Origin: Pollenia angustigena
Lineage: Eukaryota; Arthropoda; Insecta; Diptera; Polleniidae
DNA: 64,000 bases
NCBI GenBank assembly: GCA_930367215.1
Contig: OV884058.1
Coordinates: 110,073,802 to 110,137,801, forward strand
Direction of reading: 5' to 3'
Each line of letters opens with the position of its first letter. The stretch's first letter is position 1. Positions 1-64,000 of the stretch are shown here, in pieces. The notes under the pieces were generated by a model. The model saw only the letters and a program-made list of their open reading frames with translations, was not told the origin of the DNA and searched no databases. The position numbers and the translations under genes were made by a program.

Positions 1-2
1 GT

Positions 3-228
3 GCATCAAATAATAACAGCAGCAGTAACACGAACAACAGCAATAGCGGTAATCCAAAACCTCGTAAAGTAATATTAGCACCATTCGGCATGGCGGCGAC
101 ACTTACGGGAAACAGTTATAAAACAAATGATCCAATGGCCGATAAAATACTTGATGACTGGGCTTCATTTTTTCCATTGTGCAATAAAGAAAACAGTGAT
201 GTGCCACCAGTTGTAGAAGTTATAGCAG
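3..228 (+). CDS. skd: skd exon in the Med13 N-terminal domain (5' partial)
   Basis: The frame starting at base 3 is open for 75 codons and ends with one base before a GTAAGT donor at 229. A Ser/Asn-rich stretch leads into the conserved block with KVILAPFGMAATLTG, then the segment ending PPVVEVIAG, a hallmark of the metazoan MED13 N-terminal domain. The true upstream exon boundary is not visible. Confidence 0.93.
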
Positions 229-3200
229 GTAAGTTTTCAATTGTTAAAACATTTTTAGTTTGTACCTAAATCGATATAAATTTTTTGTTTTTTATTTTTA
301 TTTAGGCGGTCATAAAATGTATCATCCCTCAATTTATGTACTAGTCACTGATTTGGATGATATGGAAGAAATGGAAGCGGCTGCATCTCAAAGATGCCCT
401 TTAGGAACCTCATCATCTGCAGAAGCTGCTGCATTGGCAGCTCTATCATCGGCTAATCAAACGGCGTCGGGTTGCAGCAGCGGCAGTGCACACACCAACA
501 ACCATAATAACAATGACACAAGAAAACCACTAATGGAAAATTTTTCCAATAACAAACTACCAACAGCAGCAACTGCACCAACTATTAATGGAACAAAGTC
601 ATCTTTGGCCCATATGGTCGAACATTTAAAAATAGATCGAACAAAAGTTCAACCGTACTATGATACACAAACACGGAATTTTACCTGCAATACCACAAAT
701 ATTCATGCTCCGCCTCAGGCTGCATGTGAAATGCCTGAGAGAGCTTGGCAAGATTGTGTCACAAATGTTTTGCATGTTCAACAGAATTTAAATGGCACAC
801 TATTATCTTCATCCTCATTATCCTCTTCCAATAACATCAATTCATCCACCTCTAATGCAACTCCCTCAAATACATCGACAACGACCACAACGTCGTCGGT
901 GGCAGCATCAGCGCCTGCGCTGGGTAATGAAAATACTACACCAAGTGAAGGCATTGATCAAACGGATAATGTTTCAAATAATGTTGACATTAAACCAAAT
1001 ATTACCAATTTATCTCAAAAGCAGCAACAACAAATATGGGGTTTTGTTGATCCTACTCAGAAAGCTCCTTGTATATGCACAAAGTAAGTGATTTTTAAAT
1101 AAGAACTCATTTTACATGTTACATAAATATTTGAGACGCATATGTATACAAACCTTTTTCTTTACAAAAATAAGGAAATGGTTTTGATATTTTCGAGTTT
1201 TGAAAGAAAGCCTTAAAGCATGCAAAATATAAACAAAGTTAGAATTTGTTTGTATTTTTGGGGCAAAATATTGATAAGTTTTTAATTGATTCTTATATGT
1301 ATTTCAAATTTATTAGTAAAATTTTTCTGTTTAAAGCGAGTCTGTAAAAATTAGCTTAGTTCCTCGATAGTTCCCAATTTTAAAAATATTGTTGAAAAAA
1401 ACTCACAACGTCTTAAATTCGCAAAAAAAAAAAATATATATTTATATAGGGTTCGTAATTTGTTTCACAATTTCAGTTATATATATATTTTTTTTGTCGC
1501 AAAACGAAAAATTTTCAACTTTTCTAATCACAAAAATTTCTAAAATTTTTCAAGTGAATTTCTATGTTTGAATATTAAAAATTAAAAACATGACGAAAAT
1601 TTAAAAAATTTATGCTCAAAATGTTAAAGCTTTCTTGTTTAAACAAATTTAAACAAAAAACATACTTAAAATTACAATTAACAAGCGAACAAAGTACAAA
1701 ATACATACATTCAACAAAATTTTTGAAATTTGAAATTAGGGCGGTTCGTAAAAATTTTTCATATTTGAATTGAAACATTATAAAAAAAAAAATCATCCAG
1801 CCTAAAAAGAAAATATATTTTTTAGGTTTTAGTATTCTCAGAAGTTTAACTTACGATATAAAGATTTGACTACATCAATATCAACCATAAATTACAAGCG
1901 GGTCATGTTTTTTGATGGGTGCTTTGTAGCGTCCACACTGCTTGTTTGTTCCTCGTGTGTTTCTGTGATTTGTTCGATTTTGAATTTTAAAACATTTTTA
2001 TGTTAAATTTTCATATTTTTTCCCTCAATATTTATGTATGTCTTAATAACCTTTTAGTATTATGTGGTTTTCCTATTTTTTTAAATATATTTAATTTAAA
2101 TAGCAAAAGTTTTTTTTATAATTTTGTTTATGGCATGCAAAATGAAGTTAAAAAAGCTAAAACGTTATTTGATTTTAATGTTAATGCATGTCACACTTGC
2201 TGAAATATTGAAAAAAAAGATTATTATAAGTAGTTTGAAATAAAAAAAAGTAAATTCTTTAACTGTTTAAGAAGCTAAACTTTTTTCTATCTATTTTTAA
2301 AGATGTTAAAGCTAAAGTAATATATATATACATATATTGTATATATATATACATAGATATATGTATGTATTTATAAATAATTGAAGCGGGAATTCTTTTT
2401 ATTTGTTGTTGAAATGAAAAACAAATACAAAACAACTTTTAGTTTTCAATTTAGCTCAAAATCAACCATAACAGCCACGGTAACGTCTTTGTCATCGTCG
2501 GCATCATCTGTAAATATTTCCTTAAGTGGTAATAGGGGTGTCTCACCAACAACAGGAGCATCAGCATTAAGTCCAACTTTAACAACTTCAATGGCTGCTG
2601 CAGTAGCAACGCGCTTAGGCGGTAGTTCCACGACTTTAACTAAAACACATTCATTGGGTTTTACACAACAACATCATTACAGCAATAATACAGGAGCCGG
2701 CTGTCATCATCACTACTCACAACAACGACCTTATACACCCATAAGCCATCATGGCGATAATCCAAAAAATAACTCATTACATATACAAAGAATACCATTT
2801 CATAAGCGTCATATGGATATTAAAAATGATGATGATGATGGTGGTGTTGATGATGTAGACAATATTGGCTGGTTTCAACATCGCACCACTACTTCAAATC
2901 AATTGAATTCAGAAGATACGACAACTACAAATAACAACACAACCACTACCATTGTCACCACCTCCACCAGCTATAATATTAATAGTAGTAGAAATTCTAA
3001 AAATTCTCCCTCTCAAATCACTACCAATACTACTACCTCTACCACTTCTTCGAATAAATCCAATAATCCTGCCGCTTGTTATTCAGCAACATTTTATCAA
3101 TCTTCTTGCTCCTCAGACACCATACCAAAACAAAGGTTTGTGCTGTCTTATTTAAACTTCTCTACTCTTCTAATTCTCTGCTGTGTGTTCTGGTCAAATC

Positions 3201-6200
3201 AAATCAGTCACATCAATCAGTCAATCAATATCAAACCAATCGTTATGTACTTTTTCACCATTGTATATTTAAAATAAAACCCTACTTCCTTAAAAAAATA
3301 CATTTTTATACAAAACTAAACTAATTTCACCTTTGATTGTATACAATTGTAAAAATAAGTTGCAAAATAACTTTATTAACTAAACTGATTTAAGGTTCTT
3401 GAAATCATCAACATGTGTACAAATAAAAAAAAATCATACAACAACAAATATATAAATATTCACCAAAAATAACGCCGATTCCCTAACATTATTTTCACCA
3501 CACCAAAAGCAAATATTATTTTGATCTATTGTTATATACAAAAAGTAGATTTAAAAGACTTTTTTACTCTGTTGTATAAATCTTTTTTTTAACTTTTGTA
3601 GGACTATTGGTATTTTATTTAGTTCTGCTCGGTATACATGGGCTTGGAAGTTTTTTCTTTTAAGTAGTGGTGTCTATAAATGTGCAAATACAGCAAGAGC
3701 GGAACTTAAAAATTAAATGAAAAATTAAAAGGATTCTTTGTCAAAAATATATGTATATTCTTGTTGTCTTTATACATTTATTGTATAGTATGTATACTTT
3801 TATAATTATTATATAAGATATGCGGTTCATGGGTTAGAAATGTATTTAATTTGAATGCAGATATTTATTAAAGCTTGCATGTTTTTTTAAATTAAACGAA
3901 AATTAAATAAATAAAAATTAATCAAAACGAAAATTATTTTATGGTACACACAAAAAATTCATAGGTAAAATTAGCTAAAAATATGGTACAAAAATAACTA
4001 AGCGCAAGAGTAGAATCATATTATCTAAGTTTTTTTTAGGTAATATAACTTTTAATTATTGTTAAAATAACTTTAAAACTTTTTAAAACTACCAACGATA
4101 GCAAAGTTAATTTTTCTTTTTTCTTTCTTTTTAGTAATATATCCACAAAGAATAGTAATTTTTATTTTTGAAATAATCACCCCTATCGTGAATAGTTTTT
4201 CCCTCGTAGTTTTTCCTTTTTTCACATATTTGCGATCATGAACAACTTCCATGAAAAAATGTAATTCAAAGAAGAATAATAACGTGAAAAAATTTTCACC
4301 TGAAAAAATTTCCCTTATCGTTAAAAATTGTTTCCCTCGTAATTTGTTCACATTTCCCTTAGACTTTCTCACTTTATTTTTGCTAGGGAACAGAACATGT
4401 ATGTAAGTTGCTCCTCCTATAAATTAAATATTAAGGGTTAATTAAGTTAATAAGGCACAAACCGATATATGGCTCAACAAAATGCAAAACAACAGGTCGA
4501 TTGCCTGCGGATTTGTGAAGCTTTTGATTGATGGCAGAATTTTGGAAAATATTTTACTACATTAAATTTAAAAAGTGCAAAAAACTAACGTTGTAATCAA
4601 ACTTTCCCTCCAATGCTAAGGCCCTAAATTTGTAAAACGCACACGCAACGCCAACAATTATATTGAAAGCAAAACCAAAATCGAAAATATTTCATAATTT
4701 TGTTGTTGTTTTCTATAGAAATGTATATTGAATTTTTAAATTTTAAACGCTGCATATCTTGTGGCGTTGATAATTTTAAAACGCAATATGTATTTCTGTA
4801 GAAAGCAACAATAAAATTTTGAAAAATTTTTGACATTGTTTTTGCTTTCAATGTTATTTTTGGGATTGCGTTGCGTTTTACAAATTTAGGGCCTAAATAT
4901 TTTGCTTTATTATTTTAAATTTTCTTTTAAATATATACTTGTTTATTTTTGAACAAAAATTTCATTGATTTTTAATTTTATTTTTTTAATCTTTCTTCTT
5001 CTTTTTACATTCACTGGAACTGATAGCGTGAACAATTTTTCACATGAGATTCACGATTGCTTTTTTCCCTTCGAGGGGAATGAAAATTTCATTTAAATTA
5101 GATTTTATAAAAAAAAAAAAAAAAAAAAAAATTTTATTTATTATAGTATACATATCGTTGGTTGATTAGTTAATTGTCGTGTGTGGATACAAATTACATA
5201 CGACATACGACAATTTAATAATCAATCGACGATATGTATACAATTTTCATACTAAAAATATCTGCATATTTACACAAACGACAACATACTAGCACATTGC
5301 CACTATTCCATGGGCACCACTGAAATAGAAAATTTTATAGAAAAGAAAACGAAAACCAGCTTTATATGTTTCTCCAATATGTTACTCCAAAGGTTTGTCC
5401 ATATTTGAGAAGTAGGGTCCACCATTAGTTGTGCCATTGTAAACACCACCTTTTGAAATAACATCGGCGCCACTTCCACGTTTTATTTTGGAATTAAACT
5501 GCGATATACATATCGTCGTTCCCAAGTTATTGTGTTCTATACCGCAAAATATAAAAAATTTAGATAAGATTGATTTTTAGGTAAACTTTTAGAGATCTGT
5601 CGATCTGTGTCATCGGTTTGCTCGTATCATTTATAGTTTTCGAAATATGAGACATTGACTTTGTGCTATACAACACTTCAGTGAGAAGCTTCGTAACCTA
5701 TTGTGTTCTATGTGCAAAAAATGGTGCATATAGAACAAAAACGAAGCAAAAATACTAAATAAAAAAAATAATTTTTTATTTTGTTCTATATAAAAGCGTA
5801 AATTAAGTTTGTAGTAATTTGGAACGTTATGCATTGTCTGTTTTCGTTTTATTTCCTTTTGTGACTTCACATTTATTTTCTTTTTATGATTTCACATTGC
5901 TCTTGGCAAATAAAATGAACATTCCACATCGTTATCGACGCTTACAGGTATTTTTAAAAAAGAATTCAATCGTTGTGTATTGTTCCAAAAGAACAAACAA
6001 AATATTACTTTGGATGAAAAGTTCAAAAAAAGTTTTAAAGAACATTGCCGTGAAAAATAAATTGAAAGTCGAGCGTGAAAAAGACAGAGCCATTAAATCC
6101 AAAGACACCATAGTAATTTGTTTCGACTTACAAAGTGTTTTTACATTACCGAAGGGGCTTTCATCTATTTATTATTATAAGAGAAAACTTTCCGTTTTCA

Positions 6201-9200
6201 ATATGACGGCAACAGTCTTTTCGCAAAACAAAAAAGAATCGAACATAACTTACTGCGCTATTTGGAACGAGCTACAAAGCCGTCGTTCAGGCAATGACAA
6301 AGCCAGCGTTGTGGGAAATATTTTACAGCAAATAGTTAAGGATTTTAAGAATGTTAAACATTTCATCTTGTGGAGCGACTCCTGCGTGCCTCAAAATACA
6401 AATCAGATTTTCTCAACTGCCCTTCTGCAATTCACGCACAACCATAAAAACATTCAATCAATCACCCAAAAATTTTCTGTGCCGGGTCATTCTCAAATTC
6501 AGGAAGTGGATACCGTGCATAGTGCAATTGACCGACATTTTAAATTACGAGAAATTCACGGCCCTTTAGATTAAGTTGAACTATGAACTAATGTCATCTG
6601 AAGACTTTCATGTGTATTCAGTAAAATCAAAAAAACTTGATTTTCAAAATGTCCCTTTTGCATGTATTAAATCGTTGCAATATAAAAACAATAAGCTATT
6701 CACAATATTATACAAAACATCGTTGTGCCAAAAAGAATATATGAAAATCAGTATTAAAAAAAAATCGGAAATGGGTTTTTTCAACTCAAAACAATTTATT
6801 TGATGAACATCTTCAGAATTCAGCTACTAAAAAGATATCATCGGAAAAAATTAATGATGTGAGAAGTTTATATAATTTTTTATCGTTAAATGCTGTGGCA
6901 TACTTATAAGATTTAGTTTATATGAAATAAAGTTTTTGTTGTGTGAAAACACATTGCTTTTCATTTCTCACAATTTTTTTTTACATATTGTTCTATATGC
7001 TATAAAACAATAAGAGATTCGTAAATAAGTGCATATAGAACAAAGGTTATTTTTTTAAAACGCTTATTACTCTTAGAAGCTTTTCCAAGGACGGAAATTT
7101 TTTTTACCAAAAAAATCAGAAACTGTAGAAGTTTCCTTGGTAAGAAGGTTGCGACAACTTTTTCGGTTCAGTTTTTTGTAACTAACAACTAAACTTTAAC
7201 AGCGATTTACCAAAAAAACATTTTTGTCATATAGAACACAATAACTTACGAACGACGATATATCTGTTTTAATTTTAATTCCGCTTCCACAGCCTTCACC
7301 GGTTGAACATAACAATCTACAAAACAAAATGTTGTCTTACATCATTAAAATCTAGATTCGTTTCAGAAGTACTCCAATCTTCGATTTCATTATGACATTA
7401 AACTGGACCAGTAAAAGGAACTAAGGAACACATTGCGTCTTAAATAGAATAATTATGTTTATTCAAAGTGTTCATGGCATAAAACTGTAAAGACTATTTT
7501 GATTAGTTCTTATTCTTAGCATTGATAATGAATACCACAACACCTTTGTCAGTCAATAAGGTGTGAGGGCCAAACTATAGAGAAAGGTATCCTGGCAGAA
7601 GAAAAATTAAAATTGTTACTTCAATATTAAACTTTTAATTTCAAATCAATAATGTTCACGAAATTTAAGTGGTTGATAAATAATGATCTCGTTACTTTAT
7701 TAAAATTTCTGAAAACTCACCCTTTATTTAAAAGGTTTTGCAGTAATTCCGTTTCATTAAGCAGTGTCACCGAACAATTGCCTTTTATTTGATTAAATTA
7801 ATTTTAAAAAATAATTTGAATTGACAACAAAATAAAATCGAAGAAGATACCTAACTCAATTAGTAGTATGTATTAACAAAAATATTAAGCAATTCTAATT
7901 GTATAATCAACCAATTATCTAAGTTATTTTAACTATGTTTTTGTGCTTATATAAAAATAAATTACATATGCTTTGGTAAAATTTACCTAGATTATTTTTT
8001 GTGTAGATTTTTTTTTTTTTTTTTTTTTTTTTGGAAAGAGAATAAATGTAAATAATTTACAACATATGTATATACATAAATATATATAAATGTACTAGCT
8101 GACCCGGCAAACGTTGTTTTGCCATATAATTTATTTCTTTCAGATGTAACAGTGTCTGCATGTCAAATTTTAAGAAAACCGGTTGATTAGTTAAGAAGAT
8201 GTAGGGAGGGGGAGCTTTTCTCCTCTTGTCCTATTTCATGCCCTTTTCTCTTTGAGATGTTACAGTGTCTGCATGCCAAATTTTAAGAAAACCGGTTGAA
8301 CCCCTCTTGCTCTATTTCACGTCCTGAATAATAAAACTATATTCTATAGTTCTTTCTAACTCTAACACTATTTGCCTGCGAAATTTCAAGAAAATCGGTT
8401 GATTAGGTAAGATGATATAGGGAGGGGGAGCTTTTACCCCTATTTTACACCATATTCCCTATTTTCTTTCAGATGTTACAGTGTCTTCAAATTTTAAGAA
8501 AACCCGTTCATTAGTAAAGAAAATATAGGGAAGGAGAGCTTTTACCGCTATTGCCCTGTATGCCAAATTTTAAGAAAACTGGTTGATTAGTTAACAAGAT
8601 ATAGGGCAGGGGAGCTTTTGCCACTCTTGCCCTTTTTGCGCCCTCTAGCGGTATAAAATATACTTTACGACATATTCTCATACCTAACAAATACACATAC
8701 AAAATTTCATAAAAATCGGTCAAGCCGTTTTGGAGGAGTTAAAAATGGAGGCATTTTGTTGATATTTGTATGAGGATATATACATAGGAAAATATCTCTA
8801 TAGCCTGTGGGCTGATTTCGTAAAAACCTCACATAAACCATCTACAGACTATCCCCAACGTACCCTGGTTGAAATCGGCCGACCCGTTTCCGCAGTTAGT
8901 GGTAACATCAAAGTGTACACTTATTTTTATATAAAGGGTGGTTAAATTTTAAGGGTCGATGTTGATTTTGAACAAAAAACAAATTAACTAGGAAATTATT
9001 GTCATTTCTTTTTACAAATTAATTAGGAAAGTATTGTCATTTCTTTTTATTATGATATTATTGGTATGGTTAAATTATATATGGAACAAAATATCGGCCA
9101 AATGGTCGCCGACCTCGGCGGCACACCTTCAGTGGTCCAAATTTTCGATGACGCTGATGCATAATTGAGGTTCTATGCCGTTAGTTTTCTCAAATTTCAG

Positions 9201-12200
9201 GTCTAAATAAAATTACACTGATGTCATTACTGTCAACGTAAAACAGGTGTTACTTTCAAATTCTGAGCCAGAGTCATTATGAATTGGATTCCTTGAAAGT
9301 TTAATTACATCTTCCGGATGAAAAGTCTAAAAGCATTTTATAATATAATTTTATAATAAGCTGCTCTATTCATATATTTTTGGAAGACCCTTTATTAAAA
9401 ATACATTGAAAATGTTTTCAGTCAAATCGAAATGCACAAAAAACCCCTGGCTTATGATTCGGATTAAAAATTCCAATGCAGACAGTATTTTCGTAATAAA
9501 ATTAATTAAAATAGAATAAATATTATTATTATTATTATTTAATTTTTTTTTTTTTGTTAAAAACAAAGGTTTTTGAACTCATTTTGCATGATTTAGCAAT
9601 TATTTTTATTATGTTTGCTAATTTATAGTTTTAACAATGGATGTGGTTAAATCGTAAAAAATCGTGTGTAAATTTTTGAAGTAAGAGCATTTTTAGCTAT
9701 TATTTAAAACATTCATATATCTTTATTTTTATAATATTCACCAACAACAACAAGCACACGTTTTTTTTTTAAATTGAAGGGCTTATTGTTATAACATCAT
9801 ATGCCACAAAAAAAGTATTTTGAGATAATCGACTTTTAAAGATAAAAAAATAAAAATAAATTAAAAACATTGAAATATAAATGATGAAGCTTACATCTTT
9901 TGAGGGATGTTGGGATGGTTATTATCAATAGGAAAAGACACATAAACCCAGTTTTTCAATTTGGGTGGCTAATGGTGTTATAGCAATAAGCACTAAAATT
10001 CAAAAATGTTTACTTAAAATTTTATCATATTTGTTACATGTAGAATAAAACATAAAAAAAAAAATAAATATATCATTATAATTCACAGGTCATTGACTTC
10101 ATCGCAGACACCATCTTCTGGACAAACACCTGGTCATGGTACACCTTTACAAGGTGGTATATCAAGTTATTCCCGCAATTCATTAATTGATTGTATGCCA
10201 ATACCATCAGTTGGTTCACCAGGCACACCCGCGGCATCACCTCATCCAAATTCAGCATTATCTCAGCCGACATCCGTACCACCAGCCGATCAAGTAAGTT
10301 ATAGTTATAGTAAACTTTTTTTTTAATAAAAAATTCCTCCAAAATCGAAAGTATGTAGTCAAAAGAAAAATTTCAATCACTAGAACTCTTTGTAAATTAT
10401 AACATCTCAATTTTACATTGCAATAACTAGCTATTTAAATCCCTTTCACCAATTTCGTCATATATTTTTTTATTGCAGCTTTTATCTATGAGTCCACGTG
10501 CTCCCACATCAGTATCGAATTTGCAACAACCTTCTACTCCAATAGATCATTTGTTGGATAAAAATACTCCAGCTCCCACGCCCACTGACCAGCACGATAA
10601 TAAAAGTATAACAGCATCACCATATGTACATCCGGCGCCAAGTGTTGAGCCACCTCCCTCGGTGGAAGGTATTCATAATACCATAGGAGGTGGTGGTAGT
10701 GGTAATATGGGTCCAGGCAGTGTGCCTCCACCATTAAGTGTTGGTCGTTGTACACCTACTCCTCAACAGCAGCAACATCATCAACAACAGCAGCAATGTG
10801 GTTCCATATCTGTTAAGAAATTTGATTTACAAACTACTAATTTAAATCCCCTTAACAATGCTGCTCTACATATGACCGGAAATACTACGGGCAATTGTAC
10901 AACAACCAATAATTTAATTGATATTAAGTTAGAATCAAATACCAACAATTTAAACAATACAAACTGTACGATGAACAGTTCGGTATTGATTAACAGCAAC
11001 TTGAATAGTAATGAATCCCGATTATCTTCAGCCACAAATGCAATGAACGATTTTTTGAATTTATATAAACCGCCAAAAATCAGTGTTAAAGATATTGATA
11101 CATTCGCTAACGAAGATTGCCTCAAGTTAGATGTGCTCTATGATTACACCGTACAGGATGCTTGGTAAGTTTTGTGAATACTTATTGAGGGTATTCACGT
11201 CACAAGTTGCACCCTTGAAAAAAAGCAAAAGCGCGAAAATATAGCAACAACCACACAGACAATAAGTTGTGCGTAAATAATTGTCTTTGTGGTTGTTGTT
11301 ATGTTTTTGCACTTTTGCTTTTTTGCAAGGGTGCAACTTGTGACGTGAATACCCTTATTATATGTGTACTTAAACAATGTAGAGCTTTTAAAGGGATATT
11401 TTCTATCAAGTCTTTAGTTAATATCATCTTGGGTTCTTAGAATAACAAATTTTTGATTCAAATTGAATATACATAATATACCATTCGATATATTATATAA
11501 ATTAAACTCTAATGCATATCGAAAGATGATTGTATGCATTCGAATTTAATAGACACTTGAAACATTTTATGAAATAGCAAAGTCAGAATGTTTATGTAAC
11601 TTAAAAAACTTATTCAACACTTCTTTTAGGGCAAATCATCCTGTCAAACGTTTTAAACCCAACGATATCTCCAAGCAATGTCGTGTAATGTGCACAAAAA
11701 AGCTATATGAAGGTCACACGCACACAAAACCTCGAATGCCTTCACCACGATCTGTTTATGGAGCCCAATTATTATCTATAGATCCCTCGGCAGCAATGGC
11801 CTGCAGTTCAGGCAATCTTGATTCTAATGTCAATATGGGCACAGGTCTGGTAGGTATAGCAGCAAATTCAATGGCAAACAATCAAGTGGATTGTAAAAAT
11901 AATGAGAGTTCCATGGGTGGTGTTGGTATGATGGGTGGTGTAAATGCCACATCATCCGGAAATTTTTTTGAAGAACTTGACATAAAAACGGAAATTATGT
12001 CTGGAATGGGTACATCCTCAACGTCACCGTGTAAAGATTCCAAGAGTGGTATAGGGGGAAATTTGTTTACAGTGGAGGGCCTCAATCCTTCCCCAAATGA
12101 CTTGGAGCAATTATTTGAAACCTCCTCAAATGATGAGTGTGGCAGTGTACAGATACACACGCCACCAGATTCTAATAATCCATCCAATGGTTGTGCCATT

Positions 12201-15200
12201 ACTACCAACACCATTGATGAACTGAAACGTACCACAAATGCTACTTTAGTAGGTACAGCAGGCGTGCAGGGAAATAGTAGCGTTCCAGCGAATGCCGCTG
12301 TTATGGTGGCTTTACAAAATTGTAATAACAATGCTCCAAACTCGACTGGGACGTCCCTAAACAATAGTGGTGGTAGTTTGTCAGGTTTAGGAGGTGGTGT
12401 TGGCGGTGCTAACACCATACAGGCTGAGGATTTGACAAAGATGTTTCCTACACCGCCCTCCCACGAACAACATCATCCGAATTCGAGTCCCTGTCAAATG
12501 GATATACAAATGACCGATTTAAGTGTTATAACTTCTTCGGCCATGATGGGTCAAACCCTAGATACTGGTTTGGGCATAAGTGGTATGTTGAAGATTAAAC
12601 AGGAATATTCCATTGAACTGGGAAGTCCGGTGGAGGAGCCTATTGAAGATTGGTCATATGTTTTTCGACCTCCCCAACAAGCAAAATTTGTAGGATCTTC
12701 AAAATATGCGCCGCTCACAAATTTGCCTAGTTTAACAATGCCACCTTTGGTTATACCGCCCAATTGTCGCTATAAACCGTCATGGCAGCAGCCTCGAAGT
12801 ACCCACCAACACCAGCAACAACAACAACAGCAGCAGCAGCAATTGCAGTTACAACATCAGCAACAACAGCAGCACCAACAACACCAGCAACTGCATGAGC
12901 TTTTATCAGCTGCTCCTAGAACTCCTCTACAACAACCTCGTACCCCATTGGGTCCTATGTCTTCATCACCTATGCACAATACCGTACCCACACCTCTAAA
13001 TAGTGGAGGAGGTTGTGGAGGTGGGAGCTTATTGTTAAATCAACTTAATTGTCCCCAGGCTGCCCTTACAAATACCCCACCCACAATGCAACAACTAATG
13101 CAACGCACTGGTATGTCACCCATTTCGCCAGCCGCGCATGTACCGTTTCCTCACACCAGTCCCATGATGCAGCAACAACAGCAAAGACAAACGCCCATAC
13201 ATCCGCCACCGCCATACGAAGTTGCCGTTTCCAGTCCTGCCTTATCCACTGCTTCTTCGACTCCAGCATATCTCAACAGACCGTATCATTCACAAGAACC
13301 CCCTCAGACACCGCAAAGTGTAAACAATCACATGCAGACAATAGGTGGGCCATCCAGTGTGCCTGGCGGTAACCGCGAGTCCTCCAGCATGGGCTACTAC
13401 GCCGGAGTTGGAGGCAATACTCACAGTAACAGCAATAACAACTCGATTATTCGCGGATTGCCCGAAGTAAGTTCAGTAATTGTCAATATACTACTTTACG
13501 ATACGGCATTGAATGTTTTTCGTGACCACAATTTCGACAGTAGTACGGTGTGTGTTTGTAATGCTGATAATCAACATTTCGGTAATATTCGAGGCTCAGA
13601 TTCGGGAGTATACGTGCCGCTGCCTGGCACCACCTTTAACCCTACATCATCATCTTCTTTAACTACGTCGAATGCATTACGTGCCCTAAGTGCCTTTGGA
13701 TCGGTAGGATTGGGAGTAAGTGGAGTAGGTTTAGGTGGAGGTATTGCGAATTCCCTAGATTCACCTGCGTCGTTGGCTGGAGCAGGCTCCAGTTCTTCCA
13801 CGACACCGTCTACAACAACGCCAGCCAATAATGCACAGCAATATATCACAGGCTATTTGGACGATGATGCTGTTGAGTGTACTTGCGGATTTAGTGCGGT
13901 AATCAATCGACGGCTGGCCTGTAAAGCGGGACTTTTCTACGAAGATGAGATGGAAATAACTGGTATTGCAGAAGATCCAGGCCGGCACAAAAAACATTCC
14001 CTGTTGACTTTAATAACCACACTCACATCGAAGGCCATTAATAACAATAACAATACTAACAACAGCAATGGAGTCATAGACAAGTCTGTTGAACAAGTGG
14101 CTTTTTCTATATTCGATTTACTCCTGGACCAATGCTCCATTATGCAGACGTCTAGCAGTGCTATACATCGTTCTTTGCAACGTCATCGGCGAAGATTGGC
14201 AAAAAAGTCACAGAAACCGCAATCGGTTGCTGCCATAGCGAATGTTCTGGAGTACATTGATTCCAACGATATAATTGCCTTGGCTTTGGAACAAGCCCGT
14301 TTGGCATTCGATAGTTCTCGCATGGATATTATGGAACAACAGATTGTTCCATTTTCAACGCATCGCAAACAAGCGGGCAATACCCAGTTGGCTTTAGCGT
14401 TAACAGGACGCATAAATGTTCACAAATGGCCTTATATTTCTGTAGGTTTTTCACGCAGTAATAAAGATATAGTTTCAACCATGAAATCTGTGCAACCCAT
14501 GCTACAAAATGCATTCCATTCCAAATCTCGAAATGCTGCCGGAGCTAAAGATGCTACCTATATTGTTAGTGGCCCCTTAACTTGGCGGCAATTTCACCGT
14601 CTCGCTGGCCGAGCTTCTGGACAGTGCGAGCCTCAACCCATACCTTCGGTTATAGTGGGCCATGATAAGGACTGGATTTCGGTAGCACCCTTGGCTATAC
14701 ATTACTGGGATAAATTTCTACTAGAACCCTATTCATATGCCAGAGATGTGGTTTATTTGGTTATTGCGCCTGACAACGATTATGTGTTAAGTAAAACGAA
14801 AACCTATTTCAAAGAATTGAGTACTACTTATGAAATGTGTAAACTGGGAAAACATACACCTATCTGTGGCTGGAATGGCCTGTTAACTGTGCAACAAAGA
14901 CCGCCCACAGAAAAGCTATTTACAACGACCATTGACAATTGGTTGCGCTCGCTAGATGATACCGCGTTAGCGGAAAAATTACGGCTGTATGCCTATGCCT
15001 TCCAACACCAGCTGGCTCCTTACCTCAATCGAGTTCCAAATGATAAGACTCTACTTAATCCTCTAGATAACAATACTCGAAATTCTTCTGGCAACAACGT
15101 GACATCAGCTTCATCAACTGTTTCGGCTTCAGGTAATGGTGGTTGTTCCAACCCCGGTCAGGATAACAGTGAACAACGTGGCAACATGGGATCAGATCAC

Positions 15201-17799
15201 CCCACCAGTATGGATCACAGTCAAGGTGATCATTCGCAACACTCCACACAATCTGGTGCAGATACTCAAGGAAATCTAAACGAAAACAAACCCTCTACGG
15301 AAAAACCAGACGTGAAGCCACCTCTAATATTGGGAGATCCCCTCGGTGTTGCCGAATGTTTAGAAGAAGTCAATCCAACGGCTATAGTACTTTATGTAGT
15401 AGAACCTTTCACTTATGGTTCCGACTCACCAGAATTGGAAAGACTTGCATGCATTGCACTTCTGCGAATATATTCAGAACTATTAAAGTCTATACCAGAA
15501 TCGGTGAGATCTCATATCAATATTCAAATAATTTCTTTGGAGTCTATACTTGAGCTTGGACGTTCACGAAATCGCAAACGGTTTTCGGATGAAATTAAAT
15601 GTTTAGCTTTGAACATATTCTCGCAGTGCAAGCGACACATGGTACATGCGCAGGCGGTTAAAAGTCTTACCGGCTTTGGCACAGCTGCCAATGTGGAAGC
15701 CTTTCTCAAGACCAAAGACGACAAAAATCGTAGGCCGTATAAAATGTATACTCCACCCTATATACTCGCTCCCATGCATGAGAAAAACGATAAAACCGAT
15801 TTTTCTCGAGCAGCCTGGGGTGGCATGCGTGGCAATCCAAATGATCAAAAATACTCTGTTATGTATTGTAACTATTGCCTAAGCGAAGATCAAACTTGGC
15901 TTTTGGCCACCGTCACAGATGATCGCGGTGAAATGCTGGAAAAGGTGTGTATTAATATTGACGTACCAAATCGTACAAGACGTCGGCGAGCCCCAGCTCG
16001 CCGCATTGGCCTTAATAAGCTAATGGATTACATTTTGGGTCTTATATCACAGACCACTCAAACATGGCGTTTGGTGGTGGGTCGTATTGGACGAATTGGC
16101 CACAATGAACTTAAATCTTGGTCATATTTATTGGGAAAATCTAATTTACAAAAGGCCACAAAACAGCTTAAAGATATGTGCAAACAGTGCCATCTTATGT
16201 ATCCGCCAACGATACTGAGTGCTTGTTTGGTGACTTTAGAACCTGATGCAAAATTACGTGTTATGCCTGATCAATTTACGCCTGATGAACGTTTTTCTCA
16301 GATATCCATACAAAACCCACTATCAACACCACAGGATGTTACTTGTACTCATATATTAGTGTTTCCCACAAGTGCTGTATGTTTGGTAAGTTATTTTACT
16401 TTGTTCGTCATGCTTTAAGATTTTTTTAAATTAAAAATATTTTATCTTTTTAATTTTTTAGTCCTTTACACGTCAATTCCAAAATGAAACCCAGGTTGAT
16501 CTTGATGAAGACTTTATTAATTTCGGCAATGATGAAGATGAAAATGATGTTTTTAAAGATGCCGATCTAATGGATGATTTATTAGGACAATGGGATAATG
16601 GTGGAGGTACAGGTGAGTTTTGTTTACATTATATGCCCCTATTACGGCGTACAACTCAATTAAATTGAGTTCAAACTTAACAACTTAACTTAACAACTGG
16701 TAGTGATGAGTTGTAAATGCTTAATAGCTTTGTTAACCGCACTAACACAGGGTTGTAAACAGTAATACAAAACTGCAATATTTCAACTGAACTAGAGTTG
16801 CGTTGTAAATTACGGGGCAATAATTAAATATAAAATTTTAATTTATACCAATAAAACATATCTTTTGTTTGCATTTTTGATTGTATTATTGCTTCAGGCC
16901 GCGGCATGTCTAATCACAATAGTCCTGATCGAATAGAAGACAATAGAAGTTGGCAAAGTGTTGGTGGTAATAACTTCAATTCAACACAACATCAAGACAT
17001 TGAGGAGGTAAGTAAAATTTTCCCATAAAAAGCCAGTGATGGGCACAATCTAAATTTCTCTGCACGCGTTCGGCTTGTGTACGTACACTATAAAATTTAC
17101 TGCCTGTTAAATTATAATTTGTGTGATTGGTTTATAAAAGTTATTGCTAAGAACGAGCTTTGAAAAAATATGAAGTGTCAAAGTTTCCTTCGGAAATTCA
17201 CTTTCAGCTTAATTTGGATATATTTTTTTTTACCAAAAGTATCGGGGAAAACCATAATTTTTTATAAACATTTTACTAACGGCAAAAGCTTTTTAAACCC
17301 CCTTTTTAGAAAAAGATTTTTGAGAAAATCGACTTTAATATCATAAAAAAAACTGTTTGGTGTTTCCCTCATTTGGTTCATTTTTGATTTTTTTTCTCTT
17401 CCCAATTCCCTGCAGGTCGGCCAAATAAATCAACAGCCGCTCGCAGTTGGTTATATGGTTTCCACAGCTCCCACAGGTCGTATGCCTTCATGGTTTTGGT
17501 CAGCCTGTCCACATTTGGAAGATGTATGTCCGGTATTTTTGAAAACTGCACTACATATACATGTACCGAACATACAAACCACCGATGACATACTCAACTC
17601 AACAAATGCCCATTCGTCGGCAACAGACCATCCTCTGGACTCTATACTAACAGCCGATGTTTTACGTTATGTACTTGAAGGTTATAATGCCTTATCGTGG
17701 TTGGCATTAGACTCGAATACCCATGATCGATTATCATGTCTCCCCATAAATGTACAGACCCTAATGGATCTCTATTACTTGACAGCTGCAATTACTTAA
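3..17799 (+). CDS. skd: Mediator complex subunit 13 (skuld), partial at 5' end, 8 exons
   Basis: MED13 is the large subunit of the Mediator kinase (CDK8) module in the nucleus, where it links Cdk8, CycC and Med12 to core Mediator and controls RNA polymerase II transcription. Exons 3-228, 306-1083, 10089-10293, 10479-11164, 11630-16385, 16462-16612, 16898-17007 and 17416-17799 join to 7,296 nt, exactly 2,431 codons plus TAA, with all phases matching and GT-AG junctions. The first codons already lie inside the Med13 N-terminal domain, so the start is upstream of the window. The middle carries the conserved FPTPP motif and the C-terminal half the MID/PIWI-like Med13 domain. Drosophila Skd is about 2,600 residues, which fits a partial gene plus the optional cassette exon at 2443/2455-3135. 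Identity is from recognised conserved segments, not a search. Confidence 0.97.
306..1083 (+). CDS. skd: skd exon with end of Med13 N-terminal domain
   Basis: The acceptor is TTTAG at 301-305 and the donor GTAAGT at 1084; the exon enters in phase 1 and leaves in phase 2. It begins with GGHKMYHPS, which continues the previous exon's VEVIAG block as in MED13 homologues. A long Ser/Thr/Asn-rich linker follows, then the conserved WGFVDPTQKAPCICTK segment at the end. The linker is low complexity, as usual in dipteran Mediator subunits. Confidence 0.93.
1090..2440. other. skd intron, AT-rich, no feature seen
   Basis: This is very AT-rich intron sequence with short A and T runs and a TA/CATA microsatellite near 2320-2370. 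Only short open frames of unremarkable composition occur, and I see no gene or structured element. Confidence 0.6.
2443..3135 (+). CDS. skd: candidate in-frame cassette exon of skd
   Basis: An open frame covers this stretch and encodes Ser/Thr/Asn/His-rich low-complexity protein like the linkers of neighbouring skd exons. Two possible acceptors (AG at 2441-2442 or 2453-2454) and a donor GTTTGT at 3136 give 693 or 681 nt, both multiples of three, and both ends are phase 2 like the flanking exons. Inclusion or skipping would therefore both keep the skd frame, giving about 2,658 or 2,431 visible codons. The weak donor suggests regulated use. Expression is inferred; no transcript is available to me. 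Confidence 0.65.
3136..4177. other. skd intron, no feature seen
   Basis: AT-rich intron sequence without a supported gene or inverted repeat. Short open frames here have no recognisable content. Confidence 0.5.
4178..5091. mobile_element. TIR DNA element, copy B (right end lost)
   Basis: The left end reads CACCCCTATCGTGAATA and the following 0.9 kb matches the element at 32062-33700 closely. The match includes the shared blocks around the words CCTCGTAATTTGTTCAC and CAGGTCGATTGCCTGCGG. Copy A keeps the inverted right end, but here the match stops near 5091 before it. No transposase is visible, so it is a non-autonomous element. Confidence 0.7.
4620..4893. mobile_element. 274-bp MITE nested in TIR element copy B
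   Basis: The ends are inverted repeats starting GGCCCTAAATTTGTAAAA and it is flanked by TAA on both sides (4617-4619 and 4894-4896). Copy A of the host element carries an uninterrupted site at the matching place, which shows directly that this is an insertion with a 3-bp duplication. The 3-bp TWA target suggests a PIF/Harbinger-like origin, which is inference. Confidence 0.8.
5149..5240. repeat. short palindrome
   Basis: Two arms of about 33 bp, beginning with TATACATATCG and ending with the reverse complement CGATATGTATA, surround a 25-bp loop. It is a small foldback or the remains of a MITE. Confidence 0.5.
5510..7262 (+). mobile_element. DNA transposon with about 35-bp terminal inverted repeats
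   Basis: The ends are inverted repeats with the shared core AAGTTATTGTGTTCTATA preceded by ATATCGTCGTTC (left 5510-5551, right about 7229-7262). The word TTGTTCTATATG and close variants recur in both subterminal regions (near 5700, 5780, 6985 and 7035), as transposase-binding repeats often do. The interior holds the broken transposase-like gene at 5914-6803. The target duplication is not clear; ATAT may be part of it. It lies in the first skd intron in the same orientation as the host gene. Confidence 0.75.
5914..6803 (+). pseudogene. broken DDE-type transposase-like gene
   Basis: From ATG at 5914 the frame reads to a TAA at 6572, and similar protein continues downstream from 6576 to a stop near 6801, so the gene is interrupted. 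Visible motifs in order are CFDLQ (about 6120), LPKGLSSIYYYKRKL, WSDSC (about 6375), GHSQIQEVDTVH and AIDRHF. The spaced Asp residues of FDLQ, WSD and EVD are candidate catalytic residues of an RNase H fold. I recognise this pattern from uncharacterised insect and cnidarian repeat proteins (DUF7869-like), but the family name is recalled with limited certainty. The full-length family members are longer, so the N-terminus is probably lost as well. Confidence 0.6.
7263..8094. other. skd intron, no feature seen
   Basis: AT-rich intron sequence ending in a long T run near 8010-8030. No supported gene or paired repeat. Confidence 0.5.
8095..8945. repeat. dispersed repeat with about five degenerate tandem units
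   Basis: It opens with CTAGCTGACCCGGCAAACG, a sequence that starts a widespread insect repeat. Five degenerate units of roughly 85-120 bp follow, each carrying AAATTTTAAGAAAACCGG and a downstream GGGAGGGGGAGCTTTT block (8137-8650). After these come a non-repeated tail with AAAATCGGTCAAGCCGTTT and a TTATTTTTATATAAAG end. No coding sequence is visible. The class (Helitron-like or other) is uncertain. Confidence 0.6.
8936..9200. repeat. relic of a dispersed transposon
   Basis: The start GGGTGGTTAAATTTTAAGGG and the block ATCGGCCAAATGGTCGCCG (about 9092-9110) look like pieces of a DNA transposon found in flies, but no frame is intact and no matching end is seen. The assignment is weak. Confidence 0.3.
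9201..10088. other. skd intron, no feature seen
   Basis: AT-rich intron sequence with a TTA microsatellite around 9520-9540. It ends in the acceptor for the exon at 10089. Confidence 0.5.
10089..10293 (+). CDS. skd: skd exon, Ser/Pro/Gly-rich linker
   Basis: The acceptor is TTCACAG and the donor GTAAGT at 10294; it enters phase 2 and leaves phase 0. The 68 codons include SGQTPGHGTP and repeated Ser-Pro and Thr-Pro sites, candidate targets for proline-directed kinases. It accepts either the exon ending at 1083 or the cassette exon ending at 3135. Confidence 0.93.
10479..11164 (+). CDS. skd: skd exon, linker leading into conserved central motif
   Basis: The acceptor is TTGCAG and the donor GTAAGT at 11165; it runs from phase 0 to phase 2. 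It has Pro-rich and Gln/His-rich stretches, then an Asn-rich region. It ends with a conserved block containing YKPPKISVKDID and LYDYTVQDAW, which is completed by the next exon. Confidence 0.95.
11189..11354. mobile_element. palindromic MITE in skd intron
   Basis: The ends GGGTATTCACGTCACAAG and its reverse complement enclose 166 bp that pairs along most of its length, including the TTGTGGTTGTTG portion. TTATT occurs on both flanks, but on the left it is two bases away from the end, so the duplication is uncertain. It sits 24 nt downstream of the donor at 11165. Confidence 0.75.
11630..16385 (+). CDS. skd: skd main exon: central linker and MID/PIWI-like Med13 domain
   Basis: This 4,756-nt exon runs from an acceptor TTTTAG to a GTAAGT donor at 16386. 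It encodes the W-NHPVKRFKPNDISKQC block and an acidic region. Then come the conserved FPTPPSHEQ motif (12444-12470), DWSYVFRPP (from 12648), a Gln/His tract (about 12802-12893), and the NILL...FRDHNFDS and SDSGVYVPLP segments near 13480-13620. The CTCGFSAV and ACKAGLFYEDE block is near 13880-13940. The C-terminal Med13 domain ends with EPDAKLRVMPD and STPQDVTCTHILVFPTS. There are no internal stops. An internal GTAAGT at 13467 lies inside conserved coding sequence and is not treated as a donor. Confidence 0.96.
16462..16612 (+). CDS. skd: skd exon, acidic insert in C-terminal domain
   Basis: The acceptor is TTTTTTAG and the donor GTGAGT at 16613; it runs from phase 0 to phase 1. The 50 codons are rich in Asp and Glu (DLDEDFINF, DEDENDVF) and continue the C-terminal Med13 domain. 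Confidence 0.93.
16630..16822. mobile_element. MITE of the CCCCTATTACGG family in skd intron
   Basis: The left end is GCCCCTATTACGG and the right arm carries the reverse complement form of CCCGTAATTTACAACGC. Related pieces are at 19233-19400, near 24725-24755 and near 62188-62220, always with ACAACTCAA-like words. The exact boundaries are approximate. Confidence 0.55.
16898..17007 (+). CDS. skd: skd exon
   Basis: The acceptor is GCTTCAG and the donor GTAAGT at 17008; it runs from phase 1 to phase 0. It encodes a short Ser/Asn-rich linker ending in HQDIEE before the final conserved exon. Confidence 0.92.
17008..17415. other. skd last intron, no feature seen
   Basis: A 408-nt AT-rich intron with canonical ends (GTAAGT and CCCTGCAG). 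No structured element is seen. Confidence 0.7.
17416..17799 (+). CDS. skd: skd last coding exon, C-terminus of MED13
   Basis: It starts after CTGCAG and ends with TAA at 17797-17799. It encodes the highly conserved end of MED13: VGYMVSTA, then FWSACPHLEDVCPVFLK, LHIHVPN, a DHPLDS block, and LRYVLEGYNALSWL followed by RLSCLPI. These blocks are unmistakable and fix the gene identity. Confidence 0.97.
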   Translation, partial: VGQINQQPLAVGYMVSTAPTGRMPSWFWSACPHLEDVCPVFLKTALHIHVPNIQTTDDILNSTNAHSSATDHPLDSILTADVLRYVLEGYNALSWLALDSNTHDRLSCLPINVQTLMDLYYLTAAIT

Positions 17800-18311
17800 A
17801 AGTAAAAAAACTAAAAAAGAAAACAACAACTAATTAAAAAAATTCTATTAAAATTTGTATTTATATATGTTTTCTTCGATCTATTATGATTTAATTTTTT
17901 TTTTGTTACATACATATATTTTTTACACAGCAACACACACATCATGTGCATTACATTTATACAATGTTCTTGTTTATTTAAGATTATTTTTTTCGATCTA
18001 TCTAATGTTTTTAAATATTTTTTTTTTTTTTAATTTTTCCATTTCTGTGATATTCAGAAAAACTAATAATTGTTTGATTAAAAACTCTCTCCATACTACT
18101 CCCTAATACTCCCGATATTATTGATTTCGAAATTTTCATTCGTTTTTTAGTCAAAAAAGAAAAAATTAATATATTAAACACAAATAGTTATGTACATACA
18201 TTGAAATTAACATTTTTTACTCAAAACTTAAATTTATGCTTCCTTTAATTTTTCGGACTTCCAAACGAGGTTTGTTCAGTCAATTACATACCATAAATTT
18301 AACAACATTAA
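17800..18311 (+). other. probable skd 3' UTR
   Basis: AT-rich sequence directly after the stop codon. AATAAA-type words are frequent throughout this AT-rich DNA (one at about 18785), so the cleavage site cannot be chosen from sequence alone. Confidence 0.5.
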
Positions 18312-18583
18312 AGGCCAGAATTCACTATCCATCCTACACAATCGTACGATTCATTCACATGAAAATCTGAAAGAATTCTATTCAACATAAAAAATGTCTG
18401 CAAAATCTGTGGTTAATGTCACATTATTACACAAAAAAGATGATAATCATATGACTCAGCTTCTTTTCATAAACATTTGCAAGTCAAAAAATCTGTCATT
18501 CAATTTAATTTTTAAGTCACACTTTTATCATATTTTAGGAGCACACATCGTACGACTGAATAGGATAGTGAATCGCCGGCTTT
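18312..18583. mobile_element. MITE with GGCCAGAATTCACTATCC ends
   Basis: The left arm GGCCAGAATTCACTATCC plus a following ATCGTACGA word pairs with the right arm (reverse complement GCCGGCGATTCACTATCC) with a few mismatches. It lies just after skd and may be inside its 3' UTR. Confidence 0.65.
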
Positions 18584-18989
18584 GAAGTAGTAGTAGATTT
18601 GAATGAATATTTAGCTACATTGAAGAGAAATGATGTAGTTAACTGTTGACTTGTAAATCTTTTTTAATGTTTTCCAATTTCACTTCACTTTATTTTTTTT
18701 GCTCTTTTTTACATACATTTTAAAAATTTTTTGTTGCTTGTTAAAAATCTGTAAATTACTTATATACATACATACCTTGTTAAAATAAAATTAAACTAAT
18801 TACTGTACATGAAAATATATTTAATGAGAAAAACTTAACATATTAAGAAAATTTAACACAATAAGAAGATTTTTAAAGAGATTTAAGTATTTTCTACAAA
18901 ATATGATTTAAAGCTTAAATTTTTTTTTTTTTTTTTAATTCAATAGTAAAAAAAGGCGAAACAATTTCCTAGAGGGGTTTTATTTATAA
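18584..18989. other. no feature seen
   Basis: AT-rich spacer with a T run near 18920; possibly still skd 3' UTR. Confidence 0.4.
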
Positions 18990-19130
18990 TCAGCTTATTG
19001 TGGTTGTCGTTGTCGTATACGACTGTGTCGTTTTTTGTAATAGATTTAAGTAACACACAACCTGAGTTGTTTAATCTACTACAAAAAACGGCACAGTCAT
19101 TTATGGCAACGACAACCTAAATAAGGCTGA
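18990..19130. mobile_element. palindromic MITE, full copy
   Basis: The arms begin with CAGCTTATTGTGGTTGTCG and its near reverse complement at the right. The inner arms pair a TTTTTTGTAATAGATTAA-like stretch. A half copy with the same word order is at 24329-24405. Confidence 0.7.
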
Positions 19131-19232
19131 ATAATTAGGTTGATAATATTCAGTATACATTTTAAATTAAAAAAATAATGTGGTGGCTCGCAATGTTTGT
19201 TTTTTTTAATATAATTAGTAGGAAAATAAGAT

Positions 19233-19400
19233 TACTGTCCCTATTATGGTTTACAACTCAATTCTAGTTCAATTAAAATTTTTCAGTTTTATACTACTGT
19301 TTACAAACCTGCGTTAGTGCGGTTAACAAAAAAATCAAACATTATAACTTATCACAAGCAGTTGTCAAGTTACAACTCAACTAAGTTGCCTAGAACAGAA
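19233..19400. mobile_element. MITE relic of the CCCCTATTACGG family
   Basis: The order CCCTATTATGG, TTTACAACTCAA, GTTTACAAACCTGCGTTAG, GGTTAACAAA and GTTACAACTCAA is the inverse of the element at 16630-16822. The outermost right end is not found. Confidence 0.5.
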
Positions 19401-19978
19401 ACACATCAAATTCAGCCCATCAAACTTCATTTAAAAGTTTTTGTGATAATAAAAAAAATTGGATTTTTTTGTCGGAAAGTATTAAGGCGAATTCATACAG
19501 GTGACATTTTCAGTCATCTGTTTATTGTTTATTTCTTTGTGTGTATGCTGAATGTCAAGCTTTGTTTACATTTTGTGAATAAATTAGTTTAAATTTAAAA
19601 CTCAATAAAAACTAAATACTGGAAAAAAAACCTATTTAAATTTTATAAAACAATAAAAGTAAATATAAAAGGAATTAAAAATGTGTAAGGAATAAGTGGA
19701 ACTACAATAAATTTGCAATACAGAAAAAACTTTAAATTATAAAGCAGTGATGTTCATTGAAGCAAACAATTGTTTAGAAGCCCCACCCCTTTGTTTTTTA
19801 CGCTCATTAATTTAGTTGTTCGTCAGACAGCAACGAATGCACATGTACGGAATCTGTGTTGATCTCGTTTTCATTTAAAAATACAATAAATCTAATACAA
19901 TAATTGGTGTTTGATATAAAAAATGATATTTGAAAAGTGAAACAATAATATATATAATGAACTTAATAATTAAGAGTC
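19401..19978. other. no feature seen
   Basis: AT-rich intergenic sequence; short open frames carry no recognisable protein. Confidence 0.4.
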
Positions 19979-20595
19979 TTACCCATAGAAATAAACCGCA
20001 GTTAAGACGGGATTGCTTTGAGCAACTCTACCATAGCCTTGCTCATAAAACTCCGTTGTGCCAAAGGCTATGGATTGTTCCTTCTTCAACCTTTCAGCTA
20101 TGAGTGCCTTTTGCGCGTTGAGCTTGGATATAATACGAGCCCTGTCACTCGACCTATCTACGTATTCTGGTTGAGACTCAACTAATATTTTGAAGAGCTC
20201 GCTATCAAGGTTTACTCTTTGATTGCATTTTCCTGAGAATGTGCAACCACGGGATACCTGGCCCTTGCCCCCAGGGACAAAATCAGTCTGTGAGGCACTT
20301 GCTAGTTTGCAAACCCTTTCGAATTTAATTGGAGAGAATGTAGAAATTTCACTTCCCGATCCCCTTCCTATTAGTTGTTTTCCTATTTGTCTTCTTGTTT
20401 GGAAGGCATGTCCAGTCATCCACTCTAGCAGGCCAAGGTCTTCTTTCTGTATTCCCCAAACAGCGTGAAACATCATCTCTTTTTTGGGTGCGCACACTCA
20501 TCGAGGGCCCAGCTCTCATCTTAAACGTTGCATGTTCTGCTGCAAGCATCCAGAAGCGGTATGCACCGGCTCCGAAAAAATCCATGGTTAGAATC

Positions 20596-20805
20596 GGGTG
20601 CGTTCGGAAATGCATCACTGCGCTGCATCAGTGATTTCAAATTGTTATATATTTATCAGTGAAGTAAATGTAGACCAAAAATTTTTGAAATACTGCACAA
20701 AAATAATAGTCACACAATAAAAAAAAATTATAATTATTCTTTTATCGCCATTAAAAAAAGTTTGCTTTTCTGATGCAGCGCAGTGATGCATTTACGAATG
20801 TACCC
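20596..20805. mobile_element. 210-bp MITE inserted in the viral pseudogene
   Basis: The ends pair over about 35 bp (left core AAATGCATCACTGCGCTG) and it is flanked by ATC on both sides (20593-20595 and 20806-20808). The viral-like reading resumes on the far side, which supports a later insertion. Confidence 0.75.
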
Positions 20806-21519
20806 ATCCTCTCATTTTTTTTTTACCTCTCGAGAATAGTATTTGGACACGTCCCGGAGAAGAATTGGGTATATTGACTATATCTCCTGGCTACTACTAG
20901 CATCATGGCAAAGGGGAAGCTAGCCTTGTTAGTTGAGCGAGTTGTTCCAAAGAGTGCTATATCCCCTAGCAGTTTCAGGACTGAGTCATGCTCATCTCTG
21001 GATCCGGCAAGGAGATTCGCTATGCCAGCGGGGTCAGGAAATAATTTGAAAGCTTGAATAAAAGCCCTCTTCCAGGCACCTTGATACTCTGGGTTTGTTT
21101 GCTGTGCCAGATTTATTGCTATGGACATAGGACCTAAGGTCATCTTGGCCGATGATTGTAAAGTTGGGTTGAATGTATACCCGGATGTCAGGATGGAATG
21201 CTCAGGGCCCAAGCCAAAATGACGAATGCTTGTTACATAAATAAAGCCTTCTCTCTTTTTCAGAACAATCTCCTGTGTTCCCATTCGCACCTCGTTAAAT
21301 TTGGGCCTGTAAAGGTCAAATAGTGCTAATAATGACCCAAGTGTTCCAGTGGCATTTCTTCCCCTTTCTGAGGTTTCATATTTAAAACCATACAACCCTG
21401 CAATGGAAACTATGCGTTCCTTTATTCCACTCCAGTTTACCTCTTTTCCATTGCACCAAAACAGACTTGTAGCCTGTATTCTGGAAGCAGCAGAACCACT
21501 TCTGTTGGCCTCTTGCCTG

Positions 21520-21827
21520 GGGGCTTACCGCGTATTTCGATTCGAAAGAAATCATTTACGGATTCAAACAATTTGTACTGTGTATTACGATTTTCGTAAT
21601 ATTTGTTTCGAATAAACGGACGTTTTTCATACTTTATTGAAAACAAAAAATCACTTTCTTAAAAGCCACTCTCTATTACGAACAAAAATGGTTTATTAAA
21701 TTTCCCATTTTTTTGAAAAATACAACCTCTGTCATCGTTTCGAACGATTAAGAAAATCGTAATACACAGTACAAATTGTTCGAATCCGTTAATGATTTCT
21801 TTCGAATCGAAATACGCGGTAACCCCC
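21520..21827. mobile_element. 308-bp MITE with CTG target duplication, inserted in the viral pseudogene
   Basis: Long inverted repeats of about 70 bp begin GGGGCTTACCGCGTATTTC on the left and GGGGGTTACCGCGTATTTC on the right, with CTG at 21517-21519 and 21828-21830. Half copies of the same family are at 38050 and 42945. Deleting the element and one CTG reconnects an open frame of the viral-like gene. Confidence 0.85.
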
Positions 21828-22318
21828 CTGAGCTTTGTGTGGATGGCCCATAAATGTGATGTAAGATCCGCAATTGTATCGTTTCAAATACAGTGTGTAG
21901 AATTATTAATAAAATTTAAAAAATGTTTTAATTAACTGTTATAAAAGCATAAATTTAGAAGCTTTTAGTGGAGTTTGTTTTTTAAATATAATTCTTACTT
22001 TTAATTTATGGTAATATTGGAAAATTTCCAATTTTATTGTCAGAAAAATTACAACATTGTAAGCTCTGACCACCGCCTGTACGAAGCTTTATTATAAATG
22101 TTTTACAACCAATTTCTTTCCATAAAATTTGTGCGCTTAGTTTTGCGTATCTCTGTATTTTAAAATTCTCATAATACATATGCAAAACATTTTTGAACAC
22201 CCCTGTTCTAAAGCAATTTTGTATATTTTGTATACAAAAAAATTCCCTTTTTTATATTTTCAACAAATAATTTTGACATGCACTCTTACTTTTTACAAAA
22301 TACATAGTATTTAAAAAA

Positions 22319-22537
22319 AGGGGATAGCCAAGGTATGTTTACACAAGGTAGACTCATTTGGGACTGTAGACATGCTGCTCTATAAAAGGAACCGAGTTGT
22401 CAAAATTGTCTTGTACACATGTACAAATTTTGGCTCATATACACGAAATTTGACGTTTGGGTTCCAACTAGGGGTAATCAGCTGACAAACATATTGGCCA
22501 ACGAGTTTACCTTGTGTAAATATACCTTGGGATAGCT
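22319..22537. mobile_element. palindromic MITE
   Basis: The left arm CCAAGGTATGTTTACACAAG and the right arm CTTGTGTAAATATACCTTGG are reverse complements with one mismatch and are flanked by GGGATAG on both sides. The interior is not coding. Confidence 0.65.
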
Positions 22538-23030
22538 CTAGCATAACTTTATCGCATGATGCGGTCACCTTTATGAATTTGCCTTGGAAAATATTTAATT
22601 ATTTGTCATAAAATGTCAATAAAAAAAATTTGAAAATTTAATTTTCTACATACATACATATATTTTTATACAAAATGGACTATTTTAAATTAAATTTAAA
22701 TAAAACTTAACTTGTTAAAAGTATTATTACGATAAATTTCTGGAAACGCTCACAAAAAAAAGCAAGTTTGTTGTTAATTATAGAGCAATATAAATAAATG
22801 TAAACCATTTCCCCAAAAATGTGCCCATACCATGTACTCGGTAACTATATATTGTTTTCTGGTTCTTTTTTAGTTTGAGATGTAAACCAATTTTTTCAAG
22901 TTGACGCTTTAACGACATAATTATCCATATTAAAACTAGATATGAAACTGTTTGAAAAAAATGCGAGTGATGAGAATGTGTGCATTGGACACATTCATAA
23001 GACGTTACTGTTGCGCAACCGTTGAGTGTT
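22538..23030. other. no gene; outer inverted repeat word at 22994
   Basis: AT-rich sequence. TTCATAAGACGTT at about 22995 pairs with AACGTCTTATGAA near 23370, so the next MITE appears nested in an older palindrome. Confidence 0.4.
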
Positions 23031-23033
23031 TTA

Positions 23034-23357
23034 AGCTGGAGGTCCACACCACGCGTTACTCGCTTTTTCGCAGCATACGCAGCTGTCAAAAAAGTAGAAT
23101 CTGTGTAGTTAGACGTAGTAAGTTACATGCCCAAAAGCGTAGATGCCTTGAGGCGAAAAGTAGGTTTACTTTCTACTTTTGTATGCGTCACAAGCAGCGT
23201 TCGAACAAATCAGCTGATTTTGACAAATTAAATTTATTTTTACTTGTGCTACTGCTGCATAAAAAGCGTTGCATGTAACTTGAAACGTAGAACGCAAGTA
23301 AGGTTATAAAAGCATGCGCAGCGTTTAGGCGAAAATGCGTGGTATGGACCTCCAGCT
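23034..23357. mobile_element. 324-bp MITE with TTA target duplication
   Basis: The ends AGCTGGAGGTCCACACCACG and AGCTGGAGGTCCATACCACG are inverted, with TTA at 23031-23033 and 23358-23360. The 3-bp TWA target is typical of PIF/Harbinger relatives. Confidence 0.8.
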
Positions 23358-23960
23358 TTAGTATGAAAAAACGTCTTATGAAATTACCCATTATGTTAGT
23401 ATCAAATTACCCAACAAACCAAAACGATTTAGAAAGAACGTGTAACAAGCTTACTAACGTAAGCATTAAGCTTAGAAAAGTGCTGTGATAACTATTATAA
23501 AAGGCTAATTAAAAATTGCTTGATAATGAAAACTGATCCCTTGCGATAATATTACTTGTCTATAATATAATGTAAGCTAAGAAGTCTAATTATAGAATAG
23601 GCTTACAGAAAAATACTTTTCTAATCTATAATAAAATAATATTCTTATATGGCAAATTTACAAAAAGTGATTCACTTATATATTATTAAATTACTTTTTT
23701 TTTTTAAATTGTGCACGATTTAAAACACTTCAACTCTTCGAACAAAACACAAAGACTGAAAACTTTAACTTATAATACAAAATTTAGGCACGCGTTAAAT
23801 AACGGGATTTCATTCTCAAAAACACTTACAAAACTATAGCGAGAATAAGTCATTTGCAATCATATTTGTTGTCATGTTGTAGGCAATCTCTTATGATAAG
23901 CTTATTCTACAACTAATTGACATTTTGCTCTGTTTTGGTCTGTTGGGTAATATTCCCCAC

Positions 23961-24129
23961 ATTCCCAGCAAACACAATCTAAAGGTCTGAAAAAATAATA
24001 TCGCTTTTATTTGAATTTTGCTAAGAAATTCACAATTAGTTTTCTTTTTTGAGAATGCTATTATTTGAGATTTGGTACAATTTAATATCATTATTAATTT
24101 CACATCAAGCGTTATTGTTTGCTGGGAAT
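23961..24129. mobile_element. 169-bp MITE with ATTCCCAGCAAACA ends
   Basis: The left end ATTCCCAGCAAACACAAT and its right reverse complement (ATTCCCAGCAAACAATAA) bound an AT-rich interior. A similar CCCAGCAAACAC word occurs at about 48436 and a related CCCAACAAACACGAAG end at 58988. Confidence 0.7.
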
Positions 24130-24328
24130 AGTTCGCCACTTTAATGATACTTTACCTAATTATAAAAAAAAAGTGCGAAAGCCCAAATACTATGGTGTAT
24201 GGCATCATGTAGAAACATTTTCGAGAGTGTAGCCTATTTGGGACTAATGAGCAATCATGGACGTGCCAATACAAAATTATGATATGAGGTTAAGATTCGT
24301 GTACTTGTAAGAGTTCTTTGTGCCGAAT

Positions 24329-24405
24329 ATTCAGCCTTATTGTGGTTGCCGTATACGACTGTGACGTTATTTGCAATGGATTCAAGTAACACACAACCTG
24401 TGTTC
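24329..24405. repeat. half copy of the MITE at 18990
   Basis: CAGCCTTATTGTGGTTGCCG and the following GTATACGACTGTG and AAGTAACACACAACCTG words match the left half of 18990-19130; the other arm is absent. Confidence 0.6.
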
Positions 24406-24559
24406 TGATTATCTAGATATCTACATCTGTGTAAGATTTTTTGAAAGGCGTTTGTGTAGGACCTATGATGAATTTTGGACCTACATGACATCGTCACTTA
24501 ATTTCATGTATTCGGGGATAGTATTTTCATAGTATTGTCAAAAAATTGTAATGAACTTT

Positions 24560-27500
24560 TGTAAGTGTGAATTCACACAGTTTCTATATGTGTAAAGAGG
24601 TAAATGTATATATTTTTTCAATAAAAAGTGTTTCATATCTAGTTATTTATCTATGTATGTATTTATCTTATAAAATCGATCATAAACGTTATTTACAATT
24701 TCGTACAAATTGCTGCTGAAGTTGAGTTGTGAACCGTAATAGGTTCCTATGAAAACGCTTGCAAATTTTGCCCACAACAATATTATGTAGGTATTTATTA
24801 TTATTTTTTACAACATTTTATTAAAATTTTCATTAAAAACTAAATAAAATTATTATAAACGTCATTTTCAATATCAGACAATTTGTTGCTGAAGTAGAAG
24901 TAGACTTAACTTAAAAAAAAAACAAGTTACATTTTTGTTCGAAAAGTTAAAAGAAAATACATATATGAAATACTTTAGGAAGAATAAAAGATAGAAGAAA
25001 AAACGAAATTATTGCTCCCATTGTGAACAAAGCTATAAAAAACAAATTTTCCATGAATCCATCACGTGCATTAATTTAACAATTATCATAATTATGAATT
25101 AATTTCAATGAAAAAAATAAAAAAATTAAGATTGGACGATAAAGCTAAATTAAATTAGGTACATATTTTGAAGCCCTTAAGGGAGTTATTATTTTAACTC
25201 TCGTGCCTATCACTATTTGTTTAAAAAATTTACAGTTACTATAAAATGGAAATGTATCGCCCATGTTTTGGTTAGGTTATATGTATATTCAAGTGAAGTT
25301 TCAAGTTAGTACTGATTAACACGCTTCATGTTTTACTAGTCAAATCTTGAAAAGGGGAAAGAGAATGCCATTTGTTTTCCTCTCTCCTAAAACTCAAGAC
25401 TTGAAAATTCAAACATGAAACGTGAGAAAAAGCACTTAAACAAATTTCTTTTTCTACCGCATTATTGAAAGTTTAATTTCTAACAATTTCGTCAGTTCTC
25501 TTTATTCAGCATTTTGAAGGTTAAATAGTTCGGTTTATACATTATCTTTTATATACATATGAACATAAACATATAAAATCAAAATCATATTGCCCCTTTA
25601 AATCTGAATCTTATTTATGCATGTTCTTTAATATGGTGGGGTTCTTATTTAAATTACAAATAATTTTTTAAGTTTTAAATCATTGTAGTTAATATAAAAA
25701 AAAAAAATTGTAAATAAACTAAAATTAAGTTTAAAAAAAAACTATATAAAATTTTTAAACAAGAACAAAATCCCTAAATTAACACAAAATTATGTAACTT
25801 ATGTCCAATATATTATATTAAGATTTATTAAATTATTATTAAATTTAAAAAAAGAAACAAAATTTAAATTATTATATTTGATATAAACAAAAGTTTCAAA
25901 AGCAAATAAAAGAAATTTAACAAAAATTGTAAATGAAAAAAAAAAAACAATTTGTTTCCAAACTAACTATACATACAAACATATATTTGAAAGAAAATGC
26001 AATTATCTACAAAATTAAGAAAAATTATAATATTTAATTTAATACAATTAAGTAAACCCAAGAATACAGTTTTATATAAGCATAAAATTTAAAATTAAAA
26101 AAAAAAACCATTTGTAAACTGAAAAAATTAATTAAAAAAGAAAAGAATACACAAAAATTTATAAATATACACATACATATATTATATATTAATTATACAA
26201 TATTAGTAATGCTAACAATAATTGTTAACATTTTAACTAAAAATACTTGTTTAGTAAAATTTAAGTTTAAGAATATTTTGAAAATAGTTTAAAATATAAA
26301 TAAAACAAGTTCGCTAAAAAAGAAACAACAAAAACTAATAAAAAGAAAACAACAAAAAGATAAAGTTTAATTAAAAATAACAGCCTAAATTAATTTAAGA
26401 TTTTATTCAACCATTCTTGTTTTTTTTTTATAAATATACATACATTATAATAAAAGAAAAATAAAAAAAACAAAAATAGTTTGTAAGTTTTTATATACAT
26501 ATTAAAAAGAGGAATTACTTAAAAAACAAAACAACCAACAAATAAAACAAAAATTAAATTAAAAAAAAGGAACAACATACTTTACATACTTATAATTTTT
26601 TTTTAGTAAAAAAGAAACATTCATTTTCTATTAAACTATAATAACTACTCTTCTCATACATATTAAACAAAAACTTTTAATAATTTATTTTATTTTGCTT
26701 ATTTTATTTTCTTTTTAAATTTATAATTACGTTTTTAAATATTTTATTTTATTTAAATTAATTTTTAGCAAATTTTTTATTTTTATTAACCATTAATTAA
26801 TTAATCTTAATAACTATTATTTTTTTTCTACATAAGCCAAGCCTAGTATATTTAATATACAATTTATATATTTTTAAAAGAAATAAATTAACAAAACAAA
26901 AAAAAAAAAAAAGAAAAAAACAATTAAATAATAAAAAAAAAAAAAGAAAACACTTTGTCGTTTAACTATTATTATAAGCCAGCTAGCAGAAAGTAAAGAA
27001 ACAAACAAACAAAACATAAGTAATTAATTAATTAATATTAAATTAAATTAAATTAAATTTAAATTTAAAAACACAAAACAAATTATTTGTTTTTCTTTTT
27101 AAAATTGTGTTTAAGTATTTAATTATATTATGAATAAATGTAAAAGAAAATTACCACAACATCCAAAATCTTAAAAGAAATTTAAAAAAAGGTTTAAAGA
27201 AAAATAATACAACATAATTATAATATTGAAATTTTGTACATAATATACATACATAAATTACTACATTTTAGCTTATGATAACACACACACACTCTTTCTT
27301 TCTCTCTATTTTCTTATATTCATTAAAAATACATACACAGTCTTCATTTATATACAACAGCACATTTAAAGAAATATTATTGTATTAATTAAAAAAAAAA
27401 AAGAATAAAAACAAAAAATTTATCATGTATGGCACTTGGTGGTTTTCTTTGTTTTTTTTTTTTTTTTTAACGTTAAAAATTTTTTGGGTTTGATATCATC

Positions 27501-27705
27501 AAGCAAGATTGCGAGATTGTTATTTTTTTTTTTTTTTTTTTTCTATCGACCCCTACCTTAAACAACTAATGTCCGTAATTTCAAAAAATAGCTGTGTATA
27601 GATAGAACTACGGGTTAAAGAGTAGGCAAAATTAACGTTGAAATTAACGAAATAGTGTTACCGGATAGGTAAAGAAGATAACTATTAGGTACGAACACGA
27701 CTAGA
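24560..27705. other. AT-rich desert, no feature seen
   Basis: About 3.1 kb of extreme AT-rich DNA with many A runs, TAAA/TTAA words and CATA microsatellites, especially 25600-27200. No open frame of substance and no paired repeats are seen. It could be unprocessed distal 3' UTR of a gene, matrix-attachment-like DNA or simply decayed sequence; I cannot tell which. Confidence 0.5.
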
Positions 27706-27711
27706 TATCTG

Positions 27712-28035
27712 GGGGTCTACTCTCTATTGCGATGCGAAAACAATTTCGATGCGAAAGCTAAAAGCCAAATTGGTACTCTCTATCACTTTCGCAAAATTTT
27801 CTGAAAAAGAAGCGATAGTGGCAATAAAAATTAAAGTTGGCGCGGATTTACAGTAATGGAATGCCAAAGTGTGTAAAAATATTTGAAATTGGAAAATTTA
27901 AATAAAATAAAGTGATGATTTACGAAAAGAGAAAAAATTAAAAGATGCGAAAGTCACATGCGCAAACGTATTAAAGAGTACCAATCGCTAGATTTGCTAC
28001 AACTTTCTTTCGCATCGCAATAGAGAGTAGCCCCC
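27712..28035. mobile_element. MITE-A copy 1 (324 bp, CTG target duplication)
   Basis: The ends read GGGGTCTACTCTCTATTG and, inverted, GGGGGCTACTCTCTATTG, followed by CGATGCGAAA words on both sides. CTG flanks at 27709-27711 and 28036-28038. Two further copies lie at 31355-31680 and 40626-40952. Confidence 0.9.
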
Positions 28036-28590
28036 CTGTTTATAGAAATTGCGAGCATTAATACAGAAAGAAGCTTGATATCAAATTCGAAATGATCTAT
28101 TTCAAACATCAGAAAGTTTTTTAAAAACCATTTACGAATAAGAACAAAAAAAGAAAATTTGTTCTCTATTAAAAATAATCAAAGAAAGGCTTGACACATT
28201 TGTTTTTTGCCGTGTAGCCGCCAGATTAAGTTTGAAAAAGCACAAATTTTAATAAAATAAAGCGAAAAATATGTATGTATAAAACATTTTTTGTTTGTTG
28301 GGTTACTTTGTAATGTTCTTCGAAAGAAAATTTTTTAATAGCAAATAAATTTTAAATAGGTAAAATGGAGAAGGAAAAAAACCGAGGAAATTTTTTACAA
28401 ATTATACAATTAATTTTTTATACATTTTCAAAAGTTTGGTTCGTTTATCAAAACATAAAACTGCTGTTTAAATTTTTCTTGCAATAGAAAAGTTTAACAG
28501 CATAAATACTTAAACAATTTGTGTATTCGCGTTGACGTAAATACTTACTAGTGCAAATTGTTGCAAATTTGTTATTTTGAGTTATTGAAC
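28036..28590. other. no feature seen
   Basis: AT-rich spacer between two MITE-type elements. Confidence 0.4.
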
Positions 28591-28593
28591 CAG

Positions 28594-29734
28594 GGGACTT
28601 ATTCTGTATGGCGATGCGAAAGTCAAAGCAACTCGAAAACATACAAAAGCAAACAATTGCAATTCTGAGCTACGATGTTCGCAAAGTACGTTTAATTCGC
28701 TTTTTAAAAGCGAAAAAGTGGCAAGTTGGTGTTATCTAATGCGAAAACAAATGTCGAAATCGCAAAATTTATTCGACGGCAAAACGGCATCACTTCGCAT
28801 ATAATGCGGTATTTTATAAAAATCGATTAGTTATCGAAAATCCGACAAAAAAAAATCATCTAATTATTTTTCTTTTATTTTTGTTCTTCATCTTTATGCT
28901 GTTTTCCGACATTTTGTTTTTTTTTAACCAATTTAGCGATTTCAAATAAATTTTAAAGTTTGTTTCCGATTTTTCGATATAAGCGACTTTTTACTGTACA
29001 TTTTCTGATTCTTTGCAGCTTTACGATTATTAATAGATATTGCACTTTGCTATAATGCCGCTGATAGAAATTTTTTTCGAATTTCCGCTATAAATATGTA
29101 CAAATTACATTTTTTGTATATTTGTACATGAACGGCTTTGCCTGATTTCGCTGCTAGCAACTCAACTTCAGTTATGTTTCCATCCGTAATCGACCCATAA
29201 GTCAATTTCATGGCTTGTTTAAAATATTGAAAATTTTTGCGATTTGGAAATTTTCGCGCAGCTTTGTTGCTTTTTGAGGCAATACCAGTTAATGCCTGGC
29301 CCACGATGTCGACAAGAACATTTCTTTCGTATATTCATATTGAAAACAAAAACCAATTTTAGTTTTTTATTATTGTTTTCAATACAACACTCAATTTACA
29401 TGATGAATTTTATGACGTCCAATTCTGGACGTCATTTTTTTGTTTGAGAGCAAGCGGTGTAGAGAAGATAGAAGGGTAGAAAAATAGACATAATTTCTGT
29501 TTTCTCTTCCTCTTTCTTCTCTACACCGCTTGCTTCCAAACAAAAAATGACGTCTAAAATTGGACGTCATAAAATTCATCATGTAAATTGAGTGTAAATA
29601 TGCGGAAGAAATGTTCTTGTCGACATTGTAGGCCTGGCATTAACTTTAAATTTGACGTTTTTTTTTTTTTACCAATGTTGCCCTAATTTGAAATAAAATT
29701 CGAATGCGAATACGAAAGTCTTAGAATAAGCACC
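28594..29734. mobile_element. 1.1-kb non-autonomous DNA element with CAG target duplication
   Basis: The left end GGGACTTATTCT and right end (inverted) GGTGCTTATTCT are flanked by CAG at 28591-28593 and 29735-29737. It includes GCGATGCGAAAG words like those in MITE-A and hosts the nested palindrome at 29293-29639. No transposase is recognised inside; a short - strand frame at 29050-29304 has no known match. Confidence 0.65.
29293..29639. mobile_element. 347-bp near-perfect palindrome between TTAA sites
   Basis: The ends TGCCTGGCCCACGATGTCG and, inverted, TGCCTGGCCTACAATGTCG pair almost throughout, including GTCGACAAGAACATTTC, GATGAATTTTATGACGTC and AGCAAGCGGTGTAGAGAAG. TTAA lies on both sides (29289-29292 and 29640-29643). 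The TTAA target is typical of piggyBac-like elements, but the end sequence is not the usual piggyBac form. Confidence 0.8.
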
Positions 29735-30349
29735 CAGACCTTATACTTAACTCAAAATTTTTATTTATTTACTATTTGGAAGAAATCGACAAGTAATATT
29801 CGTATCTACCCGCTGTAAAAATGTCATGCTATTTTATCTACTTTTCGGTAATGAAAAGGTTGTTTCAAAAATTATGTTTCATATGCCTTTAATTTTAAAT
29901 TAAAATTAGTTTTGCTTCTGAAAATGTTAAAATTTTGAGTTAATACCCTTTTTCAGATCTTGTGCTAAATTATCTTAAGTTACAAAAACCAAATTTTACA
30001 GGACAGCCATTTTTCTGCTTTTCTCTGCTCTCGCTTGCAATATCAATATGAAAATATGAATGTGCTTTTTGGATCAACGAAGTGGAATTCCCCTACAATA
30101 TTTCGTCAGGTGACGACTCTTTGAATGTACAACAAGATTGCATCAAAAACTCAATTTCAAAAAAATTGGCATATACGATAATTTCTCGCAAAGGTGTCGA
30201 TATGTATTTATTTGGATGCATGATAAGCAATGAAATATCATAATAGAAAAAATTTTGTGCACAAATCCTGACCATGGCAGATATTCATTGTTGATAAAAA
30301 AAAAAAACTAAAACTTACTAAAAGTACTATAAACGATTTTATAAAACGC

Positions 30350-30960
30350 AAGGCGAATTTAACTAAAGGTGGTGTCGGAACTACAACGATCCAAAAAGAA
30401 CAGAAACAACATAGGGGTTTTTGCATCGCATTGTTAGCGTTTACAGCTCGAAATGTCAACTATTCTTAGCAAAACACTAACAAATCGAAACAAATTAGCT
30501 CGAAGCGTTTCGACACCACCTGTAGTTGAATTCGCCTTGACAAAACGGAACAAGCAAACAAGTTGTTAAAAGAAACGTTTCACCTGCAATCAATGTACTA
30601 CGTTCAATAAAGCAAATTCCAGGTCTCCCTGACAATGATAAGCGCAAAAAAATATAACACCAGTATAAACACCCCAAAAGAAATCGTGCAATTTCATATT
30701 CAAATCGCACTGAAAAGTAGAAGGTTGTTGCAAAACAGGCACGAATACTTTGCGACAAAATAAAAACAAAATTCAACCAATGCCTTATTGTGGATGATGA
30801 AACATACAGCTACCAGGATAAAAATTTTATGTTGCAGCGAAACGGGAAGATTCCGGTACAAAATACAGAAATAGTTAAATTTGGCATAACTTTGACTTTG
30901 TTGCCTGCAGAAACGTTTGCTGCCCCACTCTTCAATAAAGTTTAAGCCGGATTTAGCTCC
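30350..30960 (+). pseudogene. DDE transposase relic
   Basis: Several broken + strand frames carry transposase-like pieces, the clearest being CLIVDDETYSYQDKNFMLQR near 30780-30845. VDDETY resembles the second catalytic Asp region of Tc1/mariner-like transposases. There are many stops, and no terminal repeats could be paired. This is a weak call. Confidence 0.4.
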
Positions 30961-31190
30961 TAGTCTTTATATAAATTTGAATTGAATTGCTATTGAAGAA
31001 ATCAGGTCGACGTAATAGAAAAATCAATGAACTCAACTAACAGACCCAGCTTTGGCCAGTTGAATAATATTGGGAAAGTTAAAGCGGTTTAAGGAAAATT
31101 TAATGATATTCCTTTCTTAGTTTAAACCACTTCTTATGTATAAGTAATTAAAGTAAATAAAAATCTATATAAAATATGTTATAATCACCC

Positions 31191-31298
31191 TTGTCGTGGT
31201 TCGCGAATTTAAAATACGCCTGCGACTGTGAACTTATTTCCTTTAATCTTTTACCAAACAGTCGCTGGCGTATTTTAAATTCGACAACCACGATAAGA
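31191..31298. repeat. palindrome of about 108 bp
   Basis: Arms with TTGTCGTGGTT, GAATTTAAAATACGCC and GACTGT pair with their reverse complements around an AT-rich loop. It is a very small MITE or foldback. Confidence 0.6.
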
Positions 31299-31354
31299 TA
31301 TATTCACATCTAATAATCAGCTTATCCATGGGTGTCGTCGTAGTCGAAAACCAG

Positions 31355-31680
31355 GGGGGCTACTCTCTATTGCGATGCGAAAGAAAATGGTACTAAATCT
31401 AGCGATTGGTACTCTTTAATGCGTTTGCGCATTTGTCTTTCGCATCTATTAATTTTTTTCATTTCGCAAATCATCACTATTTATTTTATTTAAATTTTCC
31501 AATTTCAAATATTTTTACATATTTTGCTATTTCATTACTGCCAATCTGCGCTATCTTTAATTTTTACTGGCAGTATTGCTTCATTTTCAAAAAATTTTCG
31601 CGAAAGTCATAGAGAGTACCAAGTTGGCATTTAGCTTTCGTATCGAAATTGCTTTCGCATCGCAATAGAGAGTAGCCCCC
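31355..31680. mobile_element. MITE-A copy 2 (326 bp, CAG target duplication)
   Basis: The ends are GGGGGCTACTCTCTATTG inverted, with CAG at 31352-31354 and 31681-31683. The right CAG is shared with the next element. Confidence 0.9.
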
Positions 31681-31683
31681 CAG

Positions 31684-31888
31684 GGGTCTAATCACCGCAT
31701 TCGATACTATCGTATCGAATAAACTTTCGAATTTTTTTGCATACGATAGACACTGACGTGTCGAATGAAAACGATATCGAATGCTTTAATTTCAAATTCA
31801 ATACATTTCATCCGATATCGAGTTTCATGATACCAAAATAAATAATTTCGATCAATTTGGCTCGATATCGTATGCGGTGATTAGACCC
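31684..31888. mobile_element. MITE-B (205 bp, CAG target duplication)
   Basis: The ends GGGTCTAATCACCGCATTCG and, inverted, GGGTCTAATCACCGCATACG are flanked by CAG at 31681-31683 and 31889-31891. It abuts MITE-A copy 2, so the order is CAG, MITE-A, CAG, MITE-B, CAG. The interior has ATCGTATCGAAT words. Confidence 0.88.
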
Positions 31889-32061
31889 CAGTTGTTTTAA
31901 TAAAGACCTACATAAGTACGAATAACTTTCAATGCATTTTACATTGTCGTTGTCGCAATATTTTAATGATATCAAAGTAAATTTCAAACGACTCTTATAA
32001 TAAGTCTGCCTGCGCTGCATTAGAATAGTAAACTTGTTGACCACGTCGACGCAAACTTAAA

Positions 32062-33700
32062 CACCCCTATCGTGAATAATATTTTCCTCGTAATTTTTCC
32101 CCTTTTCACATATTTGCGATCATGAAGAACTCCCATGAAAAAAATGTACTCAAAGGAGAATAATAACGCGAAGAAATATTCACGGGAAAAATTCCCCTTA
32201 TCGTGAAAAGTTTTTCCCTCGTTATTTGTTCACGTTTCCCTTAGATTCTCTCACTTTATTTTTGATTGGGAACAGAACATGTATGTAAGTAGTTCCTCCT
32301 TTAAATGAAATATAAAGGGCTAAATACGTCAATAAGGCAAAAACCGATATATTCAGGCATGTTCTAGGTTTCGACTCGAATTGAAAACGAAAAATTTTTT
32401 AAATCCGCATAATTCATAAATTGGTGTTCTCAAATCCGCATTTTTTTGTGTATTCGAAGTTTTTGTTCGAAAAAACTTTTTTTGGACTAAAGGTCGCTAA
32501 TTTGCTAACCGCAGCATGATAGCAATGTTTAATATTTTTTTAAAATCCTGAAAGCTGTAAAGAATCAGAAAAAATAGCTTCTATCGCGAACATGGCTAAA
32601 ATTCGCGAAAAATTGCAAACTTTTAAACAAACACTAAAATTTATTTGAAATCGCTAAATCGGTAAAAAAAAATGTCGGAAAATAAAAAAAAATTGCAAAA
32701 AAGCGAAAAATATAATCGAAATTCCCTAAATTTATAAGGATTGGCAAAAATTAGGTAAAAATTGCTAAATTCGTGGAAATTCGCAAAAAATTGTTAACAT
32801 CGGCATGATAGCAAAGTCTACTTCTTTTTATAAATCGTTAAAGCTGTAAAGAATCAGAAAACTTACTGAAACAAATCGCTTCTATCGCGAACATGGCTAA
32901 AATTCGCGAAAAATCGCAAAATTTTAAACAAACAAAAAAACTAATTTGTGATCGCTAAATCGATTAAAAAAAACAAATTGTCTGAAAATAACATAAAAAC
33001 CGTTAAAAAAAATAAGCTGTAAATACATCAAAATAATGAAAAATTCGATTTTAAATTTAGGGTAAGTTAGGCCCTTTTGCATTTTAGATAACGATATATT
33101 TTTGGTTAAATTGGATAAAGAAGATTTTAAGCTAAAAACAAAATTTATTTTTTTTTTTGTTAAAAATGTTATCAAATATTAGAATAAAAGTCGATTCGTT
33201 TTACTTTCACCAACCCCTTACTACTCTAATTGAAAACGAATAAAAACTTGTGGATGTGAAATGCAGAACACCAAAAATGCTAAAGTAATCCACTTTCAAG
33301 TGGATTCGGATTCTAGAACACACCCGAATGGTCAACAAAATGTAGAACAACAGGTCGATTGCCTGCGGATTTGTGAAGCTTTCGAAAGACGAGGTGGCAG
33401 AATTTTGGAAAATATTTTACTACATAAAATTTAAAAAGTGCAAAAAACTAAAGTTGTAATCAAACTATGTATGTATCTCTCCAATACTAAATATTTTGCT
33501 TTATTAGTTCAACTTTTCTTTAAAATATATGCGTGTATATTTTTGAACAAAAATTTCATTGATTTTTAATTTTTTCTAATCTTTCTTTTTTTTACATTCA
33601 CTGGAACTGATAGCGTGAAAATTTTTTCACATGAGATTCACGATTGCTTTTTTCCCTTCGAGGATAATGAATATTTCACTTGTTATTCACGATAGGGGTG
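32062..33700. mobile_element. TIR DNA element, copy A, with nested insertion
   Basis: The inverted ends CACCCCTATCGTGAATA (32062-32078) and TATTCACGATAGGGGTG (33684-33700) enclose sequence shared with copy B at 4178-5091. It is about 660 bp long once the nested element at 32352-33327 is removed. It has no transposase gene. Confidence 0.85.
32352..33327. mobile_element. 976-bp element nested in copy A, TCAGGC ends
   Basis: The ends TCAGGCATGTTCTAG and, inverted, TCGGGTGTGTTCTAG bound the insertion. Copy B has the empty site at the same place, and the flanks suggest a 2-bp AT duplication. Internally it contains two similar blocks of about 300 bp around the phrase TTCTATCGCGAACATGGC (near 32578 and 32879), so part of it is a tandem duplication. 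Confidence 0.75.
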
Positions 33701-34400
33701 AATGTTGCTATTTATTTTGTGATTATTATTTTTATTGATCCAATTAACCACATTTCTGTAAATTTACTGTTAAAGCGCAGTATTGCATAAAAGAGCGTGC
33801 AGTTTCTCTATGATTTTTATTTGAACCTGAAATTTGACAAGATTATTTAATTCTTTCATATTTTAAATGTTTGCTTAACCTAATACTAACCTACATACTT
33901 TAATGATCGGGCATGTTCTGTAAATCGAAATGAAGTGAATTTCAAATCGCACAAATTTTGAAAAGAATCCTGTTAAGAAAGTTCTTGAAAATATTCCTTT
34001 TTATATACTTCATACTTTGAGTACTAATTATCTTTACAAGAACCACTGTTGAAAACCGGATAAATTACATCCATTTTGTAAATAATTGAGATCGAAATCT
34101 CGTTCGATTTCAATTCCACTTCATTTTACATGTCGTTTTGTTTCTGAAAATTACAAATCAAAGTTACGTAAAAAATAACAATACAAATAACATGCTTATT
34201 CTCAAAAATAGATTGTTTATCGCGTTTTTAGCTGCTACGTATATAAAAAATTTGCTTTAATATTTTCCATTTAAAACGATTTTTGCTTCTACTGTTAACT
34301 TGTTAAAAGTGATGTTACGTTATTTTGCATTTTAGAAGATGAAATGTTAACCTTTTATTGTTGTTGCTTTTGTAACTGCTCGGCTACTATCAAATGTTCT
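33701..34400. other. no gene; GGGCATGTTCTG fragment near 33908
   Basis: AT-rich. The words CGGGCATGTTCTG at about 33908 and AATCGAAATGAAGTG resemble the ends of the MITEs at 38364 and 38633, but I did not find a clean right end. Confidence 0.4.
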
Positions 34401-34403
34401 TCC

Positions 34404-34763
34404 TTAAGCCTAGATTACACTATCTTACAAGTCTTACGTATTCCATAATACTTTGTGAGATAGAAATCTAATGAGTTTTGTTGCGACTGTCAAAAAATCT
34501 AATGTTAAATCACAGTTTGTGTTCACATCATCACACAAAGTATAAATACTCACACATGAAATAAAATGCAACCCTGATCCAATGAAAAGTATTATTGTTT
34601 AGAAATTTTTAAAAAAACGATGAAGTCGTATGGGATGTCAAACTTTTTTCTTAATACTTGTAATTTTTGTTACACATTGCATTCACACTATCACACTTTG
34701 TCATATTACTTGAGTTTTTGACATGTATTAATACAAAGTATAATAGTGTTATATAGCCTTTAG
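34404..34763. repeat. possible degenerate MITE
   Basis: AAGCCTAGATTACACTAT on the left and (inverted) AAGGCTATATAACACTAT on the right are similar, and CACACTTTGT-like words recur inside. The boundaries are not secure. Confidence 0.4.
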
Positions 34764-36960
34764 AGAAAAAAAAAACGGTTAAAACAGTTCTCACTGTGTT
34801 CACAATTGTTCAAAATGGGCCAGTATAAGTCGGGTTGTTCTATATAGGTATATAAGAAAATATATTTTTATTCCAAATTTTCTCAAGAGTAGCTAAGTCG
34901 ATATAAGACAAAATTGAGAAAATTAGAAAAGGTTAAAAATCAAGTTACTAATACAATAGTATACAGACATAAAGCAAAAAAACTACTCGAAAATAACTTC
35001 AACAAAACTAAGGATATCTCGAAACTACAATATTCGATTACTTTCCCATATTGGCACAGATGTACATATGTATGTATGTACGTATAAATATTTTTTTTTT
35101 TGAGTCAGCTTTACAAATGGCATGCATAAATACATTTATAAAAAGTATTATACATTTTCGAGCGCTTACAATTTTAAATTATCAAGAAACGTTTGGCTAA
35201 AATCAAAAAATTTTTAATATATTTTTTTTTCAAAATAGTCTGTTATCTTTGAATGGTTAAATAAAAAGATCATTTAAACAATTTTTAAATTCAAAGAGTT
35301 TCATAATTGATGTGAGTTAAAAATGTTCAACATTCGCATTTGAATTTGGATAGTTTTTAAAGGATTCAAAGGAAATTGACTTCTGTTTTTATCATATACT
35401 TTGGAAATTTTATAAAATGTACATTTAAATGTAAAAACTATAAAACAAATGAAATTTTTGTAAAAAAAGGGAACAGTTTTTTTAATTTTTTATAAAAAAA
35501 GAAAAGAAAAATATAGCATTGTAAATAAGGTAGAGCATAAAGAGCAAAAGTTTATACATATATAAATTTTGTAATTAATAACAAAATCTAAAATTAAACA
35601 TAAAAACATCTAATATTGGGATGCCAGATTAAAAATTCGTGTTTGAATTATACAAAGAAGCTTGGCTTCTAAAATGAAAAATAAATTAAAAAAGTATTTA
35701 GTTAAAGTTTTGAAAATACACCTTGACTGTAAATTTGGATCCAATATTATAAAAAAAATCAATTTCAAATTTAAGAAAGTCAGCATCAAAACACAGAAAA
35801 TTTAGAAACAGTTGTGTAAGTTTCAAATATTGTATCATAAAAACATTACAAAATTAATAATTAATTTTTAAATTTTACATAAACATCCCATATTTATACA
35901 TTATGTAGGCCAAATTATTTAAAACTTTTAATACCAAACTAACGAGAGTTTGTAGCTCACAATAAAAACAATTTCATAAACAAAAATTTAAACATGAAGA
36001 AAAATAAATCCAAATAAAATAAAACCATACGTTTCACTTAATACACTCGATATTGAAATTAAAGTGTTTTAAAAAGAAAATGACATCTGCCATCTTTAAG
36101 GATTGAAAACAGAAAGATAAAACTCACATTAAAGAAAAATGTTGTTTTAGTAAATTATACATACATTTACATTAATTTAAGATTATAATTTAAAATTATG
36201 ATATTAAAGTATATTCAAAACAAGGAAATGCAAAAAAAAAAAAAATATATATACATACATTATTTCAGTGTAAATTTAGTTTTAAGCTAGCATTTTTTGA
36301 AGGCGAATAAATGAAAATAAAACAAGAACAAAAACATTTTTCAAACATTTCAACCGCTGTTTAAATTACCATAGTTAAGTTTTGTAGAAAAATAAAAATA
36401 TGATCAGTGACAGTATACAAGTTTTCTTGCAGAAAGACTGTACTTGAAATTCGTTATTTAGTTTTACATTGTCTTTCAAAATTCATTTAATTGCAATCTA
36501 AATACCTAAAAACCTCCTGAAGATAGCAGCAGCTTAAGTTTTTAACAAGGCTGGCAACCAACACCGATACGAGGGTGCTTTAGAACCATGCCATGATGGC
36601 ATTATTACACAATTGAATGGGAGATAAAGCCATAACGGCCTTATTGCCCAATCATTGAGAGGTAAGGTCATATTTAAAATTTTGCGAAATGAGAGATATA
36701 GCCATATTTTTTTCGCAAATGAGAGATAAAGCCATATTTTTTCAGAATATTGTTATGCATGGTGTAACATTCTGTAAAAGGGAAATCTTTACATTTTTTT
36801 GTGCGATTGCAAAAAATTCGCATTAAATCAACAACATCAAATACACTCATTTGTGTTCATGCAATCAAACTTTCTCAGCCACACACATCGGTGTTGTTTT
36901 AAAATTCATTTAAGTCATGCCCAGCGTATTGGCTTTGCCATTCATACCATGTTTAGCTTC
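34764..36960. other. AT-rich DNA, no feature seen
   Basis: No supported gene or paired repeat. A short direct repeat, GAGATAAAGCCATA with variants, occurs three times around 36620-36740. Confidence 0.5.
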
Positions 36961-36971
36961 GTTCGCCAATT

Positions 36972-37630
36972 CCCTGCAAATAAAATTTGACGACCTGATC
37001 CATTTTGATAAAATGGACTAGTCCGATGTAATGCAAGCATGGACCATGCCATTGTAAAAAAATGTTTGTAGTGAGGCGACATGTCTTCGGTTTTTAACGA
37101 CGTGCTTTCGTTTTTAAACGACTTCAAAACTAATCCTCTTGTGTATACCATGGAGTAGTTTTAAAACTACACCTTAGTAGTCCAAAGGTGGGTTATATTG
37201 TCCTCCGCTAGGACATCGTAATGTTAAATAGACCATGTTTTTTCCATACGTTTGGGTTACTGTTGGAGTAGTCCTGGCCCCTTGTGGGCTACTCTTTACA
37301 CGCGTGTTTAGACTGGTCTTATTGTTTCCAAAAGTAACCCAAACGTATGGAAAAAACTTGGTCTATTTAACATTACGATGTCCTAGGGCAGGACCATATA
37401 ACCCAGCTTTGGATTACAAAGGAGTAGTATTAAAACTACTCCATGGTATACTCAAAAGGATTAGTTTTGAAGTCGTTTAAAAACGAACACATTTCGTTAA
37501 AAAACGAAGACATGTCGTCTCACTACAAACACTTTTTAACAATGACATGATCCATGCTTGCATTACATCGGACTAGTCCAACGAGTAGTCCATTTGATCA
37601 AAATCAGGTGGTCCCATATTATTTGCAGGG
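36972..37630. mobile_element. 659-bp foldback element
   Basis: The outer ends CCCTGCAAATAAAATTTGAC and, inverted, CCCTGCAAATAATATGGGAC are followed by arms of roughly 280 bp. These pair along nearly their whole length around a loop near 37265-37345, with shared words such as GATGTAATGCAAGCATGG, CCATACGTTTGGGTTAC and TTTAACATTACGATGTCCTA. No target duplication is evident and no protein is encoded. Confidence 0.85.
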
Positions 37631-38049
37631 TAAAAACAAAAACAAATTGGACAATACAACTAAATTATTTGAACTTATGCCTACAATAATCATACCAACA
37701 AAGCGACTCGTACTCATACCAATTTACATTCGTCGTTGTGTCATCGAGTGGACAATGACTACTTAAATGCAAAAGCAAAAGAATAAATGCCGTTTGACTT
37801 TAAGAAATTGTGTTATTGGGTGCGCAACAATAAATGCAAACAAAGCACTTTCAATAAAAAACTCACACATGCACAAATCAAATGTGTACAAAACGATGTC
37901 AAAATTACCAACGTTGAACTTTGATTTGCAGGCGTAGAGTTAATGTAAATTATAGCGTATGAGTAAATCAACAAAAATAGTGGATTTTGCAGTTCTCTGA
38001 CCGATACCGGTGTAATTTTTTTGCATAAAATACCGGTACGCGTATGCAG
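37631..38049. other. no feature seen
   Basis: AT-rich spacer with no supported gene. Confidence 0.4.
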
Positions 38050-38260
38050 GGGGGTTACCGCGTATTTCGATTCGAAAGAAATAATTTACGAGTTGGAACA
38101 AATCGTACTGTGTATTACGATTTTCGTACTTTTTGTTCCGAATGAACGGAAGTTGGTAATACCTTTTCGAAAACAAAAAGTCCCTTTCGTAACGGAAACT
38201 CTATATTACGAACAATAAAAAGCCCTTTCGAAACTCCAACTCCGTATTATTTGGAAATTG
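38050..38260. mobile_element. half copy of the GGGGGTTACCGCG MITE family
   Basis: It starts after CAG (38047-38049) with GGGGGTTACCGCGTATTTCG and follows the left arm of the element at 21520-21827 for about 170 bp. The right arm is missing. Confidence 0.7.
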
Positions 38261-38363
38261 TTCGAAAGCTATTTTGTTAGTGACAAAGTGCAAATGACAA
38301 AGTTCAAGATAAATAATAGTGTAAAACAAACAAATTAACCCTGATAATATTATAATTGATATA

Positions 38364-38602
38364 CGGGCATGTTCTGACAATCGCAAAACGCTTAACATTG
38401 GCGATTCTTACTTAAAATCGCAAATTATTTGTTCTCTAAATCGCAATAGCAAGAAGTTTGGCGATTTAAAATTACAAAAGGGAACTAGAATATTTGTAAG
38501 AAAATTTAGCAGATCGCAAGTTAAACGCACGAGTTAAGGAACATCATAAAATAAATTTGGCGTTTTGCGATTTCAAATCGTACGATTGTCAGAACATGGC
38601 CG
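38364..38602. mobile_element. 239-bp MITE with CGGGCATGTTCTG ends, ATA flanks
   Basis: The left CGGGCATGTTCTGACAATCG and the right inverted CGGCCATGTTCTGACAATCG are flanked by ATA on both sides (38361-38363, 38603-38605). Confidence 0.8.
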
Positions 38603-38632
38603 ATAAAATAAATATTTATTAATGTTATTATT

Positions 38633-38869
38633 CGGGCCTGTTCTGAAAATCACGTGATTTCAAATCACGTGCTTTTGAAATCACACGTGTGATTTTGTGG
38701 TGTTCTATAAGTCATACAGTTTTGTGTTTCACAGTGTGCTTTCGGCAATTGAAGATCACACCAAAATACGCAAAAACGGGACACTAAAGGATCACACGTG
38801 TGATTTTAGTAAGCACATGTGATTTGAAATCACGTGATTTGAGTAAAAGTGATTTTCAGAACATGCCTG
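38633..38869. mobile_element. 237-bp MITE rich in CACGTG
   Basis: The ends CGGGCCTGTTCTGAAAATCA and, inverted, CAGGCATGTTCTGAAAATCA belong to the same family as the neighbour at 38364. Five CACGTG hexamers lie at 38651, 38666, 38684, 38795 and 38831. Confidence 0.75.
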
Positions 38870-39439
38870 TTTGACAATGTTTTAATATTTGTGGTCTTGA
38901 AATTTTAAAAAAATTTCAAATAAAATAACATTTACAAACAAAAAGCAGTATAAAATAATGGTTGGTTTTTCTGTTGACTCTTCAAACTACAGGGAAATAC
39001 AATAAATTTTTATTAAAAACACACAATTATAATATTTTTCACACATTGAATAGTATTTGTTTTGTTGTGGGATATTTTCGTCCATTTTGGTATTTTAATA
39101 GCAGTTTCTCTTAATACCGGTATCATACTGGTGAAGGGGTTTTTTTTTTTGTTAAAAAATAATATAATTTTTCAACGAGTAAAAAAATAGAGAAATCTTA
39201 TTAATAAACAATTTTGTATTCCCAAAAATAACTTTGAAAAAACTATAAGTTTTAACACTTGTGATAATGAAAAAATATTTGTTAACATAAGGATGTAAAA
39301 AAGGAAATTCTTTCAGAGTAAAGCCTTCCTAAGTGCATGGATCCATTTGGAAATATCTTTTTTAAGGTTATTTATTTTTTTCATTATTTATTTATTGAAT
39401 CTTCATATATTAAATATGAACTAACAATAATTAATAAAA
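38870..39439. other. no feature seen
   Basis: AT-rich. It includes TAATACCGGTATCATACTGG-like simple sequence near 39110 that recurs around 42380-42520. Confidence 0.4.
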
Positions 39440-41350
39440 TCTTATCCTAATTCTTTATTTTATGTCATGCCAGTGCAAGTGCCAGACAAAAATTTTCTTC
39501 ATCACGGGTTCTGTTCACATATATAGGTGTATATCGCTCATTTAAATGGGTAAGTGCTGCAGTGTCTCTTCTCCTTACGCGAGTGTGGCCGCTAACACTT
39601 AAAATATTTCGAGCAAGTGGATTCGGATGCAATGCGAGCCATTTTAAGTTTTTTAATGCATATTTCGTTATCATAGTTTTTACTATTGGGACATTGAGAT
39701 CCTTGTGAATATTTGAGTTTTTAACATACCAATACTGAGGCAGTGCCCACAGCACCAAATTGGCTTTAAGATGGAGTTGTAAAGTAGAAGTTTGCAGTCG
39801 AGACTTAGGACAGAGTTTCTTCCGTTTGAGTTAATTCTGCCTCTATATGGCTTTTCCACGTTAAACGGCGATCTGGATGTATTTTACATGCGAATTTTGA
39901 GGTATTCTTTGATTAATGATTTTAATAAGGGGGCATGATTCCCGACGCATGGTGAATGTTATATGTACGTATTTTTGCTCATTGACCTTTATTCTCCATT
40001 GTTTCAACCACAGTTATAGGTGAAATATATGATACTACTGTAAGAATCGAGATTGAAGCTTGGGTGAAGTTGTTTGTTGGCATATCCGAGGTATATATTA
40101 AGTATAAAAGTGGGCTCAGGATGCTTCCCTGAGAGACTCTAGCGTCAATTGGCTGAGGAGAACTTGGTCTCCTTTAATCATAAACCTTCGACCGACTAAG
40201 GAGCTTTCTAACAGCTTGTGTGTGTTTACTGGTAAGTTTAGTTTCATTTCATGTAATTAGCCTTCATGTCAGACTTTATCAAAAGCTTGATAAACATCGA
40301 TGAAGAGGGCGGAACAATATTTTCTTTCTTCGAAGGCTTTTCTTATGGCGTTTACTATTCGATGGGTTTGTTCAATTGTGCTGTGTTCTCTTCTAAAGCC
40401 GAAGTGGTGGTTAGGAATTCATCTATTTTCATATAAAATTGGGATTAATTTTGTCACTAACAGATTCTCGAACAGCTTTGATATATAAGATATTGTCTTA
40501 TAGGACTTAACTTTTGTGCGATCCTTTCCTGGTTTATTAAATAGCATTACAAATTTAAGGAACAATTTTCTTTGCTAAGCTGGGTAGTTCCAACAGCATT
40601 TTATTACTGATCTTGTCAATACCAGGGGGGCTACTCTCTATTGCGATGCGAAAGAAAATTGTAGCAAACCTAGCGATTGGTACTCTTTAATACGTTTGTG
40701 AATGTGTCTTTCGCATCTTTTAATTTTTTTTATTTTCGTAAATCATCACTTTATAAAATAAAATAAATTTTCCAATTTCAAATATTTTTACACACTTTGG
40801 CATTTCATTACTGTAAATCCGCGCCATCTTTTATTTTTATGGCCACTATCGCTTCATTTCCAGAAAATTTTGCGAAAGTTATAGAGAGTACCAAGTTGGC
40901 ATATAGCTTTCGCATCGAAATTGTTTTCGCATAGCAATAGAGAGTAGACCCCCAGGTGCCTTCTTAGAATTTAAGTAACAAAAAGTCTTTTCTATTTCTC
41001 TTGTCTTTAATCTTAGGGGAATAGCTGCTCTAACATTAACAGGCGGTAACTCGACTGCTATATCGTGAGATATATTTACAGACGTTTTTCAAATGATTAA
41101 AAAACAGATTTCCTTTTTCAATATCGTTTCTTGCCCAACTACCATTCAAGTTTTAATGGTGGCTTAGAGATAACTGTCCTTTTAGATTTCTTTTTGTGCA
41201 CTCTTTTAATAAATTCTTAAGTTGTGGGCATCTGTACAGTTGCCACTCTCTTCGAACTCTCCTTTTTTTAGTCAAGAGCCGCTCGACGTCTGAAGAACAT
41301 ATTTTATTATTTTTGATTTTTTTAAAGGGTTATGCTGAAGTGTTGAACAG
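39440..41350 (-). pseudogene. jockey-like non-LTR retrotransposon relic (reverse transcriptase)
   Basis: Read on the - strand, broken frames give ordered pieces of a jockey-clade polyprotein. These are an RRVRREWQLYRCP segment (about 41270), KKAPGIDKISNKMLLELP split by the MITE-A at 40626-40952, FIDVYQAFDKV (about 40290), VSQGSILSPLLY (about 40110), HPDRRLTWKSHIE (about 39870), and a C-terminal YVKNSNIHKDLNVP to HPNPLARN stretch (39465-39758). AT-rich TAAATAAATAA-type sequence follows at the 3' side. Stops and frame changes are many and the 5' part is absent. The catalytic F/YxDD block is not intact. Confidence 0.8.
40626..40952. mobile_element. MITE-A copy 3 (327 bp), inserted in the reverse transcriptase relic
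   Basis: The ends are GGGGGCTACTCTCTATTG and, inverted, GGGGTCTACTCTCTATTG, with CAG at 40623-40625 and 40953-40955. Removing it with one CAG rejoins the KAPGxD motif of the reverse transcriptase on the other strand. Confidence 0.92.
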
Positions 41351-42940
41351 CTAGTTTAAGATAACTGTCAAAACTAACAATAGAACAAGCAACAAATTAA
41401 CGTAGAACAAGCAATTTTCATACCAAAGGAGTAAGTGTGCAGATGTACACAATGAGCCAAAATATGTAGTTGCATAGATCTTGATGAAGAAGAAAAACAG
41501 CAAAATTTTTCTTAAACGCCAAATAACAACAATATAGAAGAATTACTACTGTTTGTATTTTTTCTCTTAACGAAAAATCTTAAAAAAATTAATTTGGTTA
41601 TTTTGTAAAAGACTTAATTCTACTGCCTTCAAAAATTTTTATATGAATTAATTTTCAACGCAAGGGATACAAAATAACCTTTTAAATTTCTAGATTTAAG
41701 GTAAATATTTTGACGTTGAAGGTAAAAAAACTGAAAAACCTGCAGCCAATTAACTGTCTCTAAATCTGTATAAAGTATATACATATTTATTATAAACTAT
41801 AGATGACACCGAAATTTAAAGTGAATATGCTGGTCTTTTATACCTGAAAAACCTTTTCTGTAAATGGTGTGTTTAAACTTTTTTTTTTTTACCCCATTTA
41901 TTGACTACAGTGTCCTAAGAAGCGGTACATAGAAACTTTTCGATACTATCGACAGTTTTTAAGCTAACTATCGAAACTATCGATTGGGCCGACTATCGAT
42001 AGTTTTGCAGCTCTATCGTGATCTACTTATAAAGCGCCCAATAAAAACTTTCTTGTTTTGCAAAGCACTAATAGCAAATTTTAAAAAGTAAGTAATTTAT
42101 GTATACATTTCAGTAAGGTAAGTGAACGAATTATTAACAAATTAAAACAAAAAATATAACATTTAAAGAGCCACGACATTTCCTTGATATAAAGCAAGTT
42201 TGAAAGGGAGCATATTAAAGAATAACGGTAACAATAATACAGCAAATGGGGGCTATCATAATCAACACTCAATTTAACTCGAAACAATGGCTAGAAGTCT
42301 GGAAATTGTTGGTGTGTTGCCCTGTGTTAAAAATATGTATATGTATTTTTCTTTTTTTTGATTTGGTAAATTTAATTTTAATACCGATACATACCGTTAT
42401 AAAAGATTCTATACCGGTATACCGATATAGTTAAAATACCGATCACAATCCCGAATAAGAAAATAGTTTAATACCGGTACCAATACAAAAATAACAATTA
42501 TTTTAATATCGATACCTATACCGAAATTCGTTTCAGTTGCCAACCGTGGTTTTGAATTAAAAGTATGTATTTTCTAGAATATCTGATATTATTCAAAAGC
42601 TTATGTTCATATTTTTATGTTATTTGAATTAAAGTGATTTTCGATAGAAGGCCCTATAATGAAATTATTTTATTCTGCCCAAATTGAATTTAAGTAAGTA
42701 TAATTTGGATTCTATGGAAACTTATGTACTGATCTTTAAGTTGAAGAAACTTAATGGGAACAATCAGGCATATTCTGAAAATCACTTTAACTAAAATCTA
42801 AAGTGTTAAAACTCAAACTTTATTTCTAATATATTAAAAGGAACACTTTCGGCAAAATACTGAGATTGTTAGTATCCAAGAGAGTTTTAAACAGAATTTC
42901 GAAATTCTACCCATGAAACATTTTGTAAATTTTTTGCTAG
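41351..42940. other. no gene; ATCGATA and ATACCGGTAT simple repeats
   Basis: AT-rich. Around 41938-42012 there are four ACTATCGA-type words, including the palindrome CTATCGATAG, and around 42380-42530 a run of ATACCGGTAT and ATACCGATA words. Both look like degenerate repeat ends. A CAGGCATATTCTGAAAATCA end fragment is at about 42765. Confidence 0.45.
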
Positions 42941-42944
42941 CGTA

Positions 42945-43080
42945 TTTCGATTCGAAAGAAATAATAATAAACTCGTAAATTATTTCTTTCGATTTTCGTA
43001 TAATTTGTTCCGAATGAACGGAAGTTTTATATTCCACAACGCTCTATTACGAACAATAAAAATCTTTTTCGAGAGTCCAA
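42945..43080. mobile_element. fragment of the TTACCGCGTATTTCG MITE family
   Basis: GCGTATTTCGATTCGAAAG, then TTTGTTCCGAATGAACGG and CTCTATTACGAACAATAAAA, follow the order seen at 38050-38260. Confidence 0.6.
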
Positions 43081-43092
43081 CTTTGTCTTAGT

Positions 43093-43231
43093 TCCAATTT
43101 ACACTTTGGACATTTCTTGCCGGACAGACGAAGTTGTTGGTAAGGTAGCCAAGCTGTATACGTAACTCACTTTACTTTTTGCCTCTCTCGCCTACAAACT
43201 TCGTCTTTACGGCAAGAAATGTGTAAATTGG
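43093..43231. mobile_element. 139-bp MITE
   Basis: The left arm CCAATTTACACTTTGGACAT, then TTTCTTGCCG, pairs with the right arm CGGCAAGAAATGTGTAAATTGG; GACGAAG and its inverse are also paired. Confidence 0.6.
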
Positions 43232-43317
43232 GATTTATGAACATATGCGTTAGTTATGCGAAAAACGTTAGCAAATTATTAGAAATCTTTTTTTTTAATG
43301 ACAAAGTGAAAAAAACA

Positions 43318-43990
43318 AGTAAGAAAGTATAGTCGGTCAAGCCCGACCATATGGTACCCTACACCACAGTATTAAAAACACATCATGCTTATATGTCCAC
43401 ATAAATATGGATTTATCTATGTTTATAAACTTCATTAAAATCGGTTTGAAAGTTTGTGAGAGACAGAAATTGCCCCCCACCTCCCCTTGTGGTCTTATTT
43501 TTGAAAAACTGAATAGCTTGTGTGTCCATATAGATATGGATCTATCTATGTTTTAAATTTCATTAAAATCGGTTTGAGAGGCACAAATTGCCCCTATCTC
43601 CCCACGTGGTTCTAGTTTTTAAAAAATGCATCCCTTTTGTGTCCATAAAGATATGGTTCTATCTATGTTTTAAACTTCATCAAAATCGGTTTGAAATTTC
43701 CCCCTATCTTCTCTCGTGGCCCTATGATATAGCCCATTTTCAATAAGCTTGATCCTTGTGCCAATAATAACCTATGACCCAAATTTTATCAAATTATCTC
43801 CAAAATTGCGACCTGTACTTTGCGCACAAGGTTACATGGACAGCCAGCCAGCCTGCCAGCCGGACGGACATCGTTAGTTCGGCTCAGAAAGTGATTCTGA
43901 GTCGATTGGTACACCTTAAGGTGGGTCTAGGACCAATATTTTAAGCCGTTACACACATCAGCACAAATGCATAATACCCTCTCCACTATT
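43318..43990. repeat. dispersed repeat with three degenerate units of about 110 bp
   Basis: It opens with GTATAGTCGGTCAAGCCCG and ACCATATGGTACCCTACACC, then repeats a unit with TCTATGTTT, TTCATTAAAATCGGTTTGA and CCCC-rich words (43420, 43550 and 43670). It ends with AAGTGATTCTGAGTCGATTGG and CCACTATTGTGGTGTGGG. The layout parallels the repeat at 8095-8945. It is non-coding. Confidence 0.6.
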
Positions 43991-44204
43991 GTGGTGTGGG
44001 TATAAAAATGTAAGTATTAAAATGTATATAACAAACAAATTAAACCTTATAATTAGATATTCTCGAAATAGAATTCGAGTTAAATTGAAATCGAACAAAT
44101 TTTTAAAATTATCGTTTGAAAGGTTCATAAAAATATTCATTTTTACAAGATATTATGTGAACTCAAATTTTTGCTTATTATTGAAACTTATTCACGTTGT
44201 TAAA

Positions 44205-44345
44205 CCCTCCACCACAATTAGTTGTTAAGAGGGTATACTAAGTTTGTCATTCCGTGTGAAACTTTGTTATTATTCATCTCAGACCCCTTAAAGTATATAT
44301 TCTGGCTCCTTGAGTCATTTGAAGCAATGTTTGTAGAAATAATAA
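44205..44345. repeat. fragment of a second dispersed fly repeat
   Basis: ACCCTCCACCACAATTAG, GGGTATACTAAGTTTGTCA and CAGACCCCTTAAAGTATATA in this order match a repeat type I recognise from fly genomes. It is short and truncated. Confidence 0.45.
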
Positions 44346-45239
44346 AACTTTTTAAAATTTGGCAGACATTTTGGATATTTGTCAAACTTTTGCAGAGGGA
44401 AGACGTTGAAAAAGAAGCTTTGCTTGCCACCAAACAGCAAGTTGTTTAAATCACTTTTTACTTATAATTCCTTAACTTTATTTTATATTTTTTCTCCTTT
44501 TAAATAAAAAAGCAACAAAAATTAATGTTTGTACGGAGTATATTTGCGTTGTTTATTGATAAACACCAAACGGAAACAATGTGTGTGTTTGTCAAGCATT
44601 TTGTGTGGTTTATTATGCCCTTAAGATCAGCACGTTAGAAAATGAAAATAATATTCTTAAAAGGCATTTAAATCGTCAGGATACTGATAATCTTTAAACT
44701 CTAAATCTTTATCAGCCCAATTATGAATACAAATTCCCCATGAGTTTTTCTCCCTTTTCCCATTTTACAATTGAATTAACATAGGAAAAATGGAAGAAGG
44801 GAGAAAACTCCCCGGGAATTTTTAATAAAAATTGGGCAGCGACTACTGGAAAAGCTTATACAATATTTTGATTTACTCAACAAATATTTGCATACATTTT
44901 GAAAGGATTAAATATCCTTTTTAATTTATGTGTGTAAAATTCTTTTTATCAATCATTTCCCTATAAAATCAAGTCAGAATATATTTGTTTTCAACAGTAT
45001 TTATGCTAAACTCAACCATCTTTTATATAATTTTTTTACGTTAAATAAATACGTTACTATTTCTTTTGATTACGGGGGGATAATCAAAAATCTCACAAGC
45101 TTCAAGAAAAATATTACCTTTGAAAAAATGTTTTCGGGTTTGTATTAGGGCTGTTTTTCATTCATAATTTCTTTAACTATAAGTATATACCCATTTTCTA
45201 ATAAACAAAAGTTATCGGGATAAAATGTTGTAATTTTCA
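44346..45239. other. no feature seen
   Basis: AT-rich DNA up to the retrotransposon target site. Confidence 0.4.
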
Positions 45240-46034
45240 AAACTGTACTGTACGGGACGGGGAAATGATACCAGCTGGTTGCTGTTTACAAACAACCAGT
45301 GAATGTGGCCAGATTGTCGGCGGCGCTGGTATGCTGGCGGTTCGCGCGGCTAGAGCTCGCCGGATGGGGGTGGTTCTTGCCGACCAAATGGCTCAAAACC
45401 CGGGTACAAAAAAAAATCCATACCAGCTAGGAAAAATAATAATAAAAAGAAATGCTGGGGCTCGAAGTAGCTGACAAAAAATAAAAAACACGAAAACACC
45501 TCTTCCCTCACCATTTCCACACATCTCCGGCTGATGACGTGCCGGGATTGGCCCTCCCACTAGAGACGAAGTCTCTCCATGACATCCCCTTATCCCGGGA
45601 TGTCCCAAATCTCCACCTGCAAACGATTACACTCCTCTACTTACCCGCCATAACGAAATTTACCAACTCATAATAAAAAACAGGTAATGTTCATTTCAAA
45701 ACGTTATAAAACATGCCTTGTTTATTAAAAATAATAAAAATTGCAAAAAAAACAAATAAAACCCAAATCTTTAACAATAATCCATTTATGCTGGCAATTC
45801 TAATAAAATTTATAACCAAAAACAAATGTTAATTTAATTTACTTTTAAAAGTTAAAAGCACTTTCGGAATTTTTCCTTCTTTTTTTTTTTTTTTTTAAAG
45901 TTAAAATTTACTTTTAAAAGTTAAAAAAAAAATATTAAAATTTACTTTAATTTACCAAAATTGGGATTTAAAAAACCCATAAATACTCAAAAAAACAATA
46001 CTAATAAAATAAACTTTTGTTTTGTTGTCCGCAG

Positions 46035-46117
46035 CAACTCTAAAACCTGCCCTCCTGCCTCCAAGAAGAAGATATGATGTTCTGCCGTCCGTCCGTGAAT
46101 TGCTTGTCCTAGTAATG
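46035..46117 (+). ncRNA. antisense exon candidate in 3' LTR
   Basis: Acceptor TTGTTGTCCGCAG before 46035 and donor GTGAGT at 46118. A frame is open through it (LLPPRRRYDVLPSVRELL). The same signals occur in the other LTR at 57696. An AT-rich intron-like block precedes it, with a possible donor GTAATG at 45684. Confidence 0.45.
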
Positions 46118-46194
46118 GTGAGTCTAAAAAAACCAGTCTATATATACATATATATCACCTGCCTTAAAATCTACTGCCTTTTTTTTTTCTCTAG

Positions 46195-46308
46195 GGAAAC
46201 TTCAACACTACGGGTAAATCTACCCTAATCTGAACAAGAACCTAGGCTTGAGCTCAACCCTAACTACGCGCACTTCAGGCTCTAAATCGCCCAAAGGACT
46301 GAACCACG
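46195..46308 (+). ncRNA. antisense exon candidate in 3' LTR
   Basis: The acceptor is a T10 tract then CTCTAG, and the donor GTAAGA is at 46309. All three frames contain stops, so it would act as leader or 3' UTR. The next acceptor, TCTGTCCGTAG, is at 46379-46389 and opens a further exon. Confidence 0.4.
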
Positions 46309-47479
46309 GTAAGATTTCCCTCACAAAAAAAAATAGCTTAAATTTCAAAAAACCAAGTTTAATATATTTATATTTTATTCTGTCCGTAGGTCGACTGTTC
46401 TTGTGTCTTGTCCGATGTCAAGGCAGATACCTGGATTCCACAAGGTTCGGTGGTGCTTACGGCTGGCTGTTCCAACGCGGGTGTGACACGGGAGATTTAC
46501 TGGCGCACTCGGCTGTTTATTTCTTTTCTTTATTTAAAATATCTTCTTTTTACTTTAATAATTATTTTGCAGTGTACAAGCTTACGTTTTTTTTAACAAG
46601 CTTATATATTTTTTTTGGTTTATTATAACTTTTATTTGCAATGTACTGTCTTTTATTTTTTTGTTCTTTATTAAACTTTTAATTTGTGCTCTATTTTAGT
46701 TTCTTTTAATTAAATTTTATATTTAGTTGAAAATTTAAACTTACTTCTTACTTTTAAATTTCACTTTTTCTTTTTGCAATAATAAAATAAATACAAAATT
46801 TACAAAGTCTTTACGATGTCTTTTCTTTTCCAAATCAATTCCTTCTTTTAAAACTGCCGGTGGCCACTCGTCACACTTAACTCCAGAAAACAAAAAAAAG
46901 AGCGACATTTTTCATTTTTGCCCCCACGAAACCTCGGGAACGCTACCTTCCACCATTTTCGAAAATCTTTTCCTTTCCTCAGCAAAAAAAACTAAAACAT
47001 AAATACCAAATTCCTCTTTCTCTACCTCTAATTTTCCTTTCTTTTCATATTTATTTTTTTTCCCTACAGCTGTCTCACTTTTATAAACAAACAAAATTTT
47101 CCCTTTTTTCATACAACACTGCCTTATCCTCTTTAGGGTGACCATAACAAACCCAACCATTCCTTAAATTCACTAGTGAATTCAGGATGGGAGGGAAAAA
47201 GGAACCATCATAGCGAAAAAACAATGTATCAACTTTTGGAGATTTTGGGTATTTTTCCTTGAATTCCCAAAAATTAAACGATATGGCAACTTTGATTACC
47301 GATATGAAAATAAATACAACACTGAAAGTACTGTACCCTTCGGAACGAACTGGCAACACTGAAACCATTTATTAATTAATAGCCTTATGAATGAATGGAA
47401 AAGGAGAATGAAAGAAACGAAAATAGTAGCGTGATTTTACACACATAATATTACACCAAAAACAACGAAACAGAGATGA

Positions 47480-49093
47480 ATGGTAAGTCGACATTTTTAT
47501 TGCAATTTATTAAAATTAAATTATTTAGGTATAAATTAAATATTTGTACATTAAATTAATATTATATATTAACAAACTCTATTTCTTTTCAGGAAGTGAT
47601 GACCGATGCTCAACAATATCGGGAAATAAAGGTGAGTACAAAAACATTACTAATGAAAAAATTTTATTTCAGGTTACAATAGCGACGACAGGCGACAACT
47701 TTTCTGTGATGGCGATTTTCCGGTGGGATTTTAATAGAAAAAGGTATGTAACCAAAAAAAAAATTAACGTAATTTTGCAACAATTGGGATTAATAAGTGT
47801 TTAACTTTCTTTTTACTTTCAGGAAATTCTTTCTCGCCAACCTTAAGGGTATGTGGACGGACATATGGAAGACGGCAAAACAACAATGGTGTAATCAAGG
47901 TAAGTGCAAATAATTTAAGTGAAAAATACTTTAATATAAATGTGCTCCGCGACTACCGTTATAAAAAAAGTGTGGAATGTTCCTTACAGTGCGCAACAAA
48001 AATTTTCTCACGCGCAACAAAAAAATTAAAACTAAATTTTCAAAAGCGGTTGCCCAAAAATAAAAAACATGCGATTGAAATAAAACCAAAAAAAAGTTAA
48101 TTTTAAAATAACAGTGCGGAAAAAAAAAATCCTTACGGTTCTAAAAAAAAATAAAAATCTTTTTTGAAATGGTTTTAAATAAAACGCGAGTGAAAAAAAA
48201 ACATAAAAAATATAATAAATTTGAAAGCAACAGTGCGCGAAAAAGTAAATGGGAAAAAAAAATGTATAAAAAATTATATGCACAAAAAAACAACTTGTTG
48301 CTTTTGCCTCTATTTTCCAAATAAAAAAATTATAAAACTGTGGATATTTTCAATATCAATACAAAAATTATCAAAACTTTGCCGTTTCAAACCGTGTGCT
48401 AATTGATTAAATTGAATATAGCTCAGGCTTTAGCAATTCCCAGCAAACACTTCGCAAGTCGAAATTATTTCCTTTTAAACCAAACAAAAAAATTAAGATT
48501 TTTGTTATTTAATTTAATATTTCAAAAAAAAAAAATTTTGATTTGTGCTATTTAATTAACATTTTAGTTAAAACTTTACTTCAACACAACTAAAATGACA
48601 ATTAAATCAAAATCATATTTTCACAAAAAAAATTTTTCCTCAACGATTATCTTGAAATACGCTACCAACAAAAAAATTTCTTTTGTGTGTATGATTGTGA
48701 ATTTTAAAGGGTGTACCCAAAAAGAGTTGTGCGAAAACAAATTATAAAAATTAATGAATTTTTTTTTTCTAATACGAGTGTCGCAATAAACAAAGTGTGC
48801 TGTGAAAAGTTAAAAAGCTTTTGATATATAAAAAAACAGAGTTGTGAAAAAAAAAAAAAAATATATTGCTTTTAAATTACTTTGAAATGCAAATGTTTTC
48901 TAATTTTGCCCGTTATATTAATCAAGTTTAACTAAAATTTAAAAAGCATTTTTAAGGCAACAAAAAAAATTTTAATTCTTATTATTATGCCTATATCATT
49001 TCGAGATTTTTACCGAAATTTATTCTAATAACGTTTTATTTTGTTAATTTTCCTACAGGTGCAATAGATTGGCCTACCTTCATCGAAAAATAA
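47480..49093 (+). CDS. antisense spliced ORF A of the retrotransposon (74 codons, 5 exons)
   Basis: The exons are 47480-47482 (ATG only, donor GTAAGT), 47593-47631 (donor GTGAGT), 47673-47743 (donor GTATGT), 47823-47899 (donor GTAAGT) and 49059-49093 with TAA at 49091-49093. All acceptors are pyrimidine-rich and end in AG. Joined, they give one open frame of 74 codons with an Asp/Lys/Trp-rich product (pieces such as MAIFRWDFNRKR and MWTDIWKTAKQQW); no family is recognised. An overlapping ATG at 47476 with a better -3 base would read a different frame and stop after 35 codons, so the start is uncertain. The strand is opposite to gag-pol, so these introns would survive in genomic RNA. Protein expression is inferred. 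Confidence 0.5.
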
Positions 49094-49371
49094 AAAACAC
49101 AAACCGTGCAGAGTCATACGGCCTACGGCCTGGGAGTGCAGGGACTAAAACCACCAAAGCCCCTTGAACTTTGGCAAGAAGAACCCCCTGCAATTCCCTT
49201 AAGAAATTGCCAGAAAATCGGTAAATTATGAAAAAAACGTGAAAGGTGATTTTATGAAAAAAAACTATATAAAACTCAAAATTCAAAATTACTAATTAAA
49301 ATCCTTCCCCCACAGGTCCTAGCCATGCAATTCAGGGTGACCAGATGGGGACTTGTAGCCACTGTTAACCA

Positions 49372-49942
49372 ATGACGTAAGTAAAACAAAACTAAATAAT
49401 ACAAAACCGAATTATCAATTTAAATAAAAATAAAAATAAAAAAAAATAATGGGGGTATTACCCGAAATAGAAACGCAAGGACTAAAACCACCAAAGTGTT
49501 ACAACTTTGGCGGGAATTACCCCCTGCGATTTCCGAAAAACAAACATCAGAAAAAGAAAAACAAAATAAAAATAAATTTACATGATATCCCGATTAAATT
49601 TTCTAAAAGGCGCTTTTACTAATGTTTTTACAAAAATTCACTCCTAACTTTTAGAACATTTAATCAGAAAAACTCAAATTTGTATTGCGTAAACTAATGT
49701 TTCCTTTCTCCCCAGGCTAAACAATTCACGGGACCTGGGCCAAAAGAAGACCAAATATCGGACTCAACTAAAAAAAATTCAGGGGAATGGGTGAGCCCAA
49801 TATTTGCTTAAAATTATAATACCTAAGAAAAACATATACTAAAGTCTTTACACTTTTACAACAGGTTACTTCCTTTACTTCACACCAATTCTGATGACAA
49901 CATGCCTCAACCGACTACTACAACAACAATACAGATCTTATG
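49372..49942 (+). CDS. antisense spliced ORF B (52 codons, 3 exons plus stop across the large intron)
   Basis: ATG at 49372 is near the end of exon 49316-49376 (donor GTAAGT). Exons 49716-49790 (donor GTGAGC) and 49865-49942 (donor GTGAGT) keep the frame open. The stop TGA is made by TG at 49941-49942 and the first base of the next exon at 56289. The product is Lys/Asn-rich, then has a PQPTTTTTIQIL tail. It is shorter and less complex than ORF A, so coding is less certain than the splicing signals. Confidence 0.35.
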
Positions 49943-50864
49943 GTGAGTCTTACGTTATAAGTTATCTATCAAAAAAAAACCCCCAAACTAGGTATATAGG
50001 TATTTAGTAAGATAAATGTCATTTCCATTTAACAAATATTTGACGCAAAAAATAAAAATAAAGGCCTGGTTATTAAATGGCATTAATTTACCATAATGAC
50101 CACTAATTTTGGCTGAAATTCAAAATTTTATTAAACAAAAAAAAAATTAACTAATAATGTAATTAATTAAATGCCAAATGCCTTTTAATTTAGCCAACGT
50201 TAGGCAAAATCAAACAATTATTTAACAAAAAAAAAGTGTTTACGTGTAGGTGTCAAATATTTGTTTAATGTGATCGTAGCTCTAAAGGACACTAAGACGG
50301 GTTACGCGAATCACGTCTAATACGACACATCGCGTACACATATTGATATAGATTTGCATTGGCATACTGAAATACAATTTTCGGATAGCAGTATCATACT
50401 TTAATAAAAAACGAAATCAGTGCTTTGGTTTTTTACCAAGCATTGATTAAATAAGTCCGTATATTTGTTCCAACTTGCTGTAAGATCGGACTCAGAAAAT
50501 GTCATTAATTCTAGGTGACTAACAACCCTTAGCTCTTAATAGCATAGTTCTTCAGAGTGATCATGGGGTTGCACTATTAGAAACGATGACGGTTACATAT
50601 GTAGCCAGTTAAGAAACGTTAGCTATTGGTTGGAACAAAATCAGGACTTCAAAATATAAAAAAAACAAAACGTGATATTGCTATTTCATAATATAACCAA
50701 AAACCAAAGCTGCCAAAATAAAAGTAAATCAAAACCAATATGTGTTTGCGTAGTCGTCTTATGACGCCTAGCGAAAATAAAACTAAAAAAAAAGTATAGC
50801 AGTAGAGTTAGGTTTAAAATTTAAGTATAACCTATGCGCATATTAAATAGGTTTCCGCGATACG

Positions 50865-53800
50865 TTATTGTTTTAAGTCTTTCCCGTGAAATACTCCCAA
50901 CGATTTTCCCATCAGATCTTCCACCTCGTACAGACTGTTTCCGACCGGTTTTACTATACGGCATTTTAGGAACTTTCGGGCAAATTTCGCGTTAAAACCG
51001 GTTTTAAAATCGCTCTGCTGAAAGTTTCTACGGTATACTTCTTGTCCCGGTATAAATTTAATGACTCGGCATCGCGTATTATAAGATTTTTCACCCCGCA
51101 AATAAGCTTTATGTAAGCTTTCTCGCATATTTTGCCTTAAAAGGTCCATTTTCGCTGATTCCGGCAAAATATCCGACTCCACGTCACGTAACATTTTAAG
51201 TTTTCTAGCTATTTTGTACACGCTACCATGGCCTATCATGTTCATACCGAACAGAGCAAAATAAGGTGTTACACCAATCGAAGTTTGTACTGAAGATCGC
51301 AATGAAAACTCTATTTCGGATAAATGTTTGTCCCACTCAGAGTGATCTTCCTTTAAATACGTACGAATAGCGGCCAAAATTGTCTGATTCACCCGCTCGG
51401 ACGCATTTGCTTGCGGCGAATGTGTTGCCGTGCGGAGATGCTTGATACCAAAATTCTCTACCATGGTACTAAATTCTTTACTGGTAAATTGCTTGCCATT
51501 GTCAGAAACAATAGTTTCTGGTGTTCCAAATTTATGGAAAACTTCTGCTATCAGAAATTTGATAACATTTTTGGTACTAGCTTTTGCCATTGCCTTAAGT
51601 AAGACAAACTTTGTAAGATGGTCTAATACGATGAAAATATAGCAATTTCCGTTCTTTGAACGCGGGTATGGGCCGAGAAAATCAATAAAAATTCGTTGAA
51701 ATGGACGATCACTTATTATTTCAGCCCCCATAGGTGGGCGTAGTGTTACGTTAGCCGGTTTCGCCTCTTTACATACTTCACAATTTTTTACAAAGTCGCG
51801 AATTTCAACCGTCTGGTGCGGCCAATAAAAATACTCCCGGACTCTGCGGAGAGTCTTTCCTATGCCCCCGTGAGCAGCTTGCGGCGAATTGTGAGCGTTT
51901 CCAATGATAGTTTTGGTTAGTTCGAGAGGTACCCATAGCTTCCAAGCAAAATCTTCGCTTAAAACTTCACCATCATATGGACGTACCCTCTTGTAAACAA
52001 AACCATCAACTACTTTTAAGTCAGGTAATTGCTCAGAATTTGCTTCTACATTAGAAACAAGCTCTAAATAATTACTTGACTTAAATGCATCGGAATTTAA
52101 GTCGATCATACTACCAACCTCCGCCGATATTTCTGACATTTCGTAGCGCGATAGGGTATCAGGTACTACGTTTTGTTTCCCCTGCCTATGCTCGATAGTA
52201 AAATCGTACGCCTGCAAATGCAAACTCCACCTCGCCAATCGACCGGTCAAGTCCCTATGTGACATAAGCCACTTAAGACTGCTGTGGTCGGTAATAACAG
52301 AAAAAGACATCAATTCTATATAGGGCCTAAACTTCTTAATCGCCAAGACAACTGCCAGACATTCTCGCTCAGTGACAGAATAATTCTTTTGTGCTGAAGT
52401 TAATTTATGCGAAAAATAGGCTATTGGGTGCTCACCATCAGAATCGTCTTTCTGGAAAAGAACAGCCCCAATACCTACATCCGATGCGTCACACTGAACG
52501 TAGAAATGTCTGGAGAAATCCGGATGATTAAGAAGTGGGCTCGTAATCAGAGCTTCCTTGAGGCGATCAAACGCGACCTTAGCTTCATCCGAAAACTTGA
52601 ATTGCTTCCCCTTCTTTAGCGTTTCAAAGATTGGGGCTGCAATGGTAGCATAGTCAGGTATAAATTTTCTATACCATCCTGCTGCTCCCATGAAGCTCCG
52701 CACTTGCTTGGCTGTTTTAGGGTAGGCAAAACGAGAAATCGTGTCCACTTTAGCCGGATCAGGCTTTAATTTGCCACCTCCAACTATATACCCCAGATAC
52801 CGTAACTCTTTGAAACAGAATTTAGATTTAGCCACATTAATAGTTAGCCCTGCTGCACGCAACTGAATAGATACCTGAGATAACAATTCCAGGTGTGTCT
52901 CGAAATCTGGAGACACTATCAAAAGATCGTCTAAGTAGACGAAAACTCTATCACGTAGTGCTGCGGGAATCACTTTATCCATCAAACGACATAACCTTTG
53001 AGCTGCGTTGCACAGCCCAAATGGCATGACCGTAAAATGGTAAAGTGGTCGCCCTGGCACAGTGAATGCAGTTTTCTCCCTACTAGACGGGTCTAGTGGT
53101 ATCTGCCAGAAAGCGTCCTTTAGATCGACACTGGATATAAAAATCGTGTCTCCCAAGCGACTGAGCAAACCTTCGATATGCGGTAATGGATAGGCATCCT
53201 TGACTGTCAGTGCATTAAGCTTGCGCGCGTCCAGGCATAACCGGTTTTTCTCACCCTTGCGGACCAGAGTAACCGGATGACTCCATGGACTCTCACTAAG
53301 CTCAATGACACCCAGGTCAAGCATCCTATCCAGCTCCGCAAACATTAATTTTTGTACAGCCGGGGAGACTGGATAGTGACGATCCTTCACTGGAATAGCA
53401 TCCCGTGTATCTATTGAGTGCGTTTCTAAATTTGTTTTACCTAAGCCATTCTTCATATAACAGGGAAACTTTAATATGACCGAATCCAATTTCTGCTGCT
53501 GTTCAGCTGTCAAATTATGAGTTACGACATCTGAAGTACTATCTGCCTCTTCACAGAGACTTACTTCATTTGTCGTAAGACTATCAAGGTTGGCAAATAA
53601 TTTGAAAGCCTTCATAAAGTCGACACCCAAGAAAAGCTCTCGACTCAGAGTAGGCACTAAATAAAAGGTGACAACTTCTCTTTTACTACCGAGCCTTACC
53701 TCCGCCCGAACACGACCGACAATTTTATGCGCCGTACCATCCGCGGTTTTGATAATACTCAAAAAATCAAAGATTTTAACACCGGTATCTTTAAGAAAAT

Positions 53801-54142
53801 CTAAACAATTTCGCCCTAAACACGTTACCGTGGCTCCACTGTCCAGAAGACCTTCGATTTGCTTACCGCCTATTTCAATTCTAGTATATAATCTAGCATC
53901 TTCGCCCTCGTATAACGCTGCTGCCGCGATTTCATTTCTTATTTTCCTGCGAATTTTATATCGCTCTCGCGCCTTTTTAATTTTGCTTGATAGTTCCCCA
54001 AAAATCCTCTCTTTTGCCTCTTTATACTCTTTAAGCCTAATATGTAATGGCCTAAGCTCTCGCAGCCGAGGTTCAGGGGTTGTCTCTCGGGCTGCCCTGT
54101 CCTTATTGACTAAAATACTCATACCTCTCACCTGTAAATCTG

Positions 54143-54173
<31 letters not shown>

Positions 54174-54245
54174 AACTGGGTCTAAACTTCGGTTGACCGC
54201 GCCTCCCCAGTTCGAGACGGGTTCCGTGACCGGTTTCCCTGGCAC
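50865..54245 (-). CDS. pol: Pol polyprotein: protease, reverse transcriptase, RNase H, integrase
   Basis: About 1,126 codons, translated by -1 frameshift from gag. After a Gln tract (residues 25-34) come an aspartic protease with DSGA (135-138) and reverse transcriptase with YLDD (437-440). RNase H has CDASDVGIG (D586) and TDHSS (D653). Integrase has an HHCC finger (about 785-825) and the D855, D915, E950 triad (FIDFLGP, VSDNGKQF, NASERVNQ). It makes element DNA in the particle and inserts it into chromosomes. All key residues are present and there are no stops. The C-terminus ends soon after a GPY/F-like stretch; no chromodomain and no env follow. Confidence 0.95.
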
Positions 54246-55990
54246 TTAGGGCATTTTGGTGTCACTACACCATCCCTACCACAACGAAAACAAAATTGCC
54301 TAGTTAACGGTTCTGGACAATCCACAAAACTATGGCCGACAACCTTGCAATTCCAGCAAGTATAATGGCTTGTAGAACGTATTGCGTCCACCTCTAAATC
54401 GACCAATGACAAATCCTCCTCACCCTCCAGCTCGTTTACCCTTTGAGGCAGATTGGCCCTCTGCTGAAACATTTGCCTCTGATTCGCCAACAAATTTTCT
54501 GCTCGCCTTGCTTCCCGGCAAAATTCTGATAAGGTGCTAATTCGCACAGAAAACATCATTTGACCCAGAGATGGTTTTAAATTACCTCTCATAATCTCCA
54601 CTAATTGCGCCTCCTCATATGGGGTTTGCTGCTGATTGCGCAATCTGATTACAGAATTGTAAAAATCATCGAAAGGTTCATGGGGTAACTGCCTACGATT
54701 TAAGATTTTCATTTGAACTTGGTACTCATGTTCAAATCGACGATATTGTGCCAACAACGCTTTTTCCAACTCTTCCCAAGTGTTAATATGGACTATTTTT
54801 CGGTAATCCCAGTACCAGTCCAAAGCTGGGCCATCTAGCAACACGTGAAAGCTACGTAAAATTTCATCATCGGTACAATTATAATCTTTTCTTAGAGTTC
54901 CCACTCTAAAGATAAATTCTTGAATATTCATCGTCTTGTTAGTACCATCAAATTTCACTCCCCACTTTTCCAATTTAAATTGGTTTAGGGCTGGATTTTG
55001 CCTTGGCATAGACATAGCAAAGTGGTAATTTTGCGGTTGACCTACTGGTGGATGTACTGCTGGTGCAGACCAGGCATCCTGTGGATAGCCTGGCCGCATA
55101 TTAGCATACGACTGCGGTTGGCTATAAAACGGTTGAGACTGGTTGGACCGAGGCTCTTGGGCCTGTGGTGGCAATACTTGCTGCTGCTGATGAGCAGTTG
55201 GCGGTTGAAATGGCAAAGGGTTTTGTTGTTGTAACGAGAATTGTTGTTGTTGATATGACGTTTGCCGAGGTGCCTGTGGCACCGATGGCATGTCATATAC
55301 ATACTGCGCTGCTTCAGCGTACTGTGGAGCTGGGACCAAAGGTGGTGGTGGTATATACGGTGGATGCACTGTTTCTGCTACCGCTGGCCTTACGGTTTGC
55401 CCATAATTAAAAACTTGTGGCTCTCTTGACATTCTAGCCAACACTGGTGGCTGATAATTGCTCGAAGGAGCTGACCTTGGGGGCAGGCTTTGAACTGCTG
55501 GGGCAAAACTTGCAGGTGGTGGAGCTGATTGCGTGCTTGCTGATTGTGACATAAGCAATTGTTTAATGTCTTCTAGCGCTTTTTGTATTTTATTGTCCAC
55601 CTCTTGCATAAGCCTGGCTTGGCATAGGCCCACAGACGCCTCTACTATTTGTTGGACATTGCTACCGCTCCTTGGCGCTTCCATTACTGCACTCTCACGC
55701 ACTTCTCGCCTTATGTTTTGGGCTGTTTCACTATAAAAAGTTGGTGAAACTACCGTCTGATTTAGACTATCCGAGCTAATGGACACATCCTGAGATGGCA
55801 AAGTAGTAAAAATTGGGTGATCTGTAGCGGCTGCTGCTACTATTGTCGTTGTGATGGACGTAGGGTGTGTTAAATTACTGATCGTTACTGTGGTAGCGGT
55901 ATCAGTACTACAAGTGGCACTTGCTCTGGTTGTCGCCATAGTGTTGTTGTTGTCCCCTACCGAACGGCTGGAACTACGGGTTAAAACCAT
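54182..55990 (-). CDS. gag: Gag polyprotein of the LTR retrotransposon
   Basis: The 602-residue protein starts at ATG (55990-55988) and packages element RNA into particles. A Ser/Thr- then Pro/Gln-rich first half (to about residue 320) is followed by the conserved gag core with GPALDWYWDYR and the helical WEELEKALLAQYRRFE stretch. Near the end is a CCHC knuckle (C545, C548, H553, C558), then a second Cys cluster (C567, C570, C580, C583) lacking the usual His. The last 16 codons run past the slippery heptamer at 54233-54239 into the pol overlap. The frame is fully open, in keeping with a recent insertion. Confidence 0.92.
   Translation of the reverse strand: MVLTRSSSRSVGDNNNTMATTRASATCSTDTATTVTISNLTHPTSITTTIVAAAATDHPIFTTLPSQDVSISSDSLNQTVVSPTFYSETAQNIRREVRESAVMEAPRSGSNVQQIVEASVGLCQARLMQEVDNKIQKALEDIKQLLMSQSASTQSAPPPASFAPAVQSLPPRSAPSSNYQPPVLARMSREPQVFNYGQTVRPAVAETVHPPYIPPPPLVPAPQYAEAAQYVYDMPSVPQAPRQTSYQQQQFSLQQQNPLPFQPPTAHQQQQVLPPQAQEPRSNQSQPFYSQPQSYANMRPGYPQDAWSAPAVHPPVGQPQNYHFAMSMPRQNPALNQFKLEKWGVKFDGTNKTMNIQEFIFRVGTLRKDYNCTDDEILRSFHVLLDGPALDWYWDYRKIVHINTWEELEKALLAQYRRFEHEYQVQMKILNRRQLPHEPFDDFYNSVIRLRNQQQTPYEEAQLVEIMRGNLKPSLGQMMFSVRISTLSEFCREARRAENLLANQRQMFQQRANLPQRVNELEGEEDLSLVDLEVDAIRSTSHYTCWNCKVVGHSFVDCPEPLTRQFCFRCGRDGVVTPKCPKCQGNRSRNPSRTGEARSTEV
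54233..54239 (-). promoter_or_regulatory. -1 ribosomal frameshift site GGGAAAC
   Basis: The - strand heptamer GGGAAAC sits in the gag frame as G GGA AAC, the canonical X XXY YYZ form. It lies straight after the CPKC cluster and 16 codons before the gag stop. The pol frame is exactly -1 relative to gag and has no ATG near its beginning (the open frame begins at a GTG). GC-rich sequence downstream could form the stimulatory structure. Confidence 0.8.
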
Positions 55991-56884
55991 TTAAAAAAAC
56001 GACTTTAGTCTAAAAAAAATCAAATAAACCAATTCAAAAAAAAACGTACCTTAGGCAAAATGGTATTGTAAACTCCAATATTATCCAACGCGAGGGTAAT
56101 ACAAACTTAAGAACAAAGTTTTATATAAATCTTGCTAAAAATTTAAATTTCAAAATAATTCAAAAATAAAAAAACAATAAAAATTTTTGGCGGTTTATTT
56201 CGAGGAAATGTAAACGTTTGCAGGTAAAGTAAAAAAAAATAATATTTATATGTGTGAAAGTAATGGTAAAAAAAAGTATAATTTTCAGATGCTAAACAAA
56301 CAAACAATTGGAAAAATGGAAATTGATCTTCCCTGCGACCGGGCTGCAACGATAAGAACTATTCCAGAATGGTTCCCTGGACTAACCCTAGTCATAGCGA
56401 TTCCCGCGGATGAACATCAAAGAAAGCAAACGTGAGTATCACCATAAAAAAATCAATTTTATTGACTATCCAAACTATTATCATGTAAGGGATGGTTTTC
56501 CCACCCTTGCCTCACATCTTGAGCCACTCCTATACTGATTTATTGGTAATCATGTACCGGCCTCAAGCTGTTAGGAAGGATCGGGAGTGATGAATCGTTA
56601 AGTCATCATGCCATATCGCTCACACCTAATGTCACAGCGCGAGATAGTCTGCACAGTCTCTTCCTTCGGGACTTACATAGGTGTGAACGCCATGCTCATG
56701 ACAACTCACACGATTCATAACGCCTATTGTGCTGTAAAAAAACAAAATTAAAAAAAAACCTATTTAGATTGGTCGCTACGGTTTAGGGACTCTTACTCCT
56801 ACCTATCCGGACTTACTAACCTAAATAGCTTGTAACCATATTACTTCCTATACATTTTATTTCCAGGCTATGGAACTACTTCGG
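55991..56884 (-). other. retrotransposon 5' leader
   Basis: About 0.9 kb between primer site and gag start, without sense coding sequence. On the + strand it carries two antisense exon candidates (56289-56431 and 56867 onward). Confidence 0.7.
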
Positions 56885-56930
56885 GCCCCACGTTGGGCGC
56901 CATTCTGTACTGTACGGGACGGGGAAATGA
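56289..56930 (+). CDS. antisense spliced ORF C (68 codons, 2 exons), ending in the LTR
   Basis: Exon 56289-56431 begins directly with ATG and ends at donor GTGAGT; exon 56867 onward follows acceptor TTATTTCCAG and reaches TGA at 56928-56930, inside the 5' LTR. The second exon reads through the complement of the tRNA-Lys primer site, so those bases double as codons (FGPHVGRH). The product contains IPEWFPGLTLVIAIPAD, unlike random AT-rich translation. No family is recognised. Confidence 0.45.
56885..56902 (-). other. primer-binding site complementary to tRNA-Lys
   Basis: On the - strand it reads TGGCGCCCAACGTGGGGC, the perfect complement of the 3' end of insect tRNA-Lys (recalled), three bases inside the 5' LTR. 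This primer is shared by gypsy, Ulysses and Osvaldo. Confidence 0.9.
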
Positions 56931-58810
56931 TACCAGCTGGTTGCTGTTTACAAACAACCAGTGAATGTGGCCAGATTGTCGGCGGCGCTGGTATGCTGGC
57001 GGTTCGCGCGGCTAGAGCTCGCCGGATGGGGGTGGTTCTTGCCGACCAAATGGCTCAAAACCCGGGTACAAAAAAAAATCCATACCAGCTAGGAAAAATA
57101 ATAATAAAAAGAAATGCTGGGGCTCGAAGTAGCTGACAAAAAATAAAAAACACGAAAACACCTCTTCCCTCACCATTTCCACACATCTCCGGCTGATGAC
57201 GTGCCGGGATTGGCCCTCCCACTAGAGACGAAGTCTCTCCATGACATCCCCTTATCCCGGGATGTCCCAAATCTCCACCTGCAAACGATTACACTCCTCT
57301 ACTTACCCGCCATAACGAAATTTACCAACTCATAATAAAAAACAGGTAATGTTCATTTCAAAACGTTATAAAACATGCCTTGTTTATTAAAAATAATAAA
57401 AATTGCAAAAAAAACAAATAAAACCCAAATCTTTAACAATAATCCATTTATGCTGGCAATTCTAATAAAATTTATAACCAAAAACAAATGTTAATTTAAT
57501 TTACTTTTAAAAGTTAAAAGCACTTTCGGAATTTTTCCTTCTTTTTTTTTTTTTTTTAAAGTTAAAATTTACTTTTAAAAGTTAAAAAAAAAATATTAAA
57601 ATTTACTTTAATTTACCAAAATTGGGATTTAAAAAACCCATAAATACTCAAAAAAACAATACTAATAAAATAAACTTTTGTTTTGTTGTCCGCAGCAACT
57701 CTAAAACCTGCCCTCCTGCCTCCAAGAAGAAGATATGATGTTCTGCCGTCCGTCCGTGAATTGCTTGTCCTAGTAATGGTGAGTCTAAAAAAACCAGTCT
57801 ATATATACATATATATCACCTGCCTTAAAATCTACTGCCTTTTTTTTTTTCTCTAGGGAAACTTCAACACTACGGGTAAATCTACCCTAATCTGAACAAG
57901 AACCTAGGCTTGGGCTCAACCCTAACTACGCGCACTTCAGGCTCTAAATCGCCCAAAGGACTGAACCACGGTAAGATTTCCCTCACAAAAAAAAATAGCT
58001 TAAATTTCAAAAAACCAAGTTTAATATATTTATATTTTATTCTGTCCGTAGGTCGACTGTTCTTGTGTCTTGTCCGATGTCAAGGCAGATACCTGGATTC
58101 CACAAGGTTCGGTGGTGCTTACGGCTGGCTGTTCCAACGCGGGTGTGACACGGGAGATTTACTGGCGCACTCGGCTGTTTATTTCTTTTCTTTATTTAAA
58201 ATATCTTCTTTTTACTTTAATAATTATTTTGCAGTGTACAAGCTTACGTTTTTTTTAACAAGCTTATATATTTTTTTTGGTTTATTATAACTTTTATTTG
58301 CAATGTACTGTCTTTTATTTTTTTGTTCTTTATTAAACTTTTAATTTGTGCTCTATTTTAGTTTCTTTTAATTAAATTTTATATTTAGTTGAAAATTTAA
58401 ACTTACTTCTTACTTTTAAATTTCACTTTTTCTTTTTGCAATAATAAAATAAATACAAAATTTACAAAGTCTTTACGATGTCTTTTCTTTTCCAAATCAA
58501 TTCCTTCTTTTAAAACTGCCGGTGGCCACTCGTCACACTTAACTCCAGAAAACAAAAAAAGAGCGACATTTTTCATTTTTGCCCCCACGAAACCTCGGGA
58601 ACGCTACCTTCCACCATTTTCGAAAATCTTTTCCTTTCCTCAGCAAAAAAAACTAAAACATAAATACCAAATTCCTCTTTCTCTACCTCTAATTTTCCTT
58701 TCTTTTCATATTTATTTTTTTTCCCTACAGCTGTCTCACTTTTATAAACAAACAAAATTTTCCCTTTTTTCATACAACACTGCCTTATCCTCTTTAGGGT
58801 GACCATAACA
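56906..58810 (-). repeat. 5' LTR (1,905 bp)
   Basis: It directly follows, in element orientation, the target duplication AAAC at 58811-58814 and is followed by three bases and the primer-binding site. It starts TGTTATGG and ends AGTACA on the - strand. It should carry the sense promoter, but I could not pick an initiator with confidence. Confidence 0.93.
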
Positions 58811-58987
58811 AAACTCTAACATATACGGACTTTTGTGTCCGTGCTCTCTTTAATATTACCAATTGAATACTTTTCAGCTTTATTTAAACGATGAAGTAAT
58901 AGAAAAATGTTTTCAGAGTGGTTGGAATGAAAAATATGTAGTTTTCCTTGAATTTGTGAAAGTGTATTAGTGAGAGATTTCAAATAG

Positions 58988-59774
58988 CCCAACAAACACG
59001 AAGTCAAACCTTTGATATGAAATGACTTTGTCATTTGACATCAAACACAATTCTCAAACGTTTTTCAATTGTTTGATTTAACATTTAAATTCAAATTGAT
59101 AATGATTTGAAAATAAACATTTGATATCAAATGCTTTATCAATTTGATGTCAAATGTTTGTCAAATGTTAAATCAAATCAAAAATAAACTTGGCAATACT
59201 AAAGCGAAAAATAAATGTAATCATTAAAAATGGCGATTAAAGTTATATTTTTTACTTTGCGGTTACATGTGGTTTTCTATTAAAAATAAATTTTAATATA
59301 AAGTGAACAGCTTATTTCTTGTGAAAAATAAAAATTATTTGTGAGTAATTTCAATGATTAAAAATACGAAAAAAAGGAAAATAAAACGGGTGCTACAATC
59401 CTCAAAATAAAAGGGAGCCAAGTAGTTTGTCTTTCCAAGAATTAGAGGACATTATTTAATCTTTAAGCTATGGTGCCGAATGTTTATCTCACAGTTTATT
59501 TAAATAAATAATAAATTTATATTAAAAAAAATAAAATATTTTTATTTATATTCCACATTGTATTATAATCCACATTTGAAAAACATTTGAGAATTACGTT
59601 TGAAAGCAAGTTGAAAATAAAGGCATTTTTCAATTTGAAAATAATTTCCCCTTTTTCTTGAGAACGCTATGATTTTCAAATGATTTTCAAAACATTATCA
59701 AACGTTTGTCGTTTGAGAAAACGTTTGATTTCAAATCATTTTCAATTTGAAATCAAACCTTCGTGTTTGTTGGG
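58988..59774. mobile_element. 787-bp TIR element with TTTGATNTCAAAT words
   Basis: The ends CCCAACAAACACGAAG and their inverse bound sequence whose both arms are made of repeated (T)TTGAT and ATCAAA words, for example 59035-59180 and 59690-59760. It has no open frame of note. The ends resemble CCCAGCAAACAC seen at 23961. Confidence 0.75.
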
Positions 59775-60300
59775 AGGTCTTAATTAAACGGAGAATATTT
59801 TCGAAATCAAAGCCCGAAATTGTGATAATGCACCTTTCATTCTAATAACATCATCCGTAATGTTTTTGCAAAGATGGCTTTTAAAACTGCTAACTTTTCG
59901 GCATTCAACATGCAAAAGTAAAAAATGTCTTTATTGATTATAGCTTAAAGTATTTTTAAGAATTATTGGTCCGGCATATAACAAAAAGAAATTTACTGTT
60001 TCTGACAAATCAAAATTTTTTCTCTGAAACTCAATTGTTTCATCTTCAGATATGTTATTGAAGTTTTTTGTAAGCTAACTAGGTTTTCTTCAGCTATAAA
60101 TGTAATTGAATTTTTAAAAATTAACTTTTGAAGCAAACATTTACTGATAGAGCATGTGCACATCATCTAGTAATACAAACTTTATGAAATCAAAGTTATC
60201 TATGTCTAACATAGAGCTGTTTTCTTTGGATAAATAGTGTTCGGGATTCAGACAGAAAGAAAGAAGTTCTTTAACAGAAATGGTTTTAAATTTTCAAAGT
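59775..60300. other. no feature seen
   Basis: AT-rich spacer without supported features. Confidence 0.4.
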
Positions 60301-60314
60301 ATATGGGCATATCC

Positions 60315-60680
60315 TGGGGTCACGAACGTACGTTCGTACGCTTTTGATGTACAAATAGTATAGAAAACAAAACTTTTCCTAGCATTTTTTTTTGCGATTC
60401 GATAGTATTTGGGTAGCTCTATGTTTAGTGCAAAAGATGGATTTCATCGAGTTTAAGTTTTCATAATAATAGCTATTAACATGTGGTCACGAACGTACGC
60501 AAAATAGAAGTCAACTTTGGCTGACAGTAGTGAAATCTAAAAATCTGGAAAATGAAACCGAATAAGTGTTTTAGTGTAGGTCTCCATCCAGTATTTACAA
60601 AATAAAATATCTCTCTTGGTTTTTGTTTAATTGGCTTATGTACCGGTCGCGAACGTAAGAGTCGCGAACGTACGATTTTT
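60315..60680. repeat. spaced repeats of TCRCGAACGTACG
   Basis: GGTCACGAACGTACG occurs at about 60319 and 60484, and TCGCGAACGTA at about 60648 and 60661, with a spacing of about 165 bp between the larger groups. At 60325 the word is extended into a palindrome CGTACGTTCGTACG. This suggests a decayed tandem array or element ends. Confidence 0.5.
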
Positions 60681-60899
60681 CTTTATGTTTTTTTATTATT
60701 ATCACCATGCATTTTCCCATAAATATCTTAAAATTTCCTTAACAAAAAAACTTGATAGTCCTTTTACAATTGATTGTAATGGAGAGATTGTGAAGAAATA
60801 GTGCAAACATAACATATTTTTGCTTTTTATCTTTAATGAAACACCAATGCAAAGTAATAGAAAAAACAAAAAGGCTTCATAAAACGCATACCTTTAGAA

Positions 60900-61033
60900 T
60901 TTATTTGCTTGGCGGCCGCGAGGGACGGCTTAGCCTTCGCCGATTGTTTTAAAATTTAGTTTGGCGTTTATTTGCTTGGCGGCCGCGAGGGACGGCTTAG
61001 CCTTCGCCGATTGTTTTAAAATTTAGTTTGGCG
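60900..61033. repeat. 67-bp perfect tandem duplication, GC-rich core
   Basis: The unit at 60900-60966 is repeated exactly at 60967-61033. Its core GGCGGCCGCGAGGGACGG is much more GC-rich than the surroundings. Confidence 0.9.
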
Positions 61034-61084
61034 TCGTTTTTTATCAATACCCACCGAATTGGGCGGTTAAAGACCACCTAATAT

Positions 61085-61745
61085 ACAATACTAGCATACA
61101 CCCGCTACTTCGTTAGCGTCTCCTATTTCTTCGTGGACATATTTTTTGCCAAAGTTTATTTTTCTAGGTTTAAACTTGTTTTAATTCGATCATTTAACCC
61201 ACTACTTTAGTAGAACCAAAAAGCTAAAGAAAAATGTAAAATTTCCCGTATTTCCTTTTTTTGGGTACTATATTTTTCCCCCATTAAAGTATATAAAATT
61301 TCAATATTGTAGGGGTAGCCCATAATTAAGTACGAATATGTCAATGATAGGAGGAAAATGTTTTGTAAAAAAAGTACCAAAAATAGTTACGATTTTCACC
61401 CCTTAAATGTCCGAATTTCGAAAAAGTACCAAATTATTATACGTATTTTTTGATAAGTTTCGAATGTGGTATTAACTTTGTTTCTATGTTTATTGGTTCA
61501 AAAGATGGCAAAAAAGTACTAAAATTCAGATTTTACCCGTTTACTCCCTAATAGGCCCGAATTTCAAAAAAGTACCAGGCATCTGTCCGCTTATTTTTCT
61601 AAAGAACAACGATAAGTATTACCTTTATTTAAGTTTTGGAGATTTAAGGTTACCGAATTTTCCCGTTTTTACCCCCTTAAGATTCTAATTTCGAAAAATC
61701 CCGTCTTAGTGGATCGATTTGGGGAGTGACCAATCGCTAGTCCAA
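61085..61745. repeat. degenerate repeat with AAAAGTACCAAAA words
   Basis: CTAGCATACACCCGCTACTTCG at about 61083 is followed by blocks with AAAAAGTACC, CACCCCTTAA and CCGAATTTC words. The same vocabulary returns at 63420-64000, so both belong to one dispersed repeat. Confidence 0.55.
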
Positions 61746-62186
61746 ATTTAAAGTTTCTAGGGTCAGCGTTTTGGGCTGACCACTCCAGCACCATGTGGGG
61801 AATTTTGTTCTGATAATAAAACACTGTTTTTAAGCTGATTCAGTTATAAAAGTTTTCGCACCGTATGCGATTCCTAAAACTCCATATTATGTGGGAATTT
61901 TATTTTTGGAAATTGAAACCTATTTGTTTTGCATTAGACTTATGAAAAATGGTTTAATATTGAAGATTATATATGAATATAAACAAAAACGAACTTTTTT
62001 ATGACAAGAGTAACTGATTTAATGATGAAAATAAATAAACAAAAACAAAACTTTAACGCTTTCGGTGCGGAAACTTTTTTCACGAAAGAGGGAAAGAGAC
62101 ACCATATTTTTTATGCCCCACACGGCTATGAGGTGAAAGTGACAGTTGTAAGACTAAGAGCCCGCAAATTTTTACTGAATAAATTT
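61746..62186. other. no feature seen
   Basis: AT-rich sequence; a short open frame at 62001-62219 has no recognisable product. Confidence 0.4.
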
Positions 62187-62229
62187 TCGCCAGTAAGGCC
62201 CCTATTACGGTTTAATTAAGACAACTGGT

Positions 62230-63189
62230 TGTGATTAGGGAATGGTAAATCGATTTCGATTCCAATCGAAAATCGATTTTGTGGTTAAAAAAAAATCGAT
62301 TTTTTGCAATCGAATTTACGTATGCGATTTTATACTGAAATCGATTAATGGGCTTTTAAAATCGATTTTTTTATTTTTATCAAAATTTTGGCAATTTTTA
62401 ATTTTAATCTTAATTAAATCGATAAATTATGGGCATGCACAATAGAACTTATTTTGTTTTTGTGCGTACATACGTCTGTAGGTATGCTTATGCAGTTTTC
62501 CAAGTTTAAAGTTGTATTTACGTATTAGTATCCTTGATATACTTCCAAGTTTAATATAAGGACTTTGTGAGCGATATTTAAATCTAGTTATAAAAGCAGA
62601 GTGAACAAACAAAAAGTATGTAATTTTTCCTAACAAATACGAAATTACAAGGAAATGTATATGCATCTTTATGGCATCAATGACATGCAAACGTGTTTTT
62701 TTTAAACAAACTTAATAGTAACTTAGCAAAGAAACAGTCGCCACCGATCAGGAACTACTGTAATAATCCTTTGAAATACTATCCATACATTCAGGCTTGT
62801 CACAGAATTAAATCCGATCAAAAGTGATTTCGTTTAATGTAAAGCCAGATACGAAATCACTTCCGCTTTCGATCGGAATTAATTTATGTGACAGGCCTGA
62901 TTGACTACAGAAGAACACAATTTTAATATGTAAAATGTACATGCACTTGTTCCTCTAAAGGCGATCTCAAAATTTTCACATTTTCACTTTTTGCAGGAAT
63001 TTATCTAGTAGTTTTCCAAAAAAAATGCTGGTGTATACCCCTTTGTGATATAAGGTATGAGTTTGCAAATTTATCTTAAACGATTTTGAAATCGATTTTG
63101 AGGTTCGATTAATCGATTTCAAAAACCGTAATAAAAAAAGTCGATCGAAAAATCGAAAATCGATTTTGGTATCCATTTACCATTCCCTA
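62230..63189. mobile_element. about 960-bp element with AGGGAATGGTAAAT ends and many ATCGATT words
   Basis: The left end AGGGAATGGTAAATCGATT and the right end, inverted AGGGAATGGTAAATGG, are each followed by clustered AATCGATTTT repeats. It hosts the small MITE at 62791-62900. It is itself inserted in a piece of the CCCCTATTACGG family, split between about 62188 and 63370. Confidence 0.7.
62791..62900. mobile_element. 110-bp MITE with TCAGGC ends
   Basis: The left TCAGGCTTGTCACAGAATTA and the right inverted TCAGGCCTGTCACATAAATT pair well, and inner words GATTTCG and CGAAATC also pair. The terminal hexamer is the same as in the element at 32352. Confidence 0.75.
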
Positions 63190-63212
63190 ATATAATACAA
63201 AATTTAAGAAAT

Positions 63213-63367
63213 AATGCTGGGTACACACTATGCAACGCGTTTACGCAATCTAGTGAATTAAATTCATTTTCATTCATTCTAGATTGCATCAACATCAAAA
63301 CGCTTTGATATTTTAAGGTTGCATTGAAACAGATTGCATGTAGGTTGCATTGTGTGTACCCAGCATT
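63213..63367. mobile_element. 155-bp palindromic MITE
   Basis: AATGCTGGGTACACACTATG and the inverted AATGCTGGGTACACACAATG form the ends; inner CTAGATTGCATC and GCAATCTAG words also pair. Confidence 0.8.
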
Positions 63368-63419
63368 ACAACTCAACTCAACTGAGACCTTGCAGGTTTA
63401 GTTTTATGTTCATAAGACA

Positions 63420-63835
63420 TATATTAGCGAAAGTTTAAAAAACTACCAGTTAAAAAACGAAAAAGTACCAAAAAGATCCCTCATATAGATTATCATCCAC
63501 TCAGGACATTACATGTTGCATTTTATATTTCTAGGTCCAATAATAACGGAAATTCAAAAAGTGCCAGTTAAAGAACAAAAAAGTACCAAAAATCCCTCTT
63601 ACAGATTCTTATTCACTCAGGACCCTGCATGTTTAATTTTATCTTTCTAGGTCCAATACCGACGGATATTCAAAAAGTACCAGTCAAAGAATAAAAAAGT
63701 ACCAAAAAGTTCACTCTTATAGATTCTCATCCACCCAGGACATTGCATCTTGAATTTTATGTTTCTAGGCCCAATACTAACGGTAATTCAAAAAGTACCA
63801 GTTAAAAAGTTGGTACTACTTTTTCCCCCCATTAA
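63420..63835. repeat. tandem array, about 3.5 units of 117 bp
   Basis: The word ATTCAAAAAGTACCAGTTAA or a variant recurs at about 63434, 63552, 63668 and 63786. Between recurrences each unit carries CATCCACTCAGGACATTGC and TTTCTAGGTCCAATA. The units are 80-90 percent alike by eye. Confidence 0.75.
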
Positions 63836-64000
63836 AGTATCAAAAATTTCAGTATTGTAGTGGAAGCCCATAATTTAGAATTTAGAAAAATGTTTTATAA
63901 AAAAGTACCAAAAATAGCAACGATTTTCACCCCTTAAATATTCGAATTTAGAAAAAGTACCTATCTCCTAAACATTCGAATTTCCAAAAATCCCGTCTTA
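63836..64000. repeat. continuation of the AAAAGTACC repeat
   Basis: The text CCCCCCATTAAAGTATCAA and CACCCCTTAAATATTCGAATT matches 61270-61420, so this is a second copy of that dispersed repeat running off the window. Confidence 0.55.

Follow-up and report, generated by a model that had tools for sequence, protein, structure and literature searches.

A candidate host-spliced antisense unit in a Ty3/gypsy element of Pollenia angustigena

Does the strand opposite gag and pol in an insect LTR retrotransposon carry introns that the host could splice? The question arises at one element in our window, a 64,000-nucleotide stretch of the Pollenia angustigena genome, in which an earlier reading (the original prediction) described a chain of consensus splice sites on the + strand, antisense to an intact element. 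The splice-site evidence is the DNA sequence of this one copy.

A young element with a long region after pol

The element is indeed intact: its LTRs are 99.8% identical, and gag and pol are both open. Its parts are:

58811-58814 and 45240-45243, + strand: target duplication AAAC, 4 bp (sequence reading)
56906..58810, - strand: 5' LTR (self-BLAST, 99.8% identity to the 3' LTR; ends 5'-TG...CA-3')
54182..55990, - strand: gag ORF, 602 aa (PF03732, E 1.4e-9)
50865..54245, - strand: pol ORF, 1126 aa; protease, RT, RNase H, integrase (profile matches)
49473..49538, - strand: sense-strand hairpin, copy 2 (fold z -5.53 on -, -3.50 on +)
49136..49202, - strand: sense-strand hairpin, copy 1 (fold z -2.87 on -, -2.35 on +)
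45244..47149, - strand: 3' LTR (self-BLAST and ends read by eye), U5 side at 45244

The pol ORF overlaps the gag ORF in a different frame. The pol order (protease-RT-RNase H-integrase), the paired LTRs with TG..CA ends, the target-site duplication, and a tRNA primer site (presumably of the tRNA-Lys type) are those of Ty3/gypsy elements (Metaviridae). The LTRs differ at only four positions, so this copy is young, and none of these differences touches a GT or AG dinucleotide in the antisense chain. As the U5 side of the 3' LTR is at 45244, antisense transcripts would run inward from there. Between the 3' LTR and pol lie 3.7 kb (47152-50864, the post-pol region), which are AT-rich with plentiful homopolymer runs.

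The best 120 of 3013 pol relatives include proteins from Stomoxys, Lucilia, Episyrphus, and Ceratitis, and these fly relatives among the matches listed place the element in higher flies. Bacterial and archaeal assemblies held 11 distant loci (26-38% identical), which were set aside, and no viral contig encoded a related pol. The primer-site pattern found a single contig, which matched neither the pol nor the DNA of the window and matched gag only at chance level (E 0.77). A search for the hairpin pattern in DNA found no relatives, and the RNA-family search gave two miRNA matches, both far under the gathering score.

Splice signals on the antisense strand

We scored splice sites with a matrix, and branch points with frequencies, that were not trained on P. 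angustigena. All eight named donors (GTAAGT, GTGAGT, or GTATGT) are exactly at their predicted + strand positions, and in the post-pol region these hexamers occur seven times on the + strand and never on the - strand. The companion claim, that a pyrimidine-rich AG follows each donor, holds for six of the eight (the next acceptor in the chain has at least 9 bits). It fails for 47632, whose acceptor has only 5.9 bits, and for 49943, whose first downstream acceptor of at least 9 bits is at 50933. Donor 56432 (8.5 bits) is isolated, and donor 46118 is inside the LTR, hence repeated at 57779. At least ten donor/acceptor pairs had been claimed; the best chain does have 13 introns, but we judge only nine to be well supported. 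In each of the other four (45329, 46214, 46481, and the 49943-50555 junction), one end is weak or unproven. The well-supported introns and their exons are (scores in bits; branch-point positions relative to the acceptor):

46118..46194, + strand: LTR intron, ATG/GTGAGT ... CTCTAG; donor 11.1, acceptor 12.4; no branch-point support; 5' LTR copy at 57779-57856
46309..46389, + strand: LTR intron; donor 8.9, acceptor 8.4; no branch-point support; 5' LTR copy at 57971-58051
46983..47482, + strand: candidate exon of the chain over the LTR/internal border, ending ATG/GTAAGT
47483..47592, + strand: intron 1, 110 nt; donor 10.7, acceptor 11.9; TTAAC branch point at -21
47593..47631, + strand: exon 2, 39 nt
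47632..47672, + strand: intron 2, 41 nt (short for a fly); donor 12.8, acceptor 5.9; CTAAT at -20
47673..47743, + strand: exon 3, 71 nt
47744..47822, + strand: intron 3, 79 nt; donor 10.0, acceptor 12.3; TTAAC at -19
47823..47899, + strand: exon 4, 77 nt
47900..49058, + strand: intron 4, 1159 nt, GC 24%; donor 12.4, acceptor 10.7; CTAAT at -31
49059..49245, + strand: exon 5, with the stop of the 74-aa frame at 49091-49093
49246..49315, + strand: intron 5, 70 nt; donor 8.5, acceptor 10.7; CTAAT at -21
49316-49376, + strand: exon 6
49377..49715, + strand: intron 6, 339 nt; donor 8.1, acceptor 13.8; CTAAT at -19
49716-49790, + strand: exon 7
49791..49864, + strand: intron 7, 74 nt; donor 8.1, acceptor 7.9; clear branch point absent
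49865..50080, + strand: candidate last exon, AATAAA at 50051 and 50057, putative end
47480..49093, + strand: putative spliced 74-aa frame (ATG at 47480-47482, then exons 2-5)

The border exon could instead start after the acceptor at 47069 or 47136 (12.5 bits for the acceptor of the 46983 exon, then 11.5 and 9.4 bits), or there may be a putative promoter between 47150 and 47480. Donor 49943, inside the candidate last exon, would instead lengthen the chain.

Over the 3' LTR and the post-pol region (45243-50864), the chain search scored 70.0 on the + strand versus 9.9 on the - strand, with a maximum of 16.3 in 200 shuffles. Among 32 search windows of real DNA, the top four + strand scores (70.0, 52.2, 51.4, and 31.9) all came from windows that overlap this region. 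The best window clear of it (52473-58094, inside the element) scored 31.7 on + and 27.9 on -, and the best score outside the element was 28.9. A chain of antisense splice signals this strong is well beyond chance. Taken alone, donors and acceptors on the + strand of 45243-50864 each numbered 9, versus 1.7 expected (0 of 400 shuffles for either), while the - strand was near expectation (3 donors, 3.3 expected, 251 of 400 shuffles; 5 acceptors, 3.6 expected, 117 of 400 shuffles). Donors in the LTR alone showed no clear enrichment (40 of 400 shuffles), and the leader had no splice-signal enrichment on either strand. In the same DNA, the inferred exon edges of the Med13 region have donors of 8.5, 9.2, and 9.2 and acceptors of 8.1, 8.7, and 9.0. 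The lowest of these Med13-region edges is matched or exceeded by seven of the nine antisense donors and by seven of the nine antisense acceptors.

If we define a pair as a donor with an acceptor 40-130 nt away, both ends having at least 7 bits, then 45243-50864 has seven paired donors on the + strand versus one on the - strand (two of the seven use one common acceptor). Block shuffles averaged 0.34-0.43 pairs, with a maximum of 4, and reached 7 in 0 of 1,200 cases; the density is 1.25 pairs per kb versus 0.13 per kb in the 45-kb left flank. A cruder rule that uses no matrix found five pairs on the + strand and none on the - strand (five were reached in 1 of 1000 shuffles). Four of these are among the seven short introns of the chain and the fifth lies outside it. 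Elsewhere, this rule found 14 pairs on + and 11 on - in that flank, and three - strand pairs in the leader plus 5' LTR.

The exons had also been described as richer in GC than the introns. They are (38-54% versus 15-30%), except for the first-exon stretch 47380-47482, which has only 32%. The contrast between ten exons and nine introns, 0.209, was reached in 16 of 5621 shifts overall and in 0 of 5422 shifts of at least 100 nt, so the shifts that match it are nearby ones. Six of the seven post-pol introns have a fly-like branch point, a count of exact pentamers that was framed after the branch-point data had been viewed. The summed branch-point score of the post-pol introns is 35.1 versus 23.3 expected (15 of 2000 shuffles), and neither of the two LTR introns has branch-point support (1399 of 2000 shuffles were as high). 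Donors, acceptors, and branch points match up in a single orientation around GC-rich exons, far beyond what chance would give.

A proposed, mainly non-coding unit and its alternatives

We estimate a probability of roughly 55% that, on its + strand, this Ty3/gypsy element has an antisense unit that the host could splice and that would be mainly non-coding. Transcription by RNA polymerase II would start either within the U5 side of the 3' LTR or in the first 330 bp internal to it. The transcript would cross the region from the 3' LTR to pol, shed at least seven introns, and end near the AATAAA signals at about 50.05 kb. The spliced RNA would probably be mainly non-coding and would tune the expression of its own element, as was proposed for the antisense RNA of HeT-A; a short peptide from it is possible though unsupported. 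In its mode of action it would resemble the antisense RNAs of HeT-A or of HTLV and BLV. Reverse transcription copies genomic RNA of the opposite strand, on which these stretches are not introns, and this would let them persist. The original prediction made this argument and we judge it to be sound.

We prefer a non-coding unit because, in the full spliced model, the longest ORF is no longer than expected by chance (36% of 500 shuffles, for the first of 13 exon combinations only). The idea of a protein gene went unsupported, and the + strand has no ORF of at least 120 aa within 47152-50864, in contrast to the plant Retand elements. It is conceivable, if doubtful, that this is an accessory gene like HTLV HBZ, whose ATG would come from an exon in or near the 3' LTR and whose protein would have 74-122 aa. 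Donors 46118 and 47483 each directly follow an ATG, in the same phase, and these two alternative ATG/GT first exons reach exon 2 in one frame. The 74-aa frame stays open over four junctions, the first right behind its ATG, to the stop in exon 5. However, when the ATG is held fixed, this frame is equalled in 1.8% of 20,000 exon shuffles, some frame is open through exons 2-4 in 8.7% of exon shuffles, and the codon bias is ordinary (18% of 500 open shuffles). A 122-aa frame arises from one of the 13 exon combinations and has no chance level attached. A gene model with codon scoring reached 84.4 (shuffle mean 12.9, maximum 26.2, n=60), but splice sites supply most of this score, and the - strand, at 36.8, was likewise above all shuffles. 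A Pfam search had no match. The 74- and 131-aa models had no homologue among 5.8 billion proteins, in searches that reach only proteins of about 41-230 aa with short words in common. Matches to SmD2 and NF047607 (E 0.0025) are too weak for any claim: NF047607 has 17.7 bits, below its curated cut-off of 50, and an SmD2 origin, to which two of the three listed matches pointed (E 0.07 and 1.6) and for which Pfam had no match, was dropped as a claim. We also have little confidence in a conserved multi-intron antisense gene that is expressed from the element's own 3' LTR, with alternative ATG first exons spliced to internal ones and a small regulatory protein or RNA as its product, as an independently evolved invertebrate counterpart of the deltaretrovirus antisense genes.

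Instead of a function that has been maintained, the splice sites may reflect a recent capture. A host gene might have supplied a multi-exon piece, with its promoter, that went in antisense between pol and the 3' LTR and has been carried along since. This would account for well-formed introns in one orientation, with branch points in the internal introns and none in the LTR introns, and the best PDB match from phmmer (SmD2, E 0.07) is a lead only. We consider such a passenger unlikely, as the homologue searches above, within their reach, found no host counterpart, and an insertion into the internal region leaves the intron-like pairs of the LTR unaccounted for. A decayed relic, functional in an ancestor and with its splice sites still to be lost, would fit a single copy that has no clearly maintained ORF; most sites are near consensus and the copy is young, which makes this quite improbable. 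Composition is the least credible account. Retroelements use purine tracts, and polypurine runs in the sense strand or AT-rich DNA could mimic antisense acceptors, with donors nearby by chance; homopolymer runs abound in this AT-rich region, and the cruder rule does yield pairs elsewhere, such as the three - strand pairs in the leader plus 5' LTR. But local dinucleotide shuffles, the opposite strand, and the 32 real-DNA windows all speak against chance or composition. The purine-tract account is rejected because donors are enriched by themselves, on one strand only, and composition leaves the GC contrast and the branch points unexplained. This explanation is already largely refuted by the chain score and the one-strand enrichment.

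Known antisense transcripts and what a fly LTR element would add

The original prediction of novelty has to be tempered. In PMC3235214, antisense but not sense transcripts of Drosophila HeT-A are reported to be spliced in a conserved pattern, and at the RNA level there are four or more splicing types. Across an alignment of 168 genomic 3'UTRs, the splice sites are more conserved than their surroundings, and a regulatory or structural role was suggested for the RNA. Our element resembles HeT-A in being a fly retroelement with high-scoring predicted splice sites antisense to the region past its coding genes. HeT-A is a telomeric non-LTR element whose RNA has been observed, whereas ours is an LTR element with about nine good introns, known from DNA alone. 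The micropia element of Drosophila hydei, also a fly Ty3/gypsy element, has antisense RNA without coding capacity (PMC7264820) that is linked to the element's repression (PMC7264820, PMC6797199). Two such RNAs are described, 1.0 and 1.6 kb long, which by the title of the original paper are complementary to reverse transcriptase, and the passages available do not mention splicing.

Among retroviruses, antisense transcripts have been observed for HTLV-1 HBZ, which is a bZIP protein (PMC1459196), and for AS1/AS2 of BLV (PMC10186651). Like these, ours is an LTR element with a candidate antisense unit at the 3' end and candidate 3' LTR exons joined to internal exons; the donor/acceptor pairs expected of HBZ/APH-type LTR exons are present, though without branch points. 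Unlike these, it is predicted from DNA, lacks coding support, and has far more introns. The plant Retand and Grande elements have antisense ORFs that are described as uninterrupted, over 600 bp, and often with a TRP28 domain (PMC11963269, PMC7264820). They share a long region with antisense features between pol and the 3' LTR (2.9-6.6 kb there versus 3.7 kb here), but our element has no such ORF. We found no spliced antisense transcript of an insect Ty3/gypsy element in the literature searched, in which subscription journals were thinly covered. As far as we searched, a spliced antisense unit is already known for fly telomere elements and some retroviruses and would be new for insect Ty3/gypsy elements.

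If the unit is transcribed, then spliced antisense RNAs would extend from the telomeric non-LTR elements of flies and the retroviruses of vertebrates to an insect LTR element, and the long post-pol region would gain a role. Placement on the strand that is not copied would be a simple route by which a retroelement could retain introns, and the control of the element could be tied, in a testable way, to its antisense transcription.

The element and the region after pol

The LTRs of this retrotransposon (45243-47151 and 56905-58812) are 99.8% identical in a self-BLAST of the window, and their TG...CA termini place them at 45244-47149 and 56906-58810. A 4-bp target duplication flanks the element on each side (AAAC on the + strand), and a tRNA primer site, presumably of tRNA-Lys type, adjoins the 5' LTR. 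The pol frame is offset from the gag frame by two bases. Among the best 120 of 3013 pol matches listed, identity is at most 76%, and the named relatives are from Stomoxys calcitrans, Lucilia cuprina, Episyrphus, and Ceratitis. The LTR identity, the structure, the open gag and pol, and the fly relatives of pol mark it as a young member of Ty3/gypsy from a higher fly. The features discussed here are:

45243-50864, + strand: region under study (3' LTR and post-pol region)
46118-46194 and 46309-46389, + strand: LTR introns, predicted
46983-47482, + strand: border exon, a candidate exon spanning the border of LTR and internal region
47483-49864, + strand: chain introns 1-7, the predicted post-pol introns
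gag, - strand: open frame, 602 aa
pol, - strand: open frame, 1126 aa (protease-RT-RNase H-integrase)

Between pol and the 3' LTR is a gap of 3.7 kb, which has no + strand ORF of at least 120 aa. Within pol, 10 perfect copies of TTG (54144-54173; CAA on the coding strand) encode a glutamine run. Outside the element, there is a 68-bp tandem duplication with 100% identity (60900-61034) and, about 1.5 kb left of the element, a repeat of about 190 bp whose copies are 81% identical (43387-43699).

Splice signals antisense to the element

The antisense splice signals form a coherent chain. Donors and acceptors on the two strands were given bit scores from approximate splice-site frequencies for flies in general. 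In the region, seven + strand donors have a partner at 40-130 nt with both ends at least 7 bits (two of the seven use one common acceptor), versus one on the - strand. In three sets of 400 block shuffles, the mean was 0.34-0.43 pairs and the maximum was 4, and 0 of 1,200 shuffles reached 7. Taken alone, + strand donors and acceptors each number 9 versus 1.7 expected (0/400 shuffles for either), and both are near expectation on the - strand.

An intron-chain search, run without a coding term, scored the region at 70.0 on the + strand (13 introns) and 9.9 on the - strand; 200 shuffles had a mean of 5.9 and a maximum of 16.3. Among 32 overlapping windows across the 64 kb, the top four all overlap this region (70.0, 52.2, 51.4, and 31.9). 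The fifth (52473-58094; 31.7) is clear of it, yet within the element; it takes in some of the second LTR copy and has a - strand score of 27.9. The best window outside the element scores 28.9 and covers Med13. With a cruder consensus rule, the region has 5 pairs on the + strand versus 0 on the - strand, and 1/1000 shuffles reached 5; this rule recovers four of the seven short chain introns plus one pair outside the chain. It also finds 14 and 11 pairs on the two strands of the 45-kb left flank, and 3 pairs in the 2.8 kb of leader and 5' LTR on the - strand, which is the same density as on the + strand of the region.

All eight donors named in the original prediction are present at their positions. 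The pyrimidine-rich AG that was said to follow each donor is there for six of the eight, with the next chain acceptor at 9 bits or more, and fails for the other two. As to "at least ten pairs," the best chain has more introns than that, but four members have a weak or unproven end. Intron 2 spans just 41 nt, and its acceptor scores 5.9 bits. Both LTR introns have good ends, yet neither has a branch point, and the LTR by itself shows no clear enrichment of donors (40/400 shuffles; 5/400 for LTR acceptors). The donor at 56432 is isolated, and the 5' leader is enriched for splice sites on neither strand.

GC contrast and branch points are signals that are independent of the donor and acceptor motifs. 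The claim of GC-richer exons was confirmed: exons are 0.209 above introns (10 exons and 9 introns, leaving out the long border exon, whose final 103 nt are just 32% GC, and the intron preceding it). No segmentation shifted by at least 100 nt reached this contrast (0/5422; maximum 0.093), and the 16 of all 5621 shifts that did are nearby ones. CTAAY or TTAAC, a set chosen after the first branch-point results were known, lies 19-31 nt upstream of the AG in 6/7 post-pol introns, and before 23/70 YAG sites of the region, including those six. The summed branch-point matrix score of the post-pol introns was reached by 15/2000 shuffles, or by 10/500 with the LTR introns added.

As a host yardstick in the same DNA, we used exon edges inferred from open frames near Med13, which leaves stronger splice sites nearby unassigned (donors 8.5, 9.2, and 9.2 bits; acceptors 8.1, 8.7, and 9.0 bits). 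At least the lowest of these values is attained by 7/9 antisense donors and 7/9 antisense acceptors. The Med13 domain is in the large exon only, and a Pfam search of the smaller open frames around it gave no match. This large exon (Mediator subunit; PF06333, PF18296) is at 11688-16418 (+), about 29 kb from the element.

The LTR copies differ at four positions, none of them at a GT or AG of the chain, which shows the youth of this copy and gives no sign of selection.

Coding potential of the putative antisense unit

A spliced frame of 74 aa with its stop (47480-47482, 47593-47631, 47673-47743, 47823-47899, and 49059-49093, + strand) was equaled by 1.8% of 20,000 exon shuffles with the ATG fixed, and some frame is open across exons 2-4 in 8.7% of exon shuffles. 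In the first full spliced model, the one of 13 exon combinations for which this was computed, the longest ORF is at the chance level (36% of 500 shuffles). The donors at 46118 and 47483 are each directly preceded by an ATG in the same phase, which suggests that either ATG could open the same frame.

A codon-scored gene model reached 84.4 on the + strand (maximum 26.2 in 60 shuffles). The - strand model, at 36.8, is also above every shuffle, so this null is lenient, and the 84.4 mostly restates the splice sites. Codon use of the antisense frame is not telling.

A Pfam search of the antisense frame found no match. In a protein database search, no protein had three words in common with the 74-aa model, and a spliced frame of 131 aa had a single candidate, which failed to score. 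A PDB search gave three weak matches (best, SmD2 at E = 0.07). As the best listed pol match is just 76% identical and none is near-identical, the species seems to be absent from the protein database, so a missing antisense homolog is weak evidence.

Possible roles of the two strands

Part of the post-pol region may serve the sense RNA. It contains two copies of a hairpin, 337 nt apart (49136-49202 and 49473-49538, - strand), with a conserved internal loop. The predicted folds are -26.0 and -29.4 kcal/mol in sense RNA (z = -2.87 and -5.53) and -16.7 and -20.9 kcal/mol in antisense RNA (z = -2.35 and -3.50). As read by eye, the single base that differs between the copies retains a G-U pair in the sense RNA only. 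A 14-base piece of the hairpin, allowing up to 2 mismatches, occurs only twice in the window (0.37 expected; two in 5/100 shuffles). We take the location and doubling to resemble retroviral RNA export (CTE-like) elements. Because of these hairpins, the antisense unit is not the sole explanation for the post-pol length. Also on the - strand, a sense donor in the 5' LTR (CGG|GTAAGT, 12.0 bits) and a leader acceptor (10.4 bits) could bound a 575-nt leader intron (57306 to 56732).

Antisense RNAs are described in other elements. HeT-A of Drosophila has antisense RNAs that are spliced in a conserved pattern, while splicing was seen in none of its sense RNAs (PMC3235214; also PMC5537684). HTLV-1 and BLV have spliced antisense RNAs that start in the 3' LTR (PMC1459196; PMC10186651). 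In flies, the LTR element micropia has antisense RNAs that lack coding capacity (PMC7264820; PMC6797199). In its signals, our putative unit is like the HeT-A antisense RNA, but it does not belong to that family, and it is at most a candidate HBZ-type gene. No insect Ty3/gypsy element with a spliced antisense unit turned up in the literature searched.

We propose that an antisense transcript would start within the 3' LTR, toward its U5 end, or a short way inward of it, be spliced by the host, and end near AATAAA at 50051/50057. Reverse transcription would leave the introns in place, since the genomic RNA that it copies comes from the other strand. We favor a mainly non-coding antisense RNA, which, by analogy with the role proposed for HeT-A antisense RNA, would act on the element's own sense RNA.
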